Shown piece by piece: positions 1-64,000 of a DNA stretch of 64,000 nucleotides. Each line of letters begins with the position of its first letter. The first letter of the stretch is position 1. The DNA is from Thiopseudomonas denitrificans (lineage in GTDB: Bacteria > Pseudomonadota > Gammaproteobacteria > Pseudomonadales > Pseudomonadaceae), in NCBI RefSeq assembly GCF_002866065.1, contig NZ_LNJZ01000003.1, positions 324,667 through 388,666 on the forward strand, given 5' to 3'. The translations under genes and the position numbers were made by a program. Under the pieces are notes generated by a model. The model had not been told where the DNA came from, did not search any database, and worked only from the letters and a program-made list of their open reading frames with translations.

Positions 1-1
1 T

Positions 2-91
2 CCGCTGCAGTGGCCGATTGACCAGCAGCAGACCGGCGAAGCCCGTGGCTCCCATGAACTGGGCCGGATTGCGGCCACTCTGACCCCTTGA
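2..91 (+). CDS. DUF2271 domain protein, C-terminal end (partial)
   Basis: The frame that enters from the left edge ends in a TGA at 89-91 and encodes 29 residues ending GSHELGRIAATLTP. That tail (a QWP motif, then GSHELG) resembles the C-terminus of DUF2271 proteins, small exported proteins that commonly sit just upstream of DUF4198 and PepSY/flavodoxin-reductase genes. The next gene starts 11 bases after the stop, consistent with one operon. Only the tail is visible, so the family call rests on the motif plus the neighbourhood. Confidence 0.5.
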   Translation, partial: PLQWPIDQQQTGEARGSHELGRIAATLTP

Positions 92-102
92 GGATGTGCT
101 TA

Positions 103-1008
103 ATGAAAACCTTTACCAAACTGGGCCTGCTGACGCTGGCCACCTGTCTGTCATTTTCAGCCCATGCGCACCGTTCCTGGATGCTGCCGTCGGCCACTAT
201 CTTGTCCGGCGATGCACCCTGGGTGACCGTGGATGCGGCGGTGTCCAACGATATTTTTTACTTTGAACACTTTCCGCTGCAAATTGAAGGCGTAGGTCAG
301 CCCTTTGCCCGTCCCGGTGCGCAACAGCCGCCTCAAGCAGCCGACGGCAAGCCGGCTCCGCAGCCGATGCAGCGTCCACGTGCCAGCCTGCAGATCCAGC
401 GTCCGGACGGCAGTCTGGCCCAGCCGCAGTTTGGCAACACCGGCCGCTATCGCAGCACCTTTGATGTCGAGCTGGACCAGAAGGGTACCTGGAAACTGGC
501 CATCGCCAACCAGGGCCTGTTTGCCAGTTACGAGCTGGATGGCGAGCGCAAGCGCTGGTCCGGCAAGCTGGAAGATATCAAGGCTGCGATTCCGGCCAAG
601 GCGGACAAGCTGCAGGTGACCCGGTCTTCCAGCCGCATGGAAGTCTTTGTTACCTCCGGTGCGCCCTCTGAGCAGGTGCTGAAACCCACCGGCAAGGGTC
701 TGGAGCTGGCACCTTCTACTCACCCGAACGATCTGGTGCAGGGTGAAGCGGCCCGATTTGTGTTCCTGCTGGATGGCAAGCAGGCAGCCAACGTCAAGGT
801 GACGCTGATTCGTGAAGGCATCCGTTATCGTGACACTCTGGACGAGATCGAACTGACCACCAACGACCAGGGCGAATTCAGTGTCGACTGGCCACAGGCC
901 GGTATGTACTGGATTGAAGCGGTCAGCAGCATGCCGGTCAAGGATGACTCTCCTGTCACCCAGCGCCGCGACAGCTATACCGCCACCCTTGAAGTGATGG
1001 CTCCCTGA
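103..1008 (+). CDS. DUF4198 domain periplasmic protein
   Basis: A 301-residue exported protein. The signal peptide is about 22 residues and ends SFSAHA, followed at once by HRSWMLPS, the histidine-rich mature start typical of DUF4198 proteins. The family is often described as a periplasmic nickel/metal-related transport component, but its biochemistry is not settled. I prefer the ATG at 103 over a TTG at 88 because a GAGG ribosome site at 90-93 is well spaced for it. It lies between a DUF2271 tail and a flavodoxin-type reductase, a grouping that recurs with PepSY ferric-reductase genes and points to iron or other metal handling. Confidence 0.75.
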   Translation: MKTFTKLGLLTLATCLSFSAHAHRSWMLPSATILSGDAPWVTVDAAVSNDIFYFEHFPLQIEGVGQPFARPGAQQPPQAADGKPAPQPMQRPRASLQIQRPDGSLAQPQFGNTGRYRSTFDVELDQKGTWKLAIANQGLFASYELDGERKRWSGKLEDIKAAIPAKADKLQVTRSSSRMEVFVTSGAPSEQVLKPTGKGLELAPSTHPNDLVQGEAARFVFLLDGKQAANVKVTLIREGIRYRDTLDEIELTTNDQGEFSVDWPQAGMYWIEAVSSMPVKDDSPVTQRRDSYTATLEVMAP

Positions 1009-1013
1009 GCTTC

Positions 1014-2318
1014 ATGGATCAGCTAACCGCCGAATACAGCCGCCTGCTCTGGGCGGCTGTTGTATTGCTGGCCTATCTGGCGTTATGTGGCCGCATCTGG
1101 CTACGCCAGCGCAGACAGGCTGTGAGCGACGCGCCGCTAGCCGACTGCATCCTGGTGGGCTGGGCCAGCCAGGGTGGCGCTGCACAACAGCTGGCCGAAC
1201 AGTTGCAACACCAGTTGCAGGCTGCCGGATATCAGGCTCATTGTGCGGCGCTGCATCGTCTTAGCCATGCACAGCTGCAAGCCAGTCGCACATTGTTGTT
1301 TGTGGCCAGTACGTACGGTGAGGGCCAGCCACCGGAACACGCACGGGCCTTTTTGCACCAATTGCCAACCGGCATCGACCTGTCCCATGCCAGCGTCCAG
1401 GTGCTGGGCTTGGGCGATCGGCGCTATCCGCTGTTTTGCCAGTTTGCCCGGCAGTTGCAGGACGCCCTGCTGGAGCGGGGCGCACAGCAGGGCTGGCCGT
1501 TGTTGACGGTGGATAACCAGCATCCGCAAGACATCGCCAGCTGGCAAGCCAGCCTGGCGCAGCGTTTCAACCTTTCTCCGGTGCCGGCAGGCGTGACGCC
1601 TGACGAATACAGTGCCATCTTGCTGGAACGTACCTGCCTGAACCCGGGCAGCAACAGCCCCGGGTTGTTCCTGTTGCGTTTCCGGGTGCATGATGTCAGC
1701 TGGCAAACTGGGGATACCATCCGCGTGTGCCCATTCAACAACCCGCAGTTGTCCGGGCGTGAGTATTCGATTGCCAGTGCTTGTGGCGAACAGCTGGAGC
1801 TGATTGTACGGCTGGCCGGTCAATGCTCGTCATGGTTGTGCCAGACACTGGAAGCGGGCGAGCAAATCGTGTTTCGGGTCTGTGCCAAGCCGGCGTTCCG
1901 TACGGTCGATACGGCGCCGGCCATTTTCATTGGTGCCGGCAGCGGCATGGCCGGCTTGCGCGGGCACTTGCAGGCACGGCCTATCGGAAGTCACAACTGG
2001 CTGCTGTTCGGCGAGCGCTGCCCGGAAACCGATCAGGTTCTGGCCGAAGAAACCGGGAACTGGCTGATGAACGGGCACCTGCAATACCTCAATCTGGCGT
2101 TTTCCCGTGATCCGCAAAAACCAGCCTATGTGCAGGATTGTTTGCAAAAACATCAGGCCCGCCTGCTGGAATGGCTGGATAAAGGTGCCGTGCTGTACTT
2201 GTGCGGCAGCCTTCAGGGCATGGGGCGTAGCGTCGAAACCGTGCTGACTGGGCTGCTTGGTGCCAGCCGATTCAAGGCATTGAAACAGCAAGGGCGCTAC
2301 AGGGCGGATTTGTATTGA
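1014..2318 (+). CDS. membrane-anchored flavodoxin/FAD-binding reductase (sulfite reductase alpha-like)
   Basis: A 434-residue protein with one N-terminal membrane segment (about residues 8-28), a flavodoxin-like FMN domain (about 45-180; GWASQGGAAQQ and the STYGEGQPPEH loop) and an FAD/NAD(P)H reductase module (about 195-434; REYSIAS flavin motif, IGAGSGMAGLRGH nucleotide motif, C-terminal aromatic Tyr). It should pass electrons from NADPH through FAD and FMN to a membrane partner. In many relatives this module is fused or adjacent to a PepSY membrane protein thought to act as a ferric reductase. It starts 5 bases after the DUF4198 stop, so the two are probably co-transcribed. The substrate is inferred. 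Confidence 0.75.
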   Translation: MDQLTAEYSRLLWAAVVLLAYLALCGRIWLRQRRQAVSDAPLADCILVGWASQGGAAQQLAEQLQHQLQAAGYQAHCAALHRLSHAQLQASRTLLFVASTYGEGQPPEHARAFLHQLPTGIDLSHASVQVLGLGDRRYPLFCQFARQLQDALLERGAQQGWPLLTVDNQHPQDIASWQASLAQRFNLSPVPAGVTPDEYSAILLERTCLNPGSNSPGLFLLRFRVHDVSWQTGDTIRVCPFNNPQLSGREYSIASACGEQLELIVRLAGQCSSWLCQTLEAGEQIVFRVCAKPAFRTVDTAPAIFIGAGSGMAGLRGHLQARPIGSHNWLLFGERCPETDQVLAEETGNWLMNGHLQYLNLAFSRDPQKPAYVQDCLQKHQARLLEWLDKGAVLYLCGSLQGMGRSVETVLTGLLGASRFKALKQQGRYRADLY

Positions 2319-2568
2319 GGCGAGAGTTTCATGCATGTGCCATGCTTGTTGGCGTCTGGCTATAGGGCCTTGTAACTTTGACTGTAAGGGGTGACAGACT
2401 GCTTGATATGGCCCTGCCGGAGCGGTAGCAGAACTTGATTAAAGCAGAGTTGTTGCAGGTGGGTTTGCGTGTTGGTAAGGTTTTACCCTTGACAACCGCA
2501 CTGACGGATACAGGGAACATGTACACAGAGCGGCTGGCATGTGTGCTCCAAATATGAGGAAGCAGCAT

Positions 2569-3450
2569 ATGGTTAAAAAAGTTCACGGCATAAAACACCT
2601 GGCCAAAAACCGCATTGGTTTCCTGGGCGTAGCCAGCAAGAACAAACGTGCTGCCTGGCCAGTGTATGCCCTGCTGTCGGGTATCCTGCCGGGTTTGGCT
2701 TTGGCTGAACAATCGCCGCCCCTCAACATAGCGCCGGCCAGCAACTGGTCTGTATTGGTGAGTCCTTACTTATGGGGCGCTTCATTGAATGGAAACATGA
2801 AGCTGGCAGGTAAAAAACATAAAATTGATATGCCATTTTCGGAAATTGCCAGTCATCTGGACTCGGTTTTCATGGGAAATATCGAGTTGACCAATCATCG
2901 CTGGGGTGGCTATCTGGATGTTGTTCACGTTGATACCGATCAAAACGAACAGGTGCTTGGGCAGGCGTTCAACCTGGCGGTCCGGCAAACGACCGTCGCT
3001 GCTGGCGGATTCTATCGGGCGTATGAGTACGAACTGCCTGGAACGACCGTTTTTGGTGAGGCACGCCATATAGCCTTGGACCCTGTTGTCGGGGTGCGCT
3101 GGACCAAAATTGGCGCTTCGGTAAAAAACAAACCTTATGGCATCAGGATGAATAAGGAGGCTCGGTGGACTGATCCTTTTTTGGGGGCGCGCCTGAGTAT
3201 TGATTTGAGCACGCGCTGGAACTGGGCAACCCTGGTTGAGCTGGGTGGAATGGATACAGGGGGAAAGAAAAGCAGCAACATCAATACCTACCTCGGTTAT
3301 CGTGCAGTTGTGGGCAACTTTCCGGTAATTTTTAGGTTGGGGTATCGATCACTCAAGCAGCGTTATACGTCAACTGATTTTACGGGGCATACATTCAAGT
3401 ACGATATACGTCAATCAGGCCCGGTAGCCGGGTTGACCGTTCGTTTCTAA
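2569..3450 (+). CDS. putative outer-membrane beta-barrel protein
   Basis: A 293-residue exported protein with a long N-terminal region ending ILPGLALA as a likely signal peptide. The mature part is rich in alternating aromatic/polar strands (SPYLWGASLNG, GFYRAYEYELP, FRLGYRSLKQRY) and ends in a terminal Phe (GLTVRF), as outer-membrane barrels do. The ATG at 2569 is chosen because GAGGAA at 2556-2561 lies 7 bases upstream; an ATG at 2539 is possible. It is followed after 16 bases by a choloylglycine-hydrolase-family gene, probably in one transcript. I do not recognise a specific family; transport of that enzyme's substrate or product is a guess. Confidence 0.55.
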   Translation: MVKKVHGIKHLAKNRIGFLGVASKNKRAAWPVYALLSGILPGLALAEQSPPLNIAPASNWSVLVSPYLWGASLNGNMKLAGKKHKIDMPFSEIASHLDSVFMGNIELTNHRWGGYLDVVHVDTDQNEQVLGQAFNLAVRQTTVAAGGFYRAYEYELPGTTVFGEARHIALDPVVGVRWTKIGASVKNKPYGIRMNKEARWTDPFLGARLSIDLSTRWNWATLVELGGMDTGGKKSSNINTYLGYRAVVGNFPVIFRLGYRSLKQRYTSTDFTGHTFKYDIRQSGPVAGLTVRF

Positions 3451-3466
3451 TCAATGGAGCGTGATG

Positions 3467-4543
3467 ATGAAACATAACAGTGAACACCAGAACATGAAGC
3501 GCTCGGGCTTTCTGGCCTGTGCCATGGGGCTGCTGCTGGCCTCTGGCATAGCGGATGCCTGTACCCGGGTGGTTTACCTGGGTGAAAATGACCGGGTAAT
3601 TACAGCACGTTCCATGGATTGGAAAACCGACGTGGATACCAATTTGTGGGTATTCCCTCGCGGGATGAAGCGTTCCGGCCAAACCGGTCCGAATTCAATT
3701 CAATGGACGTCCACATATGGCAGCGTGATTGCTTCCGGCTACGATATTTCTACTACTGATGGGCTGAATGAAAAAGGGCTTTCAGCCAATGTGCTCTGGC
3801 TGGTCGAATCGGAATATCCTGACTTTACTGCTGACAGCAAGCCCGGTTTGACTCTGGCTGCATGGGCCCAGTATATGCTGGATAATTTCCCTGATGTTGC
3901 CAGTGCGGTAGAGGCCCTGCGTCAGGAACCATTCACCATAGTGACCGCGCAGGTACCGGGGCAGGAAAGGCTGGCAACCCTGCATTTGTCGTTGTCCGAT
4001 GCGTCCGGTGACAGCGCTATTATCGAATACATTGACGGCAAGCAGGTGATTCATCATGACCGCAGTTATCAGGTCATGACCAATTCCCCTACGTTCGAAC
4101 AGCAGCTGGCACTGAATACGTACTGGCAAAGCATCGGTGGTGTCACCATGCTGCCAGGCACCAATCGAGCGGCTGACCGTTTTGCACGAGCCTCTTTTTA
4201 TGTCAATGCCATTCCGCAGGCAGTGAGTGCCAGAGAGTCGATTGCCGGCATGTTCAGTGTGATCCGGAATGTGTCGGTGCCGTACGGAATTACCACCCCG
4301 GAAGAGCCGAATATTTCATCAACTCGTTGGCGTACAGTGGCAGACCATAAAGACCTACTGTATTTTTTCGAGTCTGCGATGAGCCCGAATGTTTTCTGGG
4401 TCGACCTGAAAACAATGGACTTTGGTGAGAACAGCGGGGTTGTCAAGGTTCTGAAACTGGACGCCAACCAAAGCCGGGTACTGGCTGGTGAAGTATCTGG
4501 TCACTTTGTAGACAGTAAACCATTCCAGTTTTTAGGGTTGTAG
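3467..4543 (+). CDS. linear amide C-N hydrolase, choloylglycine hydrolase/penicillin V acylase family
   Basis: A 358-residue Ntn hydrolase. A signal peptide ends GIADA, directly followed by CTRVVYLG, so cleavage exposes the catalytic N-terminal Cys typical of the family. The conserved RSMDW stretch follows about 20 residues later. Members cleave linear amides such as bile-salt conjugates, penicillin V and N-acyl-homoserine lactones; Gram-negative members often act on acyl-homoserine lactones. The start is the ATG at 3467 with GGAG at 3456-3459, though GTG/ATG codons directly before it are possible. It sits behind an outer-membrane barrel gene and ends before a terminator-like hairpin. The natural substrate cannot be read from sequence. 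Confidence 0.8.
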   Translation: MKHNSEHQNMKRSGFLACAMGLLLASGIADACTRVVYLGENDRVITARSMDWKTDVDTNLWVFPRGMKRSGQTGPNSIQWTSTYGSVIASGYDISTTDGLNEKGLSANVLWLVESEYPDFTADSKPGLTLAAWAQYMLDNFPDVASAVEALRQEPFTIVTAQVPGQERLATLHLSLSDASGDSAIIEYIDGKQVIHHDRSYQVMTNSPTFEQQLALNTYWQSIGGVTMLPGTNRAADRFARASFYVNAIPQAVSARESIAGMFSVIRNVSVPYGITTPEEPNISSTRWRTVADHKDLLYFFESAMSPNVFWVDLKTMDFGENSGVVKVLKLDANQSRVLAGEVSGHFVDSKPFQFLGL

Positions 4544-4565
4544 GCCATTCCATCCCCGGCAAGTT

Positions 4566-4595
4566 GCCGGTTGTGTCAGGAGTGATACAACCGGC
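4566..4595. terminator. hairpin between convergent genes
   Basis: A 9-bp perfect stem (GCCGGTTGT with ACAACCGGC) closes a 12-base loop between the amide hydrolase (+) and the Slam gene (-). There is no clear T-run on either side, so a bidirectional terminator role is inferred from position. Confidence 0.5.
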
Positions 4596-4672
4596 GCATA
4601 TTTATGGGGCCATCGGTTGCCCTGCCCTCATGCAGGCAGGCGGGACAGTGGGATGTTTACCAAGGTGTTGCC

Positions 4673-6196
4673 TCAAAAACTCTTTCTCAGCATCAGACTG
4701 ACCTCGGTTTGCTCAAAATCAAACGCCCAGCCGATATTGCTGCGGTTGATGTTGTGGCGCACACGGATTTCCGGCGTCAGCCCGGCCAACTGCCAGCCAT
4801 TGGCTCCGGCGCTGAGGATATACAACTGTTGGCGGTCCCGGCGCTGTTCGCCCAGGAAAAAATCATAGGCATCGTGGCGGGTTTCACGGTAAATCGCCAG
4901 GGCGTTAACAAACAATCCGGCACGGCCAGCAAACCCCTGATACACCCCAACGCGTGCCGACCAGTCCTTGCTGCTGGCTTGATCCACCTCGTATTTGTGG
5001 CGGCTGGCTGTCACCCCGCCATACAGACTGGTATTGGCCCGTGGCGAATAGGACAGGTTCAAGCCCCACTGGTGCATTGCATAGTTGGCTCCCAACTGCT
5101 TGCCCTTGCGGGTGTATTCGTAACGCTTACTGTCCAGGCTGGTGCCGATTTGCCATTTTTGGCTAAGGCTGCGCCGGGCCTCCAGTTGCAGGCCATGTGC
5201 CATATATTCGCTGGCCCGGTTACGGTAGTAATGCTCCACATAGGGCAGCAGCGTAAGGCTGTTGCGCACATCCAGATACTGATAACCCGCCTGCACAATC
5301 GCCAGATTGGTGCTGTAATCCTTTAGCGACGCATTGGGCGCATCATTGGTTTTTGAATAATAGCTGCCGTAACTCATGGGCTGCAGGTGCAGGTTGTGGT
5401 TACCGGCCAGATTGAAGCGGCGCTGCAACGACAGCTCGTAATTATTCATGCGGGATGCAATCGGCTCCGGCATCTGGCGCTCAAACAGGCAAATGCCGGC
5501 AAACGAACTCAGGCAACTGTAATAACCATTGGCCTGATTGATATTGTCGTTGCGGCCCCAGCCCAGCGCCGCACTGCCATGCCAACGGTCACGAATGGCC
5601 ATGGCCTGCTGGTACTGGGCAACCAGCATCTGCGCCTGCTCGGGCAGGCCCATGCCCAGCACCCGCGCAAAGCCCTTGGCGGCACGCCGCTCCTGGTGAT
5701 CCTCAAACCACAGCCGGGCCAGTTCCAGTTGAATGCGGGCGTCTTGCGGCTCCTGTTCGCTGGCTTGCTCCATCAGTCGCAGCGCCTGCGGATACTTGCC
5801 CAGAAAACGGGCATACAGGCTGTCCGCCATATTGGCCAGTGCTGGGCGGTGGCCCGGCAGCGCACGGTAACGCTCGACAAACTCGGGCAACTGGCTCCAC
5901 TGGCTGGTGTTGATGGCCACATAAATGGCCGGGGTTAACGATTCCAGCGTGCTGGCAACCTGATAACGCTGGCCCTCGTACATCAGTGTGCCGGGCGGAG
6001 CCGCCAGCTCCTGCTCGGCCTGCGATTGCTGCTGAATGCTGCGACGGGTTTGGTCTTGAATAAAGCGGGTATCGTCGTCATTGGCCTGGGCCTTGGGAAT
6101 GGTTAACAGGCACAGCAACAGCGCAGAGAGTAGAGGCAGGGTAAAGAATGAATTTTTTACCCTGCCTCTACTCTCGCAAAAGGAAAGATGTGGCAT
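4673..6196 (-). CDS. Slam-type outer-membrane exporter (surface lipoprotein assembly modifier, HsmA-like)
   Basis: A 507-residue protein: hydrophobic signal region (about residues 15-38, ending PKAQA), an N-terminal periplasmic helical TPR-like domain (about 40-200; repeats around LARLWFEDHQERRAAKGF), and a C-terminal barrel domain (about 205-507) ending MLRKSF with terminal Phe. This is the Slam/DUF560 architecture. Slam proteins move TbpB-like lipoproteins, or soluble haemophores such as hemophilin, across the outer membrane. The gene just upstream encodes a hemophilin-like secreted protein, the expected client. The only upstream Met is at 6196, with a weak ribosome site. A perfect 20-bp inverted repeat lies inside the signal-region codons (6126-6175). 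Confidence 0.82.
   Translation of the reverse strand: MPHLSFCESRGRVKNSFFTLPLLSALLLCLLTIPKAQANDDDTRFIQDQTRRSIQQQSQAEQELAAPPGTLMYEGQRYQVASTLESLTPAIYVAINTSQWSQLPEFVERYRALPGHRPALANMADSLYARFLGKYPQALRLMEQASEQEPQDARIQLELARLWFEDHQERRAAKGFARVLGMGLPEQAQMLVAQYQQAMAIRDRWHGSAALGWGRNDNINQANGYYSCLSSFAGICLFERQMPEPIASRMNNYELSLQRRFNLAGNHNLHLQPMSYGSYYSKTNDAPNASLKDYSTNLAIVQAGYQYLDVRNSLTLLPYVEHYYRNRASEYMAHGLQLEARRSLSQKWQIGTSLDSKRYEYTRKGKQLGANYAMHQWGLNLSYSPRANTSLYGGVTASRHKYEVDQASSKDWSARVGVYQGFAGRAGLFVNALAIYRETRHDAYDFFLGEQRRDRQQLYILSAGANGWQLAGLTPEIRVRHNINRSNIGWAFDFEQTEVSLMLRKSF
6126..6175. repeat. perfect 20-bp inverted repeat inside the slam 5' coding region
   Basis: The arms at 6126-6145 and 6156-6175 are exact reverse complements around a 10-base loop. 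They fall within codons of about residues 8-23 of the Slam protein. In mRNA this would be a very stable hairpin about 20 bases after the start codon. Confidence 0.9.
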
Positions 6197-6230
6197 AAAG
6201 ATTCCACAGAAAATCTGGGTGTATTAAGAT

Positions 6231-6250
6231 GGGGCCGGCGCACCGGCCCC
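6231..6250. terminator. GC-rich hairpin between hemophilin-like gene and slam
   Basis: A perfect 8-bp stem GGGGCCGG/CCGGCCCC closes a 4-base loop. On the minus strand it lies after the hemophilin-like stop and about 35 bases before the slam start, followed by a short T-containing stretch. It could partly terminate transcription and lower exporter expression relative to the secreted protein. Confidence 0.4.
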
Positions 6251-6347
6251 AACGTGGTTTCCCTCAAACACTACCGAACGGGTTACATTCGGCAGCGTCC
6301 GGTTTGACGCTCTTCACTGGTGGCCGCCAGTGGAGAGTGGTCAAACA

Positions 6348-7364
6348 TTAAGGAGTGATGGTGCCGCTGATTTTGCTGCCGCCGAAGGCGACGTCATCAG
6401 CTACACCAGTCGCACTCTGATAAATACCAGCCAGCGCTTCAGCACCATTGTAGAACTGACCCTGAATGGTCGAACCGTTACTGAAGCTGCCGCTATTGCC
6501 AATGGTTGTGCCAGCAAAGCTGATGGTCTGGGTAACACCATTCACATCACGACTGATGCTGTTGTTGGTAGCACCTGCACCAATGGTGCCGGAACCGTTG
6601 GCATAGGCTACATCCAGTTTGCCTTGGTACAGGTTCAGGTTGCCGGGCAGACCGCCAGCCAGGGTATTACCGTTGGCATCGGTACCGGTCTGGCCGGTCC
6701 CAATTACGCCATAGGTGGCGTTGATGGTTGTCGGCATGGTGGTGGAAGTAGTGGCATTGTCACCGACGTACCAGACAGTACGGTCCCCACTGGTCATATT
6801 GAGGTTGGTACCGGATGCAGCAGGCGAACCAACCCGTGGAGCCCACTCGCCAAAGTATACGCCCTCACCAACTGGCAACAGAGTGGTTGAACTGACAGCG
6901 CCAGGGGTAGTCTCACCCACTTGGCCAATGACCAGACCGCCAAACTGTGGTGCCAGCGACAGGGTGGTGATTTGGCGCACGCTGTTAACGGCAAAGTTGG
7001 CGTAATCGCTACCTGTGTTGGCGTCATTTACAGAGGTTTCATCTTTCCAGACTTGAGCCACTTTAAGTGGCAGCGGCAATTGCCCAACATGTGCCGGATA
7101 CAAGAAATAGTTACCATTACTGTCAGGAGCATCAGCAAGTGCTGCGTTGGAGCCGCGAATTGGGCCATCGGCCAGATCAATGTAACCAGAGGAACTATTG
7201 TTTAGTTTAAGCCCGGAGTTTCCTTTGTCAAACCATGTATGTGTGGAAGGCCCAACCTGAACCAAGCTCCCAGAGCTGCTGCCCTGAACATTGTTAGAAG
7301 CAGCCATCGCTGCGTTGCTGGTCAGAGCCGCAATAACGGCCAGTGTCAGAATTGATTTTTGCAT
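6348..7364 (-). CDS. hemophilin-like Slam-dependent secreted haemophore
   Basis: A 338-residue secreted protein with a clear signal peptide (residues 1-21, ending SNAAMA) and no cysteine, so it is not a lipoprotein. The N-terminal half would be the ligand-binding domain. The C-terminal part, about residue 270 onward (TISFAGTTIGNSGSF, then GQFYNGAEALAGIYQ), resembles the TbpB/hemophilin C-terminal barrel, the part recognised by Slam. Its neighbours are a Slam homologue downstream and a large TonB-dependent receptor 81 bases upstream, matching the hemophilin locus (HphA, HsmA, HphR) of Acinetobacter. It should capture haem outside the cell and hand it to the receptor. The ligand is inferred from family and context. 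Confidence 0.7.
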   Translation of the reverse strand: MQKSILTLAVIAALTSNAAMAASNNVQGSSSGSLVQVGPSTHTWFDKGNSGLKLNNSSSGYIDLADGPIRGSNAALADAPDSNGNYFLYPAHVGQLPLPLKVAQVWKDETSVNDANTGSDYANFAVNSVRQITTLSLAPQFGGLVIGQVGETTPGAVSSTTLLPVGEGVYFGEWAPRVGSPAASGTNLNMTSGDRTVWYVGDNATTSTTMPTTINATYGVIGTGQTGTDANGNTLAGGLPGNLNLYQGKLDVAYANGSGTIGAGATNNSISRDVNGVTQTISFAGTTIGNSGSFSNGSTIQGQFYNGAEALAGIYQSATGVADDVAFGGSKISGTITP

Positions 7365-7419
7365 AATGAATTACCGTGCAAAGTTGAGTTGATTGGCAGT
7401 TTTAACGCTGCCGGGATTT

Positions 7420-7439
7420 CTGGTTTTTAAAAAAACCAG
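7420..7439. terminator. AT-rich hairpin between receptor and hemophilin-like gene
   Basis: CTGGTTTTT pairs with its near-complement across a short A-run in the 81-base gap downstream of the receptor stop. It could attenuate readthrough or stabilise an mRNA 3' end. The call rests on symmetry only. Confidence 0.35.
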
Positions 7440-7445
7440 TAAAAA

Positions 7446-10400
7446 CTAGAAATTAATTGTCACACCTGCACTCACTGTACGCCCCGGAGCAGGAAGCAGT
7501 GATTTTGACATGGGGTCAAGGTAATACTCGTCTGTCAGATTGGTCACGCCAAGATTAACGCTAAAATTATTATTCAAGTTGTAGTTGGCGTAAATATCGT
7601 GCAGCAGTACTGATTGCCAGTAAAAACCATCCAGACCACCTGTGAACCACGCGTCGCTTATGTAAGTTCCATAGCCGCCTGGGCCTTGCTCTGAGGCTAG
7701 AAGCTTGTCTAGTTGTTTATTTTCCGCTCCCTTATGGTAGGTGCTACGCCAGCCAAGCTCCAATCGGTCGTTAAATAATCTTGTTCCCATAAGTGCATCA
7801 ATACTGTACCTGGGTTGAAGGCTGTTGCCGCTATAGGTGCCCGGAAAGCCGCCTGTAATGCAGTCTGGTATCCTGTTATAAATTGGATCCATACCAGATG
7901 CATAATCTTTATCGCAAAGTTTTTGCTTGAGTCGGTAAGTGGCTCCAAAGCTGCCAAAATAATTACCGCTATCGAAGCGTGATTGTAACTCGATACCCTG
8001 AGTTTTCTTCTTGTCAAATTGAATAGTGTTGTAATAAATGTCACGATCAAAAAAATCTTTTATTTCAGTGTTGTAATAACTAATGCGAGCATCTGCGGCC
8101 AATAGGTTTGGAAAGAACTGACGTAAATCGTGGGCGTAGCCTATCTCCCAATTGGTACTGCGTTCAGGCTTGCTGGCACCGTTAATGGCCAGATTGCCAA
8201 GCTGACCGTTAATAAGAGTGCCAGAGGTTAATTCATTGATACTGGCAAAGCGGGTAGTTTGCGCATAACGAATAAAGGTGGTGCCAAATGGCGTGATGCG
8301 GGCGGTGGCACTCAATACCGGACTAAAGGCATCACCCGATTGTTCTTCAGGCATCTCCCAGCCTTGGCTGGCATCCAGACGCTCATAAATATCTTTACCG
8401 TAAGTCCCACCTGTAGGGCGCAATACTGCAACTTGGTTTGCTATGTTTGGCGTTCCGTCGGCACGCAAAGGGTTATCTACGGTCTGGTACAGCTTTGAAG
8501 TATCTATCTGACCGTTGGCAAAGGGGTTTTGCGACGAGTCAAGTTTTCCGTCTTTGATTGGAACAAATGCGCTTTTTTTCCAATATAGATATGCATGGCT
8601 ATTTGTATTACTGATTGATACCTCTCCATGTTTATCAATAAATTGAAAAACTGTCCCATTGGCTATGGCTTGCTGGAAGGCCAAGTTTTCTTCATCAGTT
8701 AATAGTTCTCCCCACTCTAGCAGTACGCCTGTTTTTTGCTGGGTCGTTTTAAAGTTTTCATCACGCAAGCGGCGCATTTTTGCCAGCCCTACGTCTTTGC
8801 CTTTATAGCGTGTATAACGGGTGCCAGCAGTCAGGTTAAGCCAGTCATTAGCTTGCCAGGATAAATTGAATAATGCTGAATATTCTTTACGTTCACCTGA
8901 ACGGGGGCCAAGAATTCCAGTGGAGCGGTGTAGTCCAGCACCATCAGGAAATAAACCGTTGGATTGCTTTCCTGAACTTTGAACTTTTTCATTAAGCTTT
9001 TCTTGCTGATAGCTTGTTGCCAACAAGAGTTGCAAGCTGTCGGATAAAATGAATTGATTACTTAGATCAAATCCGGTGCGATCATGCGTGGTCCATTGTC
9101 TGCCTTCTGGGTGAATAATTCCGTCGTGATCAGGCTCGGTTAAAAAATCTGCGTACTCAGGGTAGTTGGTCATCCACCAATCATAATCATGTAGCAAAGC
9201 GTTTGTTTGGTCATCGTTTGTTATACCGTAAGGGTGTGCGCCGGTTTGATAGCGAGTGCCATTGGTCTTTGTATGCCATAGGCTTGCCTCCAGATTGAGT
9301 ATGTTGGAGTCTAACGGTTTGGCTTCGTAGTCTATTTTGTAACTATCAAGGCGAAGCTTTGTACGAGGCCTTTCGTGTACAAATCTATAGTAATCCCAGT
9401 CTATGTCTATGTTTTGGTCTGTTGCCGTCTTCTCAAAGGCTTCTCTGTATTGCCAGTTTAAAATAGTATCACCTGGAGTTGTTTCACCAAATACAGTGTT
9501 TGTGCGCATGAATTGCAAGCCTATTTTTTGCTCACCTGTGAAGTATAGGTTGCTTTTAATAAGTGTTGTATCTGTTTCGCTTGAAGTGTTGAATACTTCG
9601 TCCCCGGCATAATAAAGTTTTGTCAGGTTAGGGATGAATCTGTCAGTGGTTTTTTCGTTATATATGTCATGCCCTTTGTATTTGTTTGAGTTGTTTTTCC
9701 CTGCATAATAGTTACCGCTTTTGCGCTCGCTGCGCGAAACTAGAACGTCAAAAAATTCATTGCGGCCTGCAATGGTTAGCATCTCTGAATGATCATCAGT
9801 GTTTGTTTTTGATGAGCTGCCTTTGTTGCGTGGGTTGTTGTGAATTTGAATGGCATCTGTATTACTGCGAGAAGCGCCTGGAATATCGCGATAATCTTTT
9901 CCATAAAATGAACTTGCATCATGTTTTGGTGTATTCGTATTACTGGAAGCTTTTAGGTTAGCCTCTACCCCCCAGTTATCACCCTCTGGAATAATGTCGT
10001 TGGCTTCAATGGTGCGGACATTTACCGAGCCGCCAACCCCGCTTTTAATGCCACGGCTCAGGGAAGTGCCTTTTTCTACCTCGATGCTGCGAAATAATGC
10101 GGGGTCTACATAGCTGCGGTTGCCAACGCCAAAGGTGTGCAGCCAGACGTTGGTGGACTGCTCGGTGCCGTCGATGGTCAGCGGCACCCGGCCTTCACCG
10201 GTGATGCCGCGAATGTTGGGGGTAATGGCCTGGCTGCTGCGGGTGTCCATGCTGTACACGCCGTTCATGCCTTTGAACACGTCGCCGGGGTTGGAGGTTT
10301 GGAAGCGCTGTAATTCCTCACGCCCCTGGTACACGCTGGTGACGTTTTCGTTGTAGACGTTGTTGTGGCCGACTTCGTCCGGGTTGAGCCGGCCGCCGTA

Positions 10401-10805
10401 AACAACAGCAGTGGGCAGGGCGGTGCTGTCGACGCTGGTTTGGGCCAGTTCTAGCCGGTAGCTGCCGTTGGGCTGGGCGCTGGCGTATAGGCCGCTGCCG
10501 GCGAGCATGCTTTGCAGGGCGCTAGCGGTGCTGTATTGGCCCTGTACGCCAGCGGACTGGCGACCCTGTACCCGTTCCGGACTGTAGGCCAGGCTGATGC
10601 CGCTTTGGGCGGCAAACTGTTGCAGGGCGGTTTCCAGGTTGCCGGCTGGAATGTTGAAGCTGTGCAGGGCGCTGTTTTCGGTTTGCGCCTGCGCCAGGTT
10701 AAGCGGGGCGCTGAGGGCGGTGGTGCCCAGGCTGAGGCAGGCAATTAAAATGGCGTGGCTGAGTGGCTTGCGGTGAAAGCCTGTAAGGGGTTGTTGGGTT
10801 GGCAT
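7446..10805 (-). CDS. TonB-dependent receptor with STN signalling domain, hemophilin/haem receptor type (HphR-like)
   Basis: A 1119-residue outer-membrane receptor: signal peptide (about 1-41), STN domain (about 48-118; FNIPAGNLETALQQFAAQSG), plug (about 135-270; TPNIRGITGEGRVPLTIDG) and a very long barrel ending GVTINF. The STN domain lets a ligand-loaded receptor signal to the FecR protein encoded just upstream. It should import haem or a haemophore-borne ligand using TonB energy; specificity is inferred from the hemophilin-like and Slam genes downstream. The coding strand is AT-rich in the barrel portion (about 7.5-9.96 kb) and GC-rich in the STN/plug portion, suggesting a mosaic origin. 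Confidence 0.8.
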   Translation of the reverse strand: MPTQQPLTGFHRKPLSHAILIACLSLGTTALSAPLNLAQAQTENSALHSFNIPAGNLETALQQFAAQSGISLAYSPERVQGRQSAGVQGQYSTASALQSMLAGSGLYASAQPNGSYRLELAQTSVDSTALPTAVVYGGRLNPDEVGHNNVYNENVTSVYQGREELQRFQTSNPGDVFKGMNGVYSMDTRSSQAITPNIRGITGEGRVPLTIDGTEQSTNVWLHTFGVGNRSYVDPALFRSIEVEKGTSLSRGIKSGVGGSVNVRTIEANDIIPEGDNWGVEANLKASSNTNTPKHDASSFYGKDYRDIPGASRSNTDAIQIHNNPRNKGSSSKTNTDDHSEMLTIAGRNEFFDVLVSRSERKSGNYYAGKNNSNKYKGHDIYNEKTTDRFIPNLTKLYYAGDEVFNTSSETDTTLIKSNLYFTGEQKIGLQFMRTNTVFGETTPGDTILNWQYREAFEKTATDQNIDIDWDYYRFVHERPRTKLRLDSYKIDYEAKPLDSNILNLEASLWHTKTNGTRYQTGAHPYGITNDDQTNALLHDYDWWMTNYPEYADFLTEPDHDGIIHPEGRQWTTHDRTGFDLSNQFILSDSLQLLLATSYQQEKLNEKVQSSGKQSNGLFPDGAGLHRSTGILGPRSGERKEYSALFNLSWQANDWLNLTAGTRYTRYKGKDVGLAKMRRLRDENFKTTQQKTGVLLEWGELLTDEENLAFQQAIANGTVFQFIDKHGEVSISNTNSHAYLYWKKSAFVPIKDGKLDSSQNPFANGQIDTSKLYQTVDNPLRADGTPNIANQVAVLRPTGGTYGKDIYERLDASQGWEMPEEQSGDAFSPVLSATARITPFGTTFIRYAQTTRFASINELTSGTLINGQLGNLAINGASKPERSTNWEIGYAHDLRQFFPNLLAADARISYYNTEIKDFFDRDIYYNTIQFDKKKTQGIELQSRFDSGNYFGSFGATYRLKQKLCDKDYASGMDPIYNRIPDCITGGFPGTYSGNSLQPRYSIDALMGTRLFNDRLELGWRSTYHKGAENKQLDKLLASEQGPGGYGTYISDAWFTGGLDGFYWQSVLLHDIYANYNLNNNFSVNLGVTNLTDEYYLDPMSKSLLPAPGRTVSAGVTINF

Positions 10806-10923
10806 GCATGAGTCTCTGTTCTAATTAGGTTATTCCTCGAACGAAAATGCTAGAGATAATCGTTCCTATCTATAGAGCCGAACAGTACTGCCAAATCAAC
10901 AACCCCTGATGCGAAATATTTTT

Positions 10924-11853
10924 TTATGCGTGGTCGATGCGTGTCCAGTAGCCGGCCAGTTGGCGGGTCTGGATGGGCAGGGTGGCGCTGAGGCTGTCGA
11001 GGATGGCGCGGGTGTTGTCCAGGTGAAAGGCACCGGATACCCGCAGCGCTGCCGCCGCCGGGGTGTAGCTGATTTGGCCGCTATGGTAGCGGTTGAGCTG
11101 GTCGAGAAACTCGCCCAGTGACCAGTTGCTGACAATCAGCATGTCCTGTGTCCAGCTGTCGGCGTGGGCGGCCAGTGGCTGGATGGGCCCGACCTGTTGC
11201 GGGGTAAAGCGGCTTTGCTGGCCGCTGTGCAGGATGACCGGGCTGGCGTCGGCACGGGTGGGGCGGATTTCAACCGAGTGCTGGTGAACCTGTACCAAGC
11301 TGTTGTGTGCGGTGCTGTAAACCTGAAAGCGGGTGCCCAGGGCACGCACTATGCCGTGGCGGGTATGTACGCTGAACGGGCGCTGGTCGGCGGCGGTGGT
11401 GACCAGAACTTCGCCTTCGCGCAGGTGCAGGATGCGTTGCTGGCTGTTGTATTCAATGTTGAGGGCGGTGGCGGTGTTGATTTCGACCTGGCTGCCGTCG
11501 TCCAGCGTCAGGCTGCGGCGCTGGCCGGTGGCGGTGCGCTGGTCGGCAAAGCGGTTGGCAATCGGCTGGCGCTGGCTGTAGCCGGTTACGCCCACGGCCA
11601 GCAAGACCGCCAGCGCCTGAATCATGTGGCGGCGCGAGTAGCGGGCGTTTTGCAGGCTGACACTGGTGAGGTTGTCGGGCAGGCGGTTGAAGCTGTGTTG
11701 CAGCTTTTCCATGCGCTGCCAGGCTTGGCGGTGCAGCGGGCTTTGCTGGAGCCATTGCTGGTGGCGGGCATGCAGCGGGTCGCCGGGTGCGGCCTGTTGC
11801 AGGTCCACATGCCAGGTGGCGGCCTGTTCGAGAATTTCAGCAGTCAGTTTCAT
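10924..11853 (-). CDS. fecR: FecR-family anti-sigma factor
   Basis: A 309-residue inner-membrane sensor with an N-terminal cytosolic domain containing the conserved W-rich region (HRQAWQRMEKLQ), one membrane segment near residues 76-92 (MIQALAVLLAVGVTGY), and a periplasmic FecR domain (LDDGSQVEINTATAL, then LREGEVLVTTA). It should hold the adjacent ECF sigma factor and receive a signal from the STN domain of the receptor. Its start overlaps the sigma gene by 17 bases, implying translational coupling. The receptor gene follows after 118 bases, room for a sigma-dependent promoter. The family symbol is generic, not a claim of citrate specificity. Confidence 0.85.
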   Translation of the reverse strand: MKLTAEILEQAATWHVDLQQAAPGDPLHARHQQWLQQSPLHRQAWQRMEKLQHSFNRLPDNLTSVSLQNARYSRRHMIQALAVLLAVGVTGYSQRQPIANRFADQRTATGQRRSLTLDDGSQVEINTATALNIEYNSQQRILHLREGEVLVTTAADQRPFSVHTRHGIVRALGTRFQVYSTAHNSLVQVHQHSVEIRPTRADASPVILHSGQQSRFTPQQVGPIQPLAAHADSWTQDMLIVSNWSLGEFLDQLNRYHSGQISYTPAAAALRVSGAFHLDNTRAILDSLSATLPIQTRQLAGYWTRIDHA

Positions 11854-12334
11854 GGCTGTCGTCCATCAGCAGCAGGCAGTGGGTGAGGGCGCGGATGTAG
11901 TGTTTGCGCACGGTGTTGACGGAAACCCCGATACGGCGGCTGATTTCGGCGTGGCTGAGGCCATCAAGCTGGGCCATTAAGAAAATCTGCCGGCTGCGCT
12001 CGCCCAGCTGATCCAGCATCTGGTCGATGTGCATCAGTGCCTCGATGATCAAGTGGTGGTCTTCGGGTGAAATGGCTGTGGTCTCGGGTAGCTGTTGCAG
12101 GCTGTCGAGATAAGCTTGCTCCAGACTTTTACGGCGAAACAGGTCGATCATCAAGCCCCGAGCAATGGTGCTGAGGTATGCGCGAGGCGTATGTGGCTGC
12201 ACTTGGCGTTGCTGCGTGAGGATGCGAACAAAGGTTTCCTGCGCCAGGTCGCTGGCCTGCTCTGGACAACCCAAACGCCGCCCGATCCAGCTTTTAAGCC
12301 AGTTGTTGTGTTCACGGTATAGGGAGTCGAGCAT
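11837..12334 (-). CDS. fecI: FecI-like ECF sigma factor
   Basis: A 165-residue ECF sigma factor with region 2 (DLAQETFVRIL and the RAYLSTIARGLMIDLFRR core) and region 4 (GLSHAEISRRIGVSVNTVRKH helix-turn-helix). It should direct transcription of the receptor, hemophilin-like and slam genes downstream once FecR is triggered. Sigma, FecR and STN receptor in this order is the standard surface-signalling arrangement. A weak Fur-like palindrome lies about 35-55 bases upstream, the usual way such sigma genes are iron-controlled. The symbol is used for the family only. Confidence 0.85.
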   Translation of the reverse strand: MLDSLYREHNNWLKSWIGRRLGCPEQASDLAQETFVRILTQQRQVQPHTPRAYLSTIARGLMIDLFRRKSLEQAYLDSLQQLPETTAISPEDHHLIIEALMHIDQMLDQLGERSRQIFLMAQLDGLSHAEISRRIGVSVNTVRKHYIRALTHCLLLMDDSHETDC

Positions 12335-12366
12335 GGTTGTTAAGAGAAGGCCATTTGATAAGAGGC

Positions 12367-12388
12367 TAAATGATAGGCGTTCTCATTT
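12367..12388. promoter_or_regulatory. weak Fur-like palindrome upstream of fecI
   Basis: AAATGATAGGCG followed by TTCTCATTT gives an imperfect inverted repeat with outer AAATGA/TCATTT arms, as in Fur boxes, 33-54 bases upstream of the sigma-factor start. The centre deviates from the consensus, so confidence is modest. Confidence 0.35.
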
Positions 12389-12464
12389 GGTTTTTCTACA
12401 GGCAAGCCACCAAGGATATGTGCAGGGTAGCGGTCTGTTTGGCCAATTCAGTTAGTCAATTTCG

Positions 12465-12545
12465 ACGCCTGTGCCCCATGCTGCGTCGCGGCTTCTCGTC
12501 ATAGCCCTGCTATGATTCGTCGCAGCGCCTTGCCCCGGGGCCACA
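12465..12545. repeat. extragenic imperfect palindrome
   Basis: In the 243-base gap upstream of fecI, CATAG/CTATG (12500-12514) pair around CCCTG, flanked by GCTGCG and CGCAGC elements. It resembles the small extragenic palindromes common in gammaproteobacteria. It contains no ORF. Only one copy was noticed in this window. Confidence 0.4.
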
Positions 12546-12577
12546 GTTATCCGAACTTGAGTTAATCAGGCCGGCCG

Positions 12578-13132
12578 TTAATCAAAATACGATGAGGCCT
12601 TGTAGGGTTGGATGCTGTATGCCTCCAGCCGGTAACCGGCGGTACCCATTTCATGGCTATAGGTTTCGGTGGTTAGCCGGCCACTCACCAAAATGGCATC
12701 ATAGAGGTTGTCGTCATGAGTACCTGGCTCAAAGTGCACGTCAATGATCTGGTTCGACGGCGGTGGGGGCACATGAATGCAGGCTCCGTAATAAGGCACT
12801 AAAAAGAAGTGTCGTACCATGCCGCCCGGACTGTCCAGTGGTACCACAAAACCGGGAATGCTGACCATGCGGCCATCCATGTCATCCACCACCGGAGCAG
12901 ATGACAGCTTTTGCATCATCTGCCGCATCAGCTCCATGCCGCGCTCGCTATAGTCGTCAATCTGGTCCAGCTCTGGGCTGTCAAACAACTCCATCAACCC
13001 CGCTCCGTAGCCTTCAGGCATCAGGTCATCCCACTGGATGAGCGGGGCTGGCTCGCCATTGACTAACACATCCGGGTGAGCCCACACCGGATATAGCAAC
13101 AGCCAGCCGGCCATTAGTACAAATCTACGCAT
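12578..13132 (-). CDS. DUF3299 domain periplasmic protein
   Basis: A 184-residue protein with a signal peptide ending LYPVWA, then the DUF3299 region (MVSIPGFVVPLD, GACIHVPPPPSNQ, GTHDDNLYDAILVSGRL). The single Cys in the conserved GACIHVPPP motif is typical. I chose the ATG at 13132 because AAGGAGT lies just upstream; an open frame extends further but overlaps the permease gene. It is the last gene of a four-gene operon with an FtsX-type permease, an ATPase and a His-rich DUF2796 protein, opposite a ZnuD-like receptor and a Zur-like box. The context implies a zinc-starvation function; the molecular role is unknown. Confidence 0.8.
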   Translation of the reverse strand: MRRFVLMAGWLLLYPVWAHPDVLVNGEPAPLIQWDDLMPEGYGAGLMELFDSPELDQIDDYSERGMELMRQMMQKLSSAPVVDDMDGRMVSIPGFVVPLDSPGGMVRHFFLVPYYGACIHVPPPPSNQIIDVHFEPGTHDDNLYDAILVSGRLTTETYSHEMGTAGYRLEAYSIQPYKASSYFD

Positions 13133-13143
13133 GCAAGACTCCT

Positions 13144-14403
13144 TCAGTGGCGTTGGCCCAGGCTGTTTACCAGTGCCATCCGGTACGCCAGTATTGCGGG
13201 TATCAGCCCGCTGCACAGACCCATGCCAAGAATAATGGCAACGAGCCGGTTTTGTTGTGTGCTGGGCCATGTCAGGCCGACATGCAAACCGAACTGTTCC
13301 AGCAAGGGCTGTTGCAACAAATGAATGCCGCCCCACAATAATGCCAGCCCCAGTAACAGGCCCAGCACGGTCAACAGCAGTGTTTCCTGCAGCAGTAACG
13401 CTGAAATGCGTATAGGGGATGCTCCCAGTGCCCGTAGTACGGCAATTTCATGACGGCGCTGTTGCATGCTGCCAAGCAGTACGGCCAGCATACCGCACAC
13501 ACCGATGAGCAACGCGGCGGCAGATACTGCCAGCAGTGCCTTTTCTGCCAGACGTACGACTTGCCATAGCTCTTGCAAGGCTACGCCGGGCATGACCGCT
13601 GTTAACGGGTCAGATGGTTTGCTGTTGAGTTCACGCTGCAGATGAAAAGCCTGCATGCGGCTGTTCAGGCCCACCAAGGCTGCTGTTAACTGGCGTGGTG
13701 TCAGATCGCGCTGACGCGCTTGCTCCGGTGTCGCTTGGGCGCCCGGCAAAGGGACACCAGCACGCCAGCCCAGGTGCACGGCTTCCAGCCCTTCCAGAGT
13801 TACCAGCAGGGCTCGGTCCAGTGGCGTTCCTGTTGGCTTCAAGATACCGCTGACATAAAACGGCATGTTGTCATGTTGCATGAAGCTGGTGTTGCCGGTG
13901 CCGTGGGCAATGATCAGCTCATCGTTTGGTTGATAGTCCAGGGTACGGGCCACTTCAGCGCCCAGCACCACGGAAAAAAGATCATTGAGCTGGTTGCCTG
14001 CGGCCAGTTGCAGTCGGTTGCCATCTCCATAGCGGTAGTGTTCAAACATGCCGTTGTCGGTACCTATGACACGATAGCCGCGATGGGAGTCGCCCAGTGA
14101 CAAGGGAATGGTCCAGGCTACACGCGGGTCATCCCGTAGTTCGGCATAGCTGTGCCAGCGGATATTGCTGGTAGCCGAGCCAACATGGAACACCGAGTAC
14201 AATAGCAGTTGCACCGGTCCGGAACGGGCACCGACGATTAGGTCGGTCCCGGTTACTGTGTTGAAAAATCCGGCTTTGCTTTGTGCCCGGATCTGCTCAA
14301 TCCCCAGTAGTAGTGCCGTACTTAGTGCCAGCGTGAATAACGTCAGCAAGACACTGGCCCGGCGGCTGAACAAGCTGCGGGCTGCTATGTGCAAAAACAT
14401 CAT
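13144..14403 (-). CDS. ABC transporter permease, FtsX/MacB type
   Basis: A 419-residue permease with an N-terminal membrane helix (about residues 17-37), a periplasmic MacB-like domain (about 50-270; TDLIVGARSGPVQLLLYS) and three C-terminal helices (about 285-410) typical of the FtsX fold. MacB/LolCDE-type transporters use ATP to drive work in the periplasm rather than substrate transport across the inner membrane. It overlaps the ATPase gene by 4 bases and is followed by the DUF3299 gene after 11 bases. With a Zur-like box ahead of the operon, a role in zinc-poor conditions is likely, but the cargo is unknown. Confidence 0.85.
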   Translation of the reverse strand: MMFLHIAARSLFSRRASVLLTLFTLALSTALLLGIEQIRAQSKAGFFNTVTGTDLIVGARSGPVQLLLYSVFHVGSATSNIRWHSYAELRDDPRVAWTIPLSLGDSHRGYRVIGTDNGMFEHYRYGDGNRLQLAAGNQLNDLFSVVLGAEVARTLDYQPNDELIIAHGTGNTSFMQHDNMPFYVSGILKPTGTPLDRALLVTLEGLEAVHLGWRAGVPLPGAQATPEQARQRDLTPRQLTAALVGLNSRMQAFHLQRELNSKPSDPLTAVMPGVALQELWQVVRLAEKALLAVSAAALLIGVCGMLAVLLGSMQQRRHEIAVLRALGASPIRISALLLQETLLLTVLGLLLGLALLWGGIHLLQQPLLEQFGLHVGLTWPSTQQNRLVAIILGMGLCSGLIPAILAYRMALVNSLGQRH

Positions 14404-15083
14404 GTGTTGCCCTCCAGCTTGAGCGTTCGGGAAAAATAACGGGCCAGTGCCGGGTCGTGGCTGACCAGCAGCAGGGTGATATCTGCCTGTTGCAGCTCTT
14501 CCATCAATAGCTGCATGAACAAGTCACGACTATGGCCATCCAGTGCAGACGTGGGCTCGTCTGCAATCAGTAAAAGTGGTGAGCCGATCAGGGCGCGTGC
14601 TGCCGCTACACGCTGTTGCTGGCCAATTGAAAGTTGTGCGACCGGCCGCTTTCCATACTGCTGCGGGCTTAGACCCAGCCGCTGCAGTAGCCGTTTGGCT
14701 TCTGCAGCTACACTGCCGCTACGTGTGATAGCTGCCGCACGCCGCTGCCTGGAGAATACACAGGGCAGGCTGACATTGGCTTCCAGGCTCAAATAGGGCA
14801 GCAGGTTGAACTGTTGAAACAGCACGCCCATGCAATCAGCACGTAAGCGATCGCGCTGCCGGGCAGATAATTGTGCCAGTGACAGACCGTTCACCCGGAC
14901 CTCGCCGGTAAAGCCGGTCAGGACGCCACCGAGCACGTTAAGCAAGGTGCTTTTTCCGCTGCCCGATGCTCCCTGAATAAACAGGTGCTCACCACGCTCA
15001 AGCTGCAGGTGTTCAATCTGCAGCACGGGCAAGTTGTCGGGCCAGGCAAATGCAAGTTGCCGGATTTCAATGAGTGGACTCAT
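14400..15083 (-). CDS. ABC transporter ATP-binding protein, MacB/LolD type
   Basis: A 227-residue ATPase with Walker A GASGSGKSTL (about residues 39-48), Q-loop region, signature LSIGQQQR (an Ile replaces the usual second Gly), Walker B LLIADEP and a switch His in LVSHDP. It should power the FtsX-type permease encoded next, with which it overlaps by 4 bases. It also overlaps the upstream DUF2796 gene by 4 bases, so the three are translationally coupled. Confidence 0.88.
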   Translation of the reverse strand: MSPLIEIRQLAFAWPDNLPVLQIEHLQLERGEHLFIQGASGSGKSTLLNVLGGVLTGFTGEVRVNGLSLAQLSARQRDRLRADCMGVLFQQFNLLPYLSLEANVSLPCVFSRQRRAAAITRSGSVAAEAKRLLQRLGLSPQQYGKRPVAQLSIGQQQRVAAARALIGSPLLLIADEPTSALDGHSRDLFMQLLMEELQQADITLLLVSHDPALARYFSRTLKLEGNT

Positions 15084-15631
15084 GGCAGCGTCAGCCGTTG
15101 GTCTGGTGTCTGGAGGATTTGCAGGTGCTGTCCCGAGGGGGTCAGCATGCGCACCTCAAGTTTTTCGATACCCGGATAATTTTGCAACAGTGGCAGATCC
15201 AGGTGTTTCAGGTATTCGGACCGGGTGCAGTGAAAATGGTATTCGACAGTCAAGTCGGCATGGTCGTGATCGTCATCGTGCTCATCCTCATGGGTATGGC
15301 TGTGTTGCGCGTGGTGTGCAAAAGGATCATTCATGTCGCTGCTTTGCAAGCTGCAGTCAGCGGCTTGTGGTAGTAGCAGCTGGAGTTCGGGTTGTTGCAT
15401 GTGCTCTTGTAACTCAGCCCAGAGTGCCTGCTCTTCGGCAGTAGCAGGCGGATGCTCAAAGCCGATTAGGTTGGCCAGCGGTGAGTGCAGGGCAAGGGTT
15501 AGGGCAGGTGGCTCGATAACAACATCCAGCTGCGCCACGCCATGCTGGTGTACCCCGGCGGTCAGGCCGACCTGTGGTAGCAAGCCTGTACCAAGCAATA
15601 GTAGCAGGCTGGTTTTTCTGATCAGCTTCAT
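15080..15631 (-). CDS. DUF2796 periplasmic protein with His-rich metal-binding stretch
   Basis: A 183-residue exported protein with a signal peptide of about 25 residues and an HQHGVAQLDV mature start (DUF2796 hallmark). A central segment alternates His with Asp/Glu (HSHTHEDEHDDDHDHAD) and looks able to bind zinc. I chose the ATG at 15631, which AGAGG precedes at good spacing. It is the first gene of the operon and lies about 105 bases from a Zur-like box shared with the divergent ZnuD-like receptor. A periplasmic zinc chaperone or sensor is a reasonable inference; no enzymatic motif is seen. Confidence 0.8.
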   Translation of the reverse strand: MKLIRKTSLLLLLGTGLLPQVGLTAGVHQHGVAQLDVVIEPPALTLALHSPLANLIGFEHPPATAEEQALWAELQEHMQQPELQLLLPQAADCSLQSSDMNDPFAHHAQHSHTHEDEHDDDHDHADLTVEYHFHCTRSEYLKHLDLPLLQNYPGIEKLEVRMLTPSGQHLQILQTPDQRLTLP

Positions 15632-15736
15632 TGGTTTACCTCTTTGTATATCCATCTGGCCCAGAAACCTGGGCAGGGTTCAATCTGGTTTTGAGTGCAC
15701 TGTGAAAAATTTTCCACAGATGGTTGCCAAAACGTA

Positions 15737-15759
15737 GAAGCATTATAACATAACATTTG
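15737..15759. promoter_or_regulatory. Zur-type operator between divergent zinc genes
   Basis: On the minus strand the site reads AAATGTTATGTTATAATG, close to the gammaproteobacterial Zur consensus (AATGTTATA.TATAACATT). It lies 33 bases upstream of the ZnuD-like gene and about 105 bases upstream of the DUF2796 operon, so Zn-loaded Zur could repress both. Confidence 0.7.
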
Positions 15760-15791
15760 TTTTGTTCCAACCATCAACTCAAGGTCCCATC

Positions 15792-17849
15792 ATGAAACGT
15801 CCAATCCCTTTTCCATTTACTGCAGTGGCATTGTCAATTGCTCCGTGGCTTCCTTCGGCTGTCAGTGCCGCTCCAGAGGAGCTGCAACTCAAGCCGGCCT
15901 TTATTCATGCCAGCCCCCTGTCAGGTACGCCAACCCGTATGACCACGCCGGCAGAAGTAATCAGTGCTGAACAGCTGGCCAGCCAGGGGAGGTCAACCCT
16001 GGGTGAAACCATTGAGCACTTGCCGGGAGTGCGTGGCAGCTCGTTTGGTGCAGGTGCCAGCCGCCCGGTTATTCGCGGCATGGATGGTGCCAGAGTCAAG
16101 GTGCTCAGTGATGGTATTGATGTGCTGGATGCGTCCACCCTCAGTGCCGACCATGCGGTAACGACCGAGCCTCTGCTGTTGCAGCAAATTGAGGTGCTGA
16201 AAGGTCCGGCTACCCTGCTGTATGGCGGTGGGGCAGTGGGCGGGGTGGTGAACTTGCTGGACCGCAAAATTCCGACACGCCTTCCGGACGATGGTCATGA
16301 GGTGCAGCTTGGCTGGCAAGGTAATACCGTAGCCAACGAGAGTACTTTCATGGCGGGGGCTACGTTGGGGCTGGGCTCGCTGGCCCTGCGGGCGGAAGGA
16401 CTCAAGCGTAATGCTGACGCATACCGCCTGGCAGGACACGAAGACGGTTCTCGTTCCAGGCGACAAACCGGCTCTTACAATGATACAGATACTGTCAGCC
16501 TGGGTATGAGCTGGATTAGCGACAAGGGCTATACCGGTTTGGCTTATACACGGCAAAGCAATGTTTATGGTTTGCTCGCTCATGAGCATGGGCACTGCCA
16601 TACCCACGGTCAGGGTGCGGGCTTGCATTGGCACTGTGGCAGTCATGGCCACGGCCACGGCCATGATCACGATCACGATCATGGCGTTCCGTACATTGAT
16701 ATGCTGCAAAAACGCTGGGATTTTCGTTCTGAATACAGTGATCCCTTTGCTGGCTTTAGTAACATCAAGCTGCGCCTGGGGCACAGCGATTACCAGCATG
16801 CGGAGATCGAGGAAGGCAGTGTTGGTACCCGCTTTGATAGCAGGTCAACGGATGCAAGGCTGGAGTTGACCCACGAGCCTGTATGGGGCTGGCGGGGAGT
16901 GTTGGGCGGACAGACGCTGCGCAGAGATTTCGAGGCTACGGGTGAAGAGGCTTATGTGCCGCAAACTCTAACCAGAAACCATGCCCTGTTTTTACTGGAA
17001 GAATACCAGCATGGCAACTGGCGTTACGAACTGGGTCTGCGCCATGAATGGCAAGATATTGCTGTCAAGTCGCAGCAAAAGGACCGCAACCATGCCGGTA
17101 CATCACTGTCATTGGGGACTGTTTGGCAGTTTTGGCCGGATTACCAGGTAACGGCGTCTGTATCCCGCTCCCAGCGTTTGCCGGTTGCTGAAGAGCTTTA
17201 TGCATTTGGTCCGCATGCTGCCAGTCGTACGGTTGAAATCGGTAATGATCGCCTGAAAAAAGAAACATCTCACAATCTGGATCTGGGATTGCATAAAACA
17301 CAGGGCCGGGTCACCTTTGATCTTTCCTTGTTTCAAAACCGGATCAATGACTATATTCATGGTGCGGATACCGGTGAGCGCCCCGGCTCGGATTACCGTG
17401 TCATTGAGTACCGTCAGCAGAACGCCCTGTTTCGTGGTGCCGAAGCACAGGCCAGCTATCACTTCAGCAATGGCCTGACGGCAGGAGTCTTTGGTGACCA
17501 TGTACGCGGCAAGTTGCGTAACGGCAAGGGCAATTTGGCTCGCATTCCGGCTGAGCGCTTGGGCGTGCGTGCCGAGTACGGTTTTACCGACCAGCTGGAT
17601 GGCAGCTTCAGCTTTTACCGTGTAATGCGCCAAACACAGATCGCTGACTACGAGAGCAAAACGTCCGGCTACAACATGCTCAATGCCAGCTTGGCCTACA
17701 ACGGCCAGTATCACGATACCGGTTATACCCTGTACCTGCGGGGCGATAATCTGCTCAATATAAAGGCCAGGGAACATACGTCCTTTATCAAGGATCAGGT
17801 CCAGCTGCCAGGCCGCAATCTGACGTTGGGGCTTAAGCTGAGCTTTTGA
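15792..17849 (+). CDS. znuD: ZnuD-like TonB-dependent zinc receptor
   Basis: A 685-residue outer-membrane receptor: signal peptide ending SAVSA, plug domain (about 40-170; RPVIRGMDGARVKVLSDGI, GPATLLYGGGAVGG), and a barrel ending LGLKLSF. An extracellular loop near residues 265-300 is packed with His (HEHGHCHTHG, HGHGHGHDHDHDHG), the mark of ZnuD-type zinc receptors. It should take up zinc, possibly also haem, with TonB energy. The ATG at 15792 follows AAGG with 7-base spacing. It is divergent from the DUF2796/ABC/DUF3299 operon with a Zur-like box between. Confidence 0.85.
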   Translation: MKRPIPFPFTAVALSIAPWLPSAVSAAPEELQLKPAFIHASPLSGTPTRMTTPAEVISAEQLASQGRSTLGETIEHLPGVRGSSFGAGASRPVIRGMDGARVKVLSDGIDVLDASTLSADHAVTTEPLLLQQIEVLKGPATLLYGGGAVGGVVNLLDRKIPTRLPDDGHEVQLGWQGNTVANESTFMAGATLGLGSLALRAEGLKRNADAYRLAGHEDGSRSRRQTGSYNDTDTVSLGMSWISDKGYTGLAYTRQSNVYGLLAHEHGHCHTHGQGAGLHWHCGSHGHGHGHDHDHDHGVPYIDMLQKRWDFRSEYSDPFAGFSNIKLRLGHSDYQHAEIEEGSVGTRFDSRSTDARLELTHEPVWGWRGVLGGQTLRRDFEATGEEAYVPQTLTRNHALFLLEEYQHGNWRYELGLRHEWQDIAVKSQQKDRNHAGTSLSLGTVWQFWPDYQVTASVSRSQRLPVAEELYAFGPHAASRTVEIGNDRLKKETSHNLDLGLHKTQGRVTFDLSLFQNRINDYIHGADTGERPGSDYRVIEYRQQNALFRGAEAQASYHFSNGLTAGVFGDHVRGKLRNGKGNLARIPAERLGVRAEYGFTDQLDGSFSFYRVMRQTQIADYESKTSGYNMLNASLAYNGQYHDTGYTLYLRGDNLLNIKAREHTSFIKDQVQLPGRNLTLGLKLSF

Positions 17850-17874
17850 CGTAAATACAGTGGCGGGTAGTGCA

Positions 17875-17913
17875 CAGCCGGCAAGACAGTAGCTGTTTCT
17901 GTCTTGCCGGCTG
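17875..17913. terminator. strong bidirectional hairpin between znuD-like gene and chaN
   Basis: A perfect 15-bp stem (17875-17889 with 17899-17913) closes a 9-base loop between two convergent genes. Position and strength suit a shared terminator, though neither side has a long T-run. Confidence 0.65.
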
Positions 17914-17979
17914 ATGTTGTGTCAGGTGGGCGTGTGGGTTACCGGTCATGCTCACCGTTTTTTGTAACATGCTGTCGAG

Positions 17980-18963
17980 TTATTGATGGTAGGAAAGCCC
18001 TGCCTTGAGCTGCTCGCAGTAATCTGGCGATTCATGACCCGGAGTGAACATTATATAATCTGCAATAGCTCTTCCTTCGAATGGGTTGTAGATATAGCTG
18101 GATGGATCAGCACTTGCGGTTACCTGCTGTAAAAGTATGCTTGTACTGGTGATGTCATTAGCCAGCCAGAGCGGGACTCCATAATCTTTTCGCGCATGTT
18201 GATAGCCCATGATTGCAACGCCGGTCTCACCTGGAGTTGTCGCGGAATTGAGCACATCGGCCATAAACCTGTCTTTGGCGCTTTGCACATTAATCATTGG
18301 ATCAATCATGTTGTCAGGGAGCAGGTTGCAATGGCTTTGCCGAATCAGCCCGTCCATCAATACGCCATAGGAGCCGGAGAGTGGTTTGGCAGACTTGCTT
18401 TCTTGATAAACTTGCTGCACCCGCTCGCGGGCTGGATCAAGCGCGAGAACCTGCTTTGCGCCATTCAGTGCGCTGCTTAACGGAAATACATACGTATTCC
18501 AGTCCCAGGAATCGGGGTGCCAGGCCAGGTCATGGCCGCTGACCTCATTGCCCTTGCCAAGCCATGGGCTGATGAGTGGCTGTTGCTCTTCACTGAGTTG
18601 TTCAAATGCAACCGCCCCCAGCTTGTCAGAACGATCCAGTACCTGAATGAACACATCTTCCATTTTCTGGTGGTCAATGACACCATGGCTTTCTCCGAGC
18701 AGCAGCCAATCACTGGTGTGGATCTGCTCAAGCACATCTTTCCATGAGACAAGCTGATTTTCCCGGACCGACCAAAAATGCCCAACCAGTGGATTGTCTG
18801 TATGCAGTGTGCCCTGAAAGGGAATGGGTATTTTCTCTGGTGTGTTGTCTGCTGAAACGCGCTTTTCCTGTTGGCTGTCAGGGCGGGATGTTGAGTATCC
18901 GGAAACACAACCAATTGTTAACGCCGCTGTTACAAGTACAAGAATATTTCTTAAACTAGTCAT
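17980..18963 (-). CDS. ChaN-family lipoprotein
   Basis: A 327-residue protein with a lipoprotein-type N-terminus (hydrophobic segment then LTIGC) and the ChaN family core: LLLGESHGVIDHQ (about residues 91-103), AVAFEQLSEEQQPL, and IMGYQHARKDYG near the C-terminus. ChaN proteins are iron-regulated lipoproteins; the Campylobacter jejuni member binds haem cofacially as a dimer. The gene ends a set encoded by an ECF sigma, a FecR protein and a TonB-dependent receptor, so a role in haem/iron uptake is likely. It starts 50 bases after the receptor stop. Haem binding here is inference. Confidence 0.78.
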   Translation of the reverse strand: MTSLRNILVLVTAALTIGCVSGYSTSRPDSQQEKRVSADNTPEKIPIPFQGTLHTDNPLVGHFWSVRENQLVSWKDVLEQIHTSDWLLLGESHGVIDHQKMEDVFIQVLDRSDKLGAVAFEQLSEEQQPLISPWLGKGNEVSGHDLAWHPDSWDWNTYVFPLSSALNGAKQVLALDPARERVQQVYQESKSAKPLSGSYGVLMDGLIRQSHCNLLPDNMIDPMINVQSAKDRFMADVLNSATTPGETGVAIMGYQHARKDYGVPLWLANDITSTSILLQQVTASADPSSYIYNPFEGRAIADYIMFTPGHESPDYCEQLKAGLSYHQ

Positions 18964-19013
18964 TGTCTTTCTCGCATGTTGTTAATTAACTAATCAGGCA
19001 GGCCGCCAGGCGG

Positions 19014-21728
19014 TCAAAAGTTCATGCCGACTTCAAGCCAGAGTTGCCGTCCGATGTCATAAACAGGCTGGGACGAGGTGGTTGAGCCAATGTTTTTGTC
19101 GTCCGTGACATTGAGAATGTCCATTTGCACATATGGCTGCATGCCTGAGACCTGGGGAGACCATTTCAACTGCATGTCCCAGGTATGGATTCTGCCATAT
19201 TTTTCCTTGATATAAACACCAAGGCGCTCGTTGGTGCTTGGGTCAATGCCGTTGGCACTTAGCCTTTTTAAGGCTACATATCTGTCACGCCATGTAAAGA
19301 AGTTACTCATGTTAAGGTCGTACTTTGGCCAGGAAGTAAAAACACTGACCTGGGCGCGTAGAGGGTTGCCAAAACTGTTAACAGGAAGGTCTTTGCTGTT
19401 GATTACCTTGCCCTGATAAATAACTTTATCGGTACGGTCAACACCTGTCCCCAGCGTACTGTCATAGGCAGCACTGGTGCCGTAGCCCTCATTGATTTGG
19501 TTGGACTTTCTTTCCATCCATTTCAAGGCCGCATTGACATCAAAAAACAAACCGGCAACATTGATTGACTGTATGGTGGACAGCTCAAGAGTGACTGTGT
19601 TGGTTTCAGAGGCCGCGTTATTGGTGAAGTAGGTTTTATTCAGCTGCTTGTCATAAAAGCTATTAACCTGACTTTTTCCTTTCCGGTTGATGCCGGTAAG
19701 GCTTACCCTGAACAACCCCAGGTCTTGACTGACACCCAACACTTTTTCATCATCATAGGGTGTTTTCAGCCTGTTTATTGAGTCAAGATCTACTTGCGAC
19801 TTTGTCACGATGTCCAAAACGCCAGGGTACAATATGGATACGGTGTTGGAGTCGTAGTAAGGTTTGGCCTGCAAATGCAGGAAGGAGCGGCCGTAGTATC
19901 GGTTATATCCGGTTTTGATGTTGGTTTTCTGATTGCCAAAAACGTCGTAGTTCATGGACAGTCTTGGTGATATATCGATATTTCTGAGAAAGCTGTTGTA
20001 GTCTGCACGCATTCCTGGACGAATTTGCAGCTGGCCTATTTTGATATTGTCTTCCAGCCATACTGCATACTCATTCTGAGAAATATCCATCTCGTAGGGC
20101 AGGTAGTACGCCCTGCTAAAATAGGTCAGGTCGGCGGGTGTATTACAGGCCCCTGTCATACAAATGAATGTGTGTACCAGCGTGGTATTCGGTCGTGATG
20201 CCTCCATGCGCTTTTTGTTGATTTCGAGCCCGCTGCTGATACTGTGTTGACTGCCTGCAATATCAACAGTATCGAACTGGAATTTTGGCTTGAAAGAGTA
20301 GTTGGTCTGGGTATTGTCTAGCGCATGAGGCCCGCCTGATGCCTCGGCACGGTCAGAATAAAGGCCGCTGATGACAGCGTAGTACATATTGTTGGAGAGG
20401 CGCTCGTCTCCCATTTTGGTGATATCAAGATCCAGGCTGTATTGACCAAAGCTCAGTCTGTTTTTATAACCTATGCCAAGCCCCATGCTGTGATGATCAT
20501 CGGTGTAGTCCGAGCCGACCACACCGCCCATCTGGTATCTGGATTTGCCGGTCCCGTACAGCAAACGGATATCCAGTATTTGCTGACTGTCTGGCTGCCA
20601 GCTTATTTTGGCGGTGACGTTATCGTTCCTGCGCCACTGCTTGACGTCTTGTGCCTCAATGAAATCTCCGACATGAATCGCGCCATCTGGCGTGACATCA
20701 AACCCTCGGGTCCTTGAATCAAGAAAAGGAATGATCGACTCGTTGCGCGATACAGAGACAAACGTGCCCCAGTTACCACCCATGCCAAAGGCTGCGTGCA
20801 GGTTGTAGAGGTTTTTTTTGAAGCGGGGCTGTACCGGATTGGTTGACTCAAACAGGCTTAGCTCGCCGTCCTTGAAAGCGCTGGCGTCTTTCTTGTCATA
20901 GTGATAGCGGGTGAGTTTGTCGCTGGAGTGACGCCAGTTGATGCCAAAATGGTTATCTCCATCGTAACGTTTGGTTTCGACATCAACGGTGCCACCGGTA
21001 AATTGGCCCTTGGATGCGCTGACGTTGTGGTCGTTGACTTCGACACTGGCAACTGAATTCACATCAACATACAGGCCCTGTGAATGGCTTCCGATCCGGT
21101 CAAAATCACCGGGACCATAGCGTCCCGGATCAAGATCATTGTTGATGTTGATACCGTCTACGGTGAAGTTGTTCTGGTAAAAATGCGCACCGTTGATGCT
21201 GAGATTTTCCGGGCGTAACTCTCCTGCTCCCATGCTGCTGCGGCTCATGCCCTGAGACTCTACAGAGGGCAGCTGCACCAGCTTGTCGGTCAGGTTGGCG
21301 TTACCCGAAGGAGTTGCAGCCAGTTGCTCGTCGCTCAGGCGGGTTTGACCACCGTACACAGAGACCCCCTGTCCGATTACAGTGGCCGTATTGAGTTGCG
21401 CAACAGACGGGCTCGGCACGGCTGTCAATGCCACGCTTCCGTCGGGGCGCATTTGCCAGGCCACCCCCGAATTTTCCAGCAAGATCTCCAGTGCCTGCTG
21501 CAGAGACATGTTGCCTGACAGTGCAGGAGCGGTTTTTCCATGCAATAGCCTGCCTGGGGCACCAATGCTGATACCCGCTTCTTGAGCCAGCCGGGTAATT
21601 GAGTGGCTTAGTTCTTGTGCCTGAATATCCAGCACCAGTGTTTTGCCCTGAGCAGTGAGTGGCAGCATCAGGCTGGCAGCCAAGATCAGGGAAATCCTCC
21701 GGGTGTACCAGCGGGGTTGATACATCAT
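19014..21728 (-). CDS. TonB-dependent receptor with STN signalling domain
   Basis: A 904-residue receptor: signal peptide ending LPLTAQG, STN domain (about 30-100; LDIQAQELSHSITRLAQEAG), plug (about 115-255; LSINGAHFYQNNFTVDGIN) and a barrel ending WLEVGMNF. The STN domain couples it to the FecR/sigma pair encoded upstream. ATG codons at 21728 and 21725 both lie behind AGGAG. The ChaN gene downstream suggests a haem or iron ligand; the sequence alone does not name it. It is shorter than, and clearly different from, the hemophilin-type receptor at 7.4-10.8 kb. Confidence 0.8.
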   Translation of the reverse strand: MMYQPRWYTRRISLILAASLMLPLTAQGKTLVLDIQAQELSHSITRLAQEAGISIGAPGRLLHGKTAPALSGNMSLQQALEILLENSGVAWQMRPDGSVALTAVPSPSVAQLNTATVIGQGVSVYGGQTRLSDEQLAATPSGNANLTDKLVQLPSVESQGMSRSSMGAGELRPENLSINGAHFYQNNFTVDGININNDLDPGRYGPGDFDRIGSHSQGLYVDVNSVASVEVNDHNVSASKGQFTGGTVDVETKRYDGDNHFGINWRHSSDKLTRYHYDKKDASAFKDGELSLFESTNPVQPRFKKNLYNLHAAFGMGGNWGTFVSVSRNESIIPFLDSRTRGFDVTPDGAIHVGDFIEAQDVKQWRRNDNVTAKISWQPDSQQILDIRLLYGTGKSRYQMGGVVGSDYTDDHHSMGLGIGYKNRLSFGQYSLDLDITKMGDERLSNNMYYAVISGLYSDRAEASGGPHALDNTQTNYSFKPKFQFDTVDIAGSQHSISSGLEINKKRMEASRPNTTLVHTFICMTGACNTPADLTYFSRAYYLPYEMDISQNEYAVWLEDNIKIGQLQIRPGMRADYNSFLRNIDISPRLSMNYDVFGNQKTNIKTGYNRYYGRSFLHLQAKPYYDSNTVSILYPGVLDIVTKSQVDLDSINRLKTPYDDEKVLGVSQDLGLFRVSLTGINRKGKSQVNSFYDKQLNKTYFTNNAASETNTVTLELSTIQSINVAGLFFDVNAALKWMERKSNQINEGYGTSAAYDSTLGTGVDRTDKVIYQGKVINSKDLPVNSFGNPLRAQVSVFTSWPKYDLNMSNFFTWRDRYVALKRLSANGIDPSTNERLGVYIKEKYGRIHTWDMQLKWSPQVSGMQPYVQMDILNVTDDKNIGSTTSSQPVYDIGRQLWLEVGMNF

Positions 21729-21875
21729 TATCTCTCCTGGTTTTATGTTGTTTTATCGGTCCTTGGGCAGGTCTCGTGCCCACCAGGCAGAGACATGTTC
21801 AGGGGAGCAAGCACGTCCTATACAAACGTGCTTATAGATAAAGACCATTCAGGAGAGAAAGTGGGTAAATGAGAC

Positions 21876-22811
21876 TTATTCTTTTTTGGAGATGCGTGTG
21901 AGCAACGGGATGGAGCGGTCAATCTCAAGATCCATGCTTGATGCCAGGGTGGTATAGGCTTGCTCAAGGTTGCTTGCATCCAGCACACCAGTGAATGTGC
22001 GTAGCAGGTGGCGCTCTGGCAGTTGTAGCCAGTGCCAGCCGGAGTCATGGCGTTGCAACTGTTCGAGTACCTGGCGGAGCGGGGCGTCGGTAAAAACCAG
22101 TTGCTGGTCGAGCCAGCCTGGCTGCCGGCTTTGCGGGGTATCTGGCAGGCGGGTGACATCAAGCGCGGAAATAATGGCGTTTTCGCCTTCATGTAGAACC
22201 TGGCTTGCATCCCGCTGTAGGCTGGGTGTCAGCTGCACAGTTGACTCGTGCACGCTAACCAGGAGCTGGTCTGTTTGCCAGATTGCCGAAAAAACCGTGC
22301 CAAGAGCCTCGGCTTGTCCGGCCGGACTTTCCACGACAAATGGCCTGGGGTAGTCGCTTTTGCCGACCTCGACATACAGGCTGCCTTGTCTGAGCCGGAC
22401 CGTGCGTCGTGTGGTATTGAAGTCAACATCAATGGCGGTGTCAGCTCCCAGGATCAGTTTTGAGCCATCATTCAAGATCACCGTACGCAAAGCGCCTGTA
22501 GCCGAGCGGTAGTCGGGGGCGTGCAGCTGATGAAACAGGAGTGCCAGCGCAAGACAGGCGATGAGCAAAACTGGCCTGATGCGTGGGCGTCTGCGGGGAG
22601 CGTGGGAGGTTTGGCAGGTTGCCAGCCAGATCATTTTGATTTGTCGAAATGTTTGCTGGTGCAAGGGGTCAGCATTCAGCCAGTCGTTCAGGGATGCTTT
22701 CAGCTCAAGATCGTGCGGGGTTTCATCTAGGCGTATCAGCCAGTTGACAGCTTGCTGTCGAATGCTCGCGGGGTCTTCGTCGGCATTAGGGTGCATGCCC
22801 TCAGTGTTCAT
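21876..22811 (-). CDS. FecR-family anti-sigma factor (second locus)
   Basis: A 311-residue protein: cytosolic N-terminal region (WLIRLDETPHDLELK, then DPLHQQTFRQIKMIW), one membrane segment (about residues 80-95; PVLLIACLALALLFHQL), periplasmic FecR domain (LNDGSKLILGADTAIDVDF, LRQGSLYVEV). It should regulate the sigma factor just upstream and sense the STN receptor downstream. I use the ATG at 22811, overlapping the sigma stop by 11 bases; 22796 is an alternative. The gap to the receptor start is about 147 bases, where a sigma-dependent promoter is expected. Confidence 0.82.
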   Translation of the reverse strand: MNTEGMHPNADEDPASIRQQAVNWLIRLDETPHDLELKASLNDWLNADPLHQQTFRQIKMIWLATCQTSHAPRRRPRIRPVLLIACLALALLFHQLHAPDYRSATGALRTVILNDGSKLILGADTAIDVDFNTTRRTVRLRQGSLYVEVGKSDYPRPFVVESPAGQAEALGTVFSAIWQTDQLLVSVHESTVQLTPSLQRDASQVLHEGENAIISALDVTRLPDTPQSRQPGWLDQQLVFTDAPLRQVLEQLQRHDSGWHWLQLPERHLLRTFTGVLDASNLEQAYTTLASSMDLEIDRSIPLLTRISKKE

Positions 22812-23325
22812 GGCTCTTTGCTTCAAACAGGCGCTCGTGCAGACGGGCAACGCTGCTGACCAGATAGTATTTGACGTTATGGGTGCTGATGTTGAGAGCG
22901 TTGCTGATTTCCTTGTATGTCATGCCTTGTACGCGTGACATCAAAAGCACCTGCCGGTGACGTTCACTCAGTTCGCTGATCAAGGTGTCAACAACTAGCG
23001 CCAGCAACTCCTGATTTTGCGCAGCAGCTTCAGCGGAAGGGCTTTCTTCATTGACCAGCAACGCAACCTGCTCAAGCGTGTCGTGCTCAAGCCGTTTGCG
23101 GTGAAAGTTATTGATCATCAGACGGTTGGCAACCACCATTAGCCAGGCACGCGGACTGTCGATGCGTTCAGGGTCCGCCAGGGTGAGAAGCCGCACAAAA
23201 GTATCCTGACTTAGGTCGCGCGCCGTTTCAGTACAGCGCACCCGACCATTAAGCCAGCGTACCAGCCACTCGAAATGCTCCAGATAAACCGATTTGATAT
23301 GGATCAGGCGCATCATAGAATCCAT
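22801..23325 (-). CDS. FecI-like ECF sigma factor (second locus)
   Basis: A 174-residue ECF sigma with region 2 (DLSQDTFVRLL, SPRAWLMVVANRLMINNFHR) and region 4 (GMTYKEISNALNISTHNVKYY). It should activate the STN receptor and possibly chaN downstream. The start is uncertain: GTG 23331, ATG 23325 or the ATGs at 23316/23313 are all possible, and none has a strong ribosome site. No convincing Fur box was seen immediately upstream, unlike at several other loci here. Confidence 0.82.
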   Translation of the reverse strand: MDSMMRLIHIKSVYLEHFEWLVRWLNGRVRCTETARDLSQDTFVRLLTLADPERIDSPRAWLMVVANRLMINNFHRKRLEHDTLEQVALLVNEESPSAEAAAQNQELLALVVDTLISELSERHRQVLLMSRVQGMTYKEISNALNISTHNVKYYLVSSVARLHERLFEAKSHEH

Positions 23326-23365
23326 TACCACTATTATGGTTTTGACAGAAATCGTAGCCGGTGTG

Positions 23366-23415
23366 AACTCATTCGCGATCCGGGTAGTTTTGAAACGGCC
23401 AGTCGCGAATGAGTT
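23366..23415. repeat. inverted repeat with 13-bp perfect arms
   Basis: AACTCATTCGCGA at 23366-23378 pairs with TCGCGAATGAGTT at 23403-23415 across a 24-base loop, between the haem-type receptor gene (stop at 23441) and the second sigma gene. The ATTCGCG/CGCGAAT core resembles the GAATTCATTCGCAC elements at 56.8-57.0 kb, so it may belong to the same extragenic repeat family or act as a terminator. Confidence 0.6.
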
Positions 23416-23440
23416 TGCCCTTATCTCAACGAGAGCTATT

Positions 23441-25612
23441 CTAAAAGAGATAGCTGACGCTGGCGTTGAAGGTGCGGCCAGCTTCTTGTAGTGAAGTCAG
23501 GTTGGACGACTCGGCATGTCCGGCGGCGCTGGTATGCTTGAGGTACTTCTTGTCCAGCAGGTTGAACGCAGCCAGGTTGACCTTGACGGTATCCTTGAAG
23601 TTGTAACCGACTTGCCAGTCCAGGGTGACATGGCCAGGCGTCTTGACTTCACCGCTGTTGACCTTGCTCATGCGCTTGGCCCAGTTCAGGATCAGGTCGC
23701 TGCTCCAGCTGCCGTCCTGATAGCCCAGACCAACAATGCCTGACAGCGGGCTGATGGTGCTGATGTAGTCGCCGGTGTTGTCGTCCTTGCCATCTTGCCA
23801 TGAAGCGTTGCCATATACGGACAGGGCATGGGTCAGGTCGTATTTGAGGCCGGCCTCGATGCCCTTGATGGTCACGGAATCAATGTTGCGGTAGTGGAAA
23901 ATGTCGTGCACAACGCTGCCGGTGGTGGTTGAGCTGATCAGTGCCGTCTCCAGGAAGTCCTTGTACTTGTTGTAGAACACCGCGGTGTTGTACGACAGTC
24001 TGCCGGTATTGCCGCGCAGTCCGATTTCGTATGTATGGCTTTTTTCCGGTGATAGATCGCCGTTGGGCACGATGGTATAGCGGTAGTTGGTGGTTGGTTG
24101 CAGATCGTGCTCGATGTAGGCCAGATCGTAGGCCGGCACCTTGAAGCCCTGGCCGTACTGGGCGTAGACGTTCAGCTCTGGCGTTAGCTCATACAGAGTA
24201 CCCAGGTTGAAAGACACATTGTCTTTCTTGATGGATTTGAATGCAGTGCCGTCGGTTTGGGTAGCGCCGTTTGGGTCCATTTCATAACGGTCAAAGCGCG
24301 CGCCGGGAATGATCTGCCAGCGGCCATCCAGCAGGCTGATGGTGTCATTGATGTACAGGCCGTAGCGCTTGATATCGTTTTTCGGAAACTTGTTGGTATG
24401 GGTGTCTCGGTTGTTGGGGCTGCCGGGGTTGCCTAGTACCACACGCTTTTCACTGACGCTGCGCTGGCTCTGGGTGGACTCGATATCCAGCCCGTAGCCC
24501 AGCTCGTGCATGTCGTTCAGGCGTTTGGTGGCGCTGGACAGAAAGCCCTTGGTGCGCTGCTTGTACAGCGCTTTTTGTTGCATGTCTCGTTGTTCAACGG
24601 TACCGAACATTGGCGCGTTGATATCCAGAAAACCGAACTCGTTTTCTTTTTGCTGGTTGGTATTGAGGTACAGGCTGACGTTCAGATGGTCATAGAAGAA
24701 GCGGTCGGCGTCAGACAGATAGTTGAGCTTGAATGAACGGGTTTTCTTGTTCTGGGTCTGGCCTTCGCTGGCAATACGATAGCCATACTGGCCCAGTCCA
24801 CGGAAATAGGACAGCAGGCCGTCGGCACGGCTGCCTTCCACCTCCTGGTCCCACAGGTCGGCGCTGAAACCGATGGAGTCGGTATCGCTCAGGTGCAGAC
24901 GGGTTTTATAGAGCACGCTTTGTGAATCGATATCAAAGGGCTTTTTGTCTTTTTTGTAGTTTTGCTGCTCTTCACCTTTGCGGCCGCTCACGCTGAGCAG
25001 GTGATCGACCGGCCCGGTACGCAGTGCAAGGGTGGCCCCCAGGCTGGCCTGCTCCGAGTTGTCGCTGTAGCCGGCCTTGACCGAGCCGCCAATGGTTTCG
25101 CCGTCTTTCAGGTAGTCGCTGGCATCCTTGGTGGTGAATACCACGATGCCGGACAGGGCGTCAGAGCCGTACAGGGATGAAGAGGCACCCTTGGCCACTT
25201 CCACCTGTTTCAGGGTATCGGTGTCGATGAAACCGCGTCCGACAATGTCGTTCAGGCCGTTGGCGCCGTAGCCTTCGTTCATGCGCATGCCGTCCTTGAT
25301 CATCAGCACACGGTTGCCGCCCATACCGCGAATACTGATGTTTTGCGAGCCGCCGACCGAGCCGGTGACCTGCACGCTGGGGTCATATCGGAACAGCTGG
25401 TTCATATCGGTTACCACCTGCTTCTCCAGATCCTCCGCCGTCATTACGGACACGCTGCCGATCACGTCCTCAAGGTTCTGTTCGACACGTTTGGCGCTGA
25501 TCACGGTCACACCCATGTCGCTTTGGGTTTTTTCCTGGGAGGGTGCTGCATGGGCAAGCTGGGTTTGCGCGGCAATGGCTAGAGCCAGGATGGAGTAGCT
25601 GAATTTAGACAT
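23441..25612 (-). CDS. TonB-dependent haem/haemoglobin-type receptor
   Basis: A 723-residue receptor with signal peptide ending QLAHA, plug (about 30-165; VISAKRVEQNLEDVIGSVSV, GNRVLMIKDGMRMNEG, GASSSLYGSDALSG) and a barrel ending ASVSYLF. The plug and the YGQGFKVPAYDLAY stretch match the haemoglobin/transferrin/lactoferrin receptor family (HmuR/PhuR-like). There is no STN domain, so control is likely direct: a Fur box at 25690-25710 sits between it and the divergent ExbB/DUF2149/CobN operon. Pairing with a CobN-like chelatase recalls the hmu haem loci of Bacteroidota. Ligand assignment is by family and context. Confidence 0.78.
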   Translation of the reverse strand: MSKFSYSILALAIAAQTQLAHAAPSQEKTQSDMGVTVISAKRVEQNLEDVIGSVSVMTAEDLEKQVVTDMNQLFRYDPSVQVTGSVGGSQNISIRGMGGNRVLMIKDGMRMNEGYGANGLNDIVGRGFIDTDTLKQVEVAKGASSSLYGSDALSGIVVFTTKDASDYLKDGETIGGSVKAGYSDNSEQASLGATLALRTGPVDHLLSVSGRKGEEQQNYKKDKKPFDIDSQSVLYKTRLHLSDTDSIGFSADLWDQEVEGSRADGLLSYFRGLGQYGYRIASEGQTQNKKTRSFKLNYLSDADRFFYDHLNVSLYLNTNQQKENEFGFLDINAPMFGTVEQRDMQQKALYKQRTKGFLSSATKRLNDMHELGYGLDIESTQSQRSVSEKRVVLGNPGSPNNRDTHTNKFPKNDIKRYGLYINDTISLLDGRWQIIPGARFDRYEMDPNGATQTDGTAFKSIKKDNVSFNLGTLYELTPELNVYAQYGQGFKVPAYDLAYIEHDLQPTTNYRYTIVPNGDLSPEKSHTYEIGLRGNTGRLSYNTAVFYNKYKDFLETALISSTTTGSVVHDIFHYRNIDSVTIKGIEAGLKYDLTHALSVYGNASWQDGKDDNTGDYISTISPLSGIVGLGYQDGSWSSDLILNWAKRMSKVNSGEVKTPGHVTLDWQVGYNFKDTVKVNLAAFNLLDKKYLKHTSAAGHAESSNLTSLQEAGRTFNASVSYLF

Positions 25613-25689
25613 CTGTCAGTCCCTGAATATGGATTATGGGAGTTGGAGGGAAGCAGATGGTATGCGTATTGGATTGATTTAGTCAATGG

Positions 25690-25710
25690 TAATGAGATAG
25701 ATTCTCATTA
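25690..25710. promoter_or_regulatory. Fur box between haem-type receptor and exbB-like operon
   Basis: TAATGAGATAGATTCTCATTA is an inverted repeat with 8-base arms (TAATGAGA/TCTCATTA) close to the Fur consensus. It lies 78 bases from the receptor start (-) and 69 bases from the ExbB-like start (+), so it can control both directions. Confidence 0.75.
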
Positions 25711-25778
25711 AGATTATGATTGAAGCGAGCGGCCTGACTTGCTAGGATTGCGCCCTCATTCAACCCCAAGAGCTTTCC

Positions 25779-26309
25779 ATGAATATTTTCCAGATCGAAA
25801 CCCTGATGGCCGAGGTGTCACAGGTGCTGATGTTTCCTGTTCTGCTGCTGATTTTGGCACTATTTGTTTACGCGGTGTATGCCATGGGCCAGTTTGCGTC
25901 GCTGTACTCGGTGCGCAAGAAGAATGCTGCCGCTTATCGTCAGGGCTTGAAGGCAGGCGAGGCGCGCTGGGTGTTGGGCTATCCGCTGCACAACTTTTTT
26001 GTGAAGAATAAAAGCGCCTGCGAAGACGAGCTGGAAATCGAGGCCCTGCGTCAGCTGGAAAATCTGCGCGTGGTTACCCGCATCGCCCCCATGCTGGGCC
26101 TGATCGCTACCATGATTCCGATGGGGCCGGCGCTCAAGTCATTGGCTGACGGCAACATCCAGGGCATCAGTGAAAACCTGATCATTGCCTTTGCTGCCGT
26201 GATCTGGGGCCTGGCCATCGCTTCGCTGACCTTCTGGCCGGCCTCGGTGAAAAAGCGCTGGCTGGCCAGCGAGCTGGTCAACATCCGTAAGCTGCGTCAG
26301 GGTGAGTAA
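25779..26309 (+). CDS. MotA/TolQ/ExbB-family proton channel protein
   Basis: A 176-residue membrane protein: an N-terminal helix (about residues 13-38; VLMFPVLLLILALFVYAVY), a cytosolic stretch, and two C-terminal helices with the ExbB/TolQ signature (RIAPMLGLIATMIPMGPALKSL, then ENLIIAFAAVIWGLAIASLTF). ExbB-family proteins form proton-driven motors with an ExbD-like partner. No ExbD or TonB gene is nearby; the next gene, DUF2149, has one N-terminal helix and could be the partner. The gap to it is 2 bases. A paralogue lies at 54779-55282 in the same gene context. Confidence 0.85.
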   Translation: MNIFQIETLMAEVSQVLMFPVLLLILALFVYAVYAMGQFASLYSVRKKNAAAYRQGLKAGEARWVLGYPLHNFFVKNKSACEDELEIEALRQLENLRVVTRIAPMLGLIATMIPMGPALKSLADGNIQGISENLIIAFAAVIWGLAIASLTFWPASVKKRWLASELVNIRKLRQGE

Positions 26310-26311
26310 GC

Positions 26312-26644
26312 ATGCGACTCCTTGATGAAGACGAAGAACTCAACCCCATCATTAGCGCCGTCAACCTGGTAGACGTATTTCTGGTGGTGATCGCTGCACT
26401 ACTGATTGCCATCGCGCAAAACCCGATGAACGTGTTTTCGTCGGACAGCGTGACCGTGGTGAAAAATGCCGGACAGGACAACATGGAGGTCTGGGTGAAA
26501 GAGGGCAAGGAAATCAAGCAATACAAGTCCAGCGGCGAGATCGGCTCCGGCGAGGGCATGCGGGCAGGTATCGCCTACCGCATGGCTGACGGCAGTTTTG
26601 TCTATGTACCCGAAGGCGATGATTCTACCGGAGAACAACCATGA
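26312..26644 (+). CDS. DUF2149 membrane protein (possible ExbD-like partner)
   Basis: A 110-residue protein with a short cytosolic start (DEDEELNPI), one membrane segment (about residues 14-36; AVNLVDVFLVVIAALLIAIAQ) and a small periplasmic domain with KNAGQDNMEVWVKEGKE and a basic, glycine-rich end. The single helix with acidic residues before it resembles ExbD topology; that comparison is mine. DUF2149 recurs with ExbB-like and CobN-like genes. Its stop overlaps the CobN-like start by 4 bases (ATGA), so the three genes are translationally coupled. Confidence 0.82.
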   Translation: MRLLDEDEELNPIISAVNLVDVFLVVIAALLIAIAQNPMNVFSSDSVTVVKNAGQDNMEVWVKEGKEIKQYKSSGEIGSGEGMRAGIAYRMADGSFVYVPEGDDSTGEQP

Positions 26645-29600
26645 TCCGTTTGTTTACCCTGCTGCTGGCGCTGTGCATGGCCTGTGTTGTGCAGGCTGCC
26701 GAAAAACCGAAAGTGCTGATGCTGGCCAGCAGCAAGATCATGGCCAAGACCAAACTGCTTGAGCGCCTGGCCGAGCAGCAGCCATTCGAGTTTGAGGTGG
26801 TCACTCGCATGGACGAGATGAACGATGAGGAGCTGGCCGGGTACTGGGCCGGGGCCGACGTGGTGCTGCTGGACGGCATCAACCCCATGCTGTCTAACGC
26901 CATGTTCGAGCGCCATCAGCCGTTGCTCAAGCAGTTTCCGGACATTCCGGTGGTGGCGCTGGGCAACCCGGGTAACGCCATGCTGAACCAGGGCTTGCAG
27001 CCAGAACAGCAGGACACCCTGGAGGCTTACTCGCGCAATGCCGGACGCATCAATTATCAGAACATGCTGACCTATCTGGCCAGCGAGGTGCTTGGCGTCA
27101 GCAAGGTGCAGGCGGGCGCGCCGGTCGAAGTGCCGGCCATGGGCCTCTATCACCCCGAATTCCCGGAGCTGTTGACGGACGACAACAAGGCATTTTTTGA
27201 CTGGCTGCAACCGGTTGCCGAGCAGCCGCTGATTGCCATCGGCATGCACCGTGGTGCGGTGGACTATGAACAGTCTGACGTGGTGGATGCGCTGATCCAG
27301 CGACTGACTGCCAAGGGTGCCAGCGTGTTCGGCTTCTATTATGACGAAGATGACCAGGTGCAGGACTTCAAGGCGCTGTTTGCCAATGCGCAACAAGTCC
27401 CGCTGCGGCTGATGATCAACTACCGTTCCATGCACTATGTGGACAAGCGCCGTGCCGAGTTCGAGGCGCTGGGCGTGCCGGTGATTCAGGCGCTCAATTA
27501 TGCTGACGGTGATGAACAGGACTTTATCAAGGATCATGCCGGTATTTCCGCCAATATGACGCCGTTTTTCCTGGTGATGCCGGAAGATGCCGGTGTGATT
27601 GATCCCGTGGTGATTGCTACCAGCTACAAGGGCGAAGTCAAGGCGATGGAGCCGCAACTCAATGCGCTGGTGGAGCGGGCCTGGAATCATGCCAGTCTGG
27701 CGCTGAAGGCCAATGCCGACAAGAAAATCGCCACCTTCATCTGGAACTACCCTCCGGGCGAGCGCAACGTAGGCGCGGCCTTCCTGGATGTGCCTTCGTC
27801 CATTGAGCAGATTGCCACCACCCTCAAGCAGGAAGGTTACGGCATCGAGCCGAAAGAGGCCGACACCCTGATTGAAGAGGCCAATGCACTGCTGCGTCCC
27901 TACTATCGCGGCGAAGGTATCGAGGCGTTGCTCGACAAGGAGCTGGCTGACCTGCTGCCACTGAGCACCTATATGGCGTGGTTCAATGCACTGCCGGAAT
28001 ACGTGCGCACGCCGATCAACGAGCGCTGGGACAAGCCGCAGGACAGCAAGGCACTGGTGGAGCGTGATGGCCAGCAATATTTTGTCATTCCGCGTCTGAG
28101 CATGGGCAACATGATCGTGCTGCCGCAGGGCCTGCGTGGCGATACTGCCAAAGAACACAGCGCCCTGTATCACGATACCAGCCAGGCGATTAACCACAGT
28201 TATCTGGCCACTTACCTGTACGTTCGAGACATTTTCGAGGCCAATGCGCTCATTCACCTGGGTACCCACGGTTCGCAGGAATGGCTGGGTGGCAAGGAGC
28301 GCGGCCTGTCGGTGTATGACGCGCCGGATCTGGTGATCGGCAACCTGCCTGTGTTCTATCCCTACATCATCGACAACGTCGGCGAGGCCATGCAGGCCAA
28401 GCGCCGTGGTCGTGCTACCATGGTCAGCCATTTGACACCGGGCTTTGCCAAGGCCGGGCTGTATGCCGACGTGGCCAAACTGATGGAGCTGACCGGCAAC
28501 TACATGCTGCTGGATGACGGCCAGACCCGCAGTAACACCCGCGACCAGATCATCAAGCTGAGCAAGACCATCAACCTGCTGCAGGACATGCAGATCAGTG
28601 AAGAGCAGCTGGTGGAAAATTTCGATACCGAAATCAATCGCCTGCAGGACCATCTGGAAGAAATTGCCCGCCAGAGCCAGCCGCTGGGCGTGCACATCTT
28701 CGGCCAGCTGCCCAAGCAGTCGCACCTGTACACCACCATTTTGCAGATTCTGGGTGACGACTTTGCCCAGCCTGCCGCTGCCTATGAGAAACAGCACGGG
28801 CTGGCGCTGTCGATCGAGGAAAACACCGACAGTAATGGCGTGCTCAAGCTGGAGGCACTGGACGGTTTTCAGCTGTTGCAGGCCTACATTGAAGGCCGCG
28901 AACTCAAGCGTTTGCCGGACGGGCTGAAAACCGCCCTGGAAGAAGGCCGCGAACACTGGGACAACTTCCACGGCATCCGCGAGCTGGAAACCCTGGTCGA
29001 AGCGCTGGAGGGCAAGTATGTGCCAGTTAGCTACGGCGGCGATCCGATCCGCAACCCGCAAGTTGCGCCTACCGGCCGCAACCTGATCGGCTTCAACCCG
29101 GCCAAGGTGCCGTCACCGGAAGCCTATGAAGCCGGTGTGCAGCTGATGGACCAGACCATTGCCGATTACGTGGCCAAGCATGGCCGCTATCCGGAAAAAC
29201 TGGCGTTCTCGCTGTGGTCCCTGGAAACCATGCGTCACCAGGGTGCGCTGGAAGCACAGATCATGCATGCCATGGGCGTCAAGCCGGTGTGGAACCGCCA
29301 GGGCCAGGTCACCGGCACCGAGATCATTCCCTACAGCGAGCTGAAGCGTCCGCGCATTGACGTGGTGGTCAGCCCGACCGGCCTGTACCGCGATGCCTTC
29401 CCCAACGTGTTGCTGCTGCTGGCCGACGCTGTGGACAAGGTGGCACGCCTGAAGGAAGACAACAACTTCCTGCACCGCAACCACCTGGCCATGAAGCAGC
29501 AGCTCAAGGATGAGGGCCGCAGCGAAGAGGATGCCGATTATCTGTCTACCGTGCGCATCTTTTCTAACCAGAGCGGCCATTACGGTACCGGTCTGGCCGG

Positions 29601-30546
29601 TGCCACGCTGGATTCCGGCAGCTGGGACAGCGATGCCGACATGGCGGAAAACTACCTGCGCCGCATGGGCTTTGCCTTCGGCAAGGACCAGAAGCGCTGG
29701 AGCGAGCAGGTGGAAGACTCCAAACTGTACAGCAAGATGCTGTCCGGCACCGATGGCGTGGTGTTCTCCCGCTCCACCAACCTCTACGCCATGATGACCA
29801 ACGACGACCCTTTCCAGTACTTTGGCGGTATCGGCCTGGCCGTGCGTCACTTGGATGGCAAAACGCCGGAGATGTTCGTCTCCAACCTGCGCCGCAGCGA
29901 TGACCTGAAAGTGCAGAGCCTGGAAACCTTCATCAACCAGGAATTTCGCAGCCGCTACTTCCACCCGCGCTGGATCGAGGCCATGCAGGAAGCCGGCTAC
30001 GCCGGTGCCACCACCATTCTCGACCGCATGAACAACATGTGGGGCTGGGAAGTGATGACGCCGGACGCCATCCGTGATGACCACTGGCAGGAGTTCTTTG
30101 ACGTCTATGTTGAAGACAAATACGAGCTGGACATGCAGGCCTTCTTCGAGGAGCACAACGCTGACGCGCTGGCGCAGATCCTGGAGCGCATGCTGGAAGC
30201 TGTGCGCAAGGGCTACTGGGGAGCCGACGAGGAAGCTCTGAAGAAGATGCTCGAAGCCTATACCGATCTGGCCAACCGCCATGATTTGTTCAGCAGCAAC
30301 GAGGTATTCAAGGACTACGTCAACCAGCAGGCAACCGGCTTTGGCCTGGCACCGCTGGCTGCCCCGGCTGCTGCTGCCGCGGCTGCGGAGCCGGCTGCCG
30401 CTGCCCAGACACAGACCGTCACCGGCCAGCAGCTGGAGCAGGTCGAGCACAGCGAGCATGAAGCGGATTACCGCGTGTGGTACCTGATCATGCTGGTGTT
30501 TGCCGCCGGGCTGGCAAGCCCTTTTGTGGCCGGGCGTCGCGCATGA
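26641..30546 (+). CDS. exported CobN/HmuS-like chelatase-family protein, copy 1
   Basis: A 1301-residue CobN/magnesium-chelatase-H-family protein. It has a signal peptide (about 1-20, ending CVVQA), the family core with HLGTHGSQEWLGGKERG (about residues 539-555), YPYIIDNVGEA and KRRGRATMVSH, then an Ala-rich linker (about 1240-1262) and a C-terminal membrane helix (about 1280-1296). It is therefore a periplasm-facing, membrane-tethered protein, unlike cytosolic CobN of B12 synthesis. No CobS or CobT partner is in the window. Related exported proteins occur in hmu haem loci (HmuS) and in a Pseudomonas locus with ExbB-like and DUF2149 genes. Metal removal from, or handling of, an imported tetrapyrrole or other chelate is inferred. 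Confidence 0.78.
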   Translation: MIRLFTLLLALCMACVVQAAEKPKVLMLASSKIMAKTKLLERLAEQQPFEFEVVTRMDEMNDEELAGYWAGADVVLLDGINPMLSNAMFERHQPLLKQFPDIPVVALGNPGNAMLNQGLQPEQQDTLEAYSRNAGRINYQNMLTYLASEVLGVSKVQAGAPVEVPAMGLYHPEFPELLTDDNKAFFDWLQPVAEQPLIAIGMHRGAVDYEQSDVVDALIQRLTAKGASVFGFYYDEDDQVQDFKALFANAQQVPLRLMINYRSMHYVDKRRAEFEALGVPVIQALNYADGDEQDFIKDHAGISANMTPFFLVMPEDAGVIDPVVIATSYKGEVKAMEPQLNALVERAWNHASLALKANADKKIATFIWNYPPGERNVGAAFLDVPSSIEQIATTLKQEGYGIEPKEADTLIEEANALLRPYYRGEGIEALLDKELADLLPLSTYMAWFNALPEYVRTPINERWDKPQDSKALVERDGQQYFVIPRLSMGNMIVLPQGLRGDTAKEHSALYHDTSQAINHSYLATYLYVRDIFEANALIHLGTHGSQEWLGGKERGLSVYDAPDLVIGNLPVFYPYIIDNVGEAMQAKRRGRATMVSHLTPGFAKAGLYADVAKLMELTGNYMLLDDGQTRSNTRDQIIKLSKTINLLQDMQISEEQLVENFDTEINRLQDHLEEIARQSQPLGVHIFGQLPKQSHLYTTILQILGDDFAQPAAAYEKQHGLALSIEENTDSNGVLKLEALDGFQLLQAYIEGRELKRLPDGLKTALEEGREHWDNFHGIRELETLVEALEGKYVPVSYGGDPIRNPQVAPTGRNLIGFNPAKVPSPEAYEAGVQLMDQTIADYVAKHGRYPEKLAFSLWSLETMRHQGALEAQIMHAMGVKPVWNRQGQVTGTEIIPYSELKRPRIDVVVSPTGLYRDAFPNVLLLLADAVDKVARLKEDNNFLHRNHLAMKQQLKDEGRSEEDADYLSTVRIFSNQSGHYGTGLAGATLDSGSWDSDADMAENYLRRMGFAFGKDQKRWSEQVEDSKLYSKMLSGTDGVVFSRSTNLYAMMTNDDPFQYFGGIGLAVRHLDGKTPEMFVSNLRRSDDLKVQSLETFINQEFRSRYFHPRWIEAMQEAGYAGATTILDRMNNMWGWEVMTPDAIRDDHWQEFFDVYVEDKYELDMQAFFEEHNADALAQILERMLEAVRKGYWGADEEALKKMLEAYTDLANRHDLFSSNEVFKDYVNQQATGFGLAPLAAPAAAAAAAEPAAAAQTQTVTGQQLEQVEHSEHEADYRVWYLIMLVFAAGLASPFVAGRRA

Positions 30547-31430
30547 CAAAAATAAAAGCACTGTGGCTAGTGTTGATGGCGGGGCTGTCCTGCAGTGTGC
30601 AGGCCGCTCCCGACCTGACTCGCAAAGTCGAGCATTCCTGGGATAAACAGGATTCGTCGCTGTACCAGTTTGAGCAACATGCCCTCTCTTCTGCCGACGG
30701 GCAGCGACATTACCGAATCACTCTGGCCAGACCGAAGGCAGCGATGCCGGAGCGAGGTTATCCGGTGCTTTATGTGCTGGATGGCAATGCCGCTCTGGCT
30801 GCCCTCGATGATTCCGTGCTGGCTGGCATGGCTGGCGGTGACTGGCCGGCGGTGGTTGCTATCGGCTACGACACCGACCTGTATTTTGATTCGCCAGCAC
30901 GTAGCTTCGACTATACCTTCACACCGCTGCAGTCGCCCGCAGATGGCCGGGCGTACGGCGGGGCAGAGCCTTTCTGGCGGCTGATCGAAGACAGGGTCAA
31001 ACCGCTGGTGCAATCTCGCGTACAGCTGGACCTGGCTCGTCAGACCTTGTGGGGTCACTCGTTTGGCGGACTGTTTGTATTGCATGTGCTGTTTAACCAC
31101 CCAGATAGCTATCAAGGATATGTGGCTGCTGATCCATCGCTGTGGTGGCAGGGTGGGCTGGCTCTGGAACATGAAAAGCTGGCTGCACAGCGTCTTGAGC
31201 ATGCGACAGCCATGGTGGTGATACAACGCAGCCAGTCAAGGCGCAGTACCGATACCCTGCCGGAAGACGCGACCCGCCAGCTGGCGCTCAGGCTGTCAGC
31301 CCGGCCGGGCCTGACGGTTGAATATCATGAATACTTTTCACACAGCCACGGCAGCCTGCTTGCTGCATCGTTGCCTGAAGCGTTGCGTGTTGCACAGCAG
31401 GCCGGTATTGCTGCTGACAACTCCCGCTGA
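30543..31430 (+). CDS. periplasmic siderophore esterase, IroE/PfeE-like
   Basis: A 295-residue alpha/beta hydrolase with a signal peptide ending CSVQA, the esterase-D fold start (YPVLYVLDGNAALAAL), a nucleophile elbow GHSFGG (Ser about residue 178) and a likely catalytic His in SHSHGS near residue 264. IroE and PfeE hydrolyse ferric enterobactin-type tri-esters in the periplasm to free the iron. The start overlaps the CobN-like stop (ATGA at 30543), and the next gene is a FepA/PfeA-type receptor 39 bases on, so esterase and receptor form a unit. Catecholate tri-ester specificity is inferred from this pairing. Confidence 0.8.
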   Translation: MTKIKALWLVLMAGLSCSVQAAPDLTRKVEHSWDKQDSSLYQFEQHALSSADGQRHYRITLARPKAAMPERGYPVLYVLDGNAALAALDDSVLAGMAGGDWPAVVAIGYDTDLYFDSPARSFDYTFTPLQSPADGRAYGGAEPFWRLIEDRVKPLVQSRVQLDLARQTLWGHSFGGLFVLHVLFNHPDSYQGYVAADPSLWWQGGLALEHEKLAAQRLEHATAMVVIQRSQSRRSTDTLPEDATRQLALRLSARPGLTVEYHEYFSHSHGSLLAASLPEALRVAQQAGIAADNSR

Positions 31431-31469
31431 TTGCGGAGATTCACCATACTCACAGAAGAGGTAATACCT

Positions 31470-33740
31470 ATGCATAAATCCATCTGGCTATTGAGCGCCC
31501 TGCCCGTAGCTGTTGCCATGCATACACAGGCAGCTGAATCCGATGTGCACGACCTTGGCCAAATGCTGGTCACCGCCAAGGAAGAGCTGAAGCAGGCCCC
31601 GGGCGTGTCCATTATTACTGAGGAAGATCTGGCCAAGCGTCCGGTCAGCAATGATTTGTCCGAAGTGATCCGTACCATGCCGGGCGTCAACCTGACCGGC
31701 AACAGCACCAGCGGCCAGCGCGGCAATAACCGGCAAATTGACATTCGCGGCATGGGGCCGGAGAACACCCTGATCCTGATTGACGGTCGGCCGGCCAGCA
31801 GCAGGATGTCGGTACGTTATGGCTGGCGTGGCGAGCGCGACAGCCGTGGCGACACCAACTGGGTGCCGATGGAAGCGGTCGAGCGCATCGAGGTTTTGCG
31901 TGGCCCGGCAGCGGCACGCTATGGCAGCGGTGCTGCGGGTGGTGTGGTCAATATCATTACCAAGGGCGTGCCTGACCAACTATCCGGGCAGGTGACCGCG
32001 TACATGAGCCAGCCGCAGTCCTCCAAGGACGGTGCCAGCCGGCGGACCAATTTCATTCTGTCCGGCCCTCTGTCTGACAAGCTGGGTTTCCGCCTGACCG
32101 GCAACGTTGCCAAAACCGACTCCGATGACCGGGACATCAACCGCGGGCACCAGTCAACCCGTGGTGTGGCAACCAACGGCACCGATTATCGTAATACCTA
32201 TCCGGCCGGCCGCGAGGGCGTACGCAACCGGGATCTGGCCGCCAGGCTGGTGTTCCAGCCGGTGGCCGATCATCAGTTTGACCTGGATGCCAGCTTCAGC
32301 CGCCAGGGCAACATCTATACCGGTGACACGCAAAACACCAACAACTTCACCACCAATTCGAGCGGCAACCTGGTGGCGACCTCTGAGCGGGTGGACAAGT
32401 ATATCGGGCGTGAAACCAACATCATGTACCGGGAAAACTATGCCTTTACCCACCGCGGCGAGTATGACTTTGGCCGCTCGCTGAGCTATGTGCAGTACGA
32501 AAAGACCCGCAACCGCCGCCTGGACGAAGGGCTGGCTGGGGGTACCGAGGGGCTGTTCTCCGATGACAACATGACAACCTCGACATTGAACCAGTACCAG
32601 CTGCATACCGAGTTCGACATGCCGGTCGAATTGCTGGGCCTGAACCAGATGCTTACAGTGGGTGGTGAATGGACGCACAGCACCCTCAACGATGGCAACT
32701 CGATGACCCAGACCACCACCGAGGCGGGTGCAGTGCCCGGTCTGGCCGCGCAGCGCAATAGCCGTAGCCGCGACCACATGCTGTCGTTTTTTATCGAGGA
32801 TAATATCGAGCTGAACGATAAAACGCTGCTGACCCCGGGCCTGCGTTATGACAAGCACAGCGTCACTGGCGGCAACTGGAGCCCTGCGCTCAACCTGTCA
32901 CACGAGTTTGCGCCTGACTGGACGGTCAAGGCCGGTATCGCCAGGGCCTACAAGGCACCCAACCTGTACCAGACCAACCCGAATTACCTGCTGTATAGCC
33001 GTGGCATCGGTTGCTGGGGTGCAGCCGGCGCCTGCTACCTGCAAGGCAACAAGTACCTGAAGGCGGAAACCAGCGTCAACAAGGAGCTGGGCGTTGAGTA
33101 TGCCGGCGACAACCTGGTGGCAGGCCTGACCTGGTTTCACAACAGTTATCGCAACAAGGTGGAAGCTGGTACCGTAGCGGTCGGCCAGGCGGTTGGGGGC
33201 TCCAATACCACTTATGCCAATGCCGATGTGTTTACCTGGGACAACGTGCCGCGTGCCGTGATCGAAGGGCTTGAGGGCACCTTCAATCTGGCGTTGACGC
33301 CCAGCCTGTATTGGTCAAACAACCTGACCTGGATGCTGCAAAGCAAGAACAAGTCCACCGGCGAGTCGCTGTCGATCATTCCGGAGTTCACGCTCAACTC
33401 GCGGTTGGAATGGCAGACTACCGATGCCTTGAGCCTGTATACCCACGTCACCTGGTACGGCAAACAGACACCCAACAAGTACGACTATCAGGGCAAACGC
33501 ATGTCCGGTGAGGAACAAAGCCAGTTGTCACCTTATGCCCTGGTGGGTGTCGGGGGGCGTTATGTGCTCAATGATCAGCTGTCCTTTACCGGCGGTATCG
33601 ACAACCTGTTCAACAAGCGTTTGTACCGCAAGGGTAACGCGGTTGGTGTAGGCGATCCGCGCAACATCTACGGAGCGGGTGCTGCCACCTACAACGAGCC
33701 GGGCCGCAGCTTCTATGCATCGGCAACCTATGCGTTTTGA
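31470..33740 (+). CDS. TonB-dependent ferric-catecholate receptor, FepA/PfeA family
   Basis: A 756-residue receptor with a signal peptide ending MHTQA, a plug (about 15-170; QIDIRGMGPENTLILIDGRP, VLRGPAAARYGSGAAGGVVN) and a barrel ending FYASATYAF. The DGRPASSRMSVRYGWRGERD stretch is characteristic of FepA/PfeA/IroN enterobactin receptors. The ATG at 31470 follows AGAGG with 8-base spacing. With the esterase upstream it forms a ferric-enterobactin-type uptake pair. Its last ten codons recur, slightly altered, at 41267-41296 and 48543-48572. Confidence 0.85.
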   Translation: MHKSIWLLSALPVAVAMHTQAAESDVHDLGQMLVTAKEELKQAPGVSIITEEDLAKRPVSNDLSEVIRTMPGVNLTGNSTSGQRGNNRQIDIRGMGPENTLILIDGRPASSRMSVRYGWRGERDSRGDTNWVPMEAVERIEVLRGPAAARYGSGAAGGVVNIITKGVPDQLSGQVTAYMSQPQSSKDGASRRTNFILSGPLSDKLGFRLTGNVAKTDSDDRDINRGHQSTRGVATNGTDYRNTYPAGREGVRNRDLAARLVFQPVADHQFDLDASFSRQGNIYTGDTQNTNNFTTNSSGNLVATSERVDKYIGRETNIMYRENYAFTHRGEYDFGRSLSYVQYEKTRNRRLDEGLAGGTEGLFSDDNMTTSTLNQYQLHTEFDMPVELLGLNQMLTVGGEWTHSTLNDGNSMTQTTTEAGAVPGLAAQRNSRSRDHMLSFFIEDNIELNDKTLLTPGLRYDKHSVTGGNWSPALNLSHEFAPDWTVKAGIARAYKAPNLYQTNPNYLLYSRGIGCWGAAGACYLQGNKYLKAETSVNKELGVEYAGDNLVAGLTWFHNSYRNKVEAGTVAVGQAVGGSNTTYANADVFTWDNVPRAVIEGLEGTFNLALTPSLYWSNNLTWMLQSKNKSTGESLSIIPEFTLNSRLEWQTTDALSLYTHVTWYGKQTPNKYDYQGKRMSGEEQSQLSPYALVGVGGRYVLNDQLSFTGGIDNLFNKRLYRKGNAVGVGDPRNIYGAGAATYNEPGRSFYASATYAF

Positions 33741-33776
33741 TGTGGCCCTGCCTGCTGAACTCAGTTTTGGGTAAGG
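33711..33776. repeat. intact copy of the dispersed receptor-tail repeat (B)
   Basis: This stretch covers the last codons of the PfeA-like gene plus about 36 bases of 3' flank (GTGGCCCTGCCTGCTGAACT). Near-identical sequence is found at 48543-48610, and the coding part alone at 41267-41296. The flank to 33984 contains no ORF worth calling. Confidence 0.8.
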
Positions 33777-33984
33777 GCAGGCAAACGCGGTCTAATGGAG
33801 CGTTTGCCACTATTGCTGGAACGGGAGTGACAAGCAAGAGCGCCTCATGCACTAGATACGCTTTAAACTGTAAGTCAATCTCCAGGGTATCGACTACTGT
33901 CAAGCTCTGTGAGATTGATGGCTTTATATTAAAATAAAGCCGGTTTTTTATGCCGGTTCTTTCGCGTTATGATTTGTTTATAAT

Positions 33985-34200
33985 TTATGTGTTGGGTTGT
34001 TGGTTGCTTTTATCAGGCTCTTGATCTTTCCTCAGAGCTAGAACAAGAAATACGCCGATGGTGGTCGATATGGTGGCAGTATTTCTTTGTTCGGTATCGC
34101 CAGTTATCGCAAAGTAAAATACCAAGGCTGTGCTAATTAAAGTTAGAACTGAAAACAAGTAAATTGCTATCTCTCGCACATAATAGGTGTTGTTAGTCAT
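33985..34200 (-). CDS. small two-helix membrane protein in microcin operon
   Basis: A 71-residue protein with two hydrophobic segments (about residues 10-32, IAIYLFSVLTLISTALVFYF, and 44-56) and a charged tail. It is the last gene of the minus-strand microcin operon, 60 bases after the TolC gene. Small membrane proteins in such operons are often self-immunity proteins, but no family is recognised and it may simply be accessory. Confidence 0.5.
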   Translation of the reverse strand: MTNNTYYVREIAIYLFSVLTLISTALVFYFAITGDTEQRNTATISTTIGVFLVLALRKDQEPDKSNQQPNT

Positions 34201-34260
34201 TTTAAAGGCTCCCGCGTGAAATAACTAAGCGTCATCTTTTTATGGGGCGCTTATGAAGCG

Positions 34261-35577
34261 TCACTCAAACAGCATATTTATTTCATTTAGATCTTGAGGG
34301 GTGAGTGAGCCAACAGTCGCTTTTAGTTGAAGTTTAGCGAGTAAAATATCGTAGCGCACTTTGGCAAGTTGCTGCACGATATCGCTCAGCTGGCTTTGAA
34401 CTTCAAGAACATCTGCACTTGTACGCATCCCAAGCTGGTAGCCCTTTTGGTTAGATCTTACAGCTGCATCTGCAGAACTCTGGGCTGTTTCTAATGCTTT
34501 GAGTTGAGCAATGCCATCCATAACACCTGCCCACGCCTCGCGTGCGGCCAGGGCTGTACTGCGCCGTGTATCCTCTAGTTCATACTTGGCCTGTTCTCGT
34601 AACGCTAAGGCTTCCCGGGTAGATGAGGTCGTCCTGCCACCGCTGAATAACGGAATATTCAATCGTATACCAATGGCTGCAGACTCACTGCGCTCTGTGC
34701 TGGCATTGGGGCTTTGCTGCATACTTTGGCTGACCACCATATCAATTGTTGGCAAGTGTTCAGCCTTGCGGCTTCGAACATCATTATCAGTAATTTGTAG
34801 TGATAATTCCTGAGCCTGCACTTCAAGGTTTCCCCGCTCCGCAGCCGTGACCCAGGTTTCGACATCAGTAGGTTCTGGAGGACTCAGCATCACTCGATTT
34901 CCCAAGCGTTTAAGTGATCCAGGGTGTCTGCCAGTGAGTTGAGTAAGTGCCTGCTTGGCTAGTACCAGGGCGCTCTTGGCTTTTACCAGCTGTGCGATGG
35001 TTCTGTCGTGACTCATCTGGGCCTCATGCACATCAACGATGCTGGCATTGCCCAGATCAAAATTCTTGCGTGCGCTGGCTAGCTGTAGCTCGTCTGCAGC
35101 TTGCAATTGCTCCAGTGCATCAATCACATCGACCATGTTCAGAACATTGAAGTACGCTTCAGTCACGCGTAGTATTAATGCTTGGCCCGCACTCTCCGCT
35201 TGAAGGTCGGCCAGTAGTTTTTGTTGTTGGCCCTGTTTGTATTGAATCCAGTTCTGCCAGCGAAACAACGGTTGTACCAGTTGAACGCCATAGCTGCGGT
35301 TTTGACGGCGTTGCTCTACCGTTCCAGTGACGACCTTATATTCAGTTTCACTCCAGCTTGTTTGAGCATCGAATGAAATCTGCGGCAATAAACCTGCTCG
35401 CCCTTGGATTGGCTGTTCATCTCCGACCCGTCGTTGCGCCAATGAGGCGGCATACTGCGCGTCATGTCTTAAAGCAAGCCGGTAGATTTCCATCAAATCA
35501 TCGGCCTGAACCGGATCAGCCACACACACAACCCCCCAAGCCCACAAAATCAGCCATCTTCCCTTCTTTTGTTTCAT
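34261..35577 (-). CDS. TolC-family outer-membrane channel for microcin export
   Basis: A 438-residue protein with a signal peptide ending DPVQA and the TolC repeat architecture: DLMEIYRLALRHDAQYAAS at the start, QGRAGLLPQISF, and a second half with SAAIGIRLNIPLFSGGR and YQLGMRTSADVLEVQ. It should form the outer-membrane part of a type I secretion system with the C39 ABC exporter (4-base overlap upstream) and the HlyD-like adaptor of the same operon. A dedicated TolC in a microcin locus means the system need not rely on the housekeeping TolC. Confidence 0.87.
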   Translation of the reverse strand: MKQKKGRWLILWAWGVVCVADPVQADDLMEIYRLALRHDAQYAASLAQRRVGDEQPIQGRAGLLPQISFDAQTSWSETEYKVVTGTVEQRRQNRSYGVQLVQPLFRWQNWIQYKQGQQQKLLADLQAESAGQALILRVTEAYFNVLNMVDVIDALEQLQAADELQLASARKNFDLGNASIVDVHEAQMSHDRTIAQLVKAKSALVLAKQALTQLTGRHPGSLKRLGNRVMLSPPEPTDVETWVTAAERGNLEVQAQELSLQITDNDVRSRKAEHLPTIDMVVSQSMQQSPNASTERSESAAIGIRLNIPLFSGGRTTSSTREALALREQAKYELEDTRRSTALAAREAWAGVMDGIAQLKALETAQSSADAAVRSNQKGYQLGMRTSADVLEVQSQLSDIVQQLAKVRYDILLAKLQLKATVGSLTPQDLNEINMLFE

Positions 35578-37661
35578 GCTAGAGCTTGGTCCTCATCAAG
35601 ACGGACGTCTTCCACGATACTGCCGCGTTCTAGGCAAACAATGCGCTTGGCGAACGCAATGGTTTCTCGGCGGTGTGCTATGGTGATCCTAGTTAATGTC
35701 ATTTGATGCAGCGACTTGACGATGTGCTGCTCGCTATGCAAATCTAAATGACTTGTAGCTTCGTCCATGGCTAAGATACGAGGGCGTTTGTATAGTGCCC
35801 GTGCCAGCATGATTCGTTGTTTCTGTCCCCCGGAAAGTCCGCTGCCCATTTCAGCAACCAAAGTTTGATAACCCATAGGCATTTGAGTGATTGCTTTGTG
35901 GATGTGCGCTAGATGTGCCGACTCTTCTACTCGTTCCTGATTTGCTTCCGGATCAAAACTGGCGATGTTTTCGGCCAGCGACCCTGCCAATAACTGATCT
36001 TCCTGCATCACGGCACCGACCAGATTGCGCAGTATTTGAGGCCCCAGTTGTCGAACGGGTATACCACCTACTAGTATCTCGCCTTCGGTAGGACTTAGCA
36101 GGCCCAATATCAGCTTGAATAGGGTGCTTTTACCACACCCTGAACGACCTACGATGGCAACGGAATCACCAGCCTCAATGGTTAGGGACAGGTTCCGCAG
36201 CACCCATGGTTCACCTTCGGCATAGCGGAAAGACACGTCGCGCAGCTCGATACTTGGCTGTATCCGATCCAGGTCGGTCTCCATCATGCTTTCAGGTTCT
36301 GGCAGCTCCAGTGCAATGTCAGCCAACCGCTCCGCATGCAGCGATAACATCCTTATTTCAACACCAAGATCAATTAATTGACTGGCTCGACCAGTAAATT
36401 GGCTCTTGTAGGCAATAAATGCCAGCAGCATGCCCAGCGACAGATCCCGTTCTAGAACAGCCATGCCCCCGACATAGAGTAGCAGCATGCCCTCCAGGCT
36501 GAAGATCAAGGTGTTTAGGCTGGAAAATGCCAGCAACAGCTTTTGGGTAGCGACATCGCGATTCTGAACATCGGCAAGCAGGTTTTGCCAGGTCGATAAA
36601 CGCAGTGAGGTCATATCGAACAGCTTGAGGGGCTGCACCGTCCGGATCGTTTCCAAAAAATAGGAGTTTTCGCGTGCGGCCAATACGATACGTTCTTCAG
36701 AGGCATTACGTAGTGGTTGATAAAATACAACCCTCAGGATGGCGTACAACGTCAAGGCAACCACGACGATACCGGTTAAGACGGTGCTGTAGAGCAACAT
36801 CATGCCCAGCGTAATCAAAGTGACCAGGCCATCAAGGATTACCATGATCGCCCCGTTAGTGAGAACGTTGCGTATGGCCGCCAGGGAATGGAAACGAGCA
36901 GTAATATCGCCGAGCTGGCGTTTCTCGAAAAATGTCCAAGGTAGACGCAGCAGATGGCTGAAGAGGTTACCCGACCACTGCAGCGCAAGCTGTTGATTCA
37001 ATCGTAATTCCATCCAGCCGCGTGCCATACGTAGAATGAAATCAATGAGCATCAACAAGCAGCCCCCGAGCACAGCAATCAGCAGGAGATCATGATCGGC
37101 TGACACCAAGGCACCATCGACCACCCACTGTGTTACCTGCGGAGAAAGCAGCGCTACTATCTCCAATGCGAGTGCCAGGATGAAGATATTGCCCAAGGCC
37201 CGTTTCAGTCCCGCCGCACGACCAATCAGATCGCGAAGGCGAATCCGGGTTTTCTGCTGAGCGGGTTGAAACGAGGTGTTTGGCGTCAGTTCCAACGCAA
37301 TACCAGTAAAATGTGTAGAAGCCTCGGTCCATGATGTCACGCGGCGCCCTACTGCAGGATCAAGCAGGTATAAACGCCCCCGCTGCACTTTCTCCAGAAC
37401 CACAAAGTGATTCATGTTCCAGTGCAGGATGCAGGGCAGCCTGAGCTTGCTCATTTCGTCAAGATCAAGCCGCAAAGGCCTACAGGAAAAACCCAAGTTT
37501 TGCGCGTAATGCCCAAGTTGGGCTAGGTTGGTACCTTTCAACGAGATTGAAAAGCGCCGGCGCACACTCATCAAATCAAGGTGAAGGCCGTGGTACCCGG
37601 CTATCATTACCAGACAAGCCAGCCCGCACTCCTGACTCTCTGTTTGCAATACCGCTTTCAT
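35574..37661 (-). CDS. peptidase-containing ABC exporter (C39 peptidase, CvaB-like)
   Basis: A 695-residue exporter: an N-terminal C39 cysteine peptidase (about 1-125; catalytic Cys in ESQECGLACL, His in LHWNMNHFVVL, Asp in LLDPAVG), a six-helix membrane domain (about 150-430) and a C-terminal ATPase (Walker A VGRSGCGKSTL, signature LSGGQKQR, Walker B ILAMDEATSHLD). C39 exporters cut double-glycine leaders and export the peptide. The microcin precursor in this operon has exactly such a leader. It overlaps the TolC gene by 4 bases. Confidence 0.9.
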   Translation of the reverse strand: MKAVLQTESQECGLACLVMIAGYHGLHLDLMSVRRRFSISLKGTNLAQLGHYAQNLGFSCRPLRLDLDEMSKLRLPCILHWNMNHFVVLEKVQRGRLYLLDPAVGRRVTSWTEASTHFTGIALELTPNTSFQPAQQKTRIRLRDLIGRAAGLKRALGNIFILALALEIVALLSPQVTQWVVDGALVSADHDLLLIAVLGGCLLMLIDFILRMARGWMELRLNQQLALQWSGNLFSHLLRLPWTFFEKRQLGDITARFHSLAAIRNVLTNGAIMVILDGLVTLITLGMMLLYSTVLTGIVVVALTLYAILRVVFYQPLRNASEERIVLAARENSYFLETIRTVQPLKLFDMTSLRLSTWQNLLADVQNRDVATQKLLLAFSSLNTLIFSLEGMLLLYVGGMAVLERDLSLGMLLAFIAYKSQFTGRASQLIDLGVEIRMLSLHAERLADIALELPEPESMMETDLDRIQPSIELRDVSFRYAEGEPWVLRNLSLTIEAGDSVAIVGRSGCGKSTLFKLILGLLSPTEGEILVGGIPVRQLGPQILRNLVGAVMQEDQLLAGSLAENIASFDPEANQERVEESAHLAHIHKAITQMPMGYQTLVAEMGSGLSGGQKQRIMLARALYKRPRILAMDEATSHLDLHSEQHIVKSLHQMTLTRITIAHRRETIAFAKRIVCLERGSIVEDVRLDEDQALA

Positions 37662-37697
37662 ATTTAGGTATACCTACCTATAGGCTGCATCAGGCAG

Positions 37698-38852
37698 TTA
37701 GTTGCGTGATAGTTCCAGTACATCCTGGCGACAAAGTTCAGTAACGAGGTTACAGAGTCTGTCGGCATTAATGTCAGGATGTTTGGTGATTAGCTCAGCC
37801 AGGCAAGTTTCCGGATGTTCGGCAATCCAGCGTATCAGACGTACACCCTGATCATCCAAATTCAACCGGGTGCCGTTTGCAATCAAGTAACCGTCATCAA
37901 GATCAAGAGGTCGATGAACATTTAGGCGCAACCCAGCTTGCCTGGGAATTCCGGTTGATGCGGGATTTCCAAACAGCTCGATAGCTAGCGGAGATTGATT
38001 TCGGATTGCCCCGACAAATTCGTCCATGAAGTGTCGGTAGTGCTTTGGATCGTTGATGAATGAATTAAAATGATGCCCCACAGCTACAAGCGTACTTTGG
38101 TCGTTTTTCCAGTCACTGAGAGAGCGGCGTGCCTCCAAAAAAGCGGGCATCTGCTTGATAGCCCAATCCAAGTAGTCCACGGTGTAGGCGGGGAATGTAC
38201 CCAGGGCCAAATGAAATGTAGCCTCGCCAATGGGGAGAGGATTATGCCACCAGCCACGGGGAAGGTAGAAAACATCTCCTGGTTCCAAAATAAAATCCAT
38301 ATAGGGTGTTTCCGGACAAGGATATTCGTGCTCATAGTCCTTGCTCTGTTGGGTGTAGAGTGGTGCCTCGAAAGAGGGTTCGTAGACAATCCAGCGCTTA
38401 CGACCGATCAACTGGATAGCGAAAACATCACGAGTGTCCCAATGGCAGCGGAATGAGTCTCGTGAACCGAACGCTGCATAGGCACTGCTCACAACTTGTC
38501 TGCCGGTAAACTCGGCTACCTTAGCCGCAAATTGGTTAACTGCAGGCTCGTTTGCAATTTTGTTCGCGATTAATGTGGCACCTTTACGCAAGAACTCATA
38601 AATCACTGGCTTGATTAGGCGGTGTCGTAATGTACCAATGTCCCAGTAACTCTCTACATACTCACTTTTGGGACGAATCCCTTTGTAAGAAAGTTTGAAA
38701 TCATTGGATGAAACATTACATCGTTCGAATATTTCATTGACGTTTTGCCAGGAAAAAACACCCGGTGATACAGCTTCTTTTATAAGAACAGGCTTTTTTT
38801 CCTGATAGCATTCTATGAATTCGTTGGTGGAAATATTGAATTTAATGCTCAT
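37698..38852 (-). CDS. JmjC/cupin oxygenase of the YcfD (ribosomal oxygenase) type
   Basis: A 384-residue protein with a JmjC-type cupin: HWD at residues 137-139 supplies two iron ligands and PRGWWH (His203) the third, matching the spacing in YcfD (125, 127, 187). The sequence ILEPGDVFYLPRGWW is the family's second cupin motif. The C-terminal 60 residues (GVRLIRWIAEHPETCLAEL) resemble the winged-helix end of ribosomal oxygenases. YcfD hydroxylates an Arg in ribosomal protein L16 using Fe(II) and 2-oxoglutarate. Here the gene lies between a microcin precursor and its exporter, so the peptide itself is a plausible substrate; that is inference. Confidence 0.78.
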   Translation of the reverse strand: MSIKFNISTNEFIECYQEKKPVLIKEAVSPGVFSWQNVNEIFERCNVSSNDFKLSYKGIRPKSEYVESYWDIGTLRHRLIKPVIYEFLRKGATLIANKIANEPAVNQFAAKVAEFTGRQVVSSAYAAFGSRDSFRCHWDTRDVFAIQLIGRKRWIVYEPSFEAPLYTQQSKDYEHEYPCPETPYMDFILEPGDVFYLPRGWWHNPLPIGEATFHLALGTFPAYTVDYLDWAIKQMPAFLEARRSLSDWKNDQSTLVAVGHHFNSFINDPKHYRHFMDEFVGAIRNQSPLAIELFGNPASTGIPRQAGLRLNVHRPLDLDDGYLIANGTRLNLDDQGVRLIRWIAEHPETCLAELITKHPDINADRLCNLVTELCRQDVLELSRN

Positions 38853-38952
38853 GAGATAAGCGCCTAGAGTTGACGGAATGCATAAGCCGCCAAGCTCCTA
38901 AGTTTGAGTTTTATTAAATAGCTTCTGGTGGTTTATAAAATGCTCGGTAGTT

Positions 38953-38973
38953 GTTCAGCTACAACAGCTGAAC
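38953..38973. terminator. hairpin downstream of microcin gene
   Basis: GTTCAGCT and AGCTGAAC form a perfect 8-bp stem around a 5-base loop, 21 bases beyond the microcin stop on the minus strand. With no T-run, it may be a partial terminator or an mRNA 3' stabiliser keeping precursor expression above that of the downstream genes. Confidence 0.5.
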
Positions 38974-38993
38974 GGCTATGGTCGAGGCTGGCC

Positions 38994-39332
38994 TTAGTTG
39001 TAATTGGTTCCTGCGGCATTGTTGTAATCAGTTCCTGCCTGATCTGCTGCTCTTTGTGCAAGTCCTCCAGCCATCCCTCCGTAAAATCCAACCTGAGTAC
39101 CAACAATTGTGAGTGCGCCAGCCTGCATGGCAGATATTCCAGCGGGACCAGTAAGTCCGCCGACAATAGCTCCTGTCACTGTACTGCCAAGAAGTCCTGT
39201 CAGGCTTCCTTCTCCCGAGCCTATCGCCTGTCCGATATATGTTGCTGCGCCGCTGGCTGCACCGATTACAGCACCAACAGGGCCAAAGGCTCCAGACACT
39301 AGTTGCATATCTCGAATGGATAGTTCACGCAT
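38994..39332 (-). CDS. class II microcin-like precursor peptide (double-glycine-type leader)
   Basis: A 112-residue peptide. The N-terminus MRELSIRDMQLVSGA matches the microcin V/class II leader pattern (MR.L....L..VSGG), with Gly-Ala instead of Gly-Gly at the cut site, giving a core of about 97 residues. The core is rich in Gly/Ala/Ser with hydrophobic stretches (VGAVIGAASGAATYIGQAIG, GAIVGGLTGPAG), like membrane-inserting microcins, and ends in an Asn/Tyr-rich tail (TDYNNAAGTNYN). AAGGAG sits before the start. A C39 exporter, adaptor and TolC are in the same operon. Activity and target are untested. Confidence 0.8.
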   Translation of the reverse strand: MRELSIRDMQLVSGAFGPVGAVIGAASGAATYIGQAIGSGEGSLTGLLGSTVTGAIVGGLTGPAGISAMQAGALTIVGTQVGFYGGMAGGLAQRAADQAGTDYNNAAGTNYN

Positions 39333-39364
39333 TTCATTTCTCCTTTTTTGTCATGGTTTTTTTA

Positions 39365-39622
39365 TTAAAAAATTAAAAATTTTGCTGCGCCACTAATAAT
39401 CAATGCGAGGGGGAGCAAAATTAGAATGGGTGTTGTGCTCTTTTTGTCATAACGCTGCCCCTTTGCATGCAATAGCAATATATAGATTCCAAACAAGACT
39501 GCATAGGCCAGCAGGCCAAGAATCGTGGCTAGCCAGAAGTCTGAAAAGTCCCCCAGTACAAACTTTGCACCCAGGAAATCAATAGACCATTCTTCGTTGC
39601 TATAGAGTTTTGGTTTTTCCAC
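39365..39622 (-). CDS. candidate microcin immunity protein (two-helix membrane protein)
   Basis: An 85-residue protein with two membrane segments (about residues 29-52, FWLATILGLLAYAVLFGIYILLL, and 64-85) joined by a basic loop (HAKGQRYDKKS). It lies 32 bases upstream of the microcin precursor in the same direction, the position and topology usual for class II microcin immunity proteins. No named family is recognised. Confidence 0.6.
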   Translation of the reverse strand: MEKPKLYSNEEWSIDFLGAKFVLGDFSDFWLATILGLLAYAVLFGIYILLLHAKGQRYDKKSTTPILILLPLALIISGAAKFLIF

Positions 39623-39687
39623 TTTTAACCTCGAAAATAATTATATACAGAGAGGTGGTAGTTTATGAAAGTTATCCTATTCATTCT

Positions 39688-40980
39688 CTACTCGATCCAT
39701 TTTCCCGTAACGGAATAAATAGGCTCCAGCGCCCACTCATAAAGCCGGCGTTTGTCTTGAATAATGTCGGCTTCCAATAGCATACCAACTTGAAGGGGCT
39801 GCGGTACTCCATAGACCGTCTGGTTCTGTGACTCAAGCTTCAGCGTTACGCGGTAGAACAGCTCGCCAGCACTTGTTGAGTCCTGAAGTGCGCTGGCGAC
39901 ATGTGCTGGAAGCTCCTGAATGGCATAAGGGCTTTTCGCTACATCCAGTACCTGTGCTCGTGCCGCGCCAAATTTCTGGTAGGGGTAGGCGGCATAGCGC
40001 ATCAGGGCAGTCTGCCCGGGCTCAATAAACCCGGCTTGTCGCGGAGAAATATAAGCATGGGCTGTCAGCTCTGCCTCATGTGGAATCAGGCTTGCCAGCA
40101 GCGTCCCTGCCATAACTTGCTGGCCAAGCTGGACGCCTACACCGGAAACATATCCGGGAAAAGGAGCTGAGATAATTTGCTCAGTGCGTACATCGTTTTC
40201 TGCCCGTTCCTGCCTGACAAGAGCAATGGCGTTGTCGATATTGGAAACCTCAACCTGGGCCTCAAGTTCGGTTTCTTCACGCTGTGCAAGAAGATTGATC
40301 CGCTCCCGGGACAAGCCCGCATGGGTGCGGCGTAATGTTTGTTGTTGGCCTTGCAGTGCCAACTGTTCCGCTTCGGCCTGCTGCAATTGTGCAACGGAGA
40401 TGAAATTTTCGGATAGCAGTTCCTTTTGGCGCTGTAGGTGAGCCTGAGCCAACGCTACGCGACGTCCTTGCAAATGAATCTCATCACCTAGGCGAGCCAG
40501 CTCTTCATTAATGGCATGTAGCCGGTTGTCGAACATGCGACGTTGTGCAACAGCGCGATTGTCGGCTAAGACACGATTGCTCTCTAACAAACGCAGGCGT
40601 TGCTCCAATTGCTCCGAAATCAATTGTTGTGTGCCTCCAGCCGAACTGAGTCGCTCGCCGGAGACGACAAAGAGTACGTCTTCCTGCTCAACTGATTGTC
40701 CCTCGGTCACTCGGACTTCGGAGATGAAGCCGACAGCATTTGAGGAAAGACGTAACATGCCGTGCTCGGGCATCAGTAATCCTGTAACCGTCGCTTTGCG
40801 CGTATAGGTCCCAAAATAGGCGTATGTGCACGCGATGATGATGAGAGCAATCGAAACAGCAGCTGTCACTGTGTAGCTGACAGGTTGATGGATGAGCACG
40901 CGTCCTTGATACCCAGCACGGCTTCCAAGACTGGCTTCGGGCCGAAATAATGGTTGCTCGTCAGATTTTTCTATTGCCAT
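39688..40980 (-). CDS. HlyD/CvaA-like membrane fusion protein
   Basis: A 430-residue adaptor: N-terminal cytosolic stretch, one membrane helix (about residues 34-57; YTVTAAVSIALIIIACTYAYFG), a biotinyl-lipoyl-like half motif (VGFISEVRVTEGQSVEQED), a long coiled-coil region (about 120-270) and a second lipoyl half (APFPGYVSGVGVQLGQQVMAG). It should link the C39 exporter to TolC. It is the first gene of the minus-strand microcin operon; the promoter must lie in 40981-41270. Confidence 0.87.
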   Translation of the reverse strand: MAIEKSDEQPLFRPEASLGSRAGYQGRVLIHQPVSYTVTAAVSIALIIIACTYAYFGTYTRKATVTGLLMPEHGMLRLSSNAVGFISEVRVTEGQSVEQEDVLFVVSGERLSSAGGTQQLISEQLEQRLRLLESNRVLADNRAVAQRRMFDNRLHAINEELARLGDEIHLQGRRVALAQAHLQRQKELLSENFISVAQLQQAEAEQLALQGQQQTLRRTHAGLSRERINLLAQREETELEAQVEVSNIDNAIALVRQERAENDVRTEQIISAPFPGYVSGVGVQLGQQVMAGTLLASLIPHEAELTAHAYISPRQAGFIEPGQTALMRYAAYPYQKFGAARAQVLDVAKSPYAIQELPAHVASALQDSTSAGELFYRVTLKLESQNQTVYGVPQPLQVGMLLEADIIQDKRRLYEWALEPIYSVTGKWIE

Positions 40981-41027
40981 ATCAAGACTTTTGTTCCGTC
41001 AATTGTCTTTTGCTCAATGTTGCAGAA

Positions 41028-41084
41028 CCTGAGGCCACAAGTGGCCTGGCGTACGGTTGAGTTACGACAGGGCGCTCAAGCCAG
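41028..41084. repeat. dispersed repeat A, copy 1
   Basis: This stretch, beginning CCTGAGGCCAC and ending GGCGCTCAAGCCAG, recurs at 48490-48538 with an 8-base gap and a few mismatches. It is non-coding and intergenic at both sites. Confidence 0.75.
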
Positions 41085-41266
41085 GTTTGTAAGATTGTGT
41101 CCTGCTTGCCCTTTCAATCAAGCAGTTTAAGTCTCTAACCAGTTCGCTAATGTAGAGTATAGACTGAATGCGAATGATTTAGATCAAGATTTTAGAGACT
41201 ATTGTTTTTGTCTGTTGCAGTCAAGTGTTTTCTGGTTGCTGCGAGTTTGTGTGGCTGGCCTACATT

Positions 41267-41296
41267 TTTTATGCCTCGGCAACCTATACGTTTTGA
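41267..41296 (+). pseudogene. remnant of a PfeA-like receptor 3' end
   Basis: Thirty bases match the last ten codons (including stop) of the receptor gene at 33711-33740 at 27 positions and encode FYASATYTF then stop. No upstream reading frame of the receptor remains. It is probably a leftover from a duplication or deletion next to the microcin operon. Confidence 0.65.
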
Positions 41297-41338
41297 CGGG
41301 AGTGATCTGGCCTACGGTTAACTCAGCGGGTTGGATGC

Positions 41339-41370
41339 ACAAAAATGGCGCCTTCGGGCGCCATTTTTGT
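41339..41370. terminator. bidirectional rho-independent terminator
   Basis: A perfect 14-bp stem (ACAAAAATGGCGCC and its complement) with a TTCG tetraloop and A/T-runs on both sides, two bases past the LysR gene stop. It would terminate transcription in both directions. Confidence 0.88.
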
Positions 41371-41372
41371 GT

Positions 41373-42302
41373 CTACTGCTGCGAAATTTCCGTTGGGCAC
41401 TGAATACCCGAATCGGCAACCATGAGTTCCAGGCAGAGATTGAGGCTGGCCAGCAGGTCGGCGTTGGGCTGATTGCCTGTGCTGCGGTAGCTCAGGCAGT
41501 AGGAGCTGGTTACGGCAGGGGCAAAGGGTTTGACGCACAGATTGTGCTTGCGCCAGTGTGCGGACGCCGGATGCACCAGGCCGACGCCAAAGCCGGCGCT
41601 CACCAGATCGATCACCATGGCGGCGGTGGTGGCGGCAATGTTGTAGCGGGGGTGACTGTCATGATGTTCGAAAATGGGTCGGCAGCTGGGGCCGTCGGGA
41701 TTGTAGTCGACAAAATCCAGCTGGTGCAGGTCGCTGGGGGACACGCAGTCCCGCTGTGCCAGCGGATGGTCCACAGGCATCACACACACCTGGGCGGCAT
41801 TAAGGAATGGCTGGTCGAGAAAATCCGGGTGGTTCATCTGCGCAGCCATCATTACTACGTCCACCCGCTGCTCCATCAGGGCGGCGCGCAGCGACGGCGA
41901 GTTGCCGATTACCAGTGATACATGCACGTCGGGGTGGGCCTGCCGGAAGAGCCGGCATAGTCCGGCAGAAAACTCGCTGGCCAGCGCCGGCAGTACGCCG
42001 ATGGTAAACAGCGCCTTGTGGCTGTCCTTGTACCTGAGCAGGCGGGCTTCGCGGTCCAGTTGTTGCAGGCCGGCAAACACTGCGCCCAGATGTCGGAACA
42101 GGTGGCTAGCGTCTTCGGTGGGAAAGAGGCGTCCTTCGCGCCGTTCAAACAGCAGCAGTCCGGTGTGCTCTTCGAGGGCAGCAATCAGCTTGCTGACGGC
42201 CGACTGGCTCAGAAATAGCGCGGCAGCGGCACGGCTGACCTGGCCATGCTCCATGACTGCCTTGAATGCTTCCAGGTGCTTGATATTAAAAGGGCTTTTC
42301 AT
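41373..42302 (-). CDS. LysR-family transcriptional regulator
   Basis: A 309-residue regulator with an N-terminal winged HTH (about 1-65; HLEAFKAVMEHGQVSRAAAALFLSQSAVSKLIAALE) and a substrate-binding domain (about 90-300; FTIGVLPALASEFSAGL). It is divergent from the ABC-importer operon starting at 42466, with a Fur box between, so it most likely controls that operon in response to its ligand or product. A strong terminator follows its stop. The effector is unknown. Confidence 0.88.
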   Translation of the reverse strand: MKSPFNIKHLEAFKAVMEHGQVSRAAAALFLSQSAVSKLIAALEEHTGLLLFERREGRLFPTEDASHLFRHLGAVFAGLQQLDREARLLRYKDSHKALFTIGVLPALASEFSAGLCRLFRQAHPDVHVSLVIGNSPSLRAALMEQRVDVVMMAAQMNHPDFLDQPFLNAAQVCVMPVDHPLAQRDCVSPSDLHQLDFVDYNPDGPSCRPIFEHHDSHPRYNIAATTAAMVIDLVSAGFGVGLVHPASAHWRKHNLCVKPFAPAVTSSYCLSYRSTGNQPNADLLASLNLCLELMVADSGIQCPTEISQQ

Positions 42303-42397
42303 GGTTGCTTTCTGCCTGCAAATGGAGTCGCCGGTAGGGGTTGTGACCGCTATCAGGGAGCATTCTCTTAAGGAATAGATGCCTGAATATATATCAA

Positions 42398-42416
42398 TTG
42401 ATAATCGTTATCATTA
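42398..42416. promoter_or_regulatory. Fur box upstream of ABC importer operon
   Basis: TTGATAATCGTTATCATTA is a near-perfect inverted repeat (GATAA/TTATC) matching the Fur consensus well. It lies 50 bases before the substrate-binding protein start and about 96 bases from the divergent LysR start. Confidence 0.8.
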
Positions 42417-42465
42417 GCTTTAATTTTGTCGCCGGATTCTAAACCATCAGGCACAGGAGAAACAC

Positions 42466-43482
42466 ATGTCATTTTTCAATAAACCGTTCAGGGCCGCCCT
42501 GCTGGCGACTGCCATTACTGCAACGGGTACTGCACTGGCCGCCCAGGACGGCTATCCGCTAACCCTGGACAACTGTGGCCAGGTTCTGCAGTTCGATGCC
42601 GCTCCGGCGCGGGTGGTCACGGTTGGTCAGGCCGGCACCGAGATCCTGTATCGCCTGGAACTGCAGGAGTATGTGGCTGCGACGTCCAACTGGTTTACCG
42701 ATGTCGCGCCCCAGTTCAAGGACATCAACGCCGGCATCGAGCGGCTGGCCGACAACTTCCCCAGCTTCGAGAGCGTGGTGGCCAAGCGTCCGGCGCTGGT
42801 AACTGCCGACTTCTTCTACGGCATTGGCCCGCAGGGCGTGGTAGGCAAGCGCGAGCAGTTCCACAGCCTGGGTATCAACACCTATGTACTGGCATCGCAG
42901 TGCCTGGACCAGGACTCCTCCAAAGGTAGCGACGGCGTGCGTACGGCCATGTTCTCGCTGGACAGCCTGTACCAGAACATCAGTGATTATGCGGCGATCT
43001 TCAACGTGAAGGCCAAAGGTCAGGCGCTGGTTGACGAGTTGAAACAGCGCGAAGCCCACGCCATTGAGCGTGCAGGCAAGCTGAAAAACAGCGGCCAGTC
43101 GGCCGTGGTTTGGTACTCCAGCGCCGACATGGAAATGGACCCCTGGGTAGCGGGTGCCAGCGGCGTGCCGGCCTGGATGATGCAGACCCTGGGCGTGCGC
43201 AATGTGGTTGAGTCCAACGAAGTCTGGCCATCGGTGGGCTGGGAGTCGATTGCTAAAGCCGACCCGGACGTGATCGTGCTGGCGGAGATGAGTCGTCGCC
43301 GTTTCGAGGCCGATGATGTAGAGGCTAAAATCGAGTTTCTGCGTACCGATCCGGTAACCCGCGAGATGAAGGCAGTGAAGAATGGCCGCATCGTGGTGAT
43401 GGATGCCCACGCCATGGAAGTGACCCTGCGTGCCATCGAGGGGCTGGAAACACTGCTGGCAGCGCTTGAGAGCAATGAGTAA
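42466..43482 (+). CDS. FecB/BtuF-type ABC importer substrate-binding protein
   Basis: A 338-residue periplasmic binding protein with a signal peptide ending TALAAQ, then PLTLDNCGQVLQFDAAPARVVTVG, the start of the class III (FecB/BtuF) fold. Such proteins bind ferric siderophores, haem or corrinoids. CAGGAG lies upstream and a strong Fur box precedes it, favouring an iron-related ligand. Its stop overlaps the permease gene by 8 bases. The downstream pseudoazurin, OprD porin and MFS genes make the ligand less obvious than in ordinary siderophore loci. Confidence 0.82.
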   Translation: MSFFNKPFRAALLATAITATGTALAAQDGYPLTLDNCGQVLQFDAAPARVVTVGQAGTEILYRLELQEYVAATSNWFTDVAPQFKDINAGIERLADNFPSFESVVAKRPALVTADFFYGIGPQGVVGKREQFHSLGINTYVLASQCLDQDSSKGSDGVRTAMFSLDSLYQNISDYAAIFNVKAKGQALVDELKQREAHAIERAGKLKNSGQSAVVWYSSADMEMDPWVAGASGVPAWMMQTLGVRNVVESNEVWPSVGWESIAKADPDVIVLAEMSRRRFEADDVEAKIEFLRTDPVTREMKAVKNGRIVVMDAHAMEVTLRAIEGLETLLAALESNE

Positions 43483-44527
43483 CAGCTTGGTGCAACCGGT
43501 AGCGGCTCCGCTTCGCCGTGGTGCCATGCTGATACGTGGCCTGCGCCGGCTGGGGCTGGGCTTTGCGCTGGTGGTGGTAGCCATTTTGCTGGCCACCGCC
43601 ACCGGCGAAAGCAGCATCGCGTTGGATACTGTTCTCAAGACGTTGGCCAACCAGTTGCTGGGCACCACCTACGAACTGGATGCCATCGACCGGGGTATCA
43701 TCTGGGAATACCGCCTTAGCCGCGCCATTGTGGCGGCCAGTTGCGGTGCGGCGCTGGCGGTATGTGGCCTGATCCTGCAGTCGCTGCTACGCAACGTGCT
43801 GGTGGACCCCTACATTCTGGGCATTTCGGCGGGGGCTTCCGCCGGTGCCGTGGCGGTCGCCATTGCCGGTATGGGTGCCGGTGTGCTGTCGATGTCGGCG
43901 GGTGCCTTTCTGGGTGCTGTATTGTCCTTTGCCCTGGTGGTAGGGCTGGCGCGCATGACCGGCCAGATCATTCTGGCGGGCATTGCCGGTGCGCAGCTGT
44001 TTCATGCGCTGTCGTCGCTGATGATTACCAAGTCGGCCAATGCCGAGGCGGCGCGCGGCATCATGTTCTGGATGCTGGGCAACCTTAGCGGCGTGCGCTG
44101 GGATGACGTGGCGCTGGCCGTGCCGGTGGCTGTGGGTGGCGTGTTGGTGGCCGGCCTGTATACCCGCGCACTGGATGCCTTCACCTTTGGCAGCCAGTCG
44201 GCGGCGGCGCTGGGCATTGCCGTTACCCGCGTCAAGGTGCTGCTGATTGCGTTGACTGCACTGATGACGGCGGTAATGGTCTCCATGGTCGGCTCGATTG
44301 GCTTTGTCGGGCTGGTGATTCCGCATGCCGCCCGCTATCTGGTCGGCGTGCGCCATGCCGTGCTGCTGCCGGCCAGCGCGGTGATGGGGGCGGTGTTTCT
44401 GGTGCTGTCCGATATTCTTTCGCGGGTGGTGGTACCCGGCCAGGTGTTGCCCATTGGCGTGGTCACCGCGCTGATCGGTGCGCCGGCTTTTGCCCTGATC
44501 CTGATCCGTGGAGCACGTACCCCATGA
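43475..44527 (+). CDS. FecCD-family ABC permease
   Basis: A 350-residue permease with about ten membrane helices and FecCD motifs: CGAALAVCGLILQSLLRN, DPYILGISAGASAGAV, and SIGFVGLVIPHAARYLVG near residue 270. It should carry the substrate delivered by the upstream binding protein. The ATG at 43475 overlaps the binding-protein stop, and the stop overlaps the ATPase start by 4 bases, so the three are coupled. As a single permease it would act as a homodimer. Confidence 0.88.
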   Translation: MSNSLVQPVAAPLRRGAMLIRGLRRLGLGFALVVVAILLATATGESSIALDTVLKTLANQLLGTTYELDAIDRGIIWEYRLSRAIVAASCGAALAVCGLILQSLLRNVLVDPYILGISAGASAGAVAVAIAGMGAGVLSMSAGAFLGAVLSFALVVGLARMTGQIILAGIAGAQLFHALSSLMITKSANAEAARGIMFWMLGNLSGVRWDDVALAVPVAVGGVLVAGLYTRALDAFTFGSQSAAALGIAVTRVKVLLIALTALMTAVMVSMVGSIGFVGLVIPHAARYLVGVRHAVLLPASAVMGAVFLVLSDILSRVVVPGQVLPIGVVTALIGAPAFALILIRGARTP

Positions 44528-45279
44528 TTTGCGCACGCAACCTTCATTACCGGCTCAAGCGCAAGGCGCTGGTGCAGGATGTGTCCTTCGAGCTGCAAGA
44601 TGGCGAAGTGCTGGGGCTGATCGGCCCCAACGGCTCCGGCAAGTCTACCCTGCTGCGCATGCTATCCGGCATTTTTCGGCCAAGCGCGGGGCAGGTGCTG
44701 CTGCAGGGACGCTGCCTGAGCCAGTGGCCACGCCACGAAATTGCCCAGCATATGGCCTTTGTCGAACAGCAGGCGGAAACCCACGAACGCATCCGCGTGC
44801 GTGATGCGGTGGAGCTGGGCCGCACGCCCTGGCTGTCGCTGCTCAACCCCTGGTCGGCGCAGGATGACGCCATTGTTGGCCAGGCCATGGATGCGCTGAA
44901 TGTCGGCCACCTGTCGCAGCGCATCTGGCACAGCCTGTCCGGCGGCGAGCGTCAGCGGGTACACCTGGCGCGGGCGCTGGCCCAGCAGCCGCAACTGCTG
45001 TTGCTGGACGAACCGACCAATCATCTGGACATCCAGAACCAGCTGACCATTTTGCGGTTGGTGGACGAGTTGCCGGTCAGCATCATCATTGCCCTGCACG
45101 ACCTTAACCAGGCCATGCGCTGCGACCGCCTGCTGCTGATGCACGAGGGGCGCGTATTTGCCCTGGGCCCGCCCGCCAGGGTGCTGACCCCGGACAATAT
45201 CCGCGAAGCCTTTGGCGTCAACAGCCGCCTGCTGCACGACCCGGAAACCGGCCAACCCAACCTTGTTTTTACTGACTGA
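44524..45279 (+). CDS. FecE-type ABC ATPase
   Basis: A 251-residue ATPase with Walker A GPNGSGKSTL (about residues 37-46), signature LSGGERQR, Walker B LLLLDEPTNHLD and the H-loop ALHDLNQAM, as in FecE/BtuD ATPases. It powers the FecCD permease just upstream (4-base overlap). Its C-terminal region (VNSRLLHDPETGQPNLVF) is the usual end for this family. Confidence 0.88.
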   Translation: MICARNLHYRLKRKALVQDVSFELQDGEVLGLIGPNGSGKSTLLRMLSGIFRPSAGQVLLQGRCLSQWPRHEIAQHMAFVEQQAETHERIRVRDAVELGRTPWLSLLNPWSAQDDAIVGQAMDALNVGHLSQRIWHSLSGGERQRVHLARALAQQPQLLLLDEPTNHLDIQNQLTILRLVDELPVSIIIALHDLNQAMRCDRLLLMHEGRVFALGPPARVLTPDNIREAFGVNSRLLHDPETGQPNLVFTD

Positions 45280-45298
45280 CCCACATGCGAGGAAACCT

Positions 45299-45727
45299 AT
45301 GAGAACCCTGTTACTGGCCCTGAGCCTGATTTTGTCCCCCTGCCTGTCGGCGCAAACCGTCCATGAAGTATTGATGCTCAATACCGGTGTCAGCGGCCCC
45401 ATGCCTTTCGAGCCGGATTATCTGGCCATCGAGCCAGGCGACAGCCTGCGTTTTATTCCGCAGGACCGCGGCCATAACGTCGGCACCATCAAGGGCTTCA
45501 TTCCCGAAGGGGCGGAGCGCTTCATGAGCAAGATCGACGAAGACTTTACCACCCGCTTTGACGTGGAAGGCTGGTACGGCCTGCGCTGCCCGCCACATTA
45601 CACCATGGGCATGGTGATGCTGGTCAAGGTCGGCAACCCCTCGCCAGACAGCCTGGTGATTCCGGTTGACCTGCCGGCCGAAGCCCTGCAGCGCTTTGAG
45701 CGCATTGTCAAAACCAACGTCCGTTAA
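45299..45727 (+). CDS. pseudoazurin-type cupredoxin
   Basis: A 142-residue blue-copper protein with a signal peptide ending CLSAQ. The type 1 copper ligands are His59 (RGHNVG), Cys97, His100 and Met105 (CPPHYTMGM); spacings of 38, 3 and 5 equal those of pseudoazurin. Pseudoazurins are periplasmic electron carriers, usually for nitrite reductase, but no denitrification gene is near. The ATG at 45299 follows GAGGAA. It lies 19 bases after a Fur-boxed FecCD-type importer and before an OprD porin, an unusual setting that suggests electron transfer during metal uptake. Confidence 0.85.
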   Translation: MRTLLLALSLILSPCLSAQTVHEVLMLNTGVSGPMPFEPDYLAIEPGDSLRFIPQDRGHNVGTIKGFIPEGAERFMSKIDEDFTTRFDVEGWYGLRCPPHYTMGMVMLVKVGNPSPDSLVIPVDLPAEALQRFERIVKTNVR

Positions 45728-45786
45728 ACCCGCAACCCGGCCGGCGCGGCATGCATTGCGCCGGTCCTTCCTTACGGAACTTAAAC

Positions 45787-47139
45787 ATGAAAACCCGATA
45801 TACCGCACTGGCGCTGTGCGTGCTGGCCTCTATGACTGTGCCTGGCGTTTGTGTCCAGGCCGGCGAACAACAACAGTCGGCCGGCCTGGTTGAAGATAGC
45901 CACTGGCAAGTGCTCAATCGCATTGTGTACGACAACCGCGACTACAAAAACGGCGGGCGCAGTAACGGCGCACGTAACGCCTTCAAACCGCGAGCCGAAC
46001 GCAACGGCTATGCCGAAGAGCTGGCCTACGGCCTGATGGCCAGCTTCCAGTCCGGCTTTACGCAGGGCACTGTTGGCTTCGGGGTGGATGCCCATAGCTA
46101 TATTGGCGTCAAGCTGGACAGCGGTGGCGGTCGTGCCGGCAAGTCACGCCTGCTGGCGCTGGACAAGGATGGCCATGCGCGTGACAGCTTCAGCCGCACC
46201 GGCGCGGCCGCCAAGGTACGGCTGTCTTCAACCGTACTCAAGTACGGTGAGCAGCGCACTAAAAACCCGATTTTCAGCTCGTCCGACACCCGCCTGCTGC
46301 CGGAAACCACTCGTGGCTGGCTGCTGACCAGTAGCGACCTGAAAGACTTTGCCCTGCAGGCCGGCCACTTTACCGGCGGTGCCGACCGCAACAGCAACAG
46401 CCAGAACAACGATCTGGTGGTCAACTACGCCAATCCGGATGCGAAGAAAGGCAATGCCCTCAGCTTTGCCGGCGGTACCTGGAAGGGCATTCCGGCACTG
46501 TCGCTGACTGCCTACGCAGGCCGTTATGAGGACAACTGGAAAACCTATTATCTGGGCAGCTACTACAGCCTGCCGGTGACAACCACAGGCACACTGGCCT
46601 TTGACCTTAACCTGTACCACAGCAAGGACTATGGCCAGGCCCGCGCTGGTGAAATCGACAACACCACCTGGAGCCTGATGGTCAGCTATGCACAGGGCAA
46701 CCACAAACTGGGTCTGGGCTATCAGAAGGTGGATGGCGATACGCCCTTTGACTACGTCAACCGTGGCTCGATCTGGCTGGGCAACGCCATGCAACTGTCT
46801 GACTTCAACGCGCCACGCGAGGCATCCTGGCAACTCAAGTACGACTATGACCTGGGTGATCTGTTGCTGCCAGGCCTCAACCTGACCGCCGCCTATACCC
46901 GTGGCTCGGGTATTGACGGCAGCGGCATGGACCAGAAAGGTGCTTACACTTGGCTGGGCTATGGCAAGGGTGGCAAGCACTGGGAACGCGACCTGATGCT
47001 GCGCTACACCGTACAAGACGGCAAGGCCAAAGGGCTGGCCTTCAGCCTGCGCCACGACGTACACCGCAGCAACAAGGCACAGGCCGAACTGGACACCAAC
47101 CAGGTCCGCTTTGCCGTGGAGTATCCGCTGGGCGGCTGA
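45787..47139 (+). CDS. OprD-family porin
   Basis: A 450-residue outer-membrane porin with a signal peptide ending CVQAGE and OprD motifs: VLNRIVYDNRDYKNGG at the start, FQSGFTQGTVGFGVDAHSYIG, GYQKVDGDTPFDYVNRG and the C-terminal TNQVRFAVEYPL. OprD porins pass small solutes such as amino acids, aromatic acids or small chelates without TonB. Placed behind a Fur-boxed ABC importer and a cupredoxin, it may admit the small iron or copper ligand that the operon handles. The ATG at 45787 is chosen because the signal peptide follows it. Confidence 0.88.
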   Translation: MKTRYTALALCVLASMTVPGVCVQAGEQQQSAGLVEDSHWQVLNRIVYDNRDYKNGGRSNGARNAFKPRAERNGYAEELAYGLMASFQSGFTQGTVGFGVDAHSYIGVKLDSGGGRAGKSRLLALDKDGHARDSFSRTGAAAKVRLSSTVLKYGEQRTKNPIFSSSDTRLLPETTRGWLLTSSDLKDFALQAGHFTGGADRNSNSQNNDLVVNYANPDAKKGNALSFAGGTWKGIPALSLTAYAGRYEDNWKTYYLGSYYSLPVTTTGTLAFDLNLYHSKDYGQARAGEIDNTTWSLMVSYAQGNHKLGLGYQKVDGDTPFDYVNRGSIWLGNAMQLSDFNAPREASWQLKYDYDLGDLLLPGLNLTAAYTRGSGIDGSGMDQKGAYTWLGYGKGGKHWERDLMLRYTVQDGKAKGLAFSLRHDVHRSNKAQAELDTNQVRFAVEYPLGG

Positions 47140-47262
47140 CGCCCGGAGCGGCCAGGGACGGCCACTTTTTAGCCTTGGCGAGACGTCGGGCAGCCTGGCC
47201 ATGGCAGGGCTGCAGGGCGATGTGGCCGGGGTTTCTGACCGCCCCACGCACCGGATTTCCTT

Positions 47263-48459
47263 ATGCCGTCACAGCTGCCTTCGCGTCATTTTGTGCTGAA
47301 TATCCAGCTGATTTTCAACATCGGCTTTTATGCGCTGGTGCCTTTTCTGGCTGTACACATGAGCAGCAACCTGCAGCTGGCCGGCTGGATGATCGGCCTG
47401 GTGCTGGGTGCGCGGACCTTTTCCCAGCAGGGCTTGTTTTTTGTGGGTGCCCTGCTGGCCGAGCGTTTTGGCTGTCGCCCGCTGATGCTGGCCGGCTGCT
47501 GTGTACGCATTGCCGGCTATCTGGTGTTTGCCTGGGCGGACGACTTATGGGGCATGCTGCTGGGTGCCATTCTGACCGGCATGGGCGGTGCCATGTTTTC
47601 CCCCTGCCTGGAAGCCCTGACTGCAGAAATCGCCGCTGCCGATGACAACAGTCGCACAGCCAAAAACAACAGCCTGTTTGCCCTGTTTGCCGTCTATGGC
47701 GAGCTGGGCGCAGTGCTGGGGCCGCTGTTGGGCCGGTTGCTATGGGGCATCAGCTTTCAGCACATGGCGCTGTGCAGTGCCGCGCTGTTCATGCTGGCGC
47801 TGCTGTTGTTGCATCTGAATATTCCGCACCAGGTACGCCGCATATCGCCGCTGAGCGGCTGGCGGCGCTTGCTGGGTAACGGGCCCTTTCTGTGGTTTGC
47901 GCTGTTTTACAGCAGCTACCTGCTCAGCTACAACCAGGTGTACTTTGGTCTGCCCAAGGAGCTGCAGCGTAGTCAGGGCTCGATTGATGCGCTGGCCTGG
48001 CTGTTTGCCATGGCCTCGCTGCTGGTGATTGTGCTGCAGCTACCGATTACCCGCCTGACTCGTCACTGGCCAGCGCAGCGCACGCTGGCGCTGGGCTTTA
48101 TGCTGCTGGCTCTGGCCTTTGTGTTGCCGGCGCTGCGTCATGAAATTCCGGGTGGATGGGGGCAGGGCACATGGCTGCCTTATGCCGGGCTGATGCTGTT
48201 GCTGATGCTGGGCCAGATGTGTGTGCAGCCGCTGGCGCTGTCGTTGGTGCCGTACTTTGCCGCTCATCGGCAGCTACCACTGTATTATGGCGCGTTGGCA
48301 TCGGTGGCCGGCTGCATGGTGCTGGCCGGCAGCGTGTGGCTGGGGCGACTGTTTGACCTGGACAGTAGCGGCCGCCTGTTCTGGTTGGCATCAGCGGCTT
48401 TCCCGCTAGCCAGTGCACTGTTTTTTATGTGGCGGGGCAAATCAATATTGCCGCAGTAA
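47263..48459 (+). CDS. MFS transporter, 12-helix, MdtH-like
   Basis: A 398-residue major-facilitator protein with twelve predicted membrane helices (for example IQLIFNIGFYALVPFLAVHM, LLGAILTGMGGAMFSPCLEAL, WLFAMASLLVIVLQLPI) and the basic loop after helix 2 reduced to AERFGCRP. MFS proteins of this type export drugs or small molecules; in iron loci they often export siderophores. It is the last gene of the Fur-boxed operon, 123 bases after the porin. Whether it exports a metallophore or moves the freed ligand is unknown. Confidence 0.83.
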   Translation: MPSQLPSRHFVLNIQLIFNIGFYALVPFLAVHMSSNLQLAGWMIGLVLGARTFSQQGLFFVGALLAERFGCRPLMLAGCCVRIAGYLVFAWADDLWGMLLGAILTGMGGAMFSPCLEALTAEIAAADDNSRTAKNNSLFALFAVYGELGAVLGPLLGRLLWGISFQHMALCSAALFMLALLLLHLNIPHQVRRISPLSGWRRLLGNGPFLWFALFYSSYLLSYNQVYFGLPKELQRSQGSIDALAWLFAMASLLVIVLQLPITRLTRHWPAQRTLALGFMLLALAFVLPALRHEIPGGWGQGTWLPYAGLMLLLMLGQMCVQPLALSLVPYFAAHRQLPLYYGALASVAGCMVLAGSVWLGRLFDLDSSGRLFWLASAAFPLASALFFMWRGKSILPQ

Positions 48460-48489
48460 GCTGCACCGGAGAATATCGTTTGCCAGCAG

Positions 48490-48538
48490 CCTGAGGCCAC
48501 TAGCATACGGTTGAGTTGCTACAGGGCGCTCAAGCCAG
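48490..48538. repeat. dispersed repeat A, copy 2
   Basis: The second copy of the element at 41028-41084, lacking an 8-base stretch, ends in GGCGCTCAAGCCAG and abuts the receptor-tail repeat. Confidence 0.75.
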
Positions 48539-48542
48539 CATT

Positions 48543-48610
48543 TTCTATGCCTCGGCGACTCGAACGTTTTGACGTGGCTCTGCCTGCTGAACTCTATTTT
48601 TGGGCAAGAA
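48543..48610 (+). pseudogene. remnant of a PfeA-like receptor 3' end plus flank
   Basis: About 68 bases match 33711-33776, covering the last ten receptor codons (here FYASATRTF, stop) and the 3' flank GTGGCTCTGCCTGCTGAACT. No receptor sequence lies upstream. Confidence 0.7.
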
Positions 48611-48688
48611 TAGATCGGTTTATGGTCTTAACATGACTGAAAGGCAGAGACAGTTCTTGTGGATAGCAGTTTGGTTGCTGCTCAAGTT

Positions 48689-48707
48689 GCAAATGATAGT
48701 CATTACT
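48689..48707. promoter_or_regulatory. Fur-like box upstream of second chelatase locus
   Basis: GCAAATGATAGTCATTACT agrees with the 19-base Fur consensus at 14 positions by my count, with a clear AATGA/TCATT symmetry. It lies 120 bases upstream of the receptor gene at 48827. Confidence 0.6.
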
Positions 48708-48826
48708 AATAAGATCTGCCTTGTTACGCTCCGGCTTTTTGTTGAGGAGCAAGTCGTAGCACACCATAAATTTATTCAGCCAGCCAGGGTGCACCCAAGC
48801 CAGCCGATCAACCTTGAGAGGATGAC

Positions 48827-50740
48827 ATGCGCAAATCGGCATTCACCCTGGCTTGTTGCGTGGCAGCAGTGAGCCAGCCTGCCTGGGCTGCACAGATGGC
48901 AGAACTGGACTCCACTGTGGTTACCGCCACTCGCAGCGAACATAACCTTTCCAGCGCCCCTGCTTCGGTAACCGTGATTACCGCGGAACAGATCAAGGCT
49001 AGTGGTGCCGGCAATCTGCTTGAGGCAGTTCGTATGGCACCCGGCATTACGCTCAATGGCCGAGGTGTTGGTGGGCGCAAAACCCTCAGCATTCGTGGCG
49101 CCGAAGATCGCCACACGCTGGTGCTGGTTAATGGCAAACGGATTTCGTCGACTGACGACACTATCGGCCACTCTGACTACCAGTACGGTTGGGTAGCCAT
49201 GGACCAGATCGAGCGTATCGAAATTGTCCGTGGTCCGATGTCAGCCCTGTATGGCTCGGAAGCCGTGGGCGGGGTCATCAATATCATCACCAAAGGCCCG
49301 CAAAAGAACTGGAGCGGCAGCCTGAGTGCGCGCGGTGACATACAGAAAGGCTCGGGAGGCAACGGCCATGTGCTGTCAGCCCGGGTCGGTGGCGGGCTGG
49401 GAGAGATGTTCGATTTGCAGTTGGCTGTGGAGCAGCTGCGCAGATCGCCCACGCCGCGCAAGGAAGACCGGCGCCTGAGTGACATGGAGGGCCATGATCG
49501 TGAAAATGGCAGCCTGCAATTGGGCTTTACTCCTGTTGAAGGCCAACGCTTTCAACTGGATTTGCTGCACAGCAATGAGGATCTGGATCGTCACCAGAAT
49601 ACCCGGGGTGCCGCACCATTCTACCTGGACACCTACACCCTGGAGCGCCGTCAGCAATCAGTGAGTTGGCAGGCAGACTGGACGCACGCCACTACCGAGC
49701 TGCGGTATGGCAAAGCTACTTTTGATGTCAGTAATAAGCGTAATAATGGCGTTGCCCCCACACGTGATCAGCGACTGGAAGATAAAACCTGGGACGGAAA
49801 CGTTGCGTTTGCACTGGGTAGTCGCCACGCCCTGACACTGGGCGCGGAGCACCGCGAGGAGTACCTGGAAAATGCCGGTTTGCTGGGCGGGTCGGATGAC
49901 GTAACACACAAAGCACTGTATGTGCAGGATGAAATCAGCCTCAACGACAGCTTGAGCCTGACATTGGGTGCGCGACTGGACCATCACGGCATTTTTGGCA
50001 GTGAAACCAGCCCGCGAGCCTATCTGGTCTGGAGCGTGACACCAGAGCTGACACTTAAAGGCGGGTATGGTGAAGCATTCCGTGCACCGACCCTGAAGCA
50101 GATTTCACCCATTTATGAAGGTGGTGAAGGCCCGCACACGTTTTATGGCAATGCCGACATCAAGCCCGAAACCAGTCGTTCCTGGGAGTTGGGAGCCGAC
50201 TGGCGTGATGATAAAAGTGCTTATACGGCCACTGTTTTCAGGAATGAAATCAAAGATCTGATTTATACACGACTGATCAACAAGATAGGTCCGCGTGGGT
50301 TTTATCAGTATGACAACATCTCGCGAGCTCGCATTCATGGACTGGAGCTGTCCATGGTGCGTGATTTGGGTGCCGGGTTCAGCATCAGCAACAACCTGAC
50401 ATGGATGGATGCACGTGACAGCGATACCCGGGACCGGTTGACCGGGCGTCCCGAACTGGTGATCACGCCCATGTTGAACTGGCAGGGCGAGTCGCTAACT
50501 GCGCAACTGGAGTGGCAATACACCGGGCGTCAGTGGCTGACCAACAGCGACAGCCAGCTGGAACGTGTCAGCGGTTACAGCCTGTTCAATCTGAGCGCGG
50601 GCTATCAGGTCAATGACAATTTCAAACTGCGTAGCGGTGTCAACAACCTGCGTAATCTGCGTCTGGAAGATCGCTCCGAGTTGTATGGCTATGTCGAGCA
50701 ACCACGTACTCTGTGGGTTGGTGTGGAGGCGAACTTCTGA
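48827..50740 (+). CDS. TonB-dependent receptor, CirA/BtuB-like size, of chelatase locus 2
   Basis: A 637-residue receptor with a signal peptide ending QPAWAAQ, plug (about 30-150; VVTATRSEHNLSSAPASVTVI, KTLSIRGAEDRHTLVLVNGK, GPMSALYGSEAVGG) and a compact barrel ending VGVEANF. Length and plug match the CirA/BtuB group, which includes catecholate, cobalamin and haem receptors. GAGAGG precedes the ATG at good spacing. Its stop overlaps the CobN-like start by 1 base (TGATG), so the two are tightly coupled. The ligand is probably whatever the chelatase-like protein handles. Confidence 0.82.
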   Translation: MRKSAFTLACCVAAVSQPAWAAQMAELDSTVVTATRSEHNLSSAPASVTVITAEQIKASGAGNLLEAVRMAPGITLNGRGVGGRKTLSIRGAEDRHTLVLVNGKRISSTDDTIGHSDYQYGWVAMDQIERIEIVRGPMSALYGSEAVGGVINIITKGPQKNWSGSLSARGDIQKGSGGNGHVLSARVGGGLGEMFDLQLAVEQLRRSPTPRKEDRRLSDMEGHDRENGSLQLGFTPVEGQRFQLDLLHSNEDLDRHQNTRGAAPFYLDTYTLERRQQSVSWQADWTHATTELRYGKATFDVSNKRNNGVAPTRDQRLEDKTWDGNVAFALGSRHALTLGAEHREEYLENAGLLGGSDDVTHKALYVQDEISLNDSLSLTLGARLDHHGIFGSETSPRAYLVWSVTPELTLKGGYGEAFRAPTLKQISPIYEGGEGPHTFYGNADIKPETSRSWELGADWRDDKSAYTATVFRNEIKDLIYTRLINKIGPRGFYQYDNISRARIHGLELSMVRDLGAGFSISNNLTWMDARDSDTRDRLTGRPELVITPMLNWQGESLTAQLEWQYTGRQWLTNSDSQLERVSGYSLFNLSAGYQVNDNFKLRSGVNNLRNLRLEDRSELYGYVEQPRTLWVGVEANF

Positions 50741-53700
50741 TGAAAGCGTTGACTACCCTGCGGCAGCTGGTGTGGAAGCGTTTGCTGCTCATGGTATTGC
50801 TGGTGCTGGCCGGTCCTTTGGCTGGCCAGCACGTAGCACAGGCGGCTTCGGCCAATATTCTGGTGTTGGCTGCAATGCCGGTTCAATCCGGCAAGCTGGA
50901 GCGTCTCAAACCCCTGGCAAACCAGGCCGGGTTCAATCTTGAATACCGCATGCTGGAAGGTCTGGAGCAGCCCCTGACCAACAGCGATTTGCAGGGGTAC
51001 GATCTGCTCATGCTGGATGCACCCTACGGTGCATCGCAGGCGACTGCACAGAGGGTAGTGGCTCCTTTGCTGGAGCAGCATCAGGAAGCCTGGATCTGGC
51101 TGCGGCGTGAAGGCAGTATTGGCAAGCATTTGCCAAGTGAGCTGATTGATCAGTTGGGCGTGTACTACAGCAATGGTGGCAAGCGGAACTTTGCCGGATT
51201 TTTCTGCCAGCTGGGTAACCAGCTGAGAAATGCTGCGGATATCTGTGCCGAGCCGATTATCGCACCACAGGCAGGAATTTACCATCCTGACGCGGATGGC
51301 CAGTTTTTTGCTGACCTGCCGGCTTATCTGCAATGGCGTGAAATGGAGCTGGATCAACACCAGCCGGTGATTGCATTGTTGTTTCACCGTGCCTATGTGG
51401 ATTCCGGTCTGACCGGTTTTATTGATGCCACCATTGAGCGGATCGAGGCAGCTGGTGCGCTGGCTTTGCCATTGTTTACCAGTGCAATGGAAAGCAACGA
51501 GATCACTCGTTTGGTCAGCATGAACAACCAGCCTCGTGCCAATGTGCTGATCAACATGCAGATCATGCTCAATGCGCAGGGGCGCAAGGCTGAATTTGAA
51601 CAGCTGGGCATTCCTGTGCTGCAAGCGATGCCGTACCGGAGTGGTGACCAGGCTGACTGGGAAAAAGACCCGCAGGGCCTGGCTCCGCAAGATATTCCCT
51701 TTTACCTTGCACAACCGGAATTTGCCGGCCTGATTGATCCGTTGTTTGCGGCGGCTACACAGCAAAGTGACGGTGATATCGTGCCGATTGACCGGCAATT
51801 ACAGGCAGCCGTGGACAAGGCCATGCGTTTGGTCCATTTACAACAGCGGCCTGCTGCCGAGATCAAGACGGCAATCCAGTTCTATAACTATCCGCCTGGC
51901 GAAAAAAACCTGGGCGCCTCGTTCATGAATGTGCCACGCAGTCTGGAACACCTGTTGAAAGAGTATGCGAAACGCGGCTATCAGGTTGAACTGCGTACCG
52001 AGCAACAGCTGATTGATGAGCTGACCGCTTTGCTCGCTCCTTTCTATCGTCAGGCCCTGTTGAGTGAATTGCTGGCCAGCGACCGCGCGGGCCGTTTGCC
52101 GCTGGAAACGTACCAGCGCTGGTTCGCCAGTCTGCCGCAAGACAAGCAGGACGCCATTGTTGAGCGCTGGGGCCAGCCGCAACAGGCCGGGCTGTATCTT
52201 GAGCAAGATGAGCAGCAGTTTTTTGCCATTCCGCGTTTGCTTTTGGGGCAGCAAATTCTGATGCCGCAACCGCCACGGGGCGAGCGGGAAGAAGATAACG
52301 AGCGTGCCCTTTATCACGATACCAAAACTGCCCCTTCACACAGCTATCTGGCCACTTTCTTGTGGCTGCGTGAACAGGCCAATGTGGATGCACTGATCAG
52401 TTTTGGTACGCACGGCACTTACGAATGGCAGCCCGGCAAGGAGCGTGGTCTGGATGTGCAGGATTATCCGTTGATGGTGCTGGGTGACCTGCCGGTGATC
52501 TATCCGTATATCGTTGACAACATTGGTGAGGCTTTGCAAACCAAGCGGCGCGGACGTGCTGTGACCGTGAGTCATCACACGCCTTCATTTGGCCCGGCAG
52601 GCTTGCATGGCGAGCTTAACCAGCTGCACGAGTTGCTGCACCAATGGCAGTCAATGACCGATGGTGAGGTCCGCAATGCAACAGCGACACGGATTATTGA
52701 TCTGACAGCGGAGCTGAACATCGACAAGGACCTGGCGCTTGATCTGACAACCGCCGAAAACAATCTTGCGCAGCTGACCGACACATTGCATCTGCACTTG
52801 CACGACCTGGCCTTGCAGCAGCAACCACTCGGGCTGGCCCATTTTGGCCAGCCGGCAGAGACAGATCTACGCCTGTTTACCGTGCAGCAGATGCTGGGCA
52901 TGCCATTACTGGAAGCACTGTTTCCGGAGGACCCGGAAGAGCTGCTGGTTGTGGACTATAAAGAGCTGGGCAACAGTGAGCCCTGGAAGCTGCTTGACCA
53001 GCATGTGCGTTACGGCAAGAAATATGAAGGCGATACTAATTTGGAAGCCTTGCTGGCCAAAGGGCGCGACTACTGGACGATGCTGGGTAACCAGGGAGAG
53101 CTGGACGGCTATTTCCGGGTTCTTGGGGGCCGCTATCAGCCAACATCTTATGGCGGTGATCCGATCAAAAACCCGGACAGTCTGCCTACTGGCCGCAATC
53201 TGTACGGTTTTGATCCTTCACGGATTCCTACCCGTGAGGCCTGGCAAGCAGGCCAGCAAGCCGCGCAAAGACTATTGGAACAACATCAGGCAGAGCAGGG
53301 AGCCTATCCTGAAAAATTGGCATTTAGCTTGTGGTCGGTTGAAACCATGCGCCACTTTGGTTTGCTGGAAGCTCAGGCTTTGTACCTGATGGGTTACCAG
53401 CCGGTCTGGGATGCGGGTGGCCGGGTGACCGGGATTGAGGTTATCCCTGCTGAACAGCTGCAACGTCCCCGGGTCGATGTGATCATTTCAGCCACTGGTT
53501 TGTACCGTGACCAGTTTCCCAATGTCATGCAGTGGATGGCACAGGCTGCCGATCAGGCCAGCGAACTGGATGAGCCGGATAACCCGATTGCCCTCAATAG
53601 TGTACGGCTGGAACAGCAGTTTCTTGCCGCCGGCATGAGTGCGCAGGATGCACGGCTGGCAGCGCGTACCCGTATATTTTCTTCCGAATCCGGTGCCTAC

Positions 53701-54714
53701 GGTACAGGGCTGGATGATGCAACGCTGGTCAGTAACAGCTTTGGCGAAACCGAAGGCCAGGGGCAGGACCGGGCGGCAGGTGAAGAAAAACTGGCAAAAA
53801 TGTATCTGGACCGCATGCAGTATGCCTACGGACCGGACAGCACACGCTGGGGCGAGAAAAATGACACCAACATTTATGCGGAACAGCTGCGTGGCGTACA
53901 GGGTGCCGTTCTGTCACGTTCTTCCAACCTGTACGGCATGCTGACCACTGATGATCCTTTCCAGTATCTGGGCGGCATCGGACTGGCGGTGCGCTATCTG
54001 GATGGCAAATCGCCACAGCTGTACATCAGCAATCTGCGTGATGCCGATAACCCGCGGGTAGAGACTGCGGCCGGTTTCCTCGCCCGTGACTTGCGTGCCC
54101 GCTATCTGCACCCTGGCTGGATCGAGCAGGTGCAAAAAGAAGGGTACAGCGGTGCATTGGAAGTGCTTGGCAGTGCGAACAATCTTTGGGGCTGGCAAGT
54201 GACAGCACCGGAAACCGTGCGTGATGACCAATGGGATGAGTACAAGGCTGTTTATCTGGACGACAAGTACGAACTGGGTATCAACGAATGGTTCGAGGAG
54301 CATCATCCGCATGCTCAGGCCCAGTTGATCGAGCGCATGCTGGAGGCGGCCCGCAAGGAATACTGGAGCACTGATGCGGTTAATCTTCAGCAGCTGGCGC
54401 AGCGTTGGCAGGAGCTGGCCGAACGTTACGATGTACAGAGTAGCAATAGTCAATTCAACGAGTATGTAGCAGAAGCGGCTGCCGGTTTCGGCCTGGGAGC
54501 ACGTGCCCCGGATGCTGACATGGCGACCGAACCCGAAAGTGCGGAAACGCCTGCTGAAACGATGGAGCAAGTGGAAGGCCAGCGACTGGAAAAACAACAG
54601 GATACTGTTGATGCACCGCCACAGCCGTTTGATTTTATGGCGTTGTTCGGTTTTCTGGCCATCTTGGCCGCTCTGGCGGGCGGCATGTGGCACCAGTCAC
54701 GTCGGCTGCGTTGA
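50740..54714 (+). CDS. exported CobN/HmuS-like chelatase-family protein, copy 2
   Basis: A 1324-residue paralogue of the protein at 26641-30546. It has a signal peptide (about 1-36, ending QHVAQA), the CobN core with FGTHGTYEWQPGKERG (about residues 555-570), YPYIVDNIGEA and KRRGRAVTVSH, and a C-terminal membrane helix (about residues 1300-1318; FMALFGFLAILAALAGGMW). It is thus tethered and periplasm-facing. I place the start at the ATG at 50740, overlapping the receptor stop. ExbB-like, DUF2149 and HemP genes follow. The HemP neighbour strengthens a haem link; demetallation or porphyrin handling is inference. Confidence 0.78.
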   Translation: MKALTTLRQLVWKRLLLMVLLVLAGPLAGQHVAQAASANILVLAAMPVQSGKLERLKPLANQAGFNLEYRMLEGLEQPLTNSDLQGYDLLMLDAPYGASQATAQRVVAPLLEQHQEAWIWLRREGSIGKHLPSELIDQLGVYYSNGGKRNFAGFFCQLGNQLRNAADICAEPIIAPQAGIYHPDADGQFFADLPAYLQWREMELDQHQPVIALLFHRAYVDSGLTGFIDATIERIEAAGALALPLFTSAMESNEITRLVSMNNQPRANVLINMQIMLNAQGRKAEFEQLGIPVLQAMPYRSGDQADWEKDPQGLAPQDIPFYLAQPEFAGLIDPLFAAATQQSDGDIVPIDRQLQAAVDKAMRLVHLQQRPAAEIKTAIQFYNYPPGEKNLGASFMNVPRSLEHLLKEYAKRGYQVELRTEQQLIDELTALLAPFYRQALLSELLASDRAGRLPLETYQRWFASLPQDKQDAIVERWGQPQQAGLYLEQDEQQFFAIPRLLLGQQILMPQPPRGEREEDNERALYHDTKTAPSHSYLATFLWLREQANVDALISFGTHGTYEWQPGKERGLDVQDYPLMVLGDLPVIYPYIVDNIGEALQTKRRGRAVTVSHHTPSFGPAGLHGELNQLHELLHQWQSMTDGEVRNATATRIIDLTAELNIDKDLALDLTTAENNLAQLTDTLHLHLHDLALQQQPLGLAHFGQPAETDLRLFTVQQMLGMPLLEALFPEDPEELLVVDYKELGNSEPWKLLDQHVRYGKKYEGDTNLEALLAKGRDYWTMLGNQGELDGYFRVLGGRYQPTSYGGDPIKNPDSLPTGRNLYGFDPSRIPTREAWQAGQQAAQRLLEQHQAEQGAYPEKLAFSLWSVETMRHFGLLEAQALYLMGYQPVWDAGGRVTGIEVIPAEQLQRPRVDVIISATGLYRDQFPNVMQWMAQAADQASELDEPDNPIALNSVRLEQQFLAAGMSAQDARLAARTRIFSSESGAYGTGLDDATLVSNSFGETEGQGQDRAAGEEKLAKMYLDRMQYAYGPDSTRWGEKNDTNIYAEQLRGVQGAVLSRSSNLYGMLTTDDPFQYLGGIGLAVRYLDGKSPQLYISNLRDADNPRVETAAGFLARDLRARYLHPGWIEQVQKEGYSGALEVLGSANNLWGWQVTAPETVRDDQWDEYKAVYLDDKYELGINEWFEEHHPHAQAQLIERMLEAARKEYWSTDAVNLQQLAQRWQELAERYDVQSSNSQFNEYVAEAAAGFGLGARAPDADMATEPESAETPAETMEQVEGQRLEKQQDTVDAPPQPFDFMALFGFLAILAALAGGMWHQSRRLR

Positions 54715-54778
54715 ATAATCCCGGTATGCCGGACGGCTCCTTCGTTGCCCGGTTACCTAGTCATACAGGAGAATCTTG

Positions 54779-55282
54779 ATGTCATTGCAGTTAGTTGTTG
54801 AAACGGCCCTGTACAAGGCCAGCCAGTTGTTCATGTTGCCCATTTTGTTGGCGGTGATTGTGCTGTTTGTCTATGCATTTTATGCCGTTGGTGTATTTAT
54901 CTGGCAGCGCCGTCAGCGTCAGCAAGGTATGAGGGGCGCGTTTGATTTGCTCTACAGTTGGCAGAACAATCCGGCCATGACGGATACCGAGCTGGAAACC
55001 CAGGCCTTCAAGCGGCTGGAAGCTCCGCGTATCGTTACTCGTGTCACGCCCATGCTGGGGCTGGTGGCAACCATGATTCCGATGGGGCCAGCTCTCAAGT
55101 CCCTGTCTGGCGGTGATCTGTCACAGGCCAGTGACAACCTGACCGTGGCGTTTTCGGCTGTCATCCTGTCCCTGATCGCCGCGTCATTGACTTACTGGGT
55201 CGTCAACGTGCGCCGCCGCTGGTACGCCGAAGAAATGGTGGAGATCGAGCAGTTGCGTCAGAAGCAGGAGCTGCAACCATGA
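54779..55282 (+). CDS. MotA/TolQ/ExbB-family proton channel protein, copy 2
   Basis: A 167-residue paralogue of 25779-26309, with an N-terminal helix (about residues 13-40) and the conserved RVTPMLGLVATMIPMGPALKSL and VAFSAVILSLIAASLTYW helices. It should couple proton flow to the chelatase-like protein or the receptor. The ATG at 54779 follows AGGAG with 7-base spacing. It overlaps the DUF2149 gene by 4 bases. Confidence 0.85.
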   Translation: MSLQLVVETALYKASQLFMLPILLAVIVLFVYAFYAVGVFIWQRRQRQQGMRGAFDLLYSWQNNPAMTDTELETQAFKRLEAPRIVTRVTPMLGLVATMIPMGPALKSLSGGDLSQASDNLTVAFSAVILSLIAASLTYWVVNVRRRWYAEEMVEIEQLRQKQELQP

Positions 55283-55590
55283 GTCTGCGCCTGATCGAGG
55301 ATGCCGATGCCGACGACCCCATTCTGTCGGTGGTCAACCTGATAGATGTGTTTCTGGTAGTGATTGCCGCACTGCTGCTGACTGTGGCCAGTAATCCGCT
55401 CAACCCCTTCATGCAGGAGAACTTCACCCTGGTAAAGAACCCGGGGGAAGACACCATGGAAGTGGTCATTAAAAAGGGCGAAGTGCTGGAGCACTACAAA
55501 TCCAGCGGTGATATGGGCGAAGGGGAAGGTGCCAAGGCTGGCATCACCTATCGCATGAAAGATGGGAGCATGATCTATGTGCCAGAATGA
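55279..55590 (+). CDS. DUF2149 membrane protein, copy 2
   Basis: A 103-residue paralogue of 26312-26644, with an acidic start (EDADADDPI), one helix (VVNLIDVFLVVIAALLLTVAS) and a periplasmic part with VKNPGEDTMEVVIKKGE and MKDGSMIYVPE. The two copies share most of the helix and the EHYKSSG/QYKSSG region. It probably works with the ExbB-like protein, with which it overlaps by 4 bases. HemP overlaps its 3' end by 14 bases. Confidence 0.82.
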   Translation: MSLRLIEDADADDPILSVVNLIDVFLVVIAALLLTVASNPLNPFMQENFTLVKNPGEDTMEVVIKKGEVLEHYKSSGDMGEGEGAKAGITYRMKDGSMIYVPE

Positions 55591-55783
55591 TGTACGGGGG
55601 TTGTTACGTACCCTTGCGCAGCCTGGCAACAGCCAGCACGGTGCATGCAGTGGCCTACAGAGCCGGCGTGTGCTCACCAGTAACGAGTTGCTGGGAGAGG
55701 AGGGCGAGCTGATTATTGTGCACAACGATTGCCGCTATAGTCTGCGCCTGACCCGACAAAACAAGCTGATACTGACCAAATAA
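55577..55783 (+). CDS. hemP: HemP/HmuP-family haemin uptake protein
   Basis: A 68-residue protein whose second half fits HemP: SNELLGEEGELIIVHN followed by YSLRLTRQNKLILTK, the family's conserved basic end. HemP/HmuP proteins are small factors of haem-uptake loci; in rhizobia and Burkholderia they activate the haem receptor gene. The start overlaps the DUF2149 gene by 14 bases with GGGAG upstream, so it belongs to the chelatase operon. This is the most direct sequence link of that operon to haem. Confidence 0.8.
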   Translation: MCQNDVRGLLRTLAQPGNSQHGACSGLQSRRVLTSNELLGEEGELIIVHNDCRYSLRLTRQNKLILTK

Positions 55784-55818
55784 GCGGCTGCTGGCAGTAA
55801 ATAAACTGTAAATAGCTT

Positions 55819-55837
55819 GCAAATGATAATGGTTCGC
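55819..55837. promoter_or_regulatory. Fur-like box upstream of siderophore ABC operon
   Basis: GCAAATGATAATGGTTCGC matches the Fur consensus mainly in its left half (AATGATAAT). It lies about 58 bases before the substrate-binding protein start, after the HemP gene. Confidence 0.5.
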
Positions 55838-55894
55838 ATACCATGTCGAGCGTTATGGCCCATGCGGCTGCCAACTCTTATCCAGGAGAGATCC

Positions 55895-56821
55895 ATGCGC
55901 ATCAAGTCTTCATTGTTCAAGCTGTTTTCCGTACCGGCCCTGCTGCTGGCCATGCAGTTGCCGGCCGCTGCTGCCACCCTGACCATCAAGCACAGCCAGG
56001 GCGAGACGCAGGTTGAGCAAAACCCGAAAACCGTTGCTGTGCTGGACTGGTCCACGCTGGATACCATGGCTGCGTTGGGCGTTGAGGCTCAAGGCATTCC
56101 CGGTGGCAACATCCTGCCCAGCGTGCTGCCACAGTATGCGGATGCCAAATTTGTCCGCATCGGTACATTGTTTGAGCCGGATTTCGAAGCGATCAAGAAC
56201 CTCAAGCCCGATCTGATCATCCTCGGCCGCCGTGCCGCAGGCCACTTCGAGGAAGCGTCCAAATACGGTCCGACCCTGGACCTGACTCCGGACCCTAAAG
56301 ATCTGCTGGGCAGTGTGGTACGCCACACCGAGCTGCTGGGCGAGATCTTCGAGCGTCAGGATGAAGCCGCCAAAGTGGCTGCCGAGCTGAATGAGTCAGT
56401 CGCCAAACTGCAACAGCTGACCGCCAAACAGGGCACCGGCCTGACCCTGCTCACCACCGGCGGCAAGATGGCTGCCTTTGGTATCGGCACCCGTTTCGGT
56501 CTGATCCATGACGTGTTCGGCATGGACATGGCCGCCAAGGATTTAGCCGTCGGCCGCCATGGCCAGTCGGTGTCCTACGAGTTCATCCTGGAAGCCAACC
56601 CGGACTGGCTGTTTGTCATGGACCGTGACGCTGCCATCGGCCGTGAAGGCGTGGCTGCCAAACAGATGATGGACAACGAACTGGTGGCGGTGACCACAGC
56701 CGGCAGCAAGCAGCAGATTATCTACCTTGATCCGGAAGCCTGGTACCTGCTCGACAGCAGCGGTGCCCGCGTGCTGCAAAGCAACATCAATCAGCTGCTG
56801 GACGTGTTTGGCGACAAGTAA
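55895..56821 (+). CDS. siderophore ABC importer substrate-binding protein, FatB/VctP/CeuE type
   Basis: A 308-residue binding protein with a signal peptide ending PAAAA, then the FatB/CeuE-type pattern KTVAVLDWSTLDTMAALGV, GTLFEPDFEAIKNLKPDLII and LGRRAAGHFEEASK. This subgroup binds catecholate or mixed siderophores such as enterobactin fragments and petrobactin. The ATG at 55895 follows CAGGAGAG. The two permeases and ATPase downstream complete the importer, after a repeat-filled gap. Confidence 0.82.
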   Translation: MRIKSSLFKLFSVPALLLAMQLPAAAATLTIKHSQGETQVEQNPKTVAVLDWSTLDTMAALGVEAQGIPGGNILPSVLPQYADAKFVRIGTLFEPDFEAIKNLKPDLIILGRRAAGHFEEASKYGPTLDLTPDPKDLLGSVVRHTELLGEIFERQDEAAKVAAELNESVAKLQQLTAKQGTGLTLLTTGGKMAAFGIGTRFGLIHDVFGMDMAAKDLAVGRHGQSVSYEFILEANPDWLFVMDRDAAIGREGVAAKQMMDNELVAVTTAGSKQQIIYLDPEAWYLLDSSGARVLQSNINQLLDVFGDK

Positions 56822-56853
56822 ACTCATGCCCGGAATCTGTGATTGTTCGCATC

Positions 56854-57045
56854 TGTAGGTGCGAATTCATTCGCACATTAGCGTGGCCGCAAAATATTTG
56901 TTCGCACATTAGCTTCTACAGCCCGGCTTTGCCGGGTTGTTCGAATGAATTCGAACCTACGCATAACCATTCGCACGTCAAGTGTTTTGTAGGTGCGCAC
57001 AACCATTCGCATACTAAGTTTTTGTAGGTGCGAATTCATTCGCAC
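56854..57045. repeat. cluster of extragenic repeats (REP-like)
   Basis: GTAGGTGCGAATTCATTCGCAC occurs as near-identical direct copies at 56854-56876 and 57023-57045, a variant at 56989-57011, and an inverted variant at about 56938-56960. A CCCGGC-TTT-GCCGGG hairpin sits between. No ORF is seen in this 265-base gap. The cluster separates the binding-protein gene from its permease genes. Confidence 0.8.
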
Positions 57046-57086
57046 ACAGAACCCGGCAAGAAGGGTAACTGCATAAAGACAAATCC

Positions 57087-58088
57087 ATGACCACTTCATC
57101 CTCAACGGCGTCCACGGGACGCTGTGCTCTTTTGCTCACCTGCGGTGCCGCGTTGCTGGTCATCCTGCTGGCGCTGGCCAGCCTGAATACCGGTGCCAGC
57201 CAGATGAAGCTGCTGCACCTGCTGACCCAGCCCGATGACCGCGTGACGCGGGTGCTGTTTGCCAGCCGCTTGCCGCGTACCGTCGCGCTGACTCTGGCCG
57301 GTGCCGGGCTGGCGGTGGCCGGTCTGCTGATGCAGATGCTGGCGCGTAACCGGCTGGTCGAACCGGGCACGGTCGGCACTTTCAGCGCGGCCAGCTTCGG
57401 CATGCTGCTGGCGGCGTTGATTAATCCAGGCATGGCGCTGTGGCTCAAGTTCGTGCTGGTCAGTGTCTGTGCGGCACTGGGCAGCTGGCTGTTTCTGGCA
57501 ATTTTGCAACGCATTCCGCTGCGTTCGGCGCTGATCGTGCCGCTGGTGGGGCTGGTGCTCAGCGCGGTGCTGGCCAGCGGTAGCGGCCTGGTGGCCAGCC
57601 TGTTCGAGCTGGGCCAGGCATTAAGGGCCTGGAACAGCGGTGATTTTTCCGCCATTTTGCGCGGCCGTTACGAGCTGTTGTGGGTTGCCGCCGGCATGAC
57701 CGTATTGGCCATGCTGTTGGCCGACCGCTTCACCGTGATCGGCATGGGCAAGGACTTTGCCACCAACGTCGGCATCAATTACGCGGCGCTGATGGTGCTG
57801 GGCGTGCTGATGGTGTCGCTGATCAGTGCCAGCGTGGTGATCACTGCCGGTGCGCTGCCTTTTGTTGGGCTGGTGGTACCCAATCTGGTGCGAGCGCTGG
57901 TGGGCGACAATATGCGCCGCGGCATTGTGCTGGTGGCGCTGTGCGGTGCGGCGCTGATGCTGGTCGCCGACTTGCTGGGCCGCCTGCTGATCCATCCTTA
58001 TGAGGTGCCCTCGGCCAATCTGCTGGCGATTGTCGGCAGCCTGGTGTTCATCGTGATTTTGCTACGGGGGCGCAGACAATGGGCCTGA
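57087..58088 (+). CDS. FecCD-family siderophore permease 1 (FatD/VctD-like)
   Basis: A 333-residue permease with about nine to ten membrane helices and motifs typical of the FatD group: RLPRTVALTLAGAGLAVAGL, RLVEPGTVGTFSAASFGML, and ALPFVGLVVPNLVRALVG. It forms a heterodimer with the permease encoded next (10-base overlap). No good ribosome site is seen before the ATG at 57087. Confidence 0.87.
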   Translation: MTTSSSTASTGRCALLLTCGAALLVILLALASLNTGASQMKLLHLLTQPDDRVTRVLFASRLPRTVALTLAGAGLAVAGLLMQMLARNRLVEPGTVGTFSAASFGMLLAALINPGMALWLKFVLVSVCAALGSWLFLAILQRIPLRSALIVPLVGLVLSAVLASGSGLVASLFELGQALRAWNSGDFSAILRGRYELLWVAAGMTVLAMLLADRFTVIGMGKDFATNVGINYAALMVLGVLMVSLISASVVITAGALPFVGLVVPNLVRALVGDNMRRGIVLVALCGAALMLVADLLGRLLIHPYEVPSANLLAIVGSLVFIVILLRGRRQWA

Positions 58089-59035
58089 CCACTGCCGCCC
58101 GCTGGCGCTTGCTGCTCGTCGCCGTACTGGCCGTTTTAAGCATCGTCGGTTTCATGACCTGGAATGTGCAGAGCGACTGGGCCTTCATTATTGAATACCG
58201 TGGCAGCCGTCTGCTGGCCATGTTGCTGGTGGCAGTGGCCATGGGTGTGTCCACACTGGTATTCCAGACCCTGACTCACAGTCGCATCCTCACCCCGTCG
58301 TTGATGGGCTTTGATGTGCTCTATGTGCTGGTGCATGCACTGGGGCTGGCATTCTGGGCGCGACTGGGGCTGGGCAGCATGCCGGCCGTGGTGTTCGTGC
58401 TGGATGTGCTGCTGATGGCCGGCATTGCGCTGGTGCTGTTCCGCCTGCTGTTTGGCGATTCGGTGCGTGGGCTACATTTGCTGATCCTGCTTGGCATGCT
58501 GGGCGGCCTGCTGTTTCGCGAGTTGACTGAATTGGCGCTGCGGGTGCTGGACCCAACCGAGTTTTCCATCCAGTCCGGGCGCAGCATCGCCAGCTTCAGC
58601 CGTATCAACCTGTCGTTGTTGTGGGTCGCACTGGTGCTGACGCTGGGGTGTGTGACACTAGTGTTTACCCAGCGCCGGCGACTGGATGTGCTCAACCTGG
58701 GCCGCGATGTCGCCATCAATCTCGGCGTGTCGTACCGGCGTACCGTGACCCTGTTGCTGGTGGTGGCCAGCGTGCTGGTGTCGGTGAGTACTGCGCTGGT
58801 GGGGCCGATGCTGTTTTTTGGTCTGCTGGCCACCAACCTGGCTTACTGGATCAGCGGCACCCACCAGCACAGCTGGACCTTGGTGACCACCGTGCTGGTG
58901 GCGGTGGTTTGTCTGGTCGGCGGGCAGTTGCTGGTTGAGCAAATACTGCAAAGTCGTCTGCCCTTTGTCATGCTGCTGGAGCTGTGCGGCGGTGTGTTGT
59001 TTATCCTGTTGTTGTTGCGTGGAGTGCGGGAATGA
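58079..59035 (+). CDS. FecCD-family siderophore permease 2 (FatC/VctG-like)
   Basis: A 318-residue permease with the FatC-type pattern RGSRLLAMLLVAVAMGVSTL, TLTHSRILTPSLMGFDVLYV and VGPMLFFGLLATNLAYW. It pairs with permease 1 and overlaps the ATPase gene by 4 bases. Two different permeases are characteristic of FatBCD/VctPDGC/CeuBCDE importers. Confidence 0.87.
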   Translation: MGLTTAARWRLLLVAVLAVLSIVGFMTWNVQSDWAFIIEYRGSRLLAMLLVAVAMGVSTLVFQTLTHSRILTPSLMGFDVLYVLVHALGLAFWARLGLGSMPAVVFVLDVLLMAGIALVLFRLLFGDSVRGLHLLILLGMLGGLLFRELTELALRVLDPTEFSIQSGRSIASFSRINLSLLWVALVLTLGCVTLVFTQRRRLDVLNLGRDVAINLGVSYRRTVTLLLVVASVLVSVSTALVGPMLFFGLLATNLAYWISGTHQHSWTLVTTVLVAVVCLVGGQLLVEQILQSRLPFVMLLELCGGVLFILLLLRGVRE

Positions 59036-59796
59036 TCGAAGCCAAAACCCTGAGCAAGCGGTATAACGAACGCCTGGTGGTGCAGGATGTCAGTCTGCAG
59101 ATTCCCCGCGGCGGCGTCACCGCGATCATTGGGCCCAATGGTGCCGGCAAGTCCACCTTGCTGTCGATGATCAGCCGGCTGACGCCGATGAGCGCCGGCA
59201 GCGTGGAAATTGACGGCATGGATGTCACCCGCACGCCCGGGCCGGAACTGGCTAAACGGCTGTCGATCCTGCGTCAGCACAACCAGACCAGCCTGCGCCT
59301 GAGCGTGCGTGATCTGGTGGCGTTTGGCCGTTTTCCGCACAGCGGCGGACGCCTGACCGCAGAAGACCAGCATCACATCGACGAGGCGCTGGACTACCTC
59401 AGCCTGAATGAGTTTCAGGATCGTCATCTGGACGAATTGTCCGGCGGTCAGCGCCAGCGTGCCTATGTCGCTATGGTGATGTGCCAGGACACCGACTACG
59501 TGTTGCTCGATGAGCCACTCAACAATATTGACATGCGCTTTGCGGTGGACATGATGCAGCTGCTGCGCCGTGCCGCCGACGAAAAGGGCAAGACCGTGGT
59601 GGTGGTGCTGCACGACATCAATTTTGCCTCTTGCTACAGCGACCACATCATCGCCATGCGTGGCGGCAAGCTGGCCTGGCAGGGCACGCCGGACGAGGTG
59701 ATGCGCGACGAGATCCTCAGCGAGCTGTACGAGATCCCCATGCAGGTGCACGAGCTGAATGGCCAGCGTATTTGTGTGTATTTCAGGATGGGGTAA
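59032..59796 (+). CDS. siderophore ABC ATPase (FatE/VctC-like)
   Basis: A 254-residue ATPase with Walker A GPNGAGKSTL, signature LSGGQRQR, Walker B YVLLDEPLNNIDMR (the DEPLNNID form is typical of this subgroup) and VVVLHDINFASCY. It powers the two-permease importer. The ATG at 59032 overlaps the permease stop (ATGA); an upstream open frame lies inside the permease gene. Confidence 0.88.
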   Translation: MIEAKTLSKRYNERLVVQDVSLQIPRGGVTAIIGPNGAGKSTLLSMISRLTPMSAGSVEIDGMDVTRTPGPELAKRLSILRQHNQTSLRLSVRDLVAFGRFPHSGGRLTAEDQHHIDEALDYLSLNEFQDRHLDELSGGQRQRAYVAMVMCQDTDYVLLDEPLNNIDMRFAVDMMQLLRRAADEKGKTVVVVLHDINFASCYSDHIIAMRGGKLAWQGTPDEVMRDEILSELYEIPMQVHELNGQRICVYFRMG

Positions 59797-59798
59797 AT

Positions 59799-59831
59799 AG
59801 GTTATTGCCGGGTTTGACCCGACAATAACCT
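59799..59831. terminator. hairpin after siderophore ABC operon
   Basis: AGGTTATTG pairs with CAATAACCT and CGGG with CCCG around a TTTGA loop, with one mismatch between, two bases past the ATPase stop. The downstream side lacks a T-run. Confidence 0.65.
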
Positions 59832-59902
59832 GGCTCCGGCATGGTTTGCAGCTTAAGTAGAGGGGGTGTACTATGTACCCGTTTTGTTGTCAGGGATGAA
59901 GC

Positions 59903-60238
59903 ATGAATCAGGCTATGGAGTTCGTGGAAACCAGCGTGTTTACGCGTCAGATAGATGAGCTGGCAACCGATGACGAGCTGCGGGTGTTGCAGGCCGAGCT
60001 GATTGGGCAACCCGACAAGGGGAGTCTGATCAAGGGCAGTGGCGGTTTGCGCAAGGTGCGTATGGCCACGGCAAACGCGGGTAAAAGCGGCAGTATTCGT
60101 GTTATCTATTACTGGCGGCATGCGCAACGGATTTATTTGTTGCTGGCCTACCCCAAGTCGCAGCGGGATACCTTGTCTGCCAGTGAACTGGACGTTTTAA
60201 AGGCGCTGGCCCGTCAGTTGAAAGGAGAAAAGCCATGA
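59903..60238 (+). CDS. RelE/HigB-type toxin of a type II toxin-antitoxin pair
   Basis: A 111-residue protein with the HigB2/RelE-like pattern: ETSVFTRQIDELATDDELRVLQ, GSGGLRKVRMATANAGKSGSIRVIYYW and a basic C-terminal end (LLLAYPKSQRDTLSASEL). Such toxins cleave mRNA on the ribosome. It overlaps the antitoxin gene by 4 bases in toxin-first order, as in higBA-type pairs. AGGG lies upstream of the ATG at 59903. Confidence 0.85.
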   Translation: MNQAMEFVETSVFTRQIDELATDDELRVLQAELIGQPDKGSLIKGSGGLRKVRMATANAGKSGSIRVIYYWRHAQRIYLLLAYPKSQRDTLSASELDVLKALARQLKGEKP

Positions 60239-60519
60239 CTTTTTTTACCGATCTTGAAGCCTCATTGAAAGAGGCAGTCGCCATCGAGCAGGGCACGCAG
60301 CAAGCGGGCCGCTGCACACGCTATGACATGGCGGATGTCAAAGCCATCCGCAAGCAGCTGGATGTCTCCCAGGCCGACTTCGCTGCAGCACTGGGCACCA
60401 GTGTGGATACCATTAAAAGCTGGGAATCCCGGCGGCGTAATCCAACCGGGCTGGCGGCCAGGGTGCTGGCTGCCATACAGGAAGATCACGACCTGTATTA
60501 CCAGCTCGCCCGGCAGTGA
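60235..60519 (+). CDS. HigA/NadS-type antitoxin with HTH domain
   Basis: A 94-residue protein with an N-terminal toxin-contact stretch and a C-terminal HTH (VKAIRKQLDVSQADFAAALGTSVDTIKSWESRRRNPTG region, about residues 34-70), the NadS/HigA form. It should neutralise the preceding toxin and repress the pair's promoter. It ends 7 bases before the convergent methyltransferase gene stop. Confidence 0.86.
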   Translation: MTFFTDLEASLKEAVAIEQGTQQAGRCTRYDMADVKAIRKQLDVSQADFAAALGTSVDTIKSWESRRRNPTGLAARVLAAIQEDHDLYYQLARQ

Positions 60520-60526
60520 TCCGGCA

Positions 60527-61114
60527 TCAGCCGCGCTTGCGCATGATCAACTGCACCACACTGGCCACGCCGGTGTGGCCACGACCTTCCAGCACTTCGC
60601 GCTCGATTTCCTGACCGAGCAGCATGTCCGAGTTGGAAAAATCTTTCAGCAGTTCATCCAGACTGAACAGCATGTCGGGATTTTTCGGGCCGCCGGTGCT
60701 GCGCGGTAGTTGTGCCTGACTGTAGCCTTCCAGCAGAAAGATGCCGCCGGGTTGCAGTGCCTGCTCGACCCTTTGATGCAGCTGGCGGCGGGCTGCTCCG
60801 GGCAAGTGGGCAAAGATCGAAACAGCACCCTGAATGCTGCCGGCGGGCGGTGCAAAGTCGTTCAGGTCCGCCACTTCGGTATCAAAATTGACATTGCGAC
60901 TGGCGGCCAGCGTGCGGGCTTTTGCCAGACCGGTTTCCGAGCCGTCTACCGCCCACACATCCAGCCCCTGTTCGGCCATGAATACCGCATTGCGGCCTTC
61001 GCCTTCGGCCAGGCTCAAGATACGCCCGGACAGCTTGCCGATGTGTTCCGCCAGGAAGTCGTTGGGGCTGGTGCCGTAATAATAGTCGTCACCACTGTAG
61101 ACCTCATTCCACAT
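60527..61114 (-). CDS. class I SAM-dependent methyltransferase
   Basis: A 195-residue protein with the start MWNEVYSGDDYYYGTSPNDF and SAM-binding motifs GRILSLAEGEGRNAVFMAE (motif I, GEGRN) and VDGSETGLAKA, close to the tellurite-resistance/thiopurine-like small methyltransferases. Its substrate cannot be told. The ATG at 61114 overlaps the DUF2218 gene by 11 bases, so the two are coupled behind a weak Fur-like site. Longer upstream frames run into DUF2218 and are not used. Confidence 0.8.
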   Translation of the reverse strand: MWNEVYSGDDYYYGTSPNDFLAEHIGKLSGRILSLAEGEGRNAVFMAEQGLDVWAVDGSETGLAKARTLAASRNVNFDTEVADLNDFAPPAGSIQGAVSIFAHLPGAARRQLHQRVEQALQPGGIFLLEGYSQAQLPRSTGGPKNPDMLFSLDELLKDFSNSDMLLGQEIEREVLEGRGHTGVASVVQLIMRKRG

Positions 61115-61397
61115 TGCTGCTGCTCCAGAGCGGCTCGGCCAGCTCGGCTTTTGCCATGCGTTTGAGGTGATCAAATACCACCTGCTGCATGCGCCCGGAA
61201 GCTGCCTCGTCAGGGCAGTCAAGCTTGATGTGCAGCCGTTCGGTATCGGCTGTCAGCAGGCAGCGGCTTTCGCCAAAGTCTATACGGCCCAGACCGTCTT
61301 CCGCTTCCACGGTGAGTTTGTGCGACCAGTGGGCGCACAGGCGTTTGATGAGACGATGGGCTTCGCTGGTGTCGAGGGTGGCGTAGGTAGTCAGCAT
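61104..61397 (-). CDS. DUF2218 domain protein
   Basis: A 97-residue protein: LTTYATLDTSEAHRLIKRLCAHWSHK, then FGESRCLLTADTERLHIKLD, fitting DUF2218, a small family often next to siderophore-interacting reductases. The ATG at 61397 has GGGAA upstream; an ATG at 61409 is less likely. It is followed by a methyltransferase (11-base overlap). A weak Fur-like site at 61419-61437 suggests iron control. No activity is known to me. Confidence 0.75.
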   Translation of the reverse strand: MLTTYATLDTSEAHRLIKRLCAHWSHKLTVEAEDGLGRIDFGESRCLLTADTERLHIKLDCPDEAASGRMQQVVFDHLKRMAKAELAEPLWSSSNVE

Positions 61398-61418
61398 GTA
61401 GGTTCCCATAAAATATTG

Positions 61419-61437
61419 GCATTAATGCTAATGATTA
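61419..61437. promoter_or_regulatory. possible Fur box upstream of DUF2218
   Basis: GCATTAATGCTAATGATTA contains the half site AATGATTATC of the Fur consensus, 22 bases upstream of the DUF2218 start. The other half is degenerate. Confidence 0.45.
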
Positions 61438-61484
61438 TCTTTTATAATGCAAGCCGTAAAAATGGAACACTGTTGTGCACAATA

Positions 61485-61760
61485 TCATGCACCGGCTGAC
61501 TGGCCGGAGTATTTGTGCGCGGCGCTGAATCGTGCAACGCGGCAACCATTGAGGGTGGCCATGTGGAACAGATGGCGCACGACTTCCTTGGTTGCCGAGG
61601 CGGTGCTGGTGCGCAGGTCACCGGGGCAGATGTCGCCGTTGCGGCACAGTTCCTCCAGTACCGGGGCGGGAAAGTCCACGCAAACCCGGCCACTGTCGCG
61701 ATGGATGACTTGCAGATAAGGCTGGGGACGTTCCAGCCAAGCGTTGATGAAGTAGGTCAT
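61485..61760 (-). CDS. small protein of unknown function, Fur-boxed
   Basis: A 91-residue protein starting MTYFINAWLERPQPYLQV, with two Cys (ELCRNGDICPGDL) and no signal peptide or membrane segment. I do not recognise a family. The start at 61760 is used because a strong Fur box lies 31-49 bases upstream; a longer frame would begin inside that box. It lies 87 bases before the DUF2218 start and between iron genes, so an iron-starvation role is plausible. Confidence 0.55.
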   Translation of the reverse strand: MTYFINAWLERPQPYLQVIHRDSGRVCVDFPAPVLEELCRNGDICPGDLRTSTASATKEVVRHLFHMATLNGCRVARFSAAHKYSGQSAGA

Positions 61761-61790
61761 GCGGATTCTCCAACAGTCAAAAAACATAAC

Positions 61791-61809
61791 GAGAATAATT
61801 CTCATTATC
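61791..61809. promoter_or_regulatory. Fur box upstream of small unknown gene
   Basis: GAGAATAATTCTCATTATC is a strong match to the Fur consensus, with GAGAAT/ATTCTC symmetry. Confidence 0.78.
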
Positions 61810-61912
61810 TATAATTGCAAGCTGATTCTGCAATTGCCGTAACCGATTTTGGCGAACATATTGGAGATCGCATAACAGGGTGGCGCAGCGATAAAAACCA
61901 CCGGATATTATT

Positions 61913-61929
61913 GATAATGATTATCATCA
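61913..61929. promoter_or_regulatory. Fur box upstream of truncated receptor
   Basis: GATAATGATTATCATCA is almost the canonical Fur box, about 150 bases upstream of the receptor start at 62081. Confidence 0.85.
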
Positions 61930-62080
61930 ATGTTAGTGTGCCATCCCGCTTTGCTGCGAAAGATCACCATTCTTGTCCGGGGACATGTCGACCGATCTGC
62001 AGCAAGGAAACCGCGTGCTGTAGCTGTTAGAATGCACCGGATTTCTGACCATGACATTGAATTTTCACGAGCTTTTACCC

Positions 62081-63259
62081 ATGAACCGAACCCGACTTGC
62101 CGTAGTGATTGCCGCCGCGATTACCCCCTTGATGGCTGCGCACGCACAGGAAAAAACCACTCTTCTGGATACCATGACTGTAGTGGGTACCCGTACCGAA
62201 ACCACGGTGCGTGACAACCCGGCGTCGGTGTCGGTGGTCGAGCGCGAGCAGATCGAGAAACGCGGTGCCGACAGCGTGGCCGAGTTGCTGCGTGACGTGC
62301 CCGGTGTTTCGGTGGTGGATACCGCCGTGGCCGGCATGAAGCGCATCCGCATCCGTGGCGAGCAGTCCAACCGTGTGGTGATTCTAGTTGATGGCCAGGA
62401 GATGACCGACCACAGCTCCTTTGGTGCGCCTTTCCTGATTGATCCGTCCAATATCGAGCGTATCGAGGTGGTGCGTGGCCCGGCCTCGGTGATGCACGGT
62501 GCCAAGGCGATTGGTGGCGTGATCAACGTGATCACCAAGAAAGGCGCAACCGATCCGGTAGTGGTCGAGCTGGGTGCGGGTTACTTCAGTGGCAGCAAGG
62601 GCAAGCAGGCTTCGGCGGCGGTGTCCGGTACGCTGGACCGTTTTGATTATCGTTTGGCAGTGAGTGGTGATGACCACAAGGACCGCCGCGTGGCCAAGGG
62701 TCGTCATAGCCCGGACAGCACCAAGCTGCCCAACTCCGGCTCCGAAAACAAGGACGCCAGTCTGCACCTTGGCATGAAGCTGGGTGAGCGCGAGAACCAC
62801 TACCTGTCGTTCAAGGCCAATGAGCACCGGCTGAAAGCGGATGGCTGGGAAGACAACTTCTCGCTGGTGAAGGGATTGCCAGCGGCGGGAATCGTGAACT
62901 CGGTTTCGGCAGGTCATATCGATGTGACCCAGTTCAATGCCAACCTGCCCAAGCGTGATTTGAAAAAAGCCGGCTTGTACTACGAGGGCACTGATTTGAG
63001 CCCGCTTGTGCGCAAGGTTAGTGCTGATGTGTTTTATCAGAAGGTCGATCGCGAGTTTGACAACTTCATCCGCCTGGAAGGGGATGATGTGGTCTATGAA
63101 TTGTTTGGTAGCCCGCTCCCACCTTCGCAGATTGCTTTAAGCATGGCTTCAAGCTCAAAAGACACAACCAAAACCTTTGGTGGCAGCACACAGATTGATC
63201 TTGCCCTTCACGAAGATCATTACACAGTAGCTGGTTTACAATATTACCTCGGCAATTAA
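62081..63259 (+). pseudogene. TonB-dependent receptor truncated by IS630-family insertion
   Basis: A signal peptide (ending MAAHAQ) and an intact plug (about residues 20-150; MTVVGTRTETTVRDNPASVSVV, RIRIRGEQSNRVVILVDGQ, GPASVMHGAKAIGG) are followed by the first part of the barrel. The frame then ends after LQYYLGN at 63257-63259, about 10 bases before the transposase stop. At 392 residues it lacks most of the barrel (relatives are about 650-750), so it should be non-functional. The plug is of the haem/CirA-like type. A near-perfect Fur box upstream shows it was an iron gene. The 3' part may lie beyond the IS. Confidence 0.8.
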
Positions 63260-63269
63260 ATAGGCCATA

Positions 63270-64000
63270 TCAGGCGGCATAAGCAATCTTGGGGTGTCGG
63301 AAGTAAGAAGAAACTCGTCCCGGCCTCCGCTGGATACGCCTTAGTATTGAACGAACCCGCTCTTCAAGTTCAGCCTGCGTACGCGCAGCCCTGCCAGTTT
63401 TTAACTGTTGTTTAAGGTCGCCGTTCAGGTATTCGTCTGGATTGAGCTCTGGCGCATAAGCGGGCAGAAAAAATAACTCAATTTGCTCTTTTCTGGCCTC
63501 GACCCAAGCTGCGACTTTCTTGCTGTGGTGCACTCGCAGGTTATCGAGAATCAGAAATATTTTTCTGCCTTCCGAGCCGCGAACAAGGCGATCCAGAAAG
63601 CGAATCAACACCTGGGATGTCATCGTTTCCCGGTACATCATGAAGCGCAATTTACCTCGGTTGGTAACACTAGAAATCATATTGGTTGCAAACCGGCTAC
63701 CGCTAACCAGTCGTACTGGTGTCTTGCCTGCCGGTGCAAAGCTGCGGCCACCGTGGCTGTCGCTACGTACTCCAGTCTCGTCAGCCCACTGGATTTCGGC
63801 GTTTTCGACCTTTGCACGCTGGGCAATCAGCGGATATTCCTCATCCAGCCAGCGCTGCACCACCTTTGGATTCTGCTGATAAGCCCGCTTTAGCGGACGC
63901 TGTGGAGTGTAACCCCAGCGCTTGAGGTACTCGCCTACAGTACGTACCGGCATCAGAAAGTCGCAGCGTTCCTGAATCAGCTCGCGCACCGCATCGCGTG
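63270..64000 (-). mobile_element. IS630-family transposase (partial, runs off window)
   Basis: The frame is open from the right edge to a TGA at 63270-63272, giving about 243 visible residues. It has the DDE residues in WADETG, LILDNLRVHH and PELNPDEYLNGDLK, the IS630/Tc1-mariner-type pattern, and a YLKRWGYTPQRP helix-turn-helix end. The IS630 family targets TA, and a TA lies at the receptor junction (63260-63262). The 5' end and far inverted repeat are outside the window. Confidence 0.88.

Follow-up and report, generated by a model that had tools for sequence, protein, structure and literature searches.

The usual view of class II microcins is that they are either unmodified apart from disulfides or bear a siderophore. 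In Acinetobacter baumannii ATCC 17978, the microcin gene of the Mcc17978 locus (mcaABCD) has as its neighbor a 'cupin-like' gene, mcaB, which was reported to protect a sensitive strain by itself (PMC10333792). For Mcc1229 of E. coli, deletion of mctC abolishes activity, and immunity lies in mctDE (PMC8853679). The JmjC or cupin-like hydroxylases BipG and PbsQ act on RiPP precursors, as in biphenomycin (PMC12707348, PMC12257519), and bacterial homologues of PF08007 proteins with RRE-like folds are noted to occur in RiPP-like settings (PMC12710340). We found no report of JmjC modification of a class II microcin or bacteriocin in full-text searches covering mainly literature outside subscription journals.

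We analyzed a 64,000-nucleotide stretch of DNA from Thiopseudomonas denitrificans (the window) that contains a microcin operon with a JmjC oxygenase gene. A sequence-only reading of this DNA had suggested a new modified microcin. Of the readings considered, a class II microcin that undergoes modification has the best support, to which the G-x-[ND]-Y tail accompanying the JmjC gene contributes. The idea that the arrangement was unreported had to be rejected, because related loci are described for McaB (PMC10333792) and MctC (PMC8853679); JmjC hydroxylases of RiPP precursors are also known from BipG and PbsQ. What is new here is the G-x-[N/D]-Y tail, which accompanies the JmjC gene on otherwise divergent precursors.

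RESULTS

The operon consists of six genes on the minus strand that together span 40980 to 34261; neighboring genes either overlap or are separated by short gaps. First comes a gene for an HlyD-family membrane fusion protein of 430 aa (39688..40980 (-); HlyD_3, 6.5e-13, with a TIGR01843 match below its cut-off). The second encodes a small protein of 85 aa with a GTG start and two hydrophobic segments (39365..39622 (-)), which is a candidate immunity protein; a promoter-like site matching at 10/12 positions lies just upstream (39669-39640), such sites not being enriched across the region. This two-TM gene precedes the microcin precursor gene by 32 bp. The precursor (112 aa, 38994..39332 (-)) was called as an open reading frame and aligned with orthologous precursors. 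It begins with the leader MRELSIRDMQLVSGA, and the codons of its conserved C-terminal tail, GTDYNNAAGTNYN, occupy 38997..39035 (-); this tail holds two G-x-[ND]-Y units and is the proposed modification site. Next are the genes for the JmjC (PF08007) 2-oxoglutarate/Fe(II) oxygenase (384 aa, 37698..38852 (-)), recognized by Pfam, its iron ligands and a model of its C-terminal winged helix, and for a C39 peptidase-containing ABC exporter (695 aa, 35574..37661 (-); Peptidase_C39 1.8e-34, ABC_membrane, ABC_tran). The sequence-only reading had placed the JmjC gene between the precursor and the C39 exporter, and the open reading frames fall exactly where it put them. The last gene, for a TolC-family outer membrane protein of 438 aa (34261..35577 (-); TIGR01844 above its cut-off and an OEP/TolC Pfam match), overlaps the exporter gene by 4 bp. 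The intergenic stretch between precursor and JmjC gene measures 141 bp and contains a stem-loop. We offer only as a suggestion that this stem-loop, 5' of the JmjC gene, fits a precursor made in excess of its enzyme.

The microcin operon is flanked on one side by genes for a putative esterase and a TonB-dependent receptor (30567-33740 (+)) and on the other by an iron-type uptake operon (42466-45279 (+); Peripla_BP_2, FecCD, ABC), which has a strong Fur-box-like site at 42400 (16/19). Directly upstream of the microcin operon, the best Fur-box score was 12/19 and none rose above background; therefore, we claim no iron control for it.

The leader MRELSIRDMQLVSGA is of the GA-ended double-glycine type, as is usual for class II microcins, and, together with the C39 exporter, membrane fusion protein, and TolC, makes up a class II microcin export set. 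The predicted mature peptide has 97 aa, no Cys, and an unmodified mass of 8981 Da, under the class II limit of about 10 kDa. Judged by its sequence, the product is a class II microcin, with predicted antibacterial activity. We rejected class IIb: the tail GTDYNNAAGTNYN is not of the Ser/Gly-rich type, and neither the ORF list nor Pfam revealed a siderophore-attachment gene within the operon. Class IIa is defined by disulfides as the sole modification; here, the mature peptide has no Cys, and a probable modifying enzyme, of predicted action, is encoded.

The JmjC protein matched the Pfam family JmjC_2 (PF08007) with E=3e-28 and 98 bits (cut-off 22). Its HxD...H iron ligands (His137, Asp139, and His203), which the sequence-only reading had described as kept, are invariant across six relatives ranging from 73% down to 38% identity. 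That reading also gave the protein a winged-helix end, and an AlphaFold model of the C-terminal 89 residues (296-384; mean pLDDT 76) bears this out. The modeled domain has the element order bbb-aaa and matches MINA53 (Z 8.1, 79 aligned, 2.5 A) and NO66 (Z 7.3, 85 aligned, 2.8 A). The corresponding Pfam profile, PF20514 (ROXA-like wH), scored above its cut-off in relatives L006 and L001 and below it on the window's own winged helix. The model also matches the RREs TigE, MibB, TbtB, TruD, PbtF, and lasso B1 (Z 7-9); because these scores are middling and ordinary, unrelated winged helices score equally, we treat the likeness as a hint only, one consistent with PMC12710340. For the whole enzyme, an AlphaFold model built from four sequences was poor in the JmjC core (mean pLDDT 44). 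By profile, ligands, and winged helix, the enzyme is a ROX-type JmjC_2 2OG/Fe(II) oxygenase, with catalysis predicted.

The description 'YcfD-like' fits only loosely. In a single-sequence search, the nearest PDB sequences were NO66/MINA (4.5e-12), followed by YcfD (about 5e-5), whereas NO66/MINA and YcfD tied in a profile-based search. The same genome has a separate RoxA/YcfD gene directly after purB, and the window's JmjC protein shares only 26% identity over 213 aa with that RoxA. Given this separate gene, the JmjC gene is not the ribosomal housekeeping copy, and we ruled out its identification as YcfD/RoxA, the L16 arginine hydroxylase.

Across an alignment of 12 precursors, only four columns are invariant: G14, G58, and the terminal G and Y. 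The cores are divergent, with a mean identity of 0.40 and a minimum of 0.21. The tail GTDYNNAAGTNYN is common to the window and locus L003, and the other JmjC loci have the tails GTNYNISGTGYQ, GTDYNVAGTNYN, AGTNYN, AGTNYNR, GTSYNEAGTNYN, GIDYGTDGTGYN, GSDYGDGTNY, DGTNYDGTNCDGTNYN, and GLNYCGGGY. Some terminal units have Gly in the N/D position (GTGY, GGGY), and each such precursor has another N/D unit. In L023, the unit is repeated (DGTNY DGTNC DGTNYN). The A. baumannii precursor (L007) ends in GNDYCEDGGNY. In the N. gonorrhoeae locus (L006), a GG leader and the tail GNGYTDGTDYC follow the JmjC gene directly in two reading frames; this precursor is thus frameshifted in that record. The exporter frame of L006 is also cut short, at about 573 aa, and farther along there is another GG precursor, whose end is Cys-rich (NCQCGEDCHCDPCNC); these features all fall within 7300-11651. 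In L022, a second short open reading frame with a GG-leader-like start (VRELNVSGIDKLRGGAVPVMVGG...) and no tail lies ahead of the JmjC gene (6821-6955).

The sequence-only reading had suggested looking for such genes in other microcin operons, and they do recur. A profile search with the enzyme was positive in 10 of 398 Pseudomonadaceae genomes, and one further JmjC genome came from another family of the same order. At the thresholds used, we detected no further clear homologues at the class level (369 genomes) or in the genus of G1122 (124 genomes). Plasmids of A. baumannii and two records from N. gonorrhoeae also carry relatives of the enzyme, and the Moraxella catarrhalis plasmid pLQ510 has a degenerate copy. 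Immediately downstream of this broken gene (L008 39-1120) come the known mcb bacteriocin genes; their precursor, McbC, has no G-x-[ND]-Y tail.

A GG-type precursor and a C39-ABC gene accompany the JmjC gene in all 11 genomes (10 Pseudomonadaceae and one from the other family). No orphan copy was detected among them; in the survey, the gene was found only in microcin operons. Because this gene set is shared by 10 of the 398 Pseudomonadaceae genomes and by a genome of another family, the arrangement is not due to chance.

The G-x-[N/D]-Y tail is present in 10 of 10 Pseudomonadaceae JmjC operons, as well as in the other-family operon, A. baumannii, and N. gonorrhoeae. As controls, we used 20 Pseudomonadaceae loci that have a related C39-ABC exporter (38 to 51% identity) and no JmjC gene. 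None of the open reading frames in these 20 loci has a G-x-[ND]-Y tail, and the seven GG-type precursors recognized among them end differently. The association (10/10 versus 0/20) has a Fisher p of 3e-8 when loci are counted irrespective of relatedness; since a single exporter clade accounts for nine of the 10 loci, there are closer to four independent cases (the clade, L027, Acinetobacter, and Neisseria). Because the same kind of tail occurs in L027, with an exporter only 44% identical, and in A. baumannii L007 and N. gonorrhoeae L006, with JmjC proteins 38 to 40% identical, the link between tail and enzyme recurs in distant lineages.

DISCUSSION

We consider it probable that the enzyme hydroxylates the tail of the precursor before export. 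The gene content, the catalytic ligands, the conservation, and the co-occurrence of tail and enzyme are the observed basis for this reading. In the cytoplasm, the JmjC 2OG/Fe(II) oxygenase would bind the precursor, perhaps by means of its RRE-resembling winged helix, and would hydroxylate residues within the G-x-[N/D]-Y units at the C-terminus; the Asn or Asp before Tyr is the likeliest site. The C39 exporter would then cut off the GA-ended leader, secretion would proceed with HlyD and TolC, and the small two-TM protein would confer immunity. Class IIb microcins suggest, by analogy, a role for the modified tail in uptake via a TonB-dependent receptor. Established targets of ROX enzymes are Arg and His residues of ribosomal proteins; since the tail has neither residue, its hydroxylation would require a shifted specificity. 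Terminal units with Gly in place of Asn or Asp also speak against this reading. The main counter-evidence is the reported protection by mcaB, as an enzyme that modifies the precursor would not obviously protect.

That protection keeps alive the main rival, which we judge unlikely: the JmjC protein may be an immunity factor that makes the microcin ineffective by hydroxylating a producer protein, either the microcin target or a helper. Self-protection had also been raised by the sequence-only reading, and it draws published support from a spotting assay in which pmcaB alone protected a sensitive strain (PMC10333792). Moreover, L007 has the mca gene order, and its relative of the window's enzyme is full-length. 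An L16-type ribosomal target is unlikely given the separate RoxA. Against an immunity role, each JmjC operon already has a usual immunity candidate, since a small membrane protein gene lies near the precursor in every JmjC locus, A. baumannii L007 included. In L025, three small membrane genes stand in tandem between precursor and JmjC gene (8226-9130), as if immunity genes had accumulated. Immunity genes often occur as orphans. At the downstream end of the window's operon, an orphan TM gene (33985..34200 (-), 71 aa) encodes a protein with 49% identity over 67 aa to the product of a precursor-adjacent gene in L026 and is probably an orphan immunity gene for a sibling microcin. Standing alone, this gene behaves as an immunity gene would, whereas the JmjC gene was never found alone in the 11 genomes. 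Immunity would also leave the strict link to the G-x-[ND]-Y tail unexplained, and the related MctC is needed for activity while immunity maps to mctDE.

An enzyme with a dual role, which acts on the precursor tail and, in a target cell, makes that cell less sensitive via the microcin or its target, would reconcile the tail association with the mcaB result; we nonetheless regard this as quite improbable, and contact between a cytoplasmic enzyme and a microcin arriving from outside is unlikely. Alternatively, the tail might bind a receptor and have nothing to do with the enzyme, which would then act elsewhere on the precursor. Class II microcins do enter via outer membrane receptors, and Mcc17978 uses Fiu/PiuA, but the tail is missing from relatives that lack JmjC, including L072, whose core starts similarly, and a tail with receptor binding as its only role is very improbable. 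Finally, a second ribosomal (L16-type) oxygenase that sits in the operon by happenstance would share the Pfam family and winged-helix end, yet with RoxA encoded separately next to purB, the low identity between the two proteins, and a gene found only in microcin operons in the survey, this explanation is hardly credible.

If tail hydroxylation by the JmjC enzyme is correct, a hydroxylase-modified subclass would be new chemistry for Gram-negative bacteriocins, and a fold known from ribosomal protein hydroxylation would enter peptide antibiotic maturation. A PF08007 gene next to a precursor ending in G-x-[ND]-Y would then provide a simple signature for genome mining. Tentatively, and with low expectation, the JmjC loci might form a third class II microcin subclass, in which hydroxylated, repeated G-x-[N/D]-Y units make a metal-binding or siderophore-like tail (e.g., with beta-hydroxy-Asp/Asn) for uptake through catecholate-type TonB receptors.

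Comparison with known systems places the window's operon among several partial counterparts. We rejected the Neisseria nap island, a different bacteriocin-like locus for which no cupin or JmjC gene is mentioned (PMC11798529). NO66, MINA53, and YcfD/RoxA share the JmjC_2 domain, the HxD...H ligands, and the winged-helix end; however, they are known to target His or Arg of ribosomal proteins, and the window's gene is separate from the genome's RoxA. BipG and PbsQ are JmjC 2OG oxygenases with a ribosomal precursor peptide as substrate, as proposed for the window, although the residue they hydroxylate is an ornithine within a short macrocyclic RiPP whose synthesis involves several other enzymes. 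We identified MctC of Mcc1229 as a JmjC_2 protein with 28% identity over 211 aa to the window's enzyme. Pfam detects no winged helix in MctC (297 aa), and the MctA precursor has a Cys-rich end and neither a GG leader nor a G-x-[ND]-Y tail; the analogy is therefore loose. The class IIb microcins MccE492, MccH47, and MccM resemble the window's product in their GG-type leader and C39 export, and their modified C-terminal tail serves uptake by siderophore receptors. Their tail is Ser/Gly-rich and siderophore-bearing, whereas that of the window consists of G-x-[ND]-Y units, and the oxygenase is the only candidate enzyme. As in the window, Mcc17978 brings together a GA-leader microcin, an adjacent cupin-like gene, HlyD, and a C39-type exporter; its operon has no TolC gene, whereas the window's operon adds TolC and puts HlyD first. 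McaB has been described as an immunity protein rather than a JmjC hydroxylase, and that description does not mention the tail. By gene order alone, plasmid-borne L007 is the counterpart of Mcc17978, with a JmjC protein 38% identical to the window's and the tail GNDYCEDGGNY; if the proposed modification is correct, McaB, now filed as an immunity protein, would be reinterpreted.
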